NCBI RefSeq assembly: GCF_021155765.1 | Contig: NC_060110.1 | Location: 8,245,501-8,309,500 of the forward strand | DNA: 64,000 nucleotides | Source of the DNA: Diprion similis | Lineage: Eukaryota; Arthropoda; Insecta; Hymenoptera; Diprionidae | Direction: 5' to 3' | In this document: in pieces, positions 1-64,000 of the stretch | How positions within the stretch are numbered: position 1 is the stretch's first letter | Layout of the letters: each line of letters starts with the position of its first letter | Program-made: the position numbers and the translations under genes | Notes under the pieces: generated by a model | The model's database searches: none | Seen by the model: the letters and a program-made list of their open reading frames with translations, nothing else | What the model was told of the DNA's origin: nothing

Positions 1-3000
1 TTCACTCGTTTCTTGATTTAGAAAATTTATCATCACGGTTTGTTATAAATTGTAAAGATCGTTGATAATGAAATACTTAAATAGAAAACGATAACTGTCT
101 TCATTTAAAGATTCGAAGATACGAATGCGGCTGAAAGTAGATAGGTACTTTTGATAATCAAACTTTCTTTCCGAAAATTTACGTCAAAGTTTTAAATTGA
201 GTGTAATAAATATTTCTTATTTCGAATCGTACAATTGAGAAAGAAATCATCGTGGCAAATTGTTCATCATTAACCGATCGCCGCATCTTTTCTACCATAA
301 GCTAAGCATAATAATTGAAAAATTCAATCCCTGTGAAATGGTATAGCTTACTTACTTCGGACTTGGAACCTTCCCTCTGGCCAATTCTTTCATCGTCAGT
401 TCCAAGTCTCCTAAGTCCTTAAGGCGCCTTAAGTATCCGGTTCCCCCCAGCCGCAACCTCGACTAGATTTTGCAAAAGAGAGTTGAGGGCTTCCCAAGCA
501 TGGACAATCCGCCTCTTGGCGTATATACCTATGCCGATATATGTATACATACCTATACTATTCTGGGAGTAAAATCTCCGAAAGAAAAAAATAATCAGAA
601 TAGATGCAGGAGTTTGAACGCGACGAATTCTCGAGTATTAAGTCAGCGAATAGAGAGACTGAATTTAATGGTTGCATAATAAAATCAGACAAGCCTCGCT
701 TTTGGATGTATATAGATATTGTTTATGTATGTACACCTAAGTATGTATACTTGATAAATAATTCAGCAAGTTTGAACGTATCTATATACTGGAAAAAGCA
801 GACCGACTACGCAGTGGTTCGAATCTTTCATCACGCCGCGCAGTCGCCAACCAGAAGCAGGTAATTCACTCTGCCGGGTAATTAATTTATTCGTATTTCA
901 CTTTTTTCGGATCTTTACAACGACATTTAAACCCAAGGAGGTCAACCTTCGAGCTGTCATTTATATTTAGACTCGTGTAATCAGTGCCGCGAAGTGGCGT
1001 CGAGCCAAAAGCTCTTGCGAATAATACTGCTTAAATTGGCGTGCATCTACAGACTGCAGGAAGATACATTCGAAGTTACGTTATAGTGACAATATGACTC
1101 CTGTATATGTATAAAAAATTGGAGGAGGTGCATCGCGAATTGAATCACGGCTTGGCAAGACACTTGGCGTACTTTGCTTGTCACTCAATAACTGTTATCA
1201 GTGAATTAAGTTCTGCCGCTGCAAAATCAAGTCTATATTTCTTTCTTGAAAATCGTATCGGCAAATCGAATCTAAAATATTCAATACTCCAGTGCACTCA
1301 GCGACACGTTGCTACTCGCCTCTAAAATATCGGGCATATAGAAAAAAACCTAGTAAAAGTCTGCAAATGGGTTTCAAGACGATTTCCACACAATTTATGC
1401 ACTGGCTGCTTTATAGACAGAGAGTTCGTTTCACCAAGCCGTCGAACACTTATTCATTCCTTCAAATTGTCCCATTTTTTGTTTCAAAAAGTTATTTGCA
1501 TACAGTTTGTGTAAAGTATGGATAAAAATGATCAACCAACCACAATGAAATTTTTTTCAAGCAACTTGCTGGCCATGCACTAACGAAAGACAAAGGATAA
1601 ATGTACGTTGCGACTACAAATGATCTTGTAACTTTTGTCAACATGTTTAACCTCGATAGATGAAAAGGACGCTGCAAAACAAGGATTCTGAGAAGACAAA
1701 TTGACTACTCAAGCCGCATAGACTAGGTTCGATATCTAGTGTATCACTCCCTTGATACACAACCCCATACACACGCCTGCGCCCGAATAAGGTATGAAAT
1801 TCTCTGCAAGTCGACGTGATACATGTGAAAACGGCTGGAGGGGTTGCTCTGAAATCTCGAGAATGTTTCAAATAACCTGACGTCTAACATCAAGAGTCGT
1901 CCTGTTCGTACCCAATTCCACAGCGGGGATCCTGACATCCTGTAACATTGTGTAAATGGACAGCTAAAACACACACGACGAAAGTGTAGCTGGGGACGTT
2001 TACAAAGCAACGTGAACCCCGCTGCGCTGAACACCCTCAAAACATAAAGCATGGACACCATTTTCCCGTTTAGAGACTAAAAATGAGTCCTTCTGTGCTT
2101 GACAAACTTTTCTTCGCTTGGTGTTTTATTTCTTCAGACATTAATGTCTCTTCGTTAGCAAGATAATTGTGATTAGCTTGGCTCGATGTAGCCATACCTT
2201 ATAATCACCTTCAGACTTCGACGTGACATGCTTCCGTTCACTTCTTTTCACCAACTCGCGTACCGAGCACATAAACTCGAGCTAACCACTTCCATCATTT
2301 ACGTTAAATGGACGACCTGGGAATTGAAATTCGACAAGAGCAGTAAAAGAGAAAATATTCTTAAACACATTAACTCAAATCCAATTCGATTAAACGACGA
2401 AATATCGGCGGTCCCGGAGTTTGGAGACTGGAAAGCGTCGAAAATGTCTTGAGACTCGCTGCTGTAAAACAAGGTTAAAATATTACTCTGGCAACATTCA
2501 GCAAACGCGAAGTACCTCATTTTGAAAATCGCTGAATACCCGTCAGTCAATCTGTCATGGCTTCAAGAATTTCACGATAACGTAGCTTCAGCATTTCCAT
2601 CGCACCCGCAACAACGCTCAAACAAACTTGTCTCCTAACCACAAGCGCAATACGGATGGAATAAACATGCACTTAAGTATATAGTATAATATGTACCTTC
2701 CACAGTAAGACATTAGTTACTAAAACCACTCTGCAAGGCTGTTCGTTCTTAGCATTCTTGTATCAATTTTAACTGCGTACCGGAGTTACCTATATCTATA
2801 AACTCGAACGTTCAAGTTTCTCATGTAAGTACGAAACTGCCATTGAAACAATGGAGAGGAAATGGACAGCGAATAGAATTGTTTACGTATTTTGAGAAAA
2901 TCAGTATATCGGAGAAGCCATTATTTATTCAGGATGCATTTATCTACTTTTTTCTCGAGTAGGTACATACCTACTGTGAATTCTGACGACTTCTAAACAT

Positions 3001-3392
3001 CCATTGTACAATCAAGAAAACATAAGTTCGATATACCGTGCATGTAAAAAAAAGCCCAAATCAAAATTAAATCCAGCTGTACTGTCTTCTTTTTCTCTAC
3101 CACACGGTAAAAGCAATATCGGTATCAGCTAGGTTAACACAAGTGGAAAATTTCTAAAACCACTTTGCTACGTTTCATTACCTACAGTTTTCCGCAAAAC
3201 TGTATTTTCCGACAAACCCCCTTTCCACGGATCCATTCCCTCAATTACCATCCCTAATTTTTACGAGCCAACCGATGTTACATCATGAAATATTTTCACC
3301 CGTTTATTGTTCGCTGCAGCAGCAGCAGGGGGTAGCCACACGGATTTAATGCCGCTTTAAGCGATCCCCGTTACGTGAGGCATTTGCATAGG

Positions 3393-3445
<53 letters not shown>

Positions 3446-6400
3446 TGTACGTGCAGATGAGAGAGGCGGACGAACGTTACAAAACACTGGCATAGTTTAG
3501 GTCCCGGAGGAACCTTTGGTAAGATTGTATACGCATACGGGCTGAAGTGCAATATCCCTGAGAGGGAAATCTGGGTGACGTGACGGAAGAAAAGGACGAG
3601 GAGCCCAGGAAGAGGATGAGGAAAAGCAAGAGGATAAATAACGATACCAAAGGGTGAGAGAAGAGGGCGTCGACGATTTCCCTACGAGGTTCACCCTTTA
3701 TCCTACAAGACTTCCGTCTCGTGTGAAAATTCAATCTAAAACCCGCCTCTGCGTGGTTGGAATTGTTCGTCGGGGATTTCTGGGGTTAAATTTTCGGTGT
3801 CGGCCGATTTCGAGATGCAGGGACACCTCTCAAACCGCACTCGACACGCCTCGCGTGTTCCTGACTGGCGGACAATTTAGCCCTTCATTCCCTGGCTCCC
3901 TGTAGAGCTTATCCGAATGCCGTTGAATACTTACCACACTACGAAAGTCCCACGTACGTCGTAAGGAAGATGATGGGAATTTTTTTCAAGATTCTGACCA
4001 AAGCTCGAAAAGTTTTGGGAATCAATTTCACCCATGGAACATCCCTGAGCTTTCAACTTCTCGGGAGGATCACCGGCTAAGTAATATTTACACATCGCGA
4101 TCACCCAGAATTTGAAACAAAATTTTTTATCCACTATTTAGCGAGTGGTGTGGTAATTGAGAAAATTATCCCTCATTGCTTAGCTTCCTTTCTCACATTC
4201 TCAAAGGCGTTTAATACGGATTATTCACTCTTGAAGTGCCATAACGATCGCATATACCAGTACATATACACGGGCAGTTTGATCCAATTACAGAAATTTC
4301 ATTACATATATCGCGCGAATAAAAATGGAAACAATTTCACGGTTCGTGAATTCAATCAGGTAGATGCGATCGATAAAATTAATATCACCAATGTCACCGA
4401 CATGGAAATGAATTTTTCAATATCGAGCCGAAATTATGTATCCCCTCAGGCAGTGATCGACTTTACGGGGAAACTGAAACCTTCGTCTAGTATCGATGAT
4501 GCTTCGTAACATTGTTGGGAAATTTTAACTATTCACGTGCTTCACGCAACCTCGAAATATCCTTCACGAAACTTTGAACCTGAACGGCACGGAATTGAGC
4601 TGAATCGAATTTAAGCTGGGAGACCAATAAATGAGCTCGTTAGGCAAGCGATCAAACAGCGAGAGACGCAGGTTGCTCCGGATACGTGAATATTGTACGA
4701 AATCATATCGTTGATCGTTTATGCTGGAAGAAATCTTGTTTGGGAATGGTAAAAAGCGAAAAATTTCACCGCACACAACGACTTTCTGGACGGAGTCCAA
4801 CATTTGCTTAGATTCAATTGTGGACACAAGATATCGAATGAATTTCGGCGTGTTTAAGCTGTGTGCGAAAAAGAAATAAAACTAACAAAACTCAAGCAGA
4901 CACCCGTTCGATCATACAAATAATTTTCATCCTACGTTCCGCTTCGACAATAAAAGCAAATTTGAATCCATCAATTAATTTTATGGAAAGCTCATACAGC
5001 TTATGAACGGTTCAATTGAACACCATGAATTTGAATTTAGTGCAGACATAAATGGTAATCAGTTGTCTCTTTAACAAATAGACAATCATTTTAAAAAAAT
5101 TTCTCTTTCCGAGGTCAGATCACGATACTGTACTAAGGAATTATGTGTTTAGTCGAGACGTTGCAAATCAGCCGTTTAATGGATTGATTTTTTTCCTACC
5201 TCCGATGAGTCGCGGTGGATTTATTCCATTCTTATTGATGCTTAATTAGCTTACCCAAACGCAAAGTAAAGCTGAACTGGTCCAATCGAGCCGTGCCCAA
5301 TGAATTTGCGTTCAGCAAGACTGTCACAGCCTCACTTTGAGCCTAGTATATTCTTTTCCCGATGGAATGTTGCAGTGATATTTTTCTTATTGCTAACGTG
5401 CTGGAAGTTTTCTGCAATATCACTACGAACGAGACTCGAATTCGTGCAGAAAACGTCGTAAACCGTTGCATAAGTATTAAGGTAATATGTACAGCCGAAT
5501 GACCCAAATCGGCTGAATTCATTGTCTTTATGCAAAGAATATCTGCATGGATAAAAACTCGCCATTCGGTGGGACTCAATTTTGCCTCGAAATTTTTCTC
5601 GAATTCAACGTAATGTGAGAAAAAATTAGGATGCATTCGGAATTCTTTACTGTATAATAATTTTCTCTCCTATGCATAACGCGTTATGTTATTCGTCAGT
5701 GAAAGCGATTACACTCGGTGATAAATTTTTAATAATTTCGAACGAGTTACGGGGATTGGGAGGTGGCGCAGTTATGATGGAGCTGGATTATTGGATGCAG
5801 CATGGACGTGATACAATCAGGCTTATTGCAGAGGACGCTCATACCTCGTAAATATCAATTTCGTTGTTATCACGAGTAGCTGCAGAGAAACGCGTTTTAT
5901 TATCCCATAGAGAGTCAATAATTATCCAGTGAAAATTGTATGGGGTTTGATTATTTTCACGAAACAATAGATACTACTTTCAGACTATATTGTTGACTTT
6001 ACCAGCGGCTGACTGCCGCTCGTTAATTATCGTTTTAATTTGCGGTTTAATAGGAATTCTTCGGAGTATAAACGTTTTTGCTATATATATATATAAGAAG
6101 GTTTATAATCGAGGGAGAGATATCTCGTCGGCCGCAGGCAATTTATACTTAATTACGGGTAAATTGACGCGGAATGAAGTACTTTTAAAATTAATTAATA
6201 GCGTAATATTCCAAATCCTACGAATTTCTGTCAATTCTTGGCATTCGTCTTTAAAAAGAGAGTCGCGTTTATGCGTACGATTTGCGTTGAATTTTTCTGA
6301 ACTCTCTCTCTCATCAACACTTTCTCAATTATGTTACAATATCGTGTTAATCGTATCAAGCGGAGTTCAGGTTCGCGGTATAGAAACTGTTCGAAGTTAA

Positions 6401-7192
6401 TCAGGTACCTGTATTGTAATACACTCCTGTATTGTTCAAGTAAAACAATAAATTAATATTCTCGGGTAATCTAATGACCTGATAGTCGAGTTAAAGTCAC
6501 GGTTAATCAAACCCAAGAAGCGTGAATCAAAAGCCGGAGTTTGTTGGGCTGCGAAGTAACTTTCCCAGCGCTAATCTAAGGCTGGATCCTCAGTTTTACT
6601 GACAGACTGATAGCGAGCTCTATGAATGGCCGACTACCTCGCTGCATACAGAGAACGAATTTTAGGTTCAGATAGTCATCAGCCCGACGTTTGGCTTGTT
6701 TTGATTAATAGCAGCATGCAGGGTGGAATTCGCTTCTGTTGAATGAATTACAAAGTGAAACGGTTGGCGGGTCGAGCTGTTCCACCAGGTCGACGAAAGG
6801 CTTAAGGAGGTTGGTTGGCCAAGGATCGATACTTTTTATTTATTTTATTACGAAATAGTTGTAAATTGCAATTGCAATTGCAATTTTGAAGCGATCTGAA
6901 ACCTAGCATCGATATTTAAGATTTTCTTCATCATTTCAGTACTTTTAGTTGTTGTGTGATTTAACGGGATCCTCGTGGCTTACAAACACAATAAATTTGA
7001 TAAATCGTCAATGTAGGACTCTCTCGTGATAAAATGAATAAAAAGTAACGATTTTTGGCCAATCGATCGCCTCAACTCGAGCGGAAATATAACGATATCA
7101 CCAACGAAGCGATTGATTGCAACTCGATAATTGAAGGCGAAGATAACTGAGTTGGAAAAAATTGAGACGAGTTAGAATCGCATTGCCATCAG
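1..7192. other. Region without a recognised gene, upstream of the channel gene
   Basis: I see no supported coding exon here. The open frames are short, mutually overlapping and unlike known proteins; the longest is 136 codons at 5990-6400. The stretch may contain the promoter and 5' exons of the CNG channel gene, because the first exon I can support (7193) has no in-frame ATG. An alternating TA tract lies near 3391-3437. A G/A-rich strand near 3585-3665 reads as simple low-complexity sequence. Confidence 0.5.
3391..3450. repeat. TA dinucleotide microsatellite
   Basis: An almost uninterrupted run of alternating T and A with one phase slip near its start, followed by a short CA/TA-like tail. 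It lies in the non-genic region upstream of the channel gene. No function is implied; length polymorphism is expected. Confidence 0.9.
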
Positions 7193-10100
7193 GTGGATCG
7201 GGCGGAGAACGACGCGGGCCGGGCGGGTGGGCTGGCCCCACCATCAGTCCACGGTCACAACCCTGGCGGGTCGGATTCTGGGTCAGGGCCTGGATCTAGG
7301 ATGGTCCCAGGGCCAGACTCAGGGAGCAGCGCACCATCCTCGGTTCCTCACTCGTTGGCCACATCCCGAGACGACGAAGACGACGACGAGGATGACAGCA
7401 GCAGTCGACGACAGGGTGGATCGAGGTGAGTGAGTTCCTCACCAGGGTTTGAAAAAAGCATAATAATTCGGTTTTTTGATGAAAATGAGAGAGCAGGTAT
7501 ACCGGGGGTAATAAATTAAAGTGGAAATCGTTCGGCGCGAGGATACGAGGTCGTCAACTATGTTATTTGCTTGTCGTTTATCCGTAATGGGATATTAGAA
7601 TCGCGTATTCTACGTCGGAATTCAATTGCAAATTGTGCGTATGAAAAACAGGTGAATGAGAATCGGAATTACGTTAGTTTTTGTGCTATCAATTAGATAA
7701 CAGTATTAATAGATTCGGCGAGGAAGTATACCTATATATGCATGGTCTATTAATCCAGGATTCCTAGAGCTTCCCATCAGGCTTAGGAACCACCCGCTAC
7801 CACGTAAAAATGAACGAAACATTCACTAATTAAATTATATATGTATATATATTCACGCTTGTGATTGTCCTGATCATAGTTATCATCCGTCACGTCATGT
7901 GTTCATTATACTCCACATACCCAGGTTTAGTTTAGTGTAGAATTTAGTATTGGTACTTTAGATTATCCCCTTAATATTGCCCATTGAACGGATACGCCTG
8001 ATGTCGATCAATAGAGAAAAAGAAATACAATCACCGATGGTCGGATAAAGCAACGTGAGGCAGTTACACCGAATTGTATTAGATGTAACTGGGGTAAACA
8101 GGAAGCAATAATTGACGTATGAGAACGAGAGACACGCACTCATGAGTAAATAAAAGCACAGGACATCTTGCCAGGATCGATTATTTGTCTGCTCGTGTAA
8201 TTTTTCGGTAATAAAGATAGCAGAAGAAAGAAAGAAGACGAGCGATCGGACAACGGTGATAAAATTTTATAGCAAGGTTTTTCAGTCTACCAAACAGTAT
8301 AGAATTTTCAATTGATTTAATTGTCTGAAAAATTTGTGGAAAAAAAATGTTTTCTTTTCCTTCTTCTTGCGAAATTGAATCGAGATATTTGATATTTACG
8401 AGTAGGTATAACAACGATTAGCTGGTTATTTAAAAAATTCCTACCACTGACACGTAATGGTTGATTCAGAATTTATTGATCGAGCTTCGAGTGCATTATC
8501 AATCAGGATGCTATTTACTTGGTATAAATATTAAAGGTTAAATTTGAAAATGAACAAACGAGGACACGGCACAGCGCCCGAAACAGGTAGACAGATGGAG
8601 GAACAGCCAGCCCACTGCAGGGGCATTGTATGTTATTCGCAGATCATCAGAAAGGTATCGCCGCCGAGCTTCGCTACGGAAATCAATGAGCAACGGGCTT
8701 GCCGCGACATCAACCGCGTCCAACTCTCTGGACAGTGCAGGCGAAGTTGCAGTTGCCGAAGCTGCGAAACGGCCACGATCCACACGAGGCTCGCAAAAAT
8801 GGAGCAACGTCCGTGCCGTGATGACCCTATATTCTTCACTACGTAAGATCAAGAGGTACCGGGTTCTTGTTGCGATGGATGGTACCTTCTGACCTTCAAT
8901 TCGACCTCCAAACACTATTTGACAACACTATTCGAGGCAACACCCATGGCTCACGGGTACTCTGGACTATCTTCTACAATCTACACTTTCACCTATTCTC
9001 TACTATTCTGTTGTTGTTATATACATCTTATTGTCAACTCTACTGTTAACTATTATACGCTCTTAGGTCTCCATGTGTAATTCAGAGCATTTGCATCCGG
9101 GGATTAACCGCCCATCTCGTTGTCTCTATATCACCAAATTTCAAGGCACCACGATTTCAAACGCTTTCACGTCGTTTCAGGGGTGGTAAACCCCTCGATT
9201 TGTATTCAATATACGTCTAACTCGTAGTGCAGGGTGTTCCGCAATTTACGCATAACAAGCTCGTATCGGTATTACTCAATGGAAATTAGGATTATAAAGT
9301 TGCCTGAAATATCTCTACCGTGTGTTATGGTTTATCGAGCTGCGATGCAAGAAAGTCATTTACCCGCATTTTCAATTCTCTGATTATCAATTTGGATATA
9401 TGGGCTTCCTAAGATTGTCGATCACGAATCTGAACTCAATATATGGCGGTTAACCATGCAAACATTTACTTGATTCCGATGAGAATTGGCAATCGGGGCT
9501 TTTTGAAAACTGTGTTCGAACTCCGATCCACAAACTCAGCAGTCAATCTGAATAAAAACAGTTTTAGAATTGCATCATAGCATCGTCGATATATGCGGCA
9601 GAGAAATTTCACTCGCACTACACTATCCTGGTTTCTCATGTAGGTATCCCGCCACTATCAGCTTCCTGTGCAGGAGTTACAGAACACAGTGTACAGTACA
9701 TATGGACTCTCGCGTTTTTGTTACTGTACCGCTATTGGTACCGTCTTTTCTCGTATTTCTATGCGATTTTCCTTCTTGTACTGTTACGGATGCTGGGTAG
9801 CACATTTTAGGGTCTTCCGGAAACTGTCGGGTCTAAGTCCGGGGATATGTATAGAATTTCTATATACATATATGAGACAAAATGGTTCGCCAAGTAAGAT
9901 TCAAAGTTTCTACTCTCAAACGTGAACCCTCGCCAGGAGTGTTTTATGTTCCTAGAAATGCAGTAAAGTAAAGAACCCCTGCGACCGGACATCCTGCAAT
10001 CTTTAGGTAGCTTCTGGTCGGATCTTACGAGTGAAATTTTTTTTCTAGCCATTATTTATTCGCCAGGAACATGGGAAGAACTGAACGATAGCGAGTCATT

Positions 10101-13100
10101 TTTTGTACCTGACCTACTTGCCATTTTTTAATGTAGCTAAAGAATTTAACGATTCGATTTATGAAACCGCGACTATCGGAGCAACCGTAAACTTTAAGAG
10201 CACCGGCATGATGAATTAACTTCACTCAATGCCGTGAGTTGCAAAGTTTTGGTCACCCGGAGAACTCCATTTTTTCAAACTGATGAAGAAAATCTGCAAC
10301 GGTTATAAGGATGAAAACTCTCTGAACTTTCTTTTATAATTAGAAATTGATAATGATTATTCTGGAGAAGAAAAAATTGCCTCGTTCTCCTAATATCAAT
10401 TCTTAGGATCCTTGATTTTCAGGAAAAGCCTCTATCGCATCGCAAAATTGTTTAAAATATTGAGATTTTCTTAACTTATTTGATAGAGGCTTACACGATT
10501 TTTCGAAAGTTTTGAATTTAGAACTACTTTGCAACTAAGTCATTCCACTGGAATGTAGGAATTTGTTAGTTAATTATAAAAATTAAAAATTTCGGTAAGT
10601 GATTAGAACATGACTGAATCCGTCATTTTACCATTTATCAGAATTTACGCATGCCGGTTCCATTGAATAGGTATGTAGTAAAAACTCCAAATGATAAGTT
10701 ACATATACCAGACCGAAAATGAAAGAACTAACTTGTGCTACCCCATCTACTTTCCAAAATGCTTCAAATAGTAGATAGGAAAATGCAGTAGATTCGGAAA
10801 AAAACTTCACAAACTACATAATACGGCTGTTTAATTAATTGTTAGAAGTATGCTGTCATATATCTATGTATGTTATGACATTTTGAAAAAATAATAACTA
10901 ATGGAAAACTGAAAAATACAACTGAAAGTCAGGCACAGAGGCGCAGGTATAAACCATCCCATGCCTGTTCAATTTTATAAATAAATTTTATTATTCACAT
11001 GCGGTATTACTCTTCGCTGCACACAATCATTAATGAATACATACAGTAATGGCGCTGAATTCAGGACACATTTATTAGTACTGTTTTACAGTAGTAGAAT
11101 TTTTTCATATCATTATCGATAGAAAATCTTTCACGCGGATAATCATTCACAAAAGAATTGAATTCAATTTTCACACATTGGGTAAATTGAATTACTTTTG
11201 TGCCAGAAATTGGGGATTCCATTCGTAGTTGTACTTATGCTTTGCTAGTTTCTTTAATTTTATTACGTCTTCAGTTTTATTTATCCAATCTTCTCACTTT
11301 GCCTTATGTTTTTCCAATTTTCACTACACTACTGCTGATTCGGTAACAAATTAATTAGAACAATTTATTTCCCTGTTATTACACTCATTTTCGCAAGGCT
11401 GTTTTCATCTTGTCCGTTTAACTTTAGTGAAGGAGTTTCATCTGTTCAACAATAAAAAGTCACGTGTTATACAGTACAATGAGTAAGGGCAGATCAATAA
11501 TCAGGCTGATCAACGACGAAAATATCATAAAGTTTTCTTTCGATGCATGACAACAATTTATAATCTAAGGATAAATAGATAAAGGTCTTTTGAAATTAGT
11601 ACATGATTGTGTGATGTAATACGATAACAATAGAGCGATTAATTAATATTGAAATTCATTTGCGGGATGTGTACACTTTGAAATGCATCAATTTGTAGGA
11701 ACTCTCAACTCGGTTCACAGGACCCTCCGTCTACTTCAATTTATTTGTATTTTGAAGTGTACACTCATGCCTCCGTTGTAATAGCACCATATTGGTAGTA
11801 TTTAAAAAAATCTAACAAGCAGCGCATATATTTGTACGATGTTAGAGTGCTAAGGTATGTTTATATAGTATATTAGTGAAAAGTGAGAAATGTTACTTAC
11901 GAGTACGTACTAGAAACTGTAATCGCCAGTATTACTTGACTCTTGTTTGTCTATGCTCTATATTCTGTCACGTCCATCTGTCTGTGTTTCTCTTTCTGTC
12001 TATCCGTCTGTCTCTCATCCATCTGACTCTGACTCTTTCGCTAACCAACTTATTCAGCTCTCGTTCACTTTGAACTCTTTAATTAAAATTTCATTTCATC
12101 TCAACTCTGCAATTGAATTAATGTAATTAGAGCTTGCTGGATTAATAATAATTAGATACTGTTAACTAAATTGAGTGGTTCACTCGAAGGTTTTTACGGC
12201 ATGCTCATAGTAATAGAATAAAATCGAAATTTTTTTTATTTGAGGAAACGTATGTATATATGTTATGATCTACACTACCAGAATTAACAATATCTCATAT
12301 ATCTACACGCGTGCATAATTTTCGTAACCATTAGGTTCTAACGAACATATATGCGCTCGTTACACGATTAACATCGTTCTTCTGTATGACCAAGAGTATG
12401 GAATAGAAAAAATCTTGGACACCAAATTAATTCGCAGACAAAACCCGCTCGTCATGCTTACTGTAATGTGCATTCAGAGCTAAATATTACGTAACTAATG
12501 GGTCAGCTCTAAGGTTTTGACAATTGGGCAAAAATAAATTTCACGATACCTCGATTCACTTCATAATCTCCGCATCAGCTCAAGTCTACGAATCTCCGCG
12601 GATGGAAAAATTTACCGTTCAATTCGCAAGCGGAAATTTTCGCGTTCCACAACTTGACTGTCAATCATCCTTGCACTAATCAATCGTTTGTTCATTTGTC
12701 GGTCACGTCGAATTCACCACTCAGTTTTTCAGCCCCTTCAACACCGTGACAAGCGTTGTCATATCCGCTCTTGGCTCGAGTATTTTTTTCGCTGACTCAT
12801 TCACGCGGTTCAACCCCTTTTTTCTTCTTTTTTTGCTAAGATTCGCCAACAACGCGATATCGCATGAGGGCTTTCGGCGCTTTTTGTTTTTATTGCGAGG
12901 AGAGAAATGATTAATTCATACCTTGTTGTATACGTGTTTTCCACTTTGTACGCTCGTAATTCGCTTTGCGATGCACACGACTGGTCGATCCCGATATGTA
13001 CGTCTGTTTTTCACATTACCTTTGCGGTCACGCTTCAATTTTTCGCGTTTTCGTTACGTTGGCAAATTTTCACGATGGCAATTTATTCACGGAAATTATT

Positions 13101-16100
13101 GACCGAGCTTGAATTGCGAACGGGTTGATGACAGGTTAAAAGCCCGACGAATCGGTGTGTACCTGCACCAAAATTCGATGCTAATAATTCATAGCTTCTG
13201 TCGAATTTGACCGTTCATCAAATTATGTTCAATTGGAGCAGCAGTGGAATGAGCTGTAATAAAATATGCATCAATACACTCACTCCATATTGCGTGAAAC
13301 TAGATAAGAGTGTGCGTAGTTACAAAAAAGATTGAACACCAATGCACATTTGGGAACGTGCATGCTATATAATATTTTGCACATTTTCGGTAGATTAGAT
13401 TGAATTAGAAATGGATAACTCATTCGATATTGAAGAATACACGGGCGGAAATTCCCAGAACTCATTACTCGTTATCTGCATATCTCAAATCATAGACAGA
13501 CGAACTGCATAATTTGCGCTAGCGCTTTATTGCAAATTTTTGTTACACCTATGAGATTGAAAAGAACGGAAAGAGATCTCGTACGCTTCTGTGCTGATAA
13601 ATATAACTGTCGGAGGAGTATTTAGTTATCGTGTTTTGATGTCGCATAAAGCTTGAGTTCTTCATTTCGCCGCATTCTTGACGCACACAGTGTGTTTGTC
13701 GACTTTGTCGGATGCAAGGCTTGCGATTTATGTGCACCCCTCGTCCCATGACTGTGCACATTTATACGTTTATGGTTTCCCATCGGGGATATGGGTCCGG
13801 TGAAAAAACGTTGCTGACTTGCATTTGGATCAGGAAATTGGACACGATTTGACTTACGAGACCCGGATTCGACCTCTTCGATCCACCCGCATTTGCCGAT
13901 ATACTTTGAGATAAGCTGAAAAAGAAATAAAAATTACGATGTCGATGCTTCGAGACGATCAAGAGATAATACTCAATCGCTGATTCGAACGATGATAATT
14001 GATCATCGCTTCCTTCCGATCTTCCTCTATGTAAGGCTTCAGTGCACGATACTGAAAAATTGGTCCCACGCGCGGTTTAAATTAGGTAGTGATGGTACCG
14101 GGTATCGCGGTTGTCGTGTACTTTGTTCAACTCGTGCCTTGAATACTGTGGCTCTCCCAAGTCGACCATAAAATCGAATAGTGTCTTACGGTCGGAGATG
14201 TGAAATAACCGTTCGAGCTGACGCGTAGAATTTTATCACAACTGAAGTATTCTCCTTCAACGGAGTGTAAATTTCACCTTAACGTGCTCAGAATCACGCT
14301 CCCGCATTGATGGAACATCGTGCAACATATCCATGTGCTTTCATTGCAGAAAAATTTAAAAAAACGAGAAGCAGTAGTTGCATCCTTATTCCACGAACAT
14401 CGACATCGACATCGATATTTTTTCATTCAATATCGGTCCAGTCGTTGCGGCGAGGTATATATATATAGGAATTCGACGGTTGAAGTAGGCACGGATTTGG
14501 AGAATCAAAGTTTTATGTTGGTGTCCAGTAGATCTTCTTACAGAGCGCTCTTGGTTCTCATACAGGAATAAATGATGAATCTAAACGATTGCCTAGTTGC
14601 GTAATGTGACTTGAAAGAAAATTGGTGTGATTGCATTGACCTTGTGATTTATCGATTGAAGTATCGTTGAAATGGAACTCTTGGACTTTTATAGAACGAA
14701 AAGTAACCAGCGGTGGATGAAACTACGAACCACGGTTCAGCTGTCATCGGCAATATCAACAATTCAAAAGAAGCCTCCATTGAAGCGTGAGGATTCATTC
14801 CTGAAGCGATTTTCCACCCGACAAATACCGGAAAGTCAGGAAACCTTGGACACTGCTGAAGGCGAAGGCGATGCAACGGACGACAAGGATTCAGGTGTTC
14901 GTAGAAGACGTCCGCGGAGGACGCAACGTCCGCCAAAAACTGTCGTGAACCCAGACGAAAACTTCTATTATTACTGGTTGATGCTTTTGTCAACCTGCGT
15001 TCTATATAATTTATGGACACTTATAGTGAGACAAAGTTTACCTGAACTCCAAGCCTTGGCACCGGCTGCTTGGCTGGCATGTGACGGATTTACCGATGTG
15101 GTTTTTTTTCTCGACGTTGGTGTACAGTTCCGCACCGGCTACCTTGAGCAAGGACTGATGGTGTACAACAGTAAAAAATTAGCTGGACACTACTTCAAGT
15201 CGAAATCGTTCATATTGGATTTACTCGCGTTGCTGCCGTTGGACCTTTTGCAAGTGAATCTCGGCAGTAACCCGTTGTTAAGGTTTCCTAGATTTTTGAA
15301 AGTTTATCGAGTCTACGACTATTATTACATGGTGGAATCGCGAACAGTATACCCCAACTTCTGGAGAGTCTTAAATCTAATTCATATTCTTTTAATACTC
15401 GCTCATTGGTTTGGATGTTTTTATTATTTACTAAGCGAAGCTGAAGGCTTCCAAGGAGACTGGGTGTATCCGTATAGGCCAGGAGAATACGCCACTCTGA
15501 CCAGAAAATATTTGGGCTCCCTTTACTGGTCCACCCTAACGTTGACTACCATCGGTGACTTGCCTACGCCAGAAACTAACGCCGAGTGAGTGATTTTTAC
15601 TTATAACTATATTCACTTTTGTTTTCACCATATAGATTCCTCCTCGCTTGGAATTAACTGTATCTTATCATCCAACATTGAGAGATAATGGAATGGCCGT
15701 GATCGTGTTTGCTCGAAATATATATATATATCACATCCCAAATGGTGGGATGGTGGCAGTTTCCAACGTGCCCATGTTTGAATTTCCAATTGGGCAATAA
15801 TTTCTCCGAAATTTTACGGCTGCCACGGTTTTCCATTACCTCTTACATTTTTCATAGCAAACTAGTGCCTAGGAATTAGAATGGTGAGTGGCGTGTTGTT
15901 GTGTTGGCAGAGTCATGGCGGGCGGCAATCCCCGGAGCCTCGCTCGACGTGGCCGACTGTCCCGGCTTCTGCAGTTCAAGCATAATGGAGGGTATCTGTA
16001 TCGTTCCCCAAATATATAAAACAACCTTTTTTCACAAAACGTTGAAGAAGAATATTTAGTCTAAAAGAATCTTGAGCACCAGTATTCATAGTCACATATA

Positions 16101-19100
16101 GTTTCGTTGAAGACTCACTTGTGAGAACGGTCATGATTCAACGATCATGAAACAATTTCGAAGGATCAGATACATAACATGCCCATACCATGAACATCGG
16201 ATAGTTGGTATATAAACGCTTTTACTCGACTCATTAAGTACAGGGAAGAGATGGTTAAACCTCACTGCGTCAAGGCAAATTGTCAGGATCTCACTGTGAG
16301 GTAATCTCATTACGTTGGCATAATTAATTCACCGTAGAATCGCGTATTTACCCTAGAATTGCATAAGACATCCTGCTAAGAACGAACGGTACTACACCTA
16401 CAGGTACGCTAGGAGACTACTTTCAGTAATTGCTTATGTAAATTTCGATCCCAATTTCATATTCACGAGACAATCCACAAGCTCTGCTTCGTACACCTCA
16501 TAATTGGTACCGCAGTCTACGCATCGGGTCTTCCACGGGACGTAAAATCTTTAATTCAAACCTTTTTTCGCTGACCAGTACCTCAAATAGTGCGTATAAC
16601 CAAGTAGGCATAAATTTTGGACCAAGGTTGATGGCACTTTCGAAATTCGTGAACACAGTGCTTCCTTCATTTGTTTAACTCAAGCAATCCGTCTTTTTGG
16701 GACTGTTGTCGTAACTAAAAGAATTATTTTTAATGTAGAAAATTCGGTCAACCGTATATACCATGACTATGAATACTGGTATACCTATTTGAAAGAGCAC
16801 ACGGTAACATGACAAAAGAGTCGAGGAAAATTAAAAAAAAACGAGAGCAAAAAGCAGGCAAGTAATAAGGGAATAAGAATGAAGTGAACAGTGCAAGTCT
16901 AAGAAAGATAGTGGAAAAAATGATGTTAAAGAAGAGGTGAAGAAAGGCTCCGGCGGGGGCCGCTCGCCATAACGCAGCAACTTTACCTACTCAACTGATT
17001 GATTCTCCCACTGGTTCGCAGGTACGTCTTCACCATTGTCAGCTACCTCATCGGAGTGTTCATATTCGCTACCATCGTCGGGCAAGTTGGCAACGTAATA
17101 ACGAACAGAAACGCCAATCGTTTGGAATTTGAAAGGTTACTGGACGGTGCCAAGACTTATATGAGGCACCACAAGGTTCCCGGAGGCATGAAAAGAAGAG
17201 TGTTAAGATGGTACGATTACAGTTGGTCACGCGGAAGAATTCAAGGCGGAGGTGACATCAACACGGCACTAGGATTGCTACCAGATAAATTAAAGACTGA
17301 GCTCGCGTTGCACGTCAATTTATCCGTCCTAAAAAAAGTTACCATTTTTCAGGTGAGCTCACGACAAAAAAAAAAAAAAAAAAATACACCAACAACTTGT
17401 ATCGCTCTAAAAATTTAAACTTCATTCTTGAAATCAGTCTTCTCTGTTAGCTGAGAAGTTTTATTCTGAAATCCTGAAAATTCAACCGAAAGAATTTTTT
17501 GAGGGACAGTATCTCCGGGTTCCTAAATGATCATTAAATTTCAATTTCTCAGCTGTTCAGGGTAGTTATATATTATTTATAATAATTGCAACTGTTTGGT
17601 CGTGTTCTTATATTATCTGATACAATATTATAATAATATGCTCAATGTGTAAAAAACACAGACGGCTGACGAATTGCGAATTTAGTATGTGACCGAAAAT
17701 CGCCGAAGAGTGTTCCAATATAATGGTCATTTAGGAACCTGAAAATGATCATCAGCGTACGAGTAAGACTTATTTCGAAAATTACATTTTTTCTTTACGA
17801 CCTATTATTCATTTTCACCTGTAATATTAGATCGTCTACATTTGGCCGTACTGTGATTGATACTCCGAATATCGCTTGTTCATCTATTTCATGGAATACG
17901 GTATACCCATAGAATACATCCTCCCGATGAAATGTATATATTGCATAAATTTAACTAGGTGTTCACTAAGGTGTAATAATTGATTGATTGAGGAAGCTGC
18001 TGCATAATTGGTTTGACCCACTCTATCCGAACTAGTTGTTGATAAACAAATATAACCATCGCGAATATCGGTTCACGTTCCCATTTACATGCAGTTCAGC
18101 GAATGACGTGCCGTAATTATGTTTTCGAACACAAAGACATTATAATTCCGGACGTCATTTGCAAAGCAAATTAGGTTCCACGTAAACTCAAAGATGCATT
18201 GAATCACACGCAGTATATATATATTAAAAGTCATAAATAAAATGACCGTAGTGTAAAGTGTTCAACTGTCTACTTGTACCCAATCCTCGGAAAAAATACT
18301 TTTCGAAATTTTCTCTGTATCGATTTATGCAATAACGTTTTAGTGTCTGTGCAATTGTTTGAAAACAATTTTACTTCAATATACATAGTCAACGTTTCAA
18401 GAATAACAAAATTCTCAAATTTTAATTTTAGGAGTGCCAACCAGAATTTCTTCACGATTTAGTTCTTAAAATGAAGGCGTACATCTTCACCCCCGGGGAC
18501 TCGATATGCCGGAAAGGTGAAGTTGCTAGAGAAATGTTTATAATAGCCGATGGGATTTTGGAGGTGATCAGTGAAACTGGAAGGGTTTTGACCACTATGA
18601 AAGCAGGCGACTTTTTCGGGGAAATCGGTATTCTGAATTTGGATGGACTAAATAAGTAAGTTCCTAATTCCTCTTATTCATATACATATATTCCTTTAAT
18701 CCAAGATTTCGAAAATTTTGTTAAACGACGACCAAAAGTTATACGAGCATTATTAACAACCAAGTCAGACGTCATGTAAGCATCACATCATTTCTCTCGT
18801 TGTGGAAATTGCTAAACTTCACAAATGTCGACGTTGATAATAGAGTATTCAGATGAATGGAAACTCATTTTCCTCGTTCCAATTGTTTCAAAATAATACA
18901 ACAAATTTCCGGCTCCGGAATGATAATTTATTTCATTCCTTGCAAAAGTAAAATTTGTTTCTTATTGTATATTGTTTAGGCGTACGGCGGACGTGAGATC
19001 AGTTGGTTACTCAGAATTATTCAGCCTTTCTCGGGAGGATGTTTTGGGGGCGATGAAGGATTACCCAGAGGCTCAAGAAATTTTACAAAATTTGGGCCGA

Positions 19101-22100
19101 AAACGTCTTATGGAGGCTCAAAGAGTGGCTAGATCCGTCAGGCAACCGACGTCTCCGGGACACGACTCGTCCGACAATAGCACCGGGAAACGAATCGTTG
19201 ACAAGCTGAGGAGCGACGTTAAGGGTCTTAAAAACGTCCTCCGCAAAAGCAGGCGAAACACCAGACCCGAGGAGAGCCTGGAATTGCAACCGTTGGCGCC
19301 AAAAGCACCGATGCTGCGACGTCAAACAAAAGTCGACCCGGACGCGCACGAAGTATCGGCAGCAAGTAACGCCGAACCGCCGATATCGCCGATCGGCGCA
19401 GGGCTGCCACTCTTGTCGAGGTTGAGGCTTCTGAAGGAAAAACAAGAGCGGGAAGAGAAGAAAAATGTAGTCGAAATTCAAAGCGCCACCGTCGAGCCGC
19501 AGACGACACAAATTCCCGAAGTTCAAAATCCGACGAATCAGAACTTGCCGTTGCTGCAGAGGATACTTCTGTTGAAGGCTAAAAATGATCAGGAAACGAC
19601 GTCGGACAAAGAAGGACCCGGGAAAGAACCTCTTCTTCCAAAAAATTCTATACCGGAAGAAACGGTTGAGATGGAACAGAACCAGGAGGTAATCCAAACT
19701 GCCGTTGCGGAATCGTCCGCGATATCGCCGACTGCCTCGACGGCCAGCGGTTGCAGTATAGGTGGCAAAAAACCGTGGAATATGCTGAAAGATGCATCTT
19801 TGAAAACTCGAGAGCCCAAGAGGAATCACTCTCCGCAAACTAGTCCGCCGGTTCGAAGGTTACGGGTGAAACGAAGCTTGTTGCACATTCGACAGCAGAC
19901 TAAGATGTACGCTTCGGTCGATGACTTATCCCCCGAATATTGCGGATTACCCTTTGTCAAGAAGTTGAAAATTTTGAACGAACGACAGAAGTTGGCGGAA
20001 CTCGAAAAAGCGGTCAGAAGTTCGAGCTTGGATTGCACGGAGCCGACGGATATTGAGTTCGATAGTAATCTCACCAGAAGTCACTCAGAGGCTTGTGCCA
20101 TCGAGTACGCAAGGAAACTGGCGAAATTAAATCAGGTGAGATATTTATAATCTTACGACGAAATCGCGATACTACATCAAGTCTAATCGATTGCATTTTA
20201 GTTAAGTAAAATCATGATTATAGCCATACGGAAATACTGCATGTATTTATGTGACAATTAATGACATTTTATCGATGACCGATCACATTTTTTATTCGAT
20301 TTAAAAACTGTACAGGTTGTTCCAATTTTAAATATTATACGAACGAACATTTGTAGTAATAATGATTTCGGAAGAAAATCTTTACAATAAAATTTCAGAG
20401 TTCTATGTTTTTTGGTCAAATCTATGAAAAGTTCATGAAAAAGTAAACTAAATATTGAAGGGTGACAAGAGGGAAATATCATGGTTTCGTGGGCCAATTT
20501 GTGAAATGTGTCATTTTTTAGATTTTGTCAGTAACGTCTGATTTTCGATATCGACGGAACACGTATTTTGTATATGAGCAGTTAATAGTGATTTGAAAGA
20601 TGAATTAAAAGAATCAAAAATGATTCTTTTTCTCATAATTATTGTATTGGAAATTTTGTATTATTACTTTTTTTCTCTTATCTTAACTTTCTTACTTATT
20701 CATTATTGAAAGTTTTGTGACGATATAAGACCAAATCAAAATTATAAAGAATATTTTACCGTTTTAAAGTCGCCAATTTTGTAAACGCAAGACAACTTTT
20801 CAGTGAGGATGAAAAATAAGTTGTACGCACAGCAGCAAAGCAAAAAACTTCAAAGAAAATTCCAAAAAATTCCCAATATCAATACGTTTTTCAAGTTTTT
20901 GAATTCATCTTTAATCTCGTCATCAGCTGCTCATATCCGAAAATACGTGCTCCCTATCTAAAATTAGACGTTTTTTACAAAATCTCAAGAATGTTACACT
21001 CTATACATCGACCCATATCAAAATCATATTTTCCCTTCGAAACCCAACAAGTTTTGTGCAAGACTGAAATATTCGCCTGAGGCGATTAAAACTGACCACT
21101 TTGACGGATAGAAATAATCCTTACGTGAGCATCAATTGCAGTTCTAAAACAAAAAATCAGTGTCCCTTTAAAAATTTGATACTGCCATTTTGTGGTTACT
21201 TTAAAATCGTGCAACTTTTATTGAAATGATTCTCTCGAATAATTATTAGTCACGGTAATATTTGAAATTTCTGTGTTAAAATAGAACTGTTCCAACAAGT
21301 GATAAAATAATACCGTTTCAATCAGCTGACGATAAAAACTGTTTTGTAGGATCAGGCAATCACTTTCCAAAATCAGCTTTCACCCGAGAATGAAACTTTA
21401 GAACGGCGGAATCTGAAAAGCATACTTAAAAAACTGTCAGCCGAAAGTAGGACAGGAAGCTCGGAAACTTCGACCACGAATATACCAGACAAAAAAACGG
21501 CTACCGCCGAGTTACGGAAGTTAATGCGGGCACCAACGATCGAAGGCTACGCTGCGAGGCATTCCAAGCTTTCAAAAAGCGTTACCTTTAATAAATATAC
21601 TCTGCAGAGCCCGCCGTCCGAGCAACCAAATAACACGGCTATCGGGGATCATCAAAATCAGCCTCTTCCGCAAGAACGGCAAGAACCGAATCCACTGCCA
21701 CCGCCTCCTACTAGTAAGCTTAGCTTCCGTCCAATAAGCAGTGGCAACATTCTCCAAATAGTTTCAGGAGCACGGGAGGATGAATACCTCGGTGAACTAG
21801 TCTCCGGGATTCGCGAAGTGATTCAGGCCCGATTAGTGAGTATCTGTCATGGATATACACGCTTTTCGCATGTCTCATCGATTCGTTTGGCACGCCCAGA
21901 TATTTTATGCCTTTCGTTCTGTACGAAAAAAAAAAGAAAGAAAGAAAAACATATTCCATGCTTAGTGTGCGATGACTGTATATGTTTACAAACGTCATTG
22001 GTGCAGGACAAGAATTCTGTAAACGATATCTAATGTTTCCATAGTCGATACAGCTCCTTGTACACATGTAAAGGTTATATACTTGGCAAAAAACAGTCGT

Positions 22101-22898
22101 GAAATATTTTCCTCCCTCGTATATGTAATAAAATGTAATAAATGACGTCTGGGCTTCTTACCTTTTTGTCCAAAAAATATATCAAGGACACGATTTATAC
22201 GGTGAAATTCTGTTCTCTGCTAGTCTCTTTATCCTTGCGATACACTACGGTGGAAGCGATTTTCGTGATAGTAGATGAACAAAAAATATTTCTTATCGAT
22301 CCTAACTCTATATGACATTGTGAAAATGTAATTATAATGCGTGTAATTAGAAAAAAAACGTACGAACATAGAATGCTTCTTCCGAATACTGAATATGAAA
22401 GATTGTCGAAATTTTACAATTTTAGGAAGACATCCAAAGTAAATTTGAACGTCAATTTACTTCATTGGAATCGGAGATTCGAAAACGAGACGAGATCATC
22501 TCCCAATTGCAGGCAAGAATTCAGGAGCTGGAGCAACGTGAAAATCCCCACATAGACGAATCTCGGGACAGTACGGAACCCGACACGTCTATGGAAGAAG
22601 ACGTAGCTGAGGATCATCCATTCATGCGAGACGGATCGGTGGACACGGTATTGACAGCCCAACCGGAAATGAGACGCGGATCGTCGATGGCGCCGACGCA
22701 TAACAGAAGATCATGGGAGGATCATTCGGAGGAGGAGACGTTAGAGTTGCAAGATTTGCCTAGATCGATCAGCCCGCAATCGTTGTGGAGGGACGACGTG
22801 GTAATAGACGTGGAATCGAGCAACGAACCTTCGAGTAATTCCGAAGACGAGAAGCAGGGTCAACATGGATCTGATCGTCATCAGACTGACGAGAATTA

Positions 22899-22930
<32 letters not shown>

Positions 22931-23043
22931 TTGACGTTGATGACGACGATGACGACGGGCATAATAATTGGGAGGTTGCAATGCTGGCTGAAGAATTGGA
23001 GGCCAGGCGGAGAAATAGCGAAGGATCTAGTCCAGGTTCCTAG
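7193..23043 (+). CDS. Cyclic nucleotide-gated cation channel, beta/CNGL type (5' end not found)
   Basis: Non-selective cation channel subunit opened by cAMP or cGMP at the plasma membrane. Supported exons: 7193-7425, 8643-8855, 14695-15585, 17022-17352, 18432-18655, 18980-20135, 21350-21835 and 22426-23043. All junctions are GT/AG and phase-consistent, giving about 1,383 residues. In that numbering an acidic Gly/Ser-rich head (1-78) and a basic stretch lead to the conserved SNQRWMKLRTT block. S1-S5 follow at about 239-395. The pore reads TLTTIGDLPTP (about 429-441), a beta-like filter rather than the TIGETPPP of alpha subunits. S6 is YVFTIVSYLIG, then the C-linker. The cyclic nucleotide-binding domain includes FGEIGILN and RTADVRS. 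The tail is long and low-complexity, with a final heptad-like helix (IQSKFERQFTSLESEI) and an Asp run. The first exon has no ATG and starts after a weak acceptor, so upstream exons are missing. CNGL orthology is strong; the outer exon limits are less certain. Confidence 0.9.
8643..8855 (+). other. Coding exon of the CNG channel in a GC-rich island
   Basis: Acceptor TTATTCGCAG precedes the exon and AG|GTACCG follows it. Entry and exit are both phase 2. The preceding exon (ending 7425) and the following one (starting 14695) are also phase 2, so 7425-to-14695 splicing stays open with or without this exon. The peptide is basic and Ser/Ala-rich and ends SQKWSNVRAVMTLYSSLRKI, then continues into RTKSNQRWMKLRTT of the next exon. 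A better-looking donor at 8843 (GTAAGA) would break the frame. The local GC content is clearly higher than in the flanking introns. Confidence 0.65.
8856..14694 (+). other. Long intron of the CNG channel gene
   Basis: About 5.8 kb between the 8643-8855 and 14695-15585 exons. I see no further exon that can be supported. An ATG-opened frame exists at 14672 just ahead of the 14695 acceptor; it could be an alternative start but is more simply intron read-through. The sequence is AT-rich with no recognised element. Confidence 0.5.
15911..15991 (+). other. Candidate 81-nt cassette exon in the channel's pore-S6 loop
   Basis: A GC-rich 81-nt segment inside an AT-rich intron. It is bounded by TTGGCAG before and GTATCTG after. 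It begins in the phase left by the 15585 donor and ends in the phase needed by the 17022 acceptor, so inclusion adds exactly 27 residues without disturbing the frame. The insert starts VMAGGNPRSLARRGR, continues SRLLQFKHNGG and is strongly basic. It would sit between the selectivity filter (TIGDLPTPETNAE) and S6 (YVFTIV). No transcript evidence is available here; it could also be an unused open segment. Confidence 0.45.
20136..21349 (+). other. Intron of the CNG channel gene
   Basis: 1.2-kb AT-rich intron between two tail exons, both junctions in phase 0. I see no additional exon or repeat in it. Confidence 0.6.
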
Positions 23044-25473
23044 CCCATTAATGAAATTCTAGAAGTATTGTATTATTACTCAAATACAACTGATTCCAGA
23101 GAACAGCCATGTCCTTCGATCAAACGGGGTAGTGCAGCTTTTTGTAATAACAATTATCCTTGTGTGAGTTGTAAGGATATACACAATTGTCGCGAGACCA
23201 TGCTCTGAGGATACAGCAAACAATCTGTAGGACTCTTGAAAATTTTCCTGTGACTGAATTTTTTTTCATAGATATACACGTGTAAAAGTACGTTATGGGT
23301 CAGAAACAAGATCGATTTTTGTTACCTAATTTATTGCTTTCACGTAAACTGAAGAAAATCGATATCCTTGTGAAGCAACTTTGTCATTTCCATAAGGAAT
23401 TCTATACGATTCATTATTTTATACCTAGAAATATTTTCGTATTCCATAATTATCTTCTCCCGAATGTAAGTAGTGGATTTACATGGTATAAAATATAATT
23501 TGAAATATTATGCGCCGTCGGTCAGAGCATTGATTTTTTTTTTTTTAAATATATTAAAATTTTTCAAAGACAAATATTACATTTAATTAGCAAAGTTTGC
23601 TAATCAGCCAGAAGCTAAATATGCAGAAAAGTGCCAGAAGTGTTGCCAAAAATATCTTACAATTCGGCTCAATTAGGATTTAAAGAAGGTAGATAGTTAT
23701 CATGTGATTAATATATTACTTAATTAATGAGCCAAAATTGTACCAGAATACTTACTTAATATCTATTATAATATTACCAATTTCATCTCACATTGAAAAA
23801 TGAAAAGAAATTTATAAATGTTGTATTATTTCTCGTGGATTTGCCTGCACGTGCATTCAATAAATTTCTTATTTTGGAAAAGCTGCACTACAAAAAACAT
23901 TTCGAGTACTACACGAACTAAATAGAATAATTTTAAATACAAGTATAAAATAGTTAAACCAAAGAAAAAGAAAATAAAATATATTATGTATACTGACCAG
24001 ACCAAGCTCAATATTTCTAGAGTCTTTACAAAACACACCTATTAAATAAATAACTATATTAAGTAAATTCATATAAAAATTAAAAAATAATAAAAAATTA
24101 AATTAAATAAATACAATGAAAAATTATCAAAAACTTGTACATACTAGCCTATTATTTATTTATTGATAAGCAAGAGAGAAAGGTTTAATGAACACAGAGT
24201 GCATTTTAGATGCTCATACATGTACCTCGATACAGATGAAAAGAATATACAATAAAATAAACATTGTTTTCAGAGGACCGGTTACTTCATTTTCCACGCA
24301 ACAAGATTGTGGGGTTTCAATGTACTACATCACCCGCCCGTCAACCCGGTTAATATAAAAATAATTTCCTATTTTCCACCATGACCCCCCTGAAAATTTT
24401 GTTCAGATTAAAAGAAAGGTTCTGTCAGAAGATGAGCGTTCTACGTTATGTGGAACTTTGAGTTACGTGAAACATCGCGCTCATTGATCAATCATTTGAT
24501 TTTTCACTTTCATACATTTTTTTAAATTTATGAATTATCGTGAATGAAAAAATCTTTTTATTGCTTACATCAAACAACCTAATGTAACGAAAGTTGAGCA
24601 AACTTTAATCAAACGTATTCAGGGGGATACTGTGTACAAAAGCAACAGAAGACTTCTTCTTTTTTCTTTATGGCTATCTCCCGTTAAGCAAATGTCAATG
24701 TACTATTTCATTGTTTTATTTCTTGCTCTTCAATCCTTATACATATTTACATTGATTTATTCTATATTTATCAATTCCTATCTTGGACGTTCTGTGTTCC
24801 TTAATAATCATCCCATACTAAGATGTTGTTATCTGAAACTGTGTTACATTATTATTTCTATTTAGTACTCTTTCAACGTGACTTTATGGACTATTGACGT
24901 AATTTATTTCAGAATTTATTACATGAGAAATGATTTAATAAAATAAGCAAAAACTAATCGCTACAGGAGACACCGCATCGTATTTCGAACTATTGTAAGA
25001 ACAGCAATACTAAAATGTGTCAAACGCCTTCTATAAACTTTCACCTATTGAATTTATTGCATAATATCAGTTTATTTAGAGGCTTTGGCTCATCAAGCAC
25101 CGCAATTCGCCGATACCCTGAAATCGCGGCTTCCTTTAACCAGGGATCGGACGGATTGCATGCGATGTATCCCGCTGGCGGGACTCCCAGTTAACACTTT
25201 TGTATTCCTGATGGAAATTCAATGCATGTGTCTGAGGATAAGTTGAATTCAAATGCATTCAACAATTCGATTATCGATAGGCTCGAGGGGCCAGTTTACG
25301 ATACCTCGATTGGAACGGGTAAGGTACATAACCTCACAATCATAATAATAACAAAAGCGACGCGACGTATTTTTATAATGAAAACCCGCGTTTTCGCACG
25401 TTTTGTGGCCAGATATATCAGTGCAATATGTGATGTGTAAGTGTTAGGAAAAAAAATTCGCTTATTCAAAATA
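23044..25473. other. Channel 3' flank and PTIP upstream region
   Basis: This follows the channel stop codon at 23041-23043. The sequence is very AT-rich. An AATAAA at 23859-23864 is one candidate polyadenylation signal, with others nearby. A short higher-GC patch at about 25080-25190, 0.3 kb before the PTIP start codon, may belong to the PTIP promoter. No gene is supported. Confidence 0.4.
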
Positions 25474-27382
25474 ATGGGTGACATTAGGGCTGGCCTAGAC
25501 GAGCTAAAACTTGATCCAGCCTTGTTTGCCAACGTCAAATACTACGTTAGCGGTGAAGCAGACCCCAAGGTGAAATAACTCAATATTTATTGCCTCTTTG
25601 AGCACCACCAGCTGTAAACATTCTCTAATATTACGCGCGATAATTTCGATATTTTGCATTTATGAAACTGAATGACGTATCAACAAATCTTCTAAAAGCG
25701 GTTAACCAATCTCACGAATACATTTGAGTTATATTCACGTAATCAGAACATTTGACAGTTGATTTATTTTTGCCTTACTCATGCACACTTGCATGAGCAC
25801 ATTGTAAGGCTTGAAAAAACTAGTTTACATGCTCCTGGTCAAGGTGTTATAAAAATTTGAACTGCAATCGGTAGATCAAAACGAAGCACTGAACCACGTC
25901 GGTTAAGGTGATCCATGAAAATTCTATCAGCAACATTTATCTTCACCGTGTTTTCATTTCAGATATTAAGTTTATTGCAAGAAGGGGGAGCGGAACGATC
26001 TAATTATTTCAGCGACTTTGTAACTCATCTTATCGCAGGCCATGAGGCGCTGGAAAGTGATATCTCTGAAGCTAAGGATCTTTACGAGATTCCAGCTGTT
26101 ACGCAGGACTGGATTCTGTACTCTGTCAAGTGCAAAAAACTACTCCTGTATCCTATTACACTATCCATATTGGATTTATGTCTTTTACCTGATAATATTT
26201 CCAAATTTCAATTGATCTTTGCTTGTTACGTACTTTATCGTAACATTTTTAAATCATATGTTTTTATACAAACTGATCTGTATTACGATGAGTCTTAAAG
26301 TCTGTATATACTTTATCCTTAATGCGTAAATTTCTTAGACCGCAATATTTTTCTCCGGAAGAGAACCAACTATTCTCCAATGTAAGAGCATGTGTCTCCC
26401 AAGTAAGCCGTGCAGACAGCAAATCTGTCTGGGCAATGATAACGCTCCAAGGTGGCAAATGTCAGCTACGTTTAGATCGTCACTGTACGCACCTAGTGAT
26501 TGGTAAGGCTGATGGGGCAAAGTACGAAGCTGCTACAAGACACCGCATTAAAATTGTCACACCAGATTGGGTAACGGACTGTTGTCGAAATAGAAGTCGC
26601 ATTGGTGAAATTGAATATCATCCTAGGCTATTAGTATATCCATCACCAAATAGTTCGACTGCTCTTATTACTGGCTTTATGGATGAAGATTGTGAGCTGA
26701 ATGCGGTTCAACAGGAACAGGATAGAACAAAGGCAATGTTGGAAAAACTGAAACAACGAATGCCTTGGAATCAGCCTAATACATCAGTTACCTCAGCATC
26801 TGCACAAAGTTATAATGCTGTAAGAACTTCTGTACAACAGGTTGGTGTACAAGGGCCCAACACCATTAGCACATCTAACATGCAACAGCAGTTCTCACGG
26901 GCAACAACTCAGAGTAGTTTACCACACGTCACAAATGTCTCGTCGAGTAATATGCCAAATACTTCTACTTCCGCATCTTGGCACCCACAAACATCGCAAA
27001 TGAATAATGTTCAAATGAAAAATATCCTACAACAACAACAACAACAACAACAACAGCAACAGCAGCAGCAACACGAAGCACCACATCCACAAATTAATAT
27101 TCAGCAACAGCAATTGATACATCAACAGCAGCAACAACAGTTATCTCAACAACAGCAACACCTCAGCCATCAACAACAGCAGTTAAATCAGCAACAACAT
27201 TTAGCAGCACAGCAGCAACAGATAAACCAACAACAACACCAACAACAACTAGAACAGCAGCAACTGACTCCACAAAAACAGCAACAAATGGTTCAACATC
27301 AGCTACCATCTCAGGCACAGCAACTATTAACACCACAACACAAACAACAAATAAATCAACATCAGTTAATTTCACAGCAACA

Positions 27383-27426
<44 letters not shown>

Positions 27427-28433
27427 TTGGTCAGCCTAGACAGTTGACTTCACAACACCAATTGGGTTCACAGCAACAACATTTAAACACGCAACAACAA
27501 TTACAATTATCTTCCCAACAACAACAGCTGGCTCTTCAACAGCAACAACAACAATTGGCGCCACCACAACAACAATTAGGTCCGCCACCACCATCGACTC
27601 CACAGCAACAAACACTTACCAACGAACAGCGTCAACAGTTACTTTTGCTGCAGCAACAACAACAGCAACAGCAGAAAATACAACAAATTTCACAACAGCT
27701 TCAACAGTCAGCCCCTCAAAGTACGCAACAATTTGTGATTAGAGACGGACAGCTACAACAGCAAAGTGCAACTCAACAACAATTGATATCACAAAATCAA
27801 CAGGGTCTCATCGTTCAGCGAGATCCTCAATGGCAACAACAACAGTATCATTTACAATTGCAAAGGCAACAGCAACAGCAACAAATTGGCCAACAACAAA
27901 GGCCTGGCGGTCAGTGGGCCCAGCAGCCGCAACATCCTCCGAGACAACTAATACAACTTGATGCGCAAACTCATCAACATTTACAACAAATGGACCCAAC
28001 ACAAAGAGCACAATTTATTCAGAAAATACAGAAACAGCGGAATTTGATACTGCAAAGACAAATGCAAAGTAGACAAGCGCAGCAAGGGCCTCATATAGCA
28101 GTTATAAGGAGTCCTGGAAAACCAGGTCAGCCAGGAGGATTGCAATGGGTTCAGCAACAACACAGAGCTCAGTTAATGGGACCTCAGGTCGGACCAGCTC
28201 CAGGACAAAAACCAATGATCCCGGGAGCTCAGCCTCCGGCACTCACACCAATAAACTCATCAAATCCAGTTATAGTACAAGCAGCCCAATCTGTCTCAGG
28301 TGGCCAAACTACACAACCTGGTCAGGTGTTTCAGCAGGGTCAACCTCTGACACAGCAACAGCTGACTCAGTTGCACGTGCAGAAGCAACAGCAAATAGCA
28401 AGATTGCAACAGCTGCAACATTTACAGCAGCAA

Positions 28434-28471
<38 letters not shown>

Positions 28472-31400
28472 GCAGCAAGGTCCACAGCAAGAACCTACGT
28501 TAACGCCATTGTCAGGAAATTCGCAAATACCACCTGATCAACAGTTGGTTGTCAATGCTAAAACAAAAACGGCGCTTGCCAATATGCTTACAAGTAGACT
28601 GCAAGGCGGTGCTGCTGAAGGTAGCGCCGCTGGTCAACTTCGGTTGATGACTGCTCAACATAGACCACCTCCGCCACCTTCACAGGACCCTCAATTGCTA
28701 GCAGCTTATCAGAGAAGAACACTCGGAAACATTACAAACGGTGCACCGCCAGGTGCACCTGTAAAAATGCCGTATGCAGTCGCTATTCCACCGCCGCGAG
28801 CGCAGTTTTACGGACACAATCCAAACTTGAAATGTATGTACAGTAATTTATTCAAGATCTTTGGAACTACTTTACAGAATCGAAGCAGTTTATACCCTGC
28901 AGATTTTACTAAAATTGTTTCTATGTATGAGTAAAATTAGTTTTAAACCCGACTTCTGAAGCTTGTAATATATTCTTGAAAAGTACGGATAAATTTCTCA
29001 AACTGTGAGTTTTATTCGTAATCAAACTGATCTATAAGAAGTAAATATTAATTTGCTTGGGTAGTGTTCAACTTCACTGAAACCAAAACCAAATTCTATA
29101 TTGTCGATGCCAAATCTAGGAAACTGATACTGTCTCGTATTTCAGTCTTCAGAATTAAAGTAAGCAACGCCCATCTTATTGGAAACTGATGCTTAACATT
29201 TTTTTTTTTTTCAGTGCCTCCAGACTTGTTTCTTCTTGGCTGCATTTTTGTGATTGTTGAATATGATACTCAACAGCCAGACGAGGTCCTAAATTGGAAA
29301 CAAGTAATTGAGCGACACGGGGGAGAAGTTGAAACGCAGTATTGCGCCCGTGTAACTCACATATTAGCCATGACGCAAAAACACCCGATAGTGAATCAAG
29401 CTCTACGAGAAGTTAAGCGCTGTGTCAGTGCACATTGGTTGTCCGACGTTATTGGAAAACAGCAAGTCTTACCACCTTGGCATGCACTGCATTTTCCCAC
29501 CCCATTCGGCTTGCAAGAGTTGCCTTGCACCAAACACATTGTGTCTTACTCTGGATTTGAGGGAGAAGAAAGAGCTAAAGTTAAATTTATGCTAGAAGCA
29601 TTAGGTGCAAAACATACTAGTTACTTCTCTAAACACAATACGCTGCTCGTCTGTAGAAGGTACGTCAACAATGCCTGGTTCATTTTCATGCAGATATTAC
29701 TGTTTTTTCATAACCGTTTGCAAATCTAGTTCAATTATGAGAAATGAACATGGGGTATGATATTCTGGATGGCCTATTCTCAAAAAGAATTATTTCCATT
29801 TATTTAAAAATTCCAGACCCGATGGACCGAAATACAAAAAAGCTAGAGAATGGCAGACTGGAGTAGTTAATGCACAGTGGATGACTGATTTGCTGTGTGG
29901 TCAAACCAGCGCGCTTCATCAACCTGAAGCCACAAAATACCAGCAATTTATCCTGGGCAATCCATTTCGACTGGATTATAACTTAGTGCCTCATCTAATG
30001 GGTATGTATTTGATGTATAAGTGAAGAAAACACCTCATAAATGAAAAACTTTGAGTCCAATGAGTCGCTACTGAATCAAGTATCCTTCACATCAGTCATG
30101 CTAAAAGTGTCATAGTTAATCGTCAGCAGTCATTTACCGAGTACTTTGTAGTTTTTTTTAATTTTCTTATTTATTCGTATGAAAGTATTAATCAACTTCT
30201 GCGGATTAAAAAACAAAAATTTGGACTATGTATTGGGGTTGCATAATTAAAATAAATGACGTTTAAACTTTCTGGGTAGGTGCTTGGAAAATGCCAATCA
30301 ACATAACACAAGAATCTTATGACAAAGTGAAACAAGTTGGTCAAGGTCCTAATGCAATGAGAAAAAACAAGAAGCCTCGATTAGATGGACCGTTACTAAA
30401 TAAAGATCCACATCTTTTGGGCCTTGACGAACAAATAGTTATTAGCAATCCAGACCCACCACCACCTGATAAACAGCCTAGAATACTATTTTCTGGGATA
30501 AATCCTAGAAAATATGCAAAGGTGATGCGTACATCTTGATTAGTTTTTTTATTCTTCTCGACAAATTCATAGATCAAATAATTTAATTAAACTATTCATT
30601 TATGTTTTCCATTAACAGAGAATCCGAGAACTTGGCGGGGCTCTGGCTGTCAATTGGCGTGATGCTACACATCTTGTCATGTCTGCACCATTTCGTACTG
30701 TAAAACTATTATGTTGTCTATCTCATTGTCGGCATATCGTTACGATACAGTGGCTCGTTGATTGCTTTACGAGAAACACGTTTGTAGATGAGAGCCCTTA
30801 TGTACTCGGCAGCCTTGAATTTGAGAAAAATTTCAGCTGCAACATTGAGAAAGCCCTTGCCAGCCCCAACAGAGGAACTGTACTTAAGGTACAATGTGAA
30901 TTTCATAAGTGCTATAAGTTTAGTGATTATATACTCAAAAAATGTATTCACTTTTTCACAATTACTTACTGCTTATTTAATTTTTTCAAAGTGTTCAATT
31001 CATGTTTAGTCTTCCATCCGTCTAATCGACGTTTAAAATGATTCCATTTTTTTTCTTAGCAATATCTCCACTTTCATTTTGCTTTCTGAATCCGAAAAAT
31101 AAATTGACTTGAAATAATAAAGTATGTCTTACTTTCAATACAGGGTAGGATATTTTATGTAACACCTAGTGTTATACCGTCTCCATTGGCATTCGCTGAA
31201 ATAATCGAAAGTGCAGGTGGCACAATAGAAAAGACAAGACGATCTCTTAGCCAAATACAAGAGCTGAATGCGACCAGATTGACTTACATTATTGTGACTC
31301 ATGAAAACGATCTTCATCTTCTTGCCGATGTTTTACATGCTAATATCAGTAAGTATTTTATGTCATCTGTAACACCTAACATGAAAAATTTGCACCCAAT

Positions 31401-31731
31401 GTCAAGAATTCTTAATAGGCTGTACTTCAACTTCAAAGTACATTGATTAAATGATCTATGAAGTATCGTTAAAATTTTTCTTGTATAAGGAAACCAGTTG
31501 ATAAAATCTATGTAACCTGAAAACACACTTCCTATAGTAAATCGTGGTTTAGTGTCATACGTTTCTAGTTTGTTTTTAACATAACAGTTATAATATTTTA
31601 TAATCTGAACTAAATAATATCAGCTTGTTTAAAAAATATTTCATCCTTATCGCACAGGTGTCTTCAGTGCTGGAATTGTTTTTGAAGCTGTGGCGCGGCA
31701 GTGCTTTCAGCCAGATATAAGCCAAATATGA
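25474..31731 (+). CDS. PAXIP1: PAX transcription activation domain-interacting protein 1 (PTIP), six-BRCT protein
   Basis: Nuclear scaffold of the KMT2C/D (MLL3/4) H3K4 methyltransferase complex and of the DNA-damage response, where its BRCT domains bind phosphoproteins. Exons: 25474-25569, 25963-26147, 26339-28833, 29215-29659, 29817-30001, 30280-30521, 30619-30888, 31144-31348 and 31658-31731, all in phase, giving 1,398 residues. BRCT1 begins VKYYVSGEADPKILSLLQEG. BRCT2 includes CTHLVIGKADGAKYEAA and IKIVTPDWVTDCC. Exon 3 then encodes a roughly 500-residue Gln-rich linker with pure Q runs up to about 16. BRCT3 and BRCT4 (LGCIFVIVEYD; GFEGEERAKVKFMLEALGAK) precede BRCT5 and BRCT6 (RIRELGGALAVNWRDATHLV; GRIFYVTPSV). 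The protein ends DISQI. It is longer than human PTIP (about 1,070 residues) because of the Q linker. The exon 2 donor (GTATCC) is weak, but the joined codons restore LPQYFSPEE exactly where the family has its inter-BRCT segment. Confidence 0.96.
26990..28490 (+). repeat. CAR-repeat-rich tract coding for poly-glutamine in PTIP
   Basis: Many interrupted CAA/CAG runs inside PTIP exon 3. The longest pure Gln stretches are near 27029-27072, 27375-27425 and 28426-28477. CAA and CAG are mixed, which tends to limit slippage. Gln-rich linkers between BRCT2 and BRCT3 are known in PTIP proteins; the length here is notable. Confidence 0.93.
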
Positions 31732-32722
31732 TGGGACCAGCCATAACAACTGTATTGACTCCCTTATTGCCAAATTATGAAGTCACTGGTAAGTTTCGCT
31801 GTAGGTAAGAAATCTAACAACACATGATTAATAATACCTTTTTCCGAAATTTCATGGAGTAAGAAAATGCAACTGAAAATCAAGTTTCAAAACTGAAGTG
31901 TTAACACTGCAGCATTTTCACTGCTTTTTATTGGTTCAATCAGTGCAGACTTCATATATTGAAAATCACATACTACTTAGTCACAAGTTGTTCATATTCA
32001 CACAAGTATAGTTTCCAGAATTATCAAAGAGAGTCATGAAAAAAACTTACACCTTATTTACAATGAGAAGTAGACCTATATTGATACATCATTACTGCAA
32101 TAATATTGCTAAATGTTCTACAAACGTAGTACTACCTCGTTATAAGAGTCTTCAATATAGAGGAATTTCTCCTTCGTTCCGCTTAAGTGAGTTTTATAGT
32201 TTCCCCCATTCTAGTTGTATATCTGAGGTCTCTCAACTTTGACGCTAACTCCTCGTTACAAGTGAACAAGCGTTCGCGTTGAATCATATATGTTTAGTAG
32301 ATACTGGAATCATATACATAACTGTGATTCTCTTGTAACGAGCAGTGGTGATGATCATCGAAACACTCTCACATGTGCGATTCCTGAGCCAGGCAATAAT
32401 GGAGAAACGCTCTGATGACGAATTTCTTGGAATCCTATTCCCTTAACTGACTTAACGCTCTCTTATAACAAAGTAGTACTGTATTGATATGTTTTTGCCT
32501 ATAATTGACATAATTAAATGCATTAAATACTATTTCCTAACATATAACAAAATATAAAAATCAGTAACGAAAATTTTGCGTCAATGAGATAATTGCTAAC
32601 ATTAATCATTTTTAGTAAATCAGGGGAACAATTCATCACATAGAATTCTTTGAGAAATTGGTGTGAAAGCTCTGTGAGTAAATGTTTTCTAGTAAACTGG
32701 ATAACAAGAATGACTATATTCT
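31732..32722. other. Tail-to-tail intergenic space between PTIP and the protease
   Basis: About 1 kb separating two convergent stop codons. Both 3' UTRs must end here, so overlapping tails are possible. The only structure I see is the inverted-repeat element at 32128-32480. Confidence 0.6.
32128..32480. mobile_element. Small inverted-repeat element (MITE-like)
   Basis: The ends are near-perfect inverted copies: left AGTACTACCTCGTTATAAGA, and the right end reads AGTACTACTTTGTTATAAGA on the other strand. A second, inner inverted pair (CTCGTTACAAGTG at about 32251 and its partner at about 32330) makes the whole roughly palindromic. There is no coding capacity. Target-site duplications are not clear; TA lies next to the left end. 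Could be a decayed MITE. Confidence 0.5.
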
Positions 32723-35700
32723 TTAGGTTGTAATTTGCTCCTGGATCCAATCTAAGTATTTTGCAATATCTGTGTAGACAACATATTGTGATAAATCGCA
32801 TGCCCCTGTGTCTCGATCAAGTAGTGACAGTGACACAACTCCTCGTAGGTGATATCTCTGCTTGTGCGAATCATACAATACAAGTCCTCCACCACTATCG
32901 CCATTACAAGGTCCACTACCATCCTTCGACCCTCCACAGAAGGTCCGATTTGAAGTAATTTGTGCAAAATCTGGATTGCTTCTCAAGCAATCCTCCTTAA
33001 AAAAGAAAGAAAATGCCAAATGCAATTAACATTTGCTTGCTTTAATCTTAAACTAACAACGATTTAATTCCTTCCAATTTTCAGGCAATTCATAGATCGG
33101 CTGTGAGTGTTAATCTCACCACAGATTTATCTTTGGACAAAAATACATACTGATGGTTTAAGTGTTCCTTCACATTCTTTGTTTACTCCCAAATTTACAT
33201 TAAAAATCAGAGACCAGGGTCAAAAAGCAAAATCTTTCACAAAAATGAAAATTTATGTATTTTACATGCTCATGCAGTAAAAAAATTTGTACAATACATA
33301 TGTGTTATAGAAAACAATGACGGTTGCTACCTGTGATACAATTGGCACTCTGGCCATCCTAGGTTCTGCTGTGACTGGAGTCCCTAGTTCATCGCGACCC
33401 CACCCAACAACAAATCCAGTTTTACCAACAACACTTTCAATCTGGGGAGGCCCGGTCCATAAGCATATTGGTAAAATCAAATTTCCAAATGTGACTGCCT
33501 CCATCAGTGTCATAACTGCGAGATCACTATCGAAAAGTGCTCCGCGTCGCCCGTATTCGGAATGCAATGTAAATTCTGATACTTCGTATGTTACCGAGGT
33601 TTTTTCAGCCCAATTCCGAAGTCTATACCGTCCAACGACTGCTAATAAAGTACTCGTCGGCAATTCTTGGCCGTTGCCACTTTTCAAGCAGTGAGCAGCT
33701 GTAAAAAGAAAAAAAATATGTACATTGGTGGTAGGTAAGTTTTATATCAAGCATATCAATCCGGCATCAAAGTAGCCTAGTTTTATATTTCATTTGTACA
33801 TCAACTTTGTCAAATATAAAAGAAAAACGGATTCATAATAATAATATTAAAAATATCATTCAATATGAAATATTGATATTTCCGTCTCAGCAGAGTACAA
33901 GACTCGTAAGAAATCGAGAATTCATTTCTATCAAATTCTTTGTTTTATTTTTAGATTTCTACCTATTACTAGTTTACGTAGACCAGACCGTTGAAGTTTT
34001 TTATATGAAACAATGAAAAAAAAATCTTATTTTAGTTATTTTCTTAAATTGCCGAAATCAAGTGGCTCTCTCGGTCTCTCGGCAAATAGTATGACAATGC
34101 TTTTGACATGCCTGTTTTATATAGTTGTCATATTACTGTTTTTATAATGAATAAAAAATGAGAAATTATCTGTTTTTTTGTATGTGATTCACATTGATGC
34201 TGAATTGATGTACTGTATATTATAAATTTTATCTCTTATCTCATACAGTCGGAACCATCTCAGAGATTTTCATTATATAAATTGCATAATACATATGAAC
34301 CTCTAGCAAATAAATTCCACTTTATTTTTATAAGAGATATAGATAAAGTAATTGAAACGGTAATCTAATATAATGTATAAAAATGGTATTTTTAAGTTAA
34401 ATAACGAAACTGATAATTTCAACTGAAAGTTTCAATACGTATAAGCTTTGTGAATAATTAAACGTAATCAAATGTTATTGATGCAGTTGCCCCATGATTT
34501 TAATTTGATCCTACCATCTGGTTGACCATTTTCACTTACCTGTAAGTACATGTTTGTTGCTGATAAGATTTCCGGCACATTGAAATTCCAGTTTGATTCT
34601 GGATACAAAAATCGCAACTAACCAGGGCCAGTCTCCAGGCTCTGTTTTTTCCCCTTTCGAAATTAATAAATTTATGTCACTTTTACTTGAACGTCCACAA
34701 ATATCGTCATCTATTGAATCTCGCGGCAAAATATCAGATGCAATCGGTTTCCATGAAGCCTCTGTCACAGGCACCGTGCTTTCACTAGGTAAAGCTGCCA
34801 AAGTTGACGATGTTACTGGCATTGTATTCAAAATTTGCACTTGAACTTGTGGTGGCGGAATTTTCGGATGATCAGGAACTATCCCAGGAGGATATAAAAT
34901 GTGCTCTAATGTAATCGATGTAACAATTGGTCCAATTGCTGAAACGAAGTTTGTAAATTTGAATGCATTTCATTTTTTCAATATACCTACTATAAAGTAT
35001 ACTTTTGAGGCTCTCAGTTCATGCTGGAAATATTCACATACATTTATTACTAAAAAACTTATTTCAATTAATATATTACCTCGTCTTCCAGAGCAATATT
35101 CCTGGTTATTGAACAAAATTCTCGTAAGAAGCGGCAATGGATGTTGTAGTGGAAAATGTAAGCGATAACTCAAGGGCCTGCCTTGTTGTACTGCCTTGAC
35201 CGCCAAATCCCTTCGCTCTGCTAACTCCAGCTTACCTACGTATTTCTGTAGGATATAAACTCATATTTCATCATAACTGATTGCTAATTCCTTGAAATTA
35301 TCACAATTCCCAGCCGGTTATCAGAAGTACAATTCTTAAACATGTATCTCCACGAAAACAAGGACTTTCGTGCTCTTTAAAGAATAAATATTGATCAGGT
35401 GGATATTTAACACGAGCATGAAAATTATAATCATATCCGACCACTGGTAATGAGTTTTAATTTCAGAAGATGTCTAGTGAAAATAACTTCCATAAATGTG
35501 CTACCAGAAAACATCTGATTTCATTACGCATGATAACATCTTACCGTAGGAAGACCTATAGCAATGCTTAATCTCATCATGATATGTAGAGCAATGCCTT
35601 TTGGGACATTATGTATCTCTATGTGACCTTCAATGTCTCCAGTGGTCTCATTTCTGACATATCGAAAGACATTCGGACATGGACTATGAATTTGACCAAA

Positions 35701-35763
35701 TCCTATCCTGACGAGGTGGATTAACACTCCCAATGCTACGATCACTAGGTATTTATGGTACAT
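32723..35763 (-). CDS. Secreted serine protease with gd-type N-terminal domain (gastrulation-defective-like)
   Basis: Chymotrypsin-fold protease of the gd group; Drosophila gd acts in the dorsoventral cascade, and insects carry several paralogues. Exons on the minus strand: 35763-35545, 35245-35080, 34938-34540, 33698-33331 and 32995-32723, all in phase, giving 474 residues. A hydrophobic signal peptide (VIVALGVLIHLV) is followed by the GD_N region (CPNVFRYV, HIEIHNVPKG, KYVGKLELAE, QQGRPLSYRLHFPLQHPLP, YCSGRRG). A Pro-rich linker leads to the protease domain at GDWPWLVAIF. The catalytic residues are His264 (TAAHC), Asp320 (DSDLAVM) and Ser418 (GPCNGDSGGGL). The usual IVGG activation start is absent, replaced by LLISKGEKTEPGDWPW. 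The S1-pocket position six residues before the serine is Gly, not the Asp of trypsin. Both points fit what I know of gd proteins. I cannot tell a true gd orthologue from a paralogue. Confidence 0.9.
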
Positions 35764-38700
35764 TCTGAAATACTATATCCACAATTTATTGAGTTTCAAA
35801 TTCACAACTAAATGATTATTTTAATCGTCAGAAGTAAAACTACGGCGTCAATTCTTATACGTTTATACACACATGAGTGGTGGAATTATTTTTATCTCGA
35901 GTGATTATCTTGGAACGGGAATATAATCTTTTATAGGACCAGAAAGACCAGAAATTTATAATATTTCGAAAAAAGTTATAGTCAAACTTGATCCAATGAG
36001 TTTGTATTTGATCAAGAGACTGTAGCATATACTCTTATGAAAAATTTGATGCAAGAATTTTGTAAAATAAATATAATATCTCATACAAAATCAGAAAATT
36101 CTAGATTTCATAATAACAAAAACATTTTGATAGCAACACGAGATGAACATTGACTATAAAAATAAATCGATGAAACTCTTTTCTGTTTTTCCTATACACA
36201 AGAATAATGTTTGTCGAAATCATAGTTTGCTACCTCAGGTCTCACCTAGATGCATATTTTTTTTACACTGTCGTGTAATTTTAAAAAAACCTGTTTGAAT
36301 ATAACACGAGCACGCAGTATTTTAACTATAAGTAATGTTTTGCAACAAATTCCACGGTTTCAGGATTTACGTAAACAGCATAATTTTCTCAAAAGTGAAA
36401 ATTGATCTTTAGTAAAACCTGTTTTCCAAATTCTGATCTCAATAAACTGGCTCACTTAATTCATGATTGTAAGGCTTGACAATTATTAGTATAATATCGA
36501 ATACTTGCAGACAATATTATTTTACCACGAATCAATCCTGATACTTCATCATTTTCGTCTAATCCAGATTAAACATCATGTACGAAGCGTGATGTGAAGC
36601 AGTAATCCGCACAGCTAGCATTTCACTATAATACATTCAGTCCAGCATCGCAATCGCGTTTTTTTCGATTTTCTCTGTGAATCGAAAAGTGAAATCACTG
36701 CGTTATTCCGACCGTTGTTCCTTATTTTTTTTTAATGAATTTATTTATTTTTATACTTATTTGAATAATTAAGGTTCACCGTAGATTCAAGATTTCCCGT
36801 CGTCGCTGGTCGAATGTACTGCGAAACACTGCAGCTGCACAGCGACATCGACAGGAGGAAAAAGATCGCACGGTTTCGTCTTCCAGCGGAATGTCAAAGG
36901 AGGGAATTGTGTCGCACTCTTTTCCGATCTGCATTTTGTGTTTGCATACGTGAACGTCTGCATACGACTAATTCATGCAGATAAGTAAAAATAAAGCGTC
37001 CAACCGTATATCCCCCTCAATTGTATATTCTCAAGGATTTTTAATATTGTTGTGTATCTACGCATGAGCAAACGACACAAACACAATGTTGCTTCAATGT
37101 GACACCAGAAGATCCCACAATTTGTCATTCTGTTATGTACCAGGGATTTATAAGTGATTATAATGATGTTTACCATTCTCACAAGTTTACCGCTCCGGTT
37201 GTTAACGGTCCTGTCGTACAAGGATTTCTCAATTTACACCGGTATCGAGTAACTTTGAAAGTAATACTTACACATTGGTCCAGTCCCCTCGGTATTTTTG
37301 GGGGTTCCCCGTTGTATTGCCATAAGAACCTGTCTTACAATTAGATCCGATTGACATATACATATATACAAACTGCAGATCATCTTCTTGTAATCGTATT
37401 TCTGGTCGGCGGAGAAGAAAAAGTAAAAAAAATTTGAATTTGAAGATGCAACAATTTATGCCCAAAATTAATTCATATTTTTCGTACGTAAGATGACTGA
37501 ATAATTATAACAGAGAAAATTTAAAAATTCATTTTTATTGAACGAGCGATCTGACAAAAATCCATTAGGAATATGATACCTTAAAACGTTGTCATTTCAT
37601 TCTGACAACAAATTCCGGCCCAATGTGAAACGGGTTACCGCATATATATGCTGGTATTCTGAAAACAAATTTGTCGTAAAATATGGAAATTTACATTGAA
37701 AAATACGATGGTGGTTTGCAATTCAAGTAGTGCTTGGCATTTACATCTGATTCCTGGATCGTGACGAACCGTGGCGCTTCGAGGTAATCGAGAAATCAGA
37801 TATAAATATCGAACGCACTATTATTAATAATGCTCCTGTTTCTTTGTATTTCCATTGGGTAGCTAGTCACTATGGTTTAAATTAGAGTTTTTTATGAGCA
37901 AAAAATTGGTGTCAAGTCGTCACAGATGAAAATAAATATAGAGAACTCGCATACATCGCGATGTAATATCTGTATTACACTATATATATGTAGGCGAGAC
38001 CAACAATGGTCGTTGAACGTACTTTCTGTATAACAATATAGTAACATCGGGCGTTGGTAATTTCACCGAAGGCAAAATATTGTAAATGTAGCTCTTCGTT
38101 GACGTTGGCGAGTGTTAAATCTGACGCACGTTTCTTAAAAAAAAGTTTAGAAACCGGTCCCCTGACCTTTTTTCTCCTCTGCAAAAGCTACACCTATGTG
38201 ACCATATCTAAGGGGAATGACACCCAAGTTTGAATACCTATACGTGTACATGTATGTTTATTTCCCGCAGGGACAACCGGTAGGAAATATTTATCGTGTT
38301 TGTAGTGACACTTGGTGGATAAAATACATACAAAAAGTGTCACAAAATTTATTGGCGCGTAAAGAAAATTTTACGTACAGAGTAGATGATATTTTGTGAT
38401 GCACTATTGGTTTTAACATAGGTCGCATTGTCTAAATCATCTATGAGAGCAACGCTAGCTTGTACAAAATTTTCGAAAGCTTTCCTAAAATGAAGAAATA
38501 ATCGTTCAAAAAATGTATTACCGACTATCTTGCCTGTTTGATTACTTTCCTGTTACACACAAGGTGGTAAAGAAAGAGCAGCAATATTTTTTGAATAATT
38601 ACGTAGGATTGTTTGAATCGTGAGACTATTGAACGCTTGATAAGTTACAAATTGATATGACAATCCGGCAGGATAATTCGTAACATTATCGGCCCGTGCA

Positions 38701-39111
38701 GAATACCATTGATTAGAATAATGCGTAAGCTTTCTTTCTGTAATTCAAACTTTCCTAATACCACACTTTCAATATTTCTGCTGAAAATAAGATCCAATTT
38801 TTATCTTGCTCTCCTTTCAATATAATTAAATCGAACTTTTACAATCGTGTATGAAATAACCATTCAAAGTGACTCGTGGATAATCGCGCGGTAATGCGCA
38901 ATCGCCGTCTGCGCAGATGTTACACATTTATACGTTGTGATTTCGGGATGTATAAAAACATAACCTTCAATGTTTGACACCCTGAAATCCTAGATGTTAC
39001 TCTTCTAAGAAGCAAAGACAAAATCGGTCGTTTTCATAACATTGGATCATTAGCCGTGAAGAGTTTGATATCGAAAGACATCGTACATAATACGCGCCTA
39101 AACAGCTAACA
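35764..39111. other. Divergent intergenic region between the protease and SART3
   Basis: About 3.3 kb between two genes read outward, so it should hold both promoters. It is AT-rich, with only short chance reading frames. I see no repeat family or RNA gene here. Confidence 0.5.
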
Positions 39112-42100
39112 ATGGATGAAATGGAGTTGGAAAATCCTGGCGAAGAGGAGAAAAATGATAGTGATTTCCTTTTGGACTCTGATGAAGAAGAGGTTAACAA
39201 TCTTGATAATTCCAACTATAATATGATAGAGGACGAAGCAAATTTCGAAAAAGAAATAGGAATGGATGACGATGATATTGACGACGACAGCGATTCTGAT
39301 GACGAACAGGCTAACGAAGCAGAAATCAAACTCTTGAATGCTAAGCTGGAAGAAAATCCCTATGATTATTCTAGCCATGTTGCTTTGATAACAAAATTGC
39401 AAGAGATGGGCCAGAAATATTCAGATCAACTGAAGAGTGCCAGAGAAGCTATGAGCTCCAAGTATCCTCTTAGCTCTGAACTATGGCTTTCCTGGTTGCG
39501 AGACGAAATCAGTTTGGTTAAAACCAGCTCTGAACGAGAGGCGGTCACCGAGTTGTGCGAGCGAGCAGTGAAAGACTATCTTTGTATGTTCCATTCACTT
39601 GTTTTATTACACATCTATTATCCTTCACATTTCCTTTTTCTCCTAAATTTTTTACATTATTAGTCGTAAGAGTGCATGGGAAAAAGGCTATTGTTTCGTA
39701 CATAACGCAGGCAGTGTTCACATTATCCTGCTACAATCAATAGAACTCACAAATTTTTTGATGTGTATTCAAATTATTTTGCTGTTTTATTCCTATTTCC
39801 ATGCATTTTTAATTATCTTGTAATTTTTCTATTCAAGGGATAAATAAGTGCTTCGATCAAGCTGTAATTGTTGAAAAAATATTTTTTACCGAGATTCTAA
39901 TGAAATTATAAGAATATATTAAAACTTGTGTATTTCAATTTATTACAGCTGTGGAAGTTTGGTTGGAATATCTTCAGTTCGCTATAGGAAGTTTGGGTAC
40001 TACTACCGATGCTGCTAAAGATGTTAGAAACTTGTTTGAACGGGGATTGACCTGCGTTGGCTTGCACGTTACCAAAGGCGCGATCATATGGGAAGCATTT
40101 AGAGAATTTGAAAATGTGTTAGTCTTAATGGTAAGACTATCATCGAACAGAATAATCAAAATCTATCAATAATTTTAATTTAAATCAAATTGTGTAGCAT
40201 GATCATTATTTCATAACAAGTCTGAACAATCATTTGTATTTTCAGATCGATGCATCCAACGAGTCGGAGCGCAAAGAACAGATAAATCGCGTTGGTGCTT
40301 TATTCAGACGTCAGTTAAGTTGTCCTCTACTTGATATGGAAAAAACATATGAAGAATACGAAGTGTGGCGTGCTGGCGATGGAGCACAAGCAACCCTAGA
40401 CGACAATGTTGTTTTAACTGGCTACGAACGAGCGTTCGCAAAACTGAACTTGCGTTTACCTTTTGAAGAAAAACTCATCTCAGCTCAAAGTGAGCCTGAA
40501 TTATTAGATGCCTATAAAGCATATCTACTTTATGAAAAACAACACGGAGATCCAGCACGTGTCAATATACTTTACGAACGAGCCATAGTTGAGCTTAGTT
40601 TGGAAGGTTCACTGTGGTTGGAATATATTACATACATGGAAAATAATCTAAAAATTCAATCCATTTTGGAACCACTGTATGAGAGAGCTACTAGAAATGT
40701 ACCATGGTATGTAGTCATTTGGCAAAAATGGTTAAGAGCCTATGAAAGATGGGATAAACCGTTAACCGAAGTGCAGACATTACTGGAGAAAGGTTTAATG
40801 GCTGGTTTCACATCTGCTGAAGAATATCGCAGTATGTGGCTGACTTATCTGGAGTATCTACGTCGCAGGATTGATCTATTCCCGGATGACAGGCAGAAAC
40901 TTTTGAAAATTATCAGAGAAACATTCAATCGCGCTTGTGAATATTTGGCAAAAGCGTTCGGTTTGGAGGGTGATCCAGGATGTGTGGTATTGCAGTACTG
41001 GGCCAGAACCGAAGCAATTCATGCAAATGACATGGAAAAGGCTAGAACTTTGTGGGCTGATATACTCTCTCAGGGACATTCCACAGCTGCTGCCAGCTGG
41101 TTGGAATATATTGGTTTGGAAAGGTACTTAACTATTTGATAAGTACTATATTGTATCTCGAAACTCTTTATGGGAAGATCTAGAAGATCTAGAACATCAT
41201 TTTCTTAGATGCGATTAAAAATAAAAAACCAGCTTAAGCCAAGTATACAACAGTTACTGTATGCAACTTTTTATCAACTGTAATCTAAAATAATCACACT
41301 GATTCCATTTTTACTTATGTTCCAGGTGCTACGGAGATACGAAGCATCTTCGTAAATTGTACCAAAAAGCACTGGGATCTGTCAAAGATTGGCCAGAAAG
41401 TATAATCAATGCTTGGTTAGATTTTGAGCGGGACGAAGGGACATTGGAACAGTTAGAATCCTGCGAGGCGAAAACAAAAGAAAAATTGGAAAAAGTTGTC
41501 GAAGAGCGAAAAAAAGTGCAAGCTGCTGCGTTGCCACATGAAGTTACACCTGCGCCAGCTAAACGGGCAGGTAAAAGAAAACCTGAAGATACAGGTCGAT
41601 GGAAAAACTTGCATGGATCTCCGAATAAGCAAGGAAAGTTTGAAGCAACTACAAAGCCAAAGTTGAGGGAAAGCGTTCTTAGTGTGGACAGTAAAATAAC
41701 ACCACCACCTGGCTACAAGTCATCCAAAGACGAATCTAGCACCAAGTCGAAACTTGCACCACCACCAGGATATAAGTCAAAGGAAGTTGAAAAGATGGAT
41801 GAAGATAACTCGCGCACTGTTGATGAGAGAATAACCGTTTTTGTCAGCAACTTGGATTACAATGCAACCGAAGATGAAGTAAGAAATGCCTTAGAACCTG
41901 CAGGACCGATCACTCTTTTCAAAATGGTACAAGATTTTAAGGGTCGCAGTAAAGGGTTCTGTTACGTGCAGCTTAGCAGTGCAGTGAGTATTTAATACAT
42001 TATTGGCACAAGGGATTGACAAAGACCACCTGATTTTTATAAGTGGTGAAAGTAAAATTATTGGTAACAAATTTGCAGTCATAATTTTCCGTTACAGGAT

Positions 42101-42939
42101 AGTGTTGAGCTGGCACTTAAATTAGATAGAACACCAATTAACGGCCGACCCATGTTTGTTTCTCGATGCGATCCTGATAAAACGACCAGAGGACCAGCAT
42201 TCAAGTATAGCTGTGGATTGGAAAAGAACAAACTTTTTGTAAAAGGTAACATGTTATTGTTAACTCATGTCTTCCCAATTTAGAATTCTTAAAGTCAGCA
42301 AATTGTGCTATGAAAAATAATGTCAAGTTGGATACATTTCTTAGAAATCCATTACGTTTCTACTCAAAATGAAAATTGTAGAAAAAGTGGAACAAAAAAA
42401 TGTTAAGTCGTATTATAAAATATGTTCAGAATGTACTTTTCAACCATTTACTTATGGAACAGGAATTAACTTGACTTCTTTTACCCAAAGGTTTGCCTTT
42501 GACGATGACAAAGGAGCAAATTGAAGAACTCTTCGGTGCTCATGGTGTCCTAAAGGAAGTTCGCCTTGTAACGTATCGCAATGGGCACTCTAAAGGTATT
42601 GCTTACGTTGATTTTAAAAGCGAAGCTGACGCGAGCAAAGCACTGATAGCTACTGATGGAATGACCATAGAAGACAAAGTAATCAGTGTTGCTGTCAGTC
42701 AACCTCCTGAACGCAAAAAGGGGTCGATCAATGACGACGTCAGTCTTATTAAATCTCTTGGCGGGACAACCACAAGCCGAACTGGTTCCAATGCGCCGAA
42801 AACTATGCTTTCTATGATACCACGTAGTGTGAAACCTCTTTCCAAAAATGGCGATGCAGGAATATCAGGTAACGTTATTAGCAAGGAACCACTGAGTAAT
42901 GCAGATTTTAGAAATCTGCTACTTAAAAATAAAAAATAA
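39112..42939 (+). CDS. SART3: SART3 / U4-U6 snRNP recycling factor (HAT repeats plus two RRMs)
   Basis: Nuclear RNA-binding protein that reassembles U4/U6 snRNPs after splicing; the fly counterpart is Rnp4F and the yeast one Prp24-like. Exons: 39112-39583, 39949-40130, 40246-41123, 41326-41983, 42098-42245 and 42491-42939, all in phase, giving 928 residues (human SART3 is 963). The N-terminus is acidic (MDEMELENPGEEEKND, MDDDDIDDDSDSDDE). HAT repeats fill about residues 75-560, with signatures such as LWLSWLRDEI, VWLEYLQFAI, LWLEYITYME and VIWQKWLRAYERW. A basic stretch (AKRAGKRKPEDTGRW) may be a nuclear localisation signal. RRM1 has ITVFVSNLDYNATEDE and KGFCYVQL; RRM2 has KLFVKGLPLTMTKE and KGIAYVDF. 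The C-terminus KEPLSNADFRNLLLKNKK matches the LSm-interaction motif. The start is the first ATG of the acidic exon. Confidence 0.96.
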
Positions 42940-43912
42940 TTTGACGCAATGCGCTGCTGCAGTTATTTGAACCTTTATTGAAGAATAAGATAAAAATCAT
43001 GGTTGACATGACTTGTTCACACAAGGTAATTCCGATCGTAGTTTACGCACAAATGTAACAAATTTCTTTTGAGGTACACCAAACTCACATGTGTCATGGG
43101 CTACTTAGTTAATCTCGGAAGCTATTGACACGCATTTAAAAAAGGGTATAATTTTTAATTTACAGCACATAGGATTTCTTGAGCATTTCATTTTCGCCTG
43201 GCAGTAAAGTAAAACGTTAGGGCTGGTACCTATTTAAGGTGAGCTAGAATACATTGACAAACGTCTCATCTTCGCCAATTATTTCTACACATATAAAACT
43301 GGACACCTCTCTGTCGGTCTATTCGTATGTTCGCTTATAACTTCAGAACTACCGAACCGATTTTGATTCTTTTTTTCTATGAATAGCCACAACGTCTGCC
43401 AGGTTTTAAGCTATATTTCGTTATAAGTTATGACCAGATCAATCATTTTGTAGATATAACGAAATTTTTAAGCCAAATCGAAATGGGATCACACACTTAT
43501 GTCAACTCTGACTAAACTACAGGCAGAGGAAACTTATGTTCAACACTTTCCGCGATCTCGATGAGCTCTATAAAAAAGTCCACGAAAGCATATGACCACG
43601 TTTCATAGTTTTGCCACAAAGAGAATTTAAAAATATTTTCGCGAGCTAGGCTGCAACGGGCTGTTAGTCTATGTCTATAAATATTTAGTATACTTTCAGT
43701 ATTCTGTTTGTCAGTTTTTTAAAACTTTGTAGTGCTATCCGACAAACTAAAAATTATGCACCAAACGATAAAACATCCATTGCCTAAAATTCTCGTCGAT
43801 TTTATAATGTTTTCAAGTAAAGGTAGCTCGTTATAAAATGGTGCATGTACTCCGGTAGCAGATATCTCAGTTGGTATTGCAGACTTTAATTTGTGTAGAT
43901 AGTGAACGTCGA
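42940..43912. other. SART3 3' flank and end of the AA15 array
   Basis: About 1 kb between convergent stop codons. A segment at about 43290-43480 looks like an insect dispersed repeat (see separate entry). Nothing else is recognised. Confidence 0.4.
43290..43480. repeat. Possible dispersed insect repeat fragment
   Basis: The phrase around 43310-43385 (a CTGTCGGTCTATTCG run, then AACTTCAGAACTACCGAACC and GATTTTGATTC) has the style of a widespread insect repeat with a poly-pyrimidine run followed by this kind of block. It is short, without visible ends or coding capacity. The assignment rests on remembered style only. Confidence 0.25.
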
Positions 43913-44917
43913 TTAATTGTCACTAATTGAAACATCTGCACAATCCCTGAATTCTTCCTGCGGACCACAGCCGGCAGCCTCTGTAACGAAAGAATTCTTT
44001 TAGTTTTTATCACTCTCAGAACACTTTTTCTACAGAAAATTGTAACAGTGTGCCTAAGTTGTCATGCTATACACTAATTCCACCTTGTCATAGAAAACAA
44101 GTTGCATAAGCATCTGCGTTCGAAATTCGAATGATATGCCATTTTCAATTTACCAATTCCATCGCCACAATCGCCCCAACTATTTCCGGTTACGTATTTC
44201 CATTGGAGTACACATTGCTCACAGGTCATATTAGCAGGTAGCTTGTAGTTGAGATCGACAAGGCCTGGTCCATATTGCGGGAAATACCAGGACTTCCCAT
44301 CTGCTCCAATTAGAATATTTTGATCCAAACATTCGGCCGTCACTTCGACACCCCGTTGTTTCATCGGGCATAAGCGAAACTCGAAGTATCCTTCATGAAA
44401 CGCTGTTATTTCTACTTTTATCGGAATCATAGTACCAGCACGATATTTCCTCGCTATTACGCCATTGCCGTATTTACCTCCCGTTTCATGTGGCCGAGGC
44501 TGAAAGTATCACACAAGAATTGAACCCTTGGGTGAACACTAACTTGATTTTATGACTTTGTGTGTCGTTGGTAATATATATGCTATATGCATGTGTTGTA
44601 AGGTGCTTCCCAATTTACCTTACTGCTATTCACACCATTATTTTTATGCAGATGAAAACCCTACCTCTCGCAAATTCCACGCATCTCCACATATTCCACA
44701 TTCTCCATTGTTCACGTCCCATTGTAAGCTGTAACCGCCACAATTTCCCTCCTGATCGTCGTCATCACGTGGATTGTCAAACCCATATCTCCACATAGAC
44801 GCTCTGGACGGGGGTTCGACCAGTCTTCCATGTCCCAATACCTCAGAGAGTAAAACATTACCCAATATGAGAAGTTGGAACAGGTAGTAATACATCTTTT
44901 TATTTTTTGGAGAATAC
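43913..44917 (-). CDS. AA15 lytic polysaccharide monooxygenase, copy 1 (secreted)
   Basis: Copper enzyme that oxidatively cleaves chitin or cellulose chains outside the cell. Coding exons: 44895-44665, 44499-44154 and 43980-43913 (214 residues). The ATG exon begins at an acceptor at 44917, so the 5' UTR is split by an intron. The signal peptide MYYYLFQLLILGNVLLSEVL ends at Gly21, leaving mature His1 (HGRLVEPPSRASMWRYG). The second brace histidine is mature His91 (TAFHEGYFEFRLCP), the same number as in the firebrat AA15 enzyme. The end reads AAGCGPQEEFRDCADVSISD, with Phe where the axial copper position is expected. The PRPHETGGKYG and NYKLP...CEQC motifs are present. There is no linker or anchor. 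The residue before the His91 motif is Phe, not the Asn of copies 3 and 4. Exon 1 resembles copy 3, exon 2 resembles copy 2. Function is by family; the substrate is unknown. Confidence 0.93.
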
Positions 44918-45658
44918 CTAAAATAATGAAAGATCAAATTACGTAAGCCGTTACATTTCTTGGTAAGTAAAGCGAGCTATGGAAGTGACCGCCATGCCAA
45001 CTACAAGAAGTTTTCGTCAAAGCGTTTATTCAATCGTTCATCATAGCTTGAAATAGTACGTACAGGTGTCCGATAATGCGATAAGCCAAACCAACACAGT
45101 ACGTAAGTATTTTCTCTAAACGTTACCACACTTTGTTAACCACATTCTACTAGAGATCTTCTAAATGATCATGTTTTCGTAAGGTAGGTACATGAAGTAT
45201 CCGCCGCGTTTCATTCGAAATCTTGGATGGATAACATGAAATATCACACGCGATTAACAGTATAACAAAGAACTATCCCGCACACCATAAGTGATAGTAA
45301 ATGAATGTAGGCAGTAACACTCCCTTGCCAAACTCGCTCAAGGTGTTTTCAGGAAGATCATACAGTATCACTTACTCTACGTCACATTAGATCAGCTACG
45401 TACTCTTCGCGTATTCTCTCGATGTATTAGAATAAGATGCACCACGCTTAGAAGATGTCTTAATTATAAAATCTTTTGGCAATCTTAATCGCCGGATTTG
45501 TGCGTAAAATGTCAGCGAATCGGAGCAAACTCGATGAAACAACCAGTCTCACTCTTGGAAACACTCAAATGCCACCGAGGCTGATCTGTCTCGTTTTATA
45601 TGTACATGGGTAGGGGATCAGGACGAGATGTTTTGCACAGTCGGAATTCATCAGAATA
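44918..45658 (-). other. 5' UTR intron and promoter side of AA15 copy 1
   Basis: The stretch lies between the coding exon acceptor at 44917 and the upstream block at about 45595-45656. It should contain a non-coding first exon and an intron. The segment 45510-45560 is closely similar to 53520-53570 ahead of copy 3, consistent with shared first-exon or core-promoter sequence. Confidence 0.5.
45595..45656 (-). promoter_or_regulatory. Conserved upstream block of AA15 copy 1
   Basis: Homologous to the blocks ahead of copies 2, 3 and 4. On the gene strand it reads, in order, a divergent half-site region (TGATCCCCTACCC), then CATATAAAACGAG, a TATA-box-like sequence. The TAGGTCA present in the other three copies is disrupted here. 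The block ends where the foldback element at 45659 begins. Confidence 0.55.
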
Positions 45659-46792
45659 CAAGGTGTCTTATTTTAAAAAAATCCAGTCAAATATCTCGAA
45701 AACCAAAAGTGTGAATGAAAAATGTTTCAGACAAAAGTTGTATGGTTCGAAGGGGGAAAGGAAATGTGAGTGTCAGATTTTCCTTAAGTGGATCCACCAA
45801 CGTTAGATTAAGGTCAACTTAGTTTTTGTTTTTTTCAATGGAACAGTATATTTTTTCCATCAGCATCTGAAAGAGAATTAAATTCTGCATCAAAAAGTAC
45901 TTGCATACTTACCACTTAAATTCGACTGGTGGATGACATACAAGCCGGTCGAGTTGCTACGGAAAGTTCTCGTCGTACTTGGGTCCTGAGTTTTGCATGC
46001 TAAGCAGGATTCGCAGAGGCGTGCATCTAACAAAGGCCGTGACGTGAACGGTCTCGCTGTGGGCCCCTTTATTTTTTTCTAAATACATATTTACATTTTT
46101 TTGAAGTTTTATCTTTAACTTTCTAGATTAATTAATTTTTTTAATTTACTATTTTAATTTTTCAGTTTAAATTGTTATTAATTCAAATATTTTTAACAGG
46201 ATGATTGTATATTTTATTAGAAACTTTTTGTAAATAAAACGTTATTCGTAAACCGTATTTACGATAGCAAATTACGTACAGTTATAAATCACCGTTGATC
46301 TCTTGTTTGAAATTTTCTAACTTCGAGGCGCGACAAGCATTGATAGTTCGGTGATTTGCTATCGTAAATACGGTAAATACGAATAACATTGAACTGAGAA
46401 ACTAAAAAATTATAAAATTGAAGATGAAACTTGAAAAAAATATAAATAATTATGAAGAAAGGTTTAAATGAGGACACAGCAGAAGCGTCCATGCCAACTT
46501 GACGGGCTCGTATGTCATCACCAGTCGAGTTTAGGTGGTCAGTATGCGAGTACTTTTCCATGTAGAATTTAATTCTCTTTCAGATGCCAATGAAAAAAAT
46601 ATGCTGTTCCATTAAAAAAAATAAAAAGACCAAGTTGACCTTAATCTGTCCTTAGCGGGTCCACTTACGAAAAATCTGACACTCTTGTTTTGTTTCCGTT
46701 TTTGAACCTTACAACTTTCGTCTGAAACATTTTTCACTCACACTTTCGGTTTCCGAGGTATTGGACTGGATTGATTGAAATGACACACCATG
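45659..46792. mobile_element. 1.13-kb foldback element with long inverted arms
   Basis: The two ends are inverted copies: the left arm starts CAAGGTGTCTTATTTT and the right arm, reversed, starts CATGGTGTGTCATTTC. Pairing is strong for about 320 bp per arm (45659-45980 against 46480-46792) and weaker inward. TA flanks both ends (45657-45658 and 46793-46794), as for Tc1/mariner-type insertion. There is no transposase frame, so it is non-autonomous. A nested strong palindrome sits at 46238-46272 and 46349-46388. Confidence 0.75.
46234..46390. repeat. Nested inverted repeat in the centre of the foldback element
   Basis: GTTATTCGTAAACCGTATTT followed by ACGATAGCAAAT at 46240-46272 pairs with its inverted copy at 46349-46388. 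The loop of about 75 bp is itself bounded by AAATCACCG and CGGTGATTT. It lies near the middle of the 45659-46792 element and may be its fold centre or a separate insertion. Confidence 0.65.
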
Positions 46793-47829
46793 TATAACTT
46801 TGTGGCTTTACTGCAAATAATCCCTGTTTCTTTACCAGAAGCGTACGTGTTATTGTAGAATTTCTCTCAGCGCAATCTGAAACCGCCAAAACATCCTGGA
46901 TGCTCGTGGTATGATAAGTTATTCTCACCACTCCTTGTTTGTTTGACTCATAATTTGAATTACTTCGCGTGATCTCACTGAATCGAACAAACATATCAAT
47001 AAAGAAGCGATTTTTATGCTCAACTATAACGTGAACTTACGGTGGTCCAGGTCGCGACTACAGACAAAAAGCAACTACTCACTGAACTTTTAACGAAACC
47101 TGTTGGAACGTTGTACCCACAAGTTTTTGGGCTGCTGGTTGCGATCGCAGAGTCAATGATGCGCATAATCGTATGGTAGATCACATATGGCAAATCTTGA
47201 AAGTAAAATGTCTTCTGATCAGCGGGAAATGTACTTGTATAATATACCTGTAGGTTTTTGGCTGAAATTTCAATATTCAAAATTACAATATATGCACATG
47301 TAATATAGACATGAAAAACTAAAATATGGAAAAAAATATAGAAAATATAAACTACATTTTCTGGCTTCACACATCATACTTTACGTAGGAAACCAATTAA
47401 GGAATCAAAATAGTTTGAATAAATTCAAATTCTTAATAACAATAAGCGGGCGTATATTCATAGCGTAGGGATAAAAATCTATAACGGCATCTATAAAATC
47501 GAAATGTCGAAAAAATCGAAAAGTCAAGAATAAATAGTTTTTATTTCATAAATAAGTGCGTACAGAATATAATTCAGATCAATAATGAGAAAGTGAAAAA
47601 ATGAAATACATATTGTGACTAATGCGGTATTATTATTTCAGAACTATTTAGAGTGGCATTTAACGAAATTTCACCAAAAAACGGTACTACATATCAAGTC
47701 GATTTTCCTCGTAGTACATACATATCAATTGTTATTACTTCTTTCTTGTTTATTGACGAATTGAGTATGATTTGTAATGTGTGTTGTCAATAGTAATACC
47801 ATACATCAATTATCGTATGAATACAACTA

Positions 47830-48077
47830 AGGTAAGTGTACCAGTTATTGAAAGGTTTAGACCCAATTATTGACCCTTTCATTTTCAAAAATTATAAATT
47901 TACGGCACAAATCGTAAATATATCGATGACTAAAACCAATTGCTAGAGAGATAGCGACAATTAGACATTAGAGACAATACAAATTTATTCTTTGGTAATT
48001 TTACAAATAAAGATCACACTGATACAACCAAAATAGGTCAATGATTAGTACAGGGTCAATAACTGGTACACTTACCT
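47830..48077. mobile_element. 248-bp MITE with perfect terminal inverted repeats and TA target duplication
   Basis: The ends are perfect 21-bp inverted repeats beginning AGGTAAGTGTACCAGTTA, flanked by TA on both sides (47828-47829 and 48078-48079). There is no coding capacity. It lies downstream of AA15 copy 2, between that gene's stop codon and the foldback element. Size, TA duplication and perfect ends suggest a fairly young non-autonomous Tc1/mariner-type element. Confidence 0.85.
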
Positions 48078-48296
48078 TAGTGGCGGGTCCTCCAACCAGT
48101 TTTAATGATTTCTTGCGTAAAATAATTTTAAACGACTTTAAGACAAGCAGCAAACGTATCTCAGGGCTTAACAAACTAAAAACTCAATAAGTGCATGTTC
48201 TTTCAGATAATGATAGCTGACAATAAGTATAAGATGTTCTTTGATGTTTTAGTTGGTCCTACGGATGTAAATTGAGTAAAAAGTGACGATTCATTA

Positions 48297-49265
48297 TTAG
48301 TTAGTAATTGAAATATCTGCACAAGCTCTGAATTCTTCCTGCGGACCACAGCCGAGAGCCCCTGTAACGAAAGTATTCTTTTAGTTGTTATCAAACTGAG
48401 AACATTTATCACATAAAAATTTATCGTAGCATGTAAAGCTTGTCATATTATGCATTAGTCTCACTGCATTATTGGAAAACGAATTGCACAAGTCTCCGCG
48501 TTTGAAATTCAAATTTTTAGACACTTCAATTTACCTGTTCCATCGCCACAATCTCCCCAGTTATTTCCGGCTACGTATCTCCATTGGAATACGCATTGCT
48601 CACAGGTCATGCGAGCAGGTAGTTTGTAATTTACCTCAACAAGACCTGGTCCAGATTGCGGGAAATACCTGGTCTTCCCATCTGCCCCAACCAGAATATT
48701 TTGATTCAAACATTCGGCCGTCACTTCGACACCCCGTTGTTTCATGGGACACACGCGAAACTCAAAGTATCCTTTATGGAACGCTGTCATTTCTATTTTT
48801 ATCGGGATCATAGAACCAGCACGATATTTTCTCGCTATTATGCCATTACCGTATTTACCACCCGTTTCATGTGGTCGAGGCTGAAAGTATCACACAAGAA
48901 TTTAACCTTTTCGTGAACACTAAGTTCATTTTATATAGCTTTGTGAATGTGTTTCAAGTTGTACACTAAATCAAGTTACTATTATTTAGATAATTAATTA
49001 CATAAAGTTTGAAAACCTACCCGAGGCAAATTCCACGCATCTCCACATACTCCGCAGTTTCCATCGTTCTTTCCCCACTGAACGCCATAACCGCCACAAT
49101 AGCCTTCCTGGTCATCAGGGTCACTTGGGTTATTAAACCCATACCTCCACATAGACGCTCTTGACGGAGGTTCGATAAGTCTTCCATGCCCCAATACGTC
49201 GGAGAACAAAACACTACCCAGTATGACAAGTTGAAAAGCGAACATATTGCCTTGTTGAAGAACGC
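48297..49265 (-). CDS. AA15 lytic polysaccharide monooxygenase, copy 2 (secreted)
   Basis: Second member of the array. Coding exons: 49245-49021, 48880-48535 and 48361-48297 (211 residues). Intron positions and phases are the same as in copy 1. The ATG exon acceptor is at 49265. The signal peptide (MFAFQLVILGSVLFSDVLG) is two residues shorter than in the other copies; mature His1 starts HGRLIEPPSRASMWRYG. The second histidine is in TAFHKGYFEFRVC. The C-terminus GALGCGPQEEFRACADISIT ends just after the Cys-rich module, with no linker or anchor. It shares the TAFH form and the KQRGVEVTAECL segment with copy 1. Intron sequence beside the exon 2 acceptor is also nearly identical to copy 1. Its upstream block is the closest of the four (TATA about 0.33 kb from the ATG). 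Confidence 0.93.
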
Positions 49266-49570
49266 CTAGAACAATATGCTAGCAGAAATTTATTAACATA
49301 TTTCCATATACGTACAGTTATCACCACTTATATGCACAAAACTCCATATATTTATGATGGAAGATAGAGAGCAGGATTTTAGAATAATTTAATATTCTAT
49401 CAATTCGACTTACAATTGAATTCGATTGCAGTTTTCAGCTCAATCTTTAGTATTATGGGATGGGTTCGATTTCAAGCTATAGTTTCAATAAGGTATGGAA
49501 TATGTAAAACACAAACGAAACGCATCGAACCTGATAAAACAACTATTCTAACTTTTCGGAATCTTTACCG

Positions 49571-49636
49571 TTTTATACTATATAGGGGTAGGTCATTAGA
49601 GCAAGGTGTCTTGCATGATCGTAATTCATCGAGGAC
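49571..49636 (-). promoter_or_regulatory. Conserved upstream block of AA15 copy 2
   Basis: On the + strand it contains TAGGTCATTAG at 49589-49599, a nuclear-receptor-type half-site. It is followed by a GCAAGGTGTCTTGCATGATC segment shared with the other copies. On the gene strand, TGACCTACCCC runs directly into TATATAGTATAAAACGG, a good TATA-box candidate. It lies 0.33 kb upstream of the ATG, across the 5' UTR intron. Confidence 0.65.
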
Positions 49637-51799
49637 ATCACTTTACAGCAATGCACAAAGAAGCTCCAGTTTGTTTACTGGATGTATATGTCAATATACA
49701 CTTACACGCGGAGCAATCTGATTGTGCAACCGCGATACTTCACCGAGTAGGTACTCCAAATAAATATTGGAATTGCCGTAGAGAACTAGTCTTCAAATGA
49801 CCTCACTTGTATCAATGAATTTCGACACTTCTTCTTGCGGAAGCCATGTTTACTAAATTACCACAATTGGTAACACCCTCGTTGGAGGTCACAATGCATG
49901 TGCAGAAGCTTGTTCAGCTGTCCCTTACTCTTAATGCGTTCGGTGGGTGGCACAATTGTGCAAGAACGCCTTGTAATAGTTCCTTCTCTAGTTTACTTCT
50001 TCACACGTTATTTTACTTCAATCCACGATGGGATATCTGCCTAAACTAGATCATAACCATGGAATGTTTAGAGAACTTTATGTTCTCAGGTGAGTGAAGT
50101 TAATTGTTTGAAATTTATGGCCATTACGAATAGACCATTTGTGGCTGCGACCAATATTCCAGGTGCACGTATCATTTTTGTAGCTGATCGTTACAGATCA
50201 GTTCAGAAATTTTTGGAAATCTTAGTGGAAATATTTTTTCAATCTAATCTCATATCTACAATTGTTGAAGCGGCATCAAATTCTTGAACCCATTTATAGA
50301 ATTTCAATGGAATTCTGCACGGAAATTCTTTGAACTCCATGAGGATTCTTCCATTGAATATTGTTACACCATTTTTATATGTTACGAAAGTAAAAGTGAA
50401 ATCAAAGTTGATTGAATACGATTTTATTATGGGAGAAGGTATAATTAATTCTCATAAAAAATTTGTACAGTTACTTAAATGTACGTAATTTCCAATAAGA
50501 AAAAAAATGATTTCAGTTAAATTAATTTGCCACTCTTCCAAGTTCAAATATTAATATCCGAAAAATGTGGGTTTGGTGTATATTCGCCAAGTGGATTAAA
50601 CCGTGTAAAGCTAAGGCACAAATACTCGTTCAATCGTGCGAAACAGACCATAAAAATTGCCAGTCCCGAAACCAAGTGACAGCAATTAAAATGCTAATTA
50701 TAAAGAAACTTATTTTTATATTTTTGTATTAGATTAAATTGATTTGAATACGACACAATGGTGGATCAGATTATTAAAAAATTTGCATCAATTATTGCAA
50801 CCTTCAAGGAAAAAGGTAATAAAAAACGATATATAATAATGTAGGACAGGATTATGAAAGTGTCCAACTCTCAAAACACGTTTGCCACTGATATTTAGTA
50901 GACCAGTGTCCTTTAGTCAGGCAATTTCCTCGTGTCAATTTTACGGTTGATCAACTTCTTATAAAATTGTAAGCATGATTTTTAACAGATAAGTCAAATA
51001 ATAACATATAAATAATGATTTCACACAGTGGAAGCAAAAAAAATCTCTTATATACGGGTTAAAGACTTTCGGTATGTACAATTATGCAAATACATGCATT
51101 ACTTGCAATACCGCAATAGAAGTTCGATAATTTGGATATAAACAACTATATTTTATAAGTATGTAGTTACAGAAAATAGAATACAGAGCATTTATAAAGA
51201 AAACAGAAAAACTGAAAGGTATGTTATGAAGAATCATCATTGCCGTAGTACATGTATAACGTCATGTCGAAATCAACGAACTTGGATGCAAAAAAAAAAA
51301 AAAAAACGCAAACGCCAATGATCGTGACTTTCCTTGTGTAAGTTTCAAGTAATTGTTACTCATTCTTCCTCGCTTGTGACACACTTTTTATTACACTGCG
51401 AGAAGATTTTAGAAACGGAAAATTTCCAGATTATTCTCACGTTTGTTGGTGACGTCCGATAACAATATTGCTACTTTAAACATGCATAAATCTGAAGAAT
51501 TAAATATGATTTACGAAACCCGCAGTAATAATGCTGTCGTTACTGTGCTAATACAGTCATCTGAAGTTGGCACGATATCTCGATATCATTGTTTTTCTCG
51601 CACCAATAGTGCCAAGGCCAACTAATTGTAAAACAATCCGCAAACATATCCCAGAAATAAAGAAACTGGAGAGTCAATAAGAGCATATTGCTCCACGATC
51701 AGACAATTACGGCTTCGCTAGTGATGGATGATTTTCTTTGGTAACAAACTTCTCAGCTCCATATGCAGACATTATTCGTAAGTATATGATCCAGGCCCA
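49637..51799. other. Intergenic region between AA15 copies 2 and 3
   Basis: About 2.2 kb, AT-rich, with only short chance frames and a poly-A run near 51291-51307. No remnant of a further AA15 exon and no clear repeat end is seen. Confidence 0.45.
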
Positions 51800-52854
51800 T
51801 TAAGTGTTACTAATTGTAATATCTGCACAAGCTCTGAATTCTTCCTGTGGACCACAGCCGAGAGCCCCTGCAACAAAAGTACTTTTTAAGTTTTCGTCAA
51901 CCTCAGGGAATTTTTTGTACAGATACTTTGTGTATTGCATATAATTTATAATAATATATAATAATTTATGGAAGAATCGGATGTCAGAGTAATCGCACTA
52001 CGTGTGATCACTTTTATAAAACTGACTTTCAATAAATTAAACCACTAAATTCATTACCAAAAGTGAATTTTTAACAACTCTTAGAGAGAAGTTTTTGTTG
52101 ATGAGAGTAAAATGTCTAAAATTTACCTGTTCCATTGCCACAATCGCCCCAATTATTTCCGGCCACGTATCTCCATTGGAATACGCATTGCTCGCAGGTC
52201 AGATGATCCGGTAGCTTGTAGTTGAGTTTAGCGAATCCTGGTCCAGGCTTAGGGTAATACTTGGCCTCCCCATCTATCCCGATAAGAACATTTTGATTCA
52301 AACATTCCTCCGTCACTTCTACCCCCCGTCGATTCATAGGGCAAACGCGAAACTCAAAGTATCCTTTATGGTTCGCTGTCAATTGCACTGTTACCGGAAC
52401 CATAGAACCGGTCGAATATTTCCTCACCACTATGTCATTGCCATATTTTCCTCCAGTTTCGTGTGGCCGAGGCTGCAAATGTTGCATAGAAATTAGAGAT
52501 TTTAGTGAACGTTCTTCTTCTTGTGAATTTCTGTTTAACATGGTTCTCAATATACCTTAATACTATTTACACCATTATTTCTGTGCAGATAAAAAACCTA
52601 CCTCATGCAAATTCCACGCATCTCCACATACTCCGCATTTTCCCTTGTTCACGCCCCATTGTATGCTATAACCGCCACAATACCCCTGGTTATCGTCGTA
52701 ATCACGTGGATTATCAAACCCGTATCTCCACATAGACGCTCTGGACGGAGGGTCGACCAGTCTTCCATGTCCCAATACCTCGGTGAGTAAAACATTACCC
52801 AGTATGAGAAGTTGGAACAGGTAGTAATACATCTTTTTATTTGTCGAAGGATAC
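51800..52854 (-). CDS. AA15 lytic polysaccharide monooxygenase, copy 3 (secreted)
   Basis: Third member. Coding exons: 52832-52602, 52472-52127 and 51867-51800 (214 residues). The ATG exon acceptor is at 52854, 22 nt before the ATG. The signal peptide differs from copy 1 by one residue (SEVLG to TEVLG). Mature His1 starts HGRLVDPPSRASMWRYG. The second histidine is in TANHKGYFEFRVC, the Asn form shared with copy 4. The C-terminus is GALGCGPQEEFRACADITIS, with no anchor. Exon 2 is clearly more diverged from copies 1 and 2 (NRRGVEVTEECL, YYPKPGPGFAKLNYKLP), while exon 1 is closest to copy 1. All cysteines that recur across the array are kept, so it looks functional. Confidence 0.93.
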
Positions 52855-53602
52855 CTGAAACAATAATTTAGTACATATGTTGAAAGTTTTGATATTATAT
52901 CGGAGGACAAGAATCCCATGAGTTCCCGCGTTGCCGTACAGTAATACTATTCAACACGCCAAATTTCAAATCTCTGATTTCACGCAACGATTTGGTTAGA
53001 TTTTTTAACAGGTTGAAGCACTATTTTAGGTATCCGAATTTATTTTCAATGTGATGATTTATTTGTGACCGATTAACGTTCGGTATACCCATGATACAGT
53101 TGTACGACTAGAAGTAGCCGAAGCTGTAATAAGCTGCTTAAAACAGAATCGCGATTTTACAACATTTCTCGTAATTAGAACATCAAGAATCGAGCCAATG
53201 GATTTCGAATCAATTCAAACGTTGGCTCATAAATTCACATCGTAAATTTGAATTTCGCACATCAAACAAGTCAAATGTTCTTCCAGATTGACAGATTCAT
53301 CCTCTGTAACATTCGTCTGCGAAATTAGTTGAAGGTATTCTAAAGAAGAATGAAACATATCCACTTACCCTATATAACTTCAGATCTATAAATTTCTGTT
53401 GTCAATCTTCAGCTGCCAATTAGAAAGCACCACGCTTTATCAGGGATATCGATTCTCAATTGCCAAAACTCTGAGAGAGGATTCTTAACTATTTCAATTG
53501 CTCGACATATACGCGTAAAACACAAGTGGATCGGAGCAAACTTGATGAAATAACCAGTCTATCTCACCGGGACACTTGGCTGCTACTGCGGTCAATCCGT
53601 CC

Positions 53603-53670
53603 CGTTTTGTATGATGTAGGGGTAGGTCATTAGGACGAGGCGTTTTGCACGATCCTTATTCGTCGAGTGT
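53603..53670 (-). promoter_or_regulatory. Conserved upstream block of AA15 copy 3
   Basis: TAGGTCA lies at 53623-53629 on the + strand, followed by ACGAGGCGTTTTGCACGATC. On the gene strand the half-site is followed by CCCCTACATCATACAAAACGGG, a TATA-like position with a weak match. The sequence downstream on the gene strand (53520-53570, with GACTGGTT and GTTTGCTCCGAT) is shared with copy 1. It lies about 0.8 kb upstream of the ATG. Confidence 0.6.
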
Positions 53671-56185
53671 AACTTTATAACCACATGTATTTCCACATTT
53701 TCATTGTCTCCCGTGATTGTGAATATCTTTTAAACGTCAATGGATGATTACGGAATGTTTTCAATTCGCCATAAAAATGAATACTCACTTGTCAACTTTA
53801 AATTTATGTTTTAATATCACACAGTCTTGTCTTCAATAAACAAACTCGCGTATGTTCCTTTTTATCTTGATTTGTCCTGTTGATTTGTTTTTAAATTTAT
53901 GTACTTGAATTTTTATTTATTGATGTCATTTGAAGCTGTAAACTTTAATAGATTTTATCTATAGTGACGAATAGTTTTTTTTTTCTTTGCACATGTTATG
54001 TACAGAAAATACAATCAAAAACAGGGGACTGGGATTTTCTTAATCTTGTTATATTTATAAATTCTGCTTCATACCGCTACTGACTTATCGTTAGTCACGT
54101 TTTGCAACATATTTTTGTTGGAGGAAGCGTTATTCATACATCTCCGATCTTATCTTATCAGTGGCAAAATGTAAAGAATTATTCGCAGCAAAACGCACAA
54201 AGGCGCACAAAACATCAATCGTTGAAGGCGAGGTTGAAATGCATGTGACACTAATTCGGAAACGGATGTTTTGGTTACGAAATTTTATTGCATCCGGTAT
54301 TGCACCGCTTCTGTCAAGACGGTGAATTCGTAGAAGAACATACAAGGATGCTTACCACTTTTATATGGAACAAGTTAATACCGGAAAAACCGTGCTCTGC
54401 ACTGAGAAATATCTCAACATCCGAGAAAATGGCCTGACCTATAAAAAAGGACTTTCCTCATCAGTCTGCGTATGTAAAATAAACCGGAAGACAGAGATGA
54501 AAATGGGAATTACATTTATCAAGCTCATAATATGGGGAGTAAGATTTTTTCATACAACCGACGTTTATCTGACCGAGCTAAATATGGTGAAACGAGTGTT
54601 TTCCCCAATTGAAGAAAATGTTATCTGGTTGAAAAAAAGCAGTAATTTACGTTGACAAGTGTAACGCCATTCACTTTATTCGACTGATGAATACTTCAGG
54701 CAAACGATGATTTTGATTAAATATATTCGGCAATTTCAAGGAATGTTTTCTATGCCTATGTATATGATAATGAAAGATGTCCAATCTTTCAATCACTTAC
54801 GCTTGAAAAGCACGTCGTCCCTTTGCTGAAAATTTTAACCATAAAGAATTATTCTATCACGAAGCATTATTCGTTGTAAGACTGAAATTTACTCCGCATA
54901 ATTCACTGGCCATTTATTACCTTTATCCTGTAATCAAATTGAGTTTATTGTAAATATCAAACTATTATATGTAAGAAAGAGTGAAGTCATTGTTTTTATT
55001 CAAATCACTTTTTTATATAACCCTTACAATAAAATTTTCAACATTTTAAATCAATTAAATAATAAACATATGTCGGTAATACTTCATTCATACTTTAAAG
55101 TAGGAGTATAATCCATGCACTCTTCAGATTCGGTTAAAAGTAACTTAATATTATAAGGAATTGCTAGGTGGTAAGAGTACGTAAACTTTGATTGACGTAG
55201 TCCAGTCGCGTAAAACAATTTCTTCCCAGAAACTTATTAGTCACATGTGTCTAGACATTTTTGAAATAATTTGCATCGCCGTAATAAGGCAAGTATTCGT
55301 AGGTTAATACTTTTGGGGTAATTTGCATGCTTCGAAGCTCATGCCAATAATTTTTACACGTTAGAAAATAAATAATTTTACTTGACAAATATTCATACAT
55401 TGTATATACAGGATCTAGCATAACAATACAGAGAAATTATAAAGTGAAAAAAACCAATGAAAATCAGTCGATTTAAGATTATTGTTACATCACGCGTTAG
55501 TCATAATTAAGGCTTATTTAACACATAAAGAAAACTCCTGCGAATTGTAATTTTATAACAACCAAAATTAGCTTCTTCGCGATGTTGGATATTTTTTTCT
55601 ATCTCTTGCTAAGCGGATGCTCTCGTTCACCTATATATCTTCAAATATCGAGATCCACGTACCTCAAATGCGAAAAAGGGCTTCACAGCCCCATTCCATG
55701 CGCAATTCTGAACAAAGGCATTCGAATAGATTTTCATTCGATGTAGAAATCAAGAAATGGCACGGATTTTACGAAATCGTAATAGTAAACTCGTAGAATT
55801 CGTGCCAATTCTATATTTCTGCCTCAAATGAAAAAATGTTCAAATATTTTAGTTCAGAATTGCGATGAGAATGGGGCTGTTAAGCCCTTCTCGCATTTGA
55901 GTTACGAGGACTTCGATATCTGGAGATATACGTATACGACAAAGTCGAAATCGAACATGGCACCCCCTTAACTTGAAGGTGTTTTTAGAGATCGAAAAAC
56001 TATTCGCGAGCACATCATTCAGTTGCTTCTTAAACCCGGATTACAACAGAATCATATGCCATACGTACATAACAAGTTTCTCCTCAGACAGGAGCTTTTG
56101 TCTAAATCTCACACCGATTTCTATAACAGTGCAGATATAAAATAACAATTCCACACTAATTCGTATACATATGTCTTATCGCGAA
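53671..56185. other. Intergenic region between AA15 copies 3 and 4
   Basis: About 2.5 kb. It contains the truncated TTAA-type MITE at 55632-55971 and otherwise AT-rich sequence. Short open frames such as 54365-54655 show no family signature. Confidence 0.5.
55632..55971. mobile_element. Palindromic TTAA-type MITE, left end missing
   Basis: Diverged second copy of the element at 63161-63532: TATATATCTTCAAATATCGA, CACAGCCCCATTCCATGCGC, a central inverted half, and a right end reading GCACCCCCTTAA. The terminal ~45 bp of the left arm, including its TTAA, are absent or unrecognisable. It is non-coding. Confidence 0.75.
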
Positions 56186-58163
56186 TTAAGCATCCAGAGG
56201 CAAGTGTGAAATCGAATTTTGATGTTTCCTCTGTCTCGGCGGTGCAACCGGTGCTGTATTGTCAGGTGTTAATAACTTTCCAGCCCTTAACCACTGCTTG
56301 GCTTTTCCGGCGTGATAATAGTACGCGTACAACAACGCAAACGCAGCTAATATAACCAGCAACGACGTCCCTGCAATGACCAAACTGACCAGCCAGTAAG
56401 GTCCTGATATATCAGACACCAGAGAAGGCTCTGTAGGCAATGTAGGTTGAGCGTGTTTCGTAGTCGAAGTTCCACCCGTTGCATTTGTCTTTGGTATAAT
56501 TGGTCGTGGAGGTAGCGCAGCTTGATTGTCGCCGATTGAAATATCCGCACAAGCTCTGAATTCCTCTTGTGGACCACAGCCGACAGCCTCTGTAACGAAA
56601 ATCCACGTGTTACATGCTATGATTGCATATTTGTACAGTAATTTTCATCAACAGGTACATACTCAGTGGCTCGCTGTTTTTTTCGAATAAAAACTCGAAC
56701 AAGTTTCCTTTCTAATCAAATTTAACGTGCCAGTGACTAGCGGCAGAAGAGAAAGAAACGATACGTTGGTCATAGACTCGTCAAATTTCTATCTAAAGAA
56801 AGCTCGTTTCATTTTCGATTCTAAAAAATAAGAGAGTCACTGGGAACCTGTAAATGAACCTTACCGTACAAAAATGAGTCAGCTTCAAATATCGCTGACC
56901 ACATTTATATACTTCATATCTGTATTTGCCTCTCGTTTTCTTTGTAAGACTGTTTATTATTCTTGCCGAATGATACTCGATGAAGTTATGCAAGACCATT
57001 TACCAACCCTTCGGTCAGTTATGGTAGTACAATACGATGATTACGCAACGTTATAGTCTGAGGAGGCATCGAATGATATAATTAATACCGCTTTCTACAC
57101 ATCGATTAACGTCAGTAAAGAGGTCAAATTTAGTTCAATAATGAAACGGGATCTCAGTTACTAAAGTGCAGCCAAAATCTCAAGAAAAACATGAAATATT
57201 CTATAGCCATGAATTCTGATTGTATCACTCTATTCTTCTCATAAATAGATCGTAAGGATTGTTGGAATTCTCGACTTTTTTATATCCCACGCTCACTCGT
57301 GATACGGCTTGAGAAAACGTTTATTGACAATTTAAAATCACCTGTTCCGTTATCGCATTTTCCCCAGTTATTTCCTGCCACATATCTCCATTGGAAAACG
57401 CATTGAGAACACGTCACGTCTTCTGGAAGTTTGTAGTGACTTTCAAAGATTTTATTTCCAGGACCAGGGTAGTATCTAGGTGTTCCACTTTCTTCGATAA
57501 GAACATGCTGGTCCAGGCACTCGGCCGTCACTTCGGTGCCTGGGTGTGCCATAGGGCATAAACGGAACTCAAAGTATCCATGGTGGTTTGCCGTCAGTTC
57601 CACTTGTACCGGGATCACGGAACCTGTACGGTATTTTCGTACTATTATACTGTTGCCGTATTTCCCACCAGTTTCATGTGGTCGAGGCTGCAATTATCGT
57701 AAATGGATTAGTGAACGATACCATCTGCCAAATTACTTTGTAATCATCATATTCCTTTTATTAATTGAATAAATAGAGTCGTAAAATTTTTAACAAAAAT
57801 CAAATTCCAACTTCAAACGTGCCCCGTTTTGTTGAAAGAAAATAAAAACATGCGGATAACATATCCACTCAACTCTCGATAAGCACTTTTCGACGTAGTG
57901 ATTTTCATACCGTTTTCACATCCCACGGATCTCCGCATATTCCGCATTTTCCTTGATTACGATTCCACTGTCGGCTGAACCCACCGCAGTACAACTCGTG
58001 GTCATTGTAATTGTGTGGCGTGTTAAATCCGTATCTCCACATAGAGGCTCTGGACGGAGGTTCGATCAGTCTTCCATGTCCCAGGACATCGGAAAAAAAG
58101 AGGTTCCCGAATATAACGAGGCGAAAAGCCACTTGATACATATTTTTAACCGTTCGAGTGTAC
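56186..58163 (-). CDS. AA15 lytic polysaccharide monooxygenase, copy 4 (membrane-anchored)
   Basis: Most upstream and longest member. Coding exons: 58141-57911, 57687-57342 and 56589-56186 (326 residues). The ATG exon acceptor is at 58163. The signal peptide MYQVAFRLVIFGNLFFSDVL precedes mature His1 (HGRLIEPPSRASMWRYG). The second histidine is in TANHHGYFEFRLC. After AVGCGPQEEFRACADISIG the last exon continues instead of stopping. It has a Pro/Thr-rich linker (PPRPIIPKTNATGGTSTTK), a single transmembrane helix (YWLVSLVIAGTSLLVILAAF) and a cytosolic tail ending SISHLPLDA. The enzyme should therefore be held at the outer cell face. Exon 1 ends WDVKT rather than WNLxE. It is the most diverged copy and could be the ancestral form from which shorter, secreted copies arose by loss of the tail. 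Confidence 0.94.
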
Positions 58164-60107
58164 CTGGAACAATCCGAAGGATAGTACGTTATTAGTTAGT
58201 GCATCAGAGTTACTGCAATGCAATTTTCGCAATACACATGTCATGCAAGCATTGGAGCGCATCTTATAATTTATGAGAAATCGTTTGCATGTAAAATGAT
58301 GCTATATAGATGGGGTGTTTATTAACCAATACGAATTTTATTGCAATATATCGGGGGTATATAATTACAACTATAACGATAACGATCTTGTTCTTGGTCC
58401 AGGCGGCGTGTATAGTAATCACTATATTTATTGAAGCAATGAGACAATAATTGTTCTCACGATCAGGATTCATGTTCTACATCGACAAGTAAAATACCTT
58501 ATTGAGGAGAAAGGTATATTGACCGTAAATTATTGCTTTCAAATTTAGAAGAAGAAAAAAAAAATTACAATTTCAACTTCCGCTAGTCACCGTACCGGAA
58601 GAAGTCAATTAGAAAGGTGCGGGAGAGATTGAATTTAGACTGTCACATAGTTATAACAATAAAGAGACTGCAGAAGGAACCTCATTAATTTTCTCCGAGA
58701 AAATGATTGTTACAGCTGTAGCAAATTAAACATTCCCGTTGAAATATTGCGGCTTTCATAATATAATGCGTGTATAAATGGTACTTGATTAAACGTCACG
58801 AAAAATTTTATTGAATAATTGCTGCCGTGTAAAAACTAAGTAAATTATCCCTACAAGTGCCCTGAGAGTTGAAGCCTACAAACCTGTATAACAGTATCTA
58901 ATTTTAATTTGACTCCAAGCGTCGCTTCTCGACTCGTGTTTTATGGCCATTAACCGTTTTTCGTAATCCTGCATGTTTATGGTTAGTAGTAACGGTCTGA
59001 ACGCTGGACGGTCAAGTTTAATGTCATCTCGTGAGAAATCGAGCCGTGTATCCAAATCACAGAATTTAAATTCCGATATTTCAAGCCCGAATTTTTTTAT
59101 GACTGGCAATTTGCTAAATTTCTCGATCCATTTCATCCACGAAAGTGGTTGTAATACACATTGGTATAAAAAACAAGGAGCAGGGTAAAAGTAGGTATTT
59201 ATGTCCACATCACTTATGCAGTGGTGCAGCACGGAATAACAAATTACATGAAATTTCTCCGCTGTATGCAATGAGCCAAAGTTTAACGACACGTGAATGT
59301 TTCGTAAAATCCGAGTAGTATGTCTATTGTGTATATATATACTATAAATTGTCGGTTAAAATTCAATAAATGAGTTCTTGTAATATAAACAGATTCTCAC
59401 GTGACATACGAAGCTGTCTAATTCCAATTGTAGATTAATTATAGAACTGTTTTTAAAAAGCTTGATGATAATCCGATCACATGCTCGCGTGTATTAACAA
59501 TCTAAAATAGCGTTCTGAGAAAACCTCGTCGGTTATAATTATTATAGTCAGTTACCAAACATGGCCTCATGTTCAATAAACTGTGTAAATTAACCTCGCT
59601 GCGAGAGTGTTTAGACAGAGTTACTTTCATTCGAAGACAAAAAGTGTTTTATTGAACGGTGAGCCGATTTCGGCGGAGGGTATACTCGTCGCATAAATTT
59701 GAATATTGAATGCAAAATAGGTTGAACAGTTTGCCGAGTGCATACACGAATCCCTACAACTCCAGAATTTGTGTGTTAAATACTGTTGTCTTATTTGTAA
59801 AAAGAAACTGTGCGGTGAACCCGGCAGTTTCACCTTTACCGATTTCTCTTGTAAGTATTTGGTTCATGTTTTAAGTGGGAATTGCAGATGATAAAAAATA
59901 ATGTACATATATATGTAGGACAAGGTCTAAATATCCAAAATAAATACGCACCAAATTTTGTACATGCAAACTCTTGAGTCTTGACTCGTTACTAATTAAT
60001 CCTCAACTAAACTTCTTGCGCAGGATAAAGTACAAGCCAATCGTAACAAAGCCGACTTAACAACTAACCCAGCCTTCGGGAACGCTTGGCCACTACTGAA
60101 CTCAGGT
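58164..60107 (-). other. Probable 5' UTR intron of AA15 copy 4
   Basis: About 1.9 kb between the ATG-exon acceptor at 58163 and the upstream block near 60108. It is AT-rich with no other supported gene. If the promoter assignment is right, this is the longest 5' intron in the array. Confidence 0.4.
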
Positions 60108-60176
60108 TTACCACTCTTGTATGTAGGAGTAGGTCATTAGAACGAGGCGTTTGTCCGCGATCGTGATGCATCGGGT
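60108..60176 (-). promoter_or_regulatory. Conserved upstream block of AA15 copy 4
   Basis: TAGGTCATTAG lies at 60130-60140 on the + strand, followed by AACGAGGCGTTTGTCCGCGA and a TGATGCATCGGG tail, clearly homologous to the other blocks. The TATA position on the gene strand (CCTACATACAAGAGTGG) is degenerate. It lies about 2 kb upstream of the ATG. Confidence 0.5.
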
Positions 60177-63160
60177 ATACCCTGCCCATAGTGAGAATTT
60201 CTTGTTCACGTTCCGGGTTCGATTCTATGTAATATACTCGGGAACGCATTTTTATCCTAAGCTTTTTTCACCGCAGAAAATTGTCTACCAATTAATTCAA
60301 CCGAACCAGTCGCAAAATTGGATGACCAGTTTCGATCATTTTTTTAACGCGATCGGAAGCAGTCATTTTTTAGTGAGAAATTTCAGAAAATCAGTCTATC
60401 AAAAATGGACTATGTATTCAGAAATTGGCACACTTAAATACGTACTTGTGAATAATCGTTGTGTGTGAGCAAAAAATTATTCTACGCAAGGAAACGAAAA
60501 TGACAATGATCACATTATTTTTTGTGTTTTCAAAATTCACCGATGGCTCAAAACTATAATTATGATTTTATGAAATATTACACTCTTTTAAAAATCATTT
60601 CTCGTATTTAGATCATACATGAATTTAAAACACCTGTTACTGCAATGAATTTGAAACGAAAGATATAAGGTACAGAATACAGTTTTACAAATTGGCTGCT
60701 AGTTTTTTGTTCTTGTTCTCTTCGGAATTACGTTCATTTTTTAGTTCACTCAAAATTTCACAGGTAGGATTTCGATTACACTAATTGATCTGTACCGGTA
60801 TTAACATTATTGACAACAAACGGCTTTACTGAATTTCAGTGAAATTTTTAAGCACGCACGATTGAAGGTGGGCAGTGCCTCGAAAGTATCATAAATAACC
60901 CGAAAAAATTACTATAATTTGTAAATTGATCGCGCCCACAAGGTGTCGTTTGTGGTTGTTTTTCTGGCAATATTAGCCGATTTTCTTTCACTATAGGAAA
61001 CAACATAAACAACCTGAAAAGAAAATCTTATTTTACATTTACGGTGTTTAAAATTTCTCGCGTCTCGTAAAAATGATGATAGAAAAAAAACGGTACGAAC
61101 AACATTCTTGTATAAAGCCGAAGGATTAGTCTATTTCATCACCGCTTTCGTACGGTAGAAGCACCCGCAGCATGCCTTTTACAGCAAACTTGTAAAAGTG
61201 TTGGAAACGGTTCAGCGAAAAGCGTCGGAAGTACGTTAACCAATAAATCATTTACGTGGTAAACAATTTGCACTGAATTTTAACCGGAGAAGTGTGTATA
61301 TTGCATTCCGCATCGCGTACCGCAGCACAATGAATCACTTACGGAGCAGTAAGGAAACCGGTTTTTCGAAGTAAAGACAGACCAGCCAGACGCTCTTGTT
61401 TGCATGCAGACTTTAACAAACAATTCGTTATACAAACTAATGAATAGTTATAGCTAAAAATTGAGCATAAGCACGATTAAAATTCACAAGGTAGCAATCT
61501 CAACTCGTCAAGTGCGAATAGACAGTACTTACCTCAAATGAAGTATCTATGTATGTTTATGTATATTGTAATTTAAATATATCCTATGTACGCATACGGG
61601 CAGGTATGAACATGCAACACCGGCAGATTAGCTGTATTTTTCTAACGGAGCGGCGTCTTTCTGGTTCGAATGAAACACTGCTATAATCGCAAAGCCGCGA
61701 AAGGCCTATGAATAACCACTGGCACTCTCACAGAATTTCTATCAGTTTCTAATCGGCGAAGATTCGCTCGGATTATCAATGACACGCCTGGTAGACTCGC
61801 CACCGCGTCTTTTTAGTCAGCCAACCAAGTCCGCCGGAAACGCACTCCCCGCAGGACTACGAAGAACTGAAAACTGATCCCGTCGCCTTTACTTGATAGT
61901 CTTTCTCAAGTCTAGCAGGCCTCTAGAGCGCCGCACAACCCGCTTATATGAATCAACGGTGACTAAGCTTGGAGCCAATTAGGTACACCTCAAAAAGTTC
62001 TTACGATCATCCAAACTCCATGTCGTTGATTTTCATTTTCGAAGAGGAAACTACGTAAGTTACGGCTGGAGAATAACTGTGAGGTTGAGGTTCTTGACGT
62101 TGCATTTTTGAGGAAAAACTGGTTATTACGCAAGTTCAGAATTGTCTGAAACTCAGTCATTTCCTTTATTATTTTAACAGGTGTCATACGCATATACGAG
62201 TTTATTTGACGGACTAAGCAACTCTTTTTTCCAAAAAATTGATACATTCCATGCATTTTCTCAGTTCGTTGAACTTATTTCAAATACATAATGATCCCTT
62301 TGTTCTCATCTTTATTTTCGACACAAAACTGAAAAAATTTTCTCTTCATTTTTCTCGTTTTCTTCGTTGGAGCGAAAGTCAAAGTCAAGATTCTGTGTAC
62401 CAAAGGTTATAATAACTCGAACTGGTTTTATAATTTCTAATTACGTAGTTTGGTCAGCTGGTTATGAGAGGTATAAAACAATTAAGCGCTCAAGTCGTTC
62501 CTCAATATCCCTCAATATTTTCATTGCACTTTCTCTTGCCTAGTCTAACAGTCACGAGCGCTTTTGTTTTCGTACGTTTTACAGCCAATTGTATACTACA
62601 GAGCTGTTATGTCTCCAGTTCAATGCACGAAACTTGCCATAAATTTGCACATTAATTGCCGGCAAGTCGCTCCGTTTAATGATCCCCTTCGCCACACACA
62701 CCAGTAGCGTCTCTTACGCGTATCACATGCAATAATGCATAAAGTTATCGTACTACCTCCATATCACGCACGATCTCGCAGGCATGCATACATAAATATG
62801 AGGTTCAAAGATGATTGTGAGACGCAACTATTATACGCATGGGCGCCTACTTTAACGGATTCACGCCAAAATCTGATTTTTCATGTACAACTGAGGAGGA
62901 AAAGACTCCGAAATCTATCGCGAACGCTTATGCTAAAACCACTACGAGGTTTCGTGTATCCATACCTTTAGTATAGGTATACGCAAAACGGGTCTATAAC
63001 CGTGTCCACGGACACTTCGATTCCCGAGACTTCGAGACTGTCTCTTGATACGTTTCTTGCCAAGACCCTGAACCAGTCGACTTATAATATAGACGACAGC
63101 GGGCCTTGGGCCCACATGAATACACCTACAGTGTATTGTATAACTGTAATTTCTTTCTCT
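60177..63160. other. Region without a recognised gene
   Basis: About 3 kb beyond the AA15 array. Only short frames without family signatures are present. I see no fifth AA15 copy or remnant. Confidence 0.45.
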
Positions 63161-63532
63161 TTAAGGGGGTGCCCTGGTCGATTTCGACGTTGACGTATAT
63201 ATCTCCAAATATTGAAGTCCACGTATCTCAATCGTGAAAACGGATTTAACAGCCCCATTCTATACGCAATTTCAAACAAAAACACTCCAATTCATTTTCA
63301 TTTGATGCAGAAATAAAGAAATGGCATGCTTTCTATGAATTTACTATTGTGATTACGTAGTATCTATGCCATTTATCTATTGCTCCATCAAATGAAAATA
63401 TGTCAGAATTTTTTTTGGGCAGAATTGCGTGTAGGATGGGGCTGTCATGCCATTTTTCGCGTTTAGGGAACGTAACTTCTATATTTGGAGATATATACGT
63501 CGACGTCGAAATCGACTAAGACACCCCCTTAA
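63161..63532. mobile_element. Palindromic MITE with TTAA target duplication (piggyBac-type)
   Basis: Flanked by TTAA on both sides (63161-63164 and 63529-63532), with termini GGGGGTG...CACCCCC. The two arms are long imperfect inverted copies: the left has TCGATTTCGACGTTGACGTA and TATCTCCAAATATTGAAGT, and the right has the reverse. The centre holds a second inverted pair around AGAAATGGCATG. There is no open frame. TTAA duplication is typical of piggyBac-family transposition. A diverged copy is at 55632-55971. Confidence 0.85.
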
Positions 63533-64000
63533 GGATAAGGATTTCGAAATTTGAAAATGATTTCTCGAACATTTTTTATTACATATGCGTTTAATATGTT
63601 TTTAAACCCGAGGAATCAATATTTGCAAAAATTCTACCAATATATTATTGATGCGTGGTGAGTATAGTATTATAGCCGCAGGGATCACTGACCTATTACC
63701 CCGTATAGACAACGTAAATTAAGAAGAAAGAAAGCTTTGAAATTGAAGAAAATCTTAGCGTTTAATACCGACTGGTTTGAGGGGCTCGAGTATTTTGAGA
63801 ATACCTTTGCAATGGCTCATTCAAATATTCATTCGAATGAATCAAAACGAGTCAAGCATTATACTGCGATTATATTATACGAGTATAATTATAGTGCGGT
63901 GAAGAGGAAACGTGAACCACTCATCGATGACTAATACGCTTCTTGTAATCAGCGAGGACACTTCCGAACAGGTGAGAAAAGGCTAGCAACCTTTTACTTT

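Follow-up and report, generated by a model that had tools for sequence, protein, structure and literature searches.

Four AA15 genes, copies of a gene for a chitin-cutting insect enzyme, lie in tandem on the minus strand of the 64,000-nucleotide stretch of Diprion similis DNA analysed here (the window), and each is preceded by a similar non-coding block, raising the question of whether this block is a promoter inherited with the genes, a hormone-receptor target that times their expression to the moult, or a repeat unrelated to them. As developed below from the sequence, the block is probably a proximal promoter that a single ancestral AA15 gene passed on and that its four tandem copies retain.

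The AA15 cluster and the other AA15 loci

The cluster consists of gene A (43913..44895; exons 44895-44665, 44499-44154, and 43980-43913; 214 aa), gene B (48297..49245; exons 49245-49021, 48880-48535, and 48361-48297; 211 aa), gene C (51800..52832; exons 52832-52602, 52472-52127, and 51867-51800; 214 aa), and gene D (56186..58141; exons 58141-57911, 57687-57342, and 56589-56186; 326 aa), all on the minus strand. The start of gene C was set at the second in-frame ATG (52832), from which its 214 aa are counted, because the first one (52919) lies upstream of the splice acceptor. All four genes match the LPMO_10 profile and carry HG directly after a hydrophobic leader, and gene A, searched alone, matches 5MSZ (TdAA15A) with an E of 1.7e-57. 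Genes A, B, and C comprise the catalytic domain only; gene D adds a hydrophobic C-terminal stretch that, judged by eye, resembles a membrane span, and it lies much nearer to A-C (identity 0.63-0.66) than to the AA15 gene on contig C13 (0.34).

Six AA15 loci are present in the genome, namely A-D, one on contig C7, and one on C13. The C7 gene (locus L039) shows a 6-Cys repeat pattern twice; near the cluster genes the unsplit form of this pattern, of which a C-terminal pair marks group I, was not found. In the account of insect AA15 groups (PMC9156745), group I is characterized by two 6-Cys repeats and a demonstrated role in moulting. The C7 gene resembles this group in its Cys repeats, genes A, B, C, and the C13 gene resemble the catalytic-only group III, and gene D with its hydrophobic tail resembles group II, all three likenesses being drawn from architecture. 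By the same architecture, the C7 gene is a group I AA15 gene separate from the cluster; the moulting-type gene of this genome is now set apart from the clustered ones, and moult control is therefore to be sought first at the C7 gene. In Tribolium, as reported in the same source, seven of seven group III genes are expressed in the midgut, but the group II gene, with its membrane span, is expressed in the carcass (PMC9156745), so that expression of gene D in the gut cannot be taken for granted.

A homologous block at four places

In the gene-strand alignment, a homologous block of about 60 bp is found at 45595..45656 (gene A), 49571..49636 (gene B), 53603..53670 (gene C), and 60108..60176 (gene D), all on the minus strand, in agreement with the first-pass annotation, which had described a conserved block ahead of each AA15 gene. 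The order of its segments is also as described there, with ACGAGG-like and TTGCACGATC-like segments followed by a TATA-like sequence, and the block-to-ATG distances, put at about 0.33 to 2 kb, measure 700 (A), 326 (B), 771 (C), and 1967 bp (D) from the block edge. The description is incomplete in one respect: sequence likeness among A, B, and C extends past the TATA into a presumed first exon, over 137 bp between A and C (E 1e-17) and over 47 bp more between B and C (E 0.001). This downstream homology covers 45501..45593 in gene A, the presumed start of a non-coding exon 1, 49501..49570 in gene B, and 53512..53604 in gene C, likewise on the minus strand; downstream of its TATA, D bears a weak likeness to the other copies (identity 0.49-0.59).

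The core of the block reads exactly GTAGGTCATTAG in B (49588-49599, plus-strand reading), C (53622-53633), and D (60129-60140). In gene A it reads GTAGGGGATCAG at 45610-45621, and GTAGGnnATnAG is the sole part of the core common to all four copies; the TAGGTCA half-site that had been proposed ahead of all four genes is thus present in B, C, and D and missing in A.

The likeness exceeds chance, since local alignment of the non-coding sequence 5' of the genes picks out the block as the best match in five of the six gene pairs, with scores of 41-87 against maxima of 33-36 among 60 dinucleotide shuffles per pair, the six pairs being mutually non-independent. The A-D pairwise alignment alone did not recover the block (score 27; null mean 26.5), and the A-D homology is visible solely through the multiple alignment of the four copies.

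The upstream edge of block A is occupied by an inverted-repeat element (45657..46796, no strand) with TA at both borders, the first 176 bases of which have 45 matching places genome-wide, including its own two arms. Joining the flanks of the element raises the A-B alignment from 41 to only 45 (the A-C stretch is shorter, and its scores are not comparable), and the right flank, over its first 24 bases, matches C at 11 positions, no better than random stretches of the window, 3746 of 5000 random draws doing as well. No continuation of block A beyond the element is therefore claimed.

Predicted promoter and first exon

On the gene strand, the homologous columns at the end of the block hold TATAAAA in A (45594..45600) and B (49571..49577), the weaker TACAAAA in C (53605..53611), and the weak TACAAGA in D (60115..60121). 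A predicted splice acceptor precedes the ATG in all four genes, by 22 nt in A (44918..44919), C (52855..52856), and D (58164..58165) and by 20 nt in B (49266..49267), on the minus strand throughout, and the 0.33-2 kb spread of block-ATG distances consequently fits a 5'UTR intron. The suggestion of a shared promoter with a TATA end thus finds sequence support in the homologous block, in the TATAAAA of A and B, and in the acceptor before every ATG.

The analysis drew on a donor PWM, the TATA and initiator consensus, and the homeodomain core. Candidate exon-1 donors (GTAAGT) lie on the minus strand at 45374..45375 in A and, aligned with it, at 53367..53368 in C, within the 80-bp stretch over which the 5' introns of these two genes align best (score 32 versus a shuffle maximum of 27, n=100); none of the other five pairs gave a 5'-intron alignment score above the shuffles. 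A GTAAGT at 49412..49413 (minus strand) is a tentative candidate for B, and the first-exon donor is uncertain in B and D. A GTGAGA near the TATA was demoted to an alternative donor because the exon would be shorter than 20 nt and conserved sequence continues beyond it. A 159-aa open frame in the 5' intron of D was treated as probably a chance frame: it matches no Pfam family at E 1 and no solved relative at E 10, its only matches elsewhere in the genome have E values of 2.2 and 2.4, and a frame as long occurs in 2 of 60 shuffles.

In the proposed mechanism, an upstream element of about 40 bp, GATCGTGCAAAACGCCTCGTCCTAATGACCTAC-like on the gene strand, would lead into the TATA box, and transcription would presumably begin about 30 bp beyond it, in a non-coding first exon. 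Splicing would join this exon to the acceptor that precedes the ATG by 20-22 nt, removing a 5'UTR intron whose length varies from gene to gene. The differing distances between block and ATG would then reflect intron length and not mobility of the promoter. Some activator presumably binds the upstream element, although the sequence does not reveal which. Gene A has diverged, in that no half-site is present in its core and the edge of its block adjoins a repeat element. TATA promoters with a non-coding first exon are a general kind among tandemly duplicated insect genes; the AA15 cluster resembles them in its homologous proximal element and TATA, its predicted 5'UTR intron with an acceptor near the ATG, and its variable spacing, and differs in that the upstream element was seen only in the cluster and the TATA is weak in two copies. 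The analysis thereby gives four insect AA15 genes a predicted model of the promoter and of the first exon; no description of an AA15 promoter was found in the literature searched, which was partially covered.

Alternative explanations of the block

That the block is a genome-wide repeat with no relation to AA15, a possibility raised in the first-pass annotation, is extremely improbable. A true repeat does adjoin block A, but nothing was found in favour of this explanation for the block itself: blastn of the 269-Mb genome with every copy of the block as query, a search that leaves out very common words and scores the best candidates only, gave no match outside the cluster; the exact block 12-mer occurs 13 times in 269 Mb, three of them in this cluster, versus 22 times for its reversed control; and a longer pattern with at most three mismatches occurs 147 times versus 319 for its reversed control, its three best places being copies B, C, and D. 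Moreover, the block model, a profile of the four copies that finds its own four sequences by construction and is informative only through the lack of further matches, has no match in the stretches examined around the AA15 genes of C13 and C7, and the block was rejected as a mark of all AA15 genes. Shared ancestry alone, through recent tandem duplication or gene conversion and with no selection on the block, is a stronger contender, though still unlikely. When the part common to the annotated blocks was compared in identity with fourfold sites (one-sided Fisher test), the block was not significantly better kept in A-B (0.68 versus 0.79, p 0.96), A-C (0.69 versus 0.78, p 0.91), and B-C (0.78 versus 0.70, p 0.22), so that recent common descent alone could explain these pairs, and the introns of A, B, and C are partly alignable (0.56-0.72). 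In addition, the copy that stands apart is D when coding sequences are compared but A when blocks are, a pattern that gene-body conversion could cause. Against this, the block exceeds fourfold sites in all three pairs with D, namely C-D (0.83 versus 0.60, p 0.003), B-D (0.73 versus 0.50, p 0.007), and A-D (0.65 versus 0.47, p 0.04), and the introns and flanks of D are unalignable with the other copies, its two coding-region introns reaching an identity of only 0.46-0.58.

The block might instead be a transcribed 5'UTR element within exon 1, with the start further upstream and a short upstream ORF, beginning ATGACCTAC, in B, C, and D. ATG ACC TAC is indeed common to these three copies on the gene strand, the gap between C and D within this stretch is 3 nt, and C has a TATAAAG at 53673-53679, immediately upstream of the block. 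However, D has not kept such an upstream TATA-like sequence, and the ORF, as judged from a manual reading, varies among the copies in length and end point and has no ATG in A. The downstream TATA is better, being exact in A and B; this arrangement is decidedly unlikely, and the inherited proximal promoter remains the preferred reading of the block.

The TAGGTCA half-site and the proposed moult-timed expression

The half-site had been read as a target of HR3/E75 or FTZ-F1, receptors that would time AA15 expression to the moult. The RORE consensus recognized as the monomer site of the REV-ERB (HR3, E75) type is WAWNTRGGTCA. Blocks B, C, and D share with it AGGTCA preceded by T, but its A/T-rich 5' extension is missing from them, the five bases 5' of AGGTCA being GGGGT in B and C and GGAGT in D, and block A lacks the half-site. 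Such an A/T-rich 5' flank increases the affinity of REV-ERB/ROR for the half-site (PMC10712084). With the canonical Ftz-f1 motif YCAAGGYCR (PMC7239656), blocks B, C, and D have the AGGTCA end in common and differ at three of nine positions, TAGGTCA following GG in B and C or AG in D. A consensus scan of the window found a single exact match to the RORE, at 48030, and a single exact match to the FTZ-F1 motif, at 51612, neither of them within any block. TAGGTCA itself occurs 7 times in the window versus 6.0 expected, i.e., at chance frequency, and the motif was picked after the block had been seen. Conversely, TAGGTCA is exact in three of four copies, with columns identical among B, C, and D, it is probably ancestral because it is kept in D, the most diverged copy by coding sequence, and moth FTZ-F1 is able to act on midgut gene promoters (PMC9555685). 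The loss of the half-site in A, its chance frequency, the lack of exact RORE or FTZ-F1 sites in the blocks, and the absence of the block from the moulting-type gene on C7, group I by architecture, nevertheless make receptor-driven timing through the block very improbable, and the moulting-hormone switch is a weak reading that the sequence does not support.

A bolder reading would have GTAGGTCATTAG and its upstream segments form a cis-module private to the cluster, through which a nuclear receptor or a homeodomain factor would co-regulate genes B, C, and D, probably in an epithelium lined with chitin, such as the midgut. Gene A would have escaped this control by losing the half-site and by the insertion of a repeat element at the edge of the module. 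This is unlikely, and ordinary conservation of a paralogous promoter appears to be the best reading; if the cis-module existed, one tandem array would constitute a natural experiment in promoter rewiring. Should expression prove to vary among the four genes, gene A, with its repeat insertion and without the half-site, would offer a ready test of block function.

The AA15 gene cluster

The four tandem AA15 genes of the window (C6:8245501-8309500 of a searched genome of 269 Mb in 60 contigs), here called A to D, all lie on the minus strand, and their rebuilt exons code for AA15-type proteins of 214 (A), 211 (B), 214 (C), and 326 (D) residues. All four match PF03067 in a profile search of the genome, and at the protein level the family is matched by the whole of gene A and by exon 2 of D; moreover, gene A hits a solved AA15 of Thermobia domestica (5MSZ) with an E value of 1.7e-57. 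The proteins of A, B, and C end shortly past the catalytic domain, while D extends beyond it into a stretch that, judged by eye, resembles a membrane span. The stop of A (43913-43980, after ..SISDN) falls where D (56186-56589) reads on (..SIGDNQ..), so the C-terminal hydrophobic tail may have been lost by A-C or gained by D. The latter is the coding outlier, with amino-acid identity of 0.63-0.66 and fourfold identity of 0.47-0.60 to A, B, and C.

A probable inherited promoter block

The first-pass annotation had placed a conserved block ahead of the four genes, and this is borne out: the stretches at 45595-45656 (A), 49571-49636 (B), 53603-53670 (C), and 60108-60176 (D) are mutually alignable and, when the non-coding DNA 5' of each gene (some 1.9-3.4 kb) is compared, form the best local alignment in five of the six gene pairs (scores 41-87 versus maxima of 33-36 in 60 shuffles per pair); for A-D, local alignment of these regions is no better than chance. 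On the gene strand, the block runs, in homologous columns, into TATAAAA (A, B), TACAAAA (C), or TACAAGA (D), so that the reported TATA-like sequence is a TATA box in two genes and weaker in the others. In A-C the homology spans 137 bp and extends beyond this sequence; in B-C a further 47 bp does so (E 0.001), and in D the part beyond it is weak. We consider the block a real but ordinary feature, most likely the promoter and start of a non-coding first exon that the copies of an AA15 tandem array have inherited.

A genome-wide repeat, named with the original claim as one of two things that would overturn it, disagrees with the searches. Blastn over the genome with each copy as query gives matches confined to the cluster, copy D matching itself alone, so distant copies could escape; the exact 12-mer of the core occurs 13 times in 269 Mb versus 22 for the reversed control. 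A sequence-only model made from the four copies recovers these by construction and matches nothing further in the window, in the two stretches adjoining it, or at the AA15 locus on contig C13, nor in seven loci (five around other 12-mer sites, two at the C13 gene), nor around the AA15 genes of C7 and C13. In each of the three pairs involving D, the stretch common to the blocks is more conserved than fourfold sites (one-sided p 0.003, 0.007, and 0.04); A-B, A-C, and B-C show no such significant excess (p 0.96, 0.91, and 0.22), and the pairs are not independent of each other. Selection on the block is therefore supported by D, and conservation among A, B, and C could reflect recent descent or gene conversion.

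Genes B, C, and D carry the core GTAGGTCATTAG without a mismatch and A reads GTAGGGGATCAG, so the half-site ascribed to all four genes stands in three. As D shares this core with B and C despite being the coding outlier, the simpler history would be a loss in A. Over 44895-60176 the outlier is D in coding sequence and A in the block, whose closest pair is C-D; A is nearest to B by amino acids and to C by dS. This could reflect gene conversion affecting the gene bodies, or a promoter that has changed faster in A.

An inverted-repeat (MITE-like) element at 45657-46796 (arms 45672-45970 and 46481-46780), with TA at both of its approximate borders, begins immediately upstream of block A, and may either have interrupted A's promoter or simply adjoin it. 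Its first 176 bases have 45 matching places, two of which are the arms themselves. Both arms contain AAGGTCA (45810-45816, 46636-46642), a single mismatch away from the Ftz-f1 motif.

A putative 5'UTR intron

In every gene, a T-rich tract with an AG lies 20-22 nt ahead of the ATG, and the spacing between this acceptor and the aligned coding sequence, counted by hand, differs by 8 nt between A and B; the leader between acceptor and ATG is therefore untranslated. From block to acceptor, no alignment exceeds chance except in A-C, where one 80-bp piece (score 32 versus a maximum of 27 in 100 shuffles) contains a common GTAAGT donor, expected 0.07 times per 250 bases. B has GTAAGT at 49413, and in D the 600 bp next to the TATA contain none. 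Taken together, acceptors, untranslated leader, and A-C donor are best accounted for by a predicted non-coding first exon and 5'UTR intron. Within D's presumed intron lies a 159-codon open frame (58876-59355, gene strand), for which no relatives were found; 2 of 60 shuffles had one as long.

Hormone and moult readings

The window holds 7 copies of TAGGTCA versus 6.0 expected, and 37 of RGGTCA versus 38.3; at that rate, a 62-bp block has a chance TAGGTCA in fewer than 1 in 100 cases, but the motif was picked after the block was seen. The core also includes TCATTAG, which we take to be homeodomain-like, so no single factor can be named for it. The A/T-rich extension that PMC10712084 gives for ROR/REV-ERB sites is missing from the blocks, where AGGTCA follows GGGGT (B, C) or GGAGT (D), and the Ftz-f1 motif YCAAGGYCR, given in PMC7239656, is not in the blocks. 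The motifs do not support the proposed HR3, E75, or FTZ-F1 sites, and a hormone reading is possible, with the half-site in three copies as its whole support.

The proposed moult timing fares no better. According to PMC9156745, insect AA15 group I proteins carry two C-terminal 6-Cys repeats and function in turning over cuticle during moulting, those of group II include a membrane span and are carcass-expressed in Tribolium, and group III is catalytic-only and midgut-specific in Tribolium; PMC5823890 describes one tracheal and one midgut AA15 in Drosophila. The PF03067 genome search found five loci, the four of the cluster and one on C13 (L016, C13:119001-129000), a catalytic-only gene at 3980-5632, minus strand, lacking the block. 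It missed a sixth on C7 (L039, C7:2472001-2482000, about 7800-9640, minus strand), of which a protein search gave weak pieces (E 0.003-0.1) and whose frames hold AA15 exons and both 6-Cys repeats. Unsplit repeats are absent from the cluster and the C13 stretch, the pattern being matched there only by runs of cysteine that lie opposite a glutamine-rich frame, on its antisense strand, at 28 kb; the C7 gene is thus likely the moulting AA15 gene of this genome, and it lacks the block. On architecture alone, A-C look like group III and D like group II, so the genes of the cluster need not belong to a single tissue. A very glutamine-rich open frame of 880 codons lies at 26292-28934. About 195 bp upstream of the ATG of the C13 gene, TATAAAAGG was read by eye.
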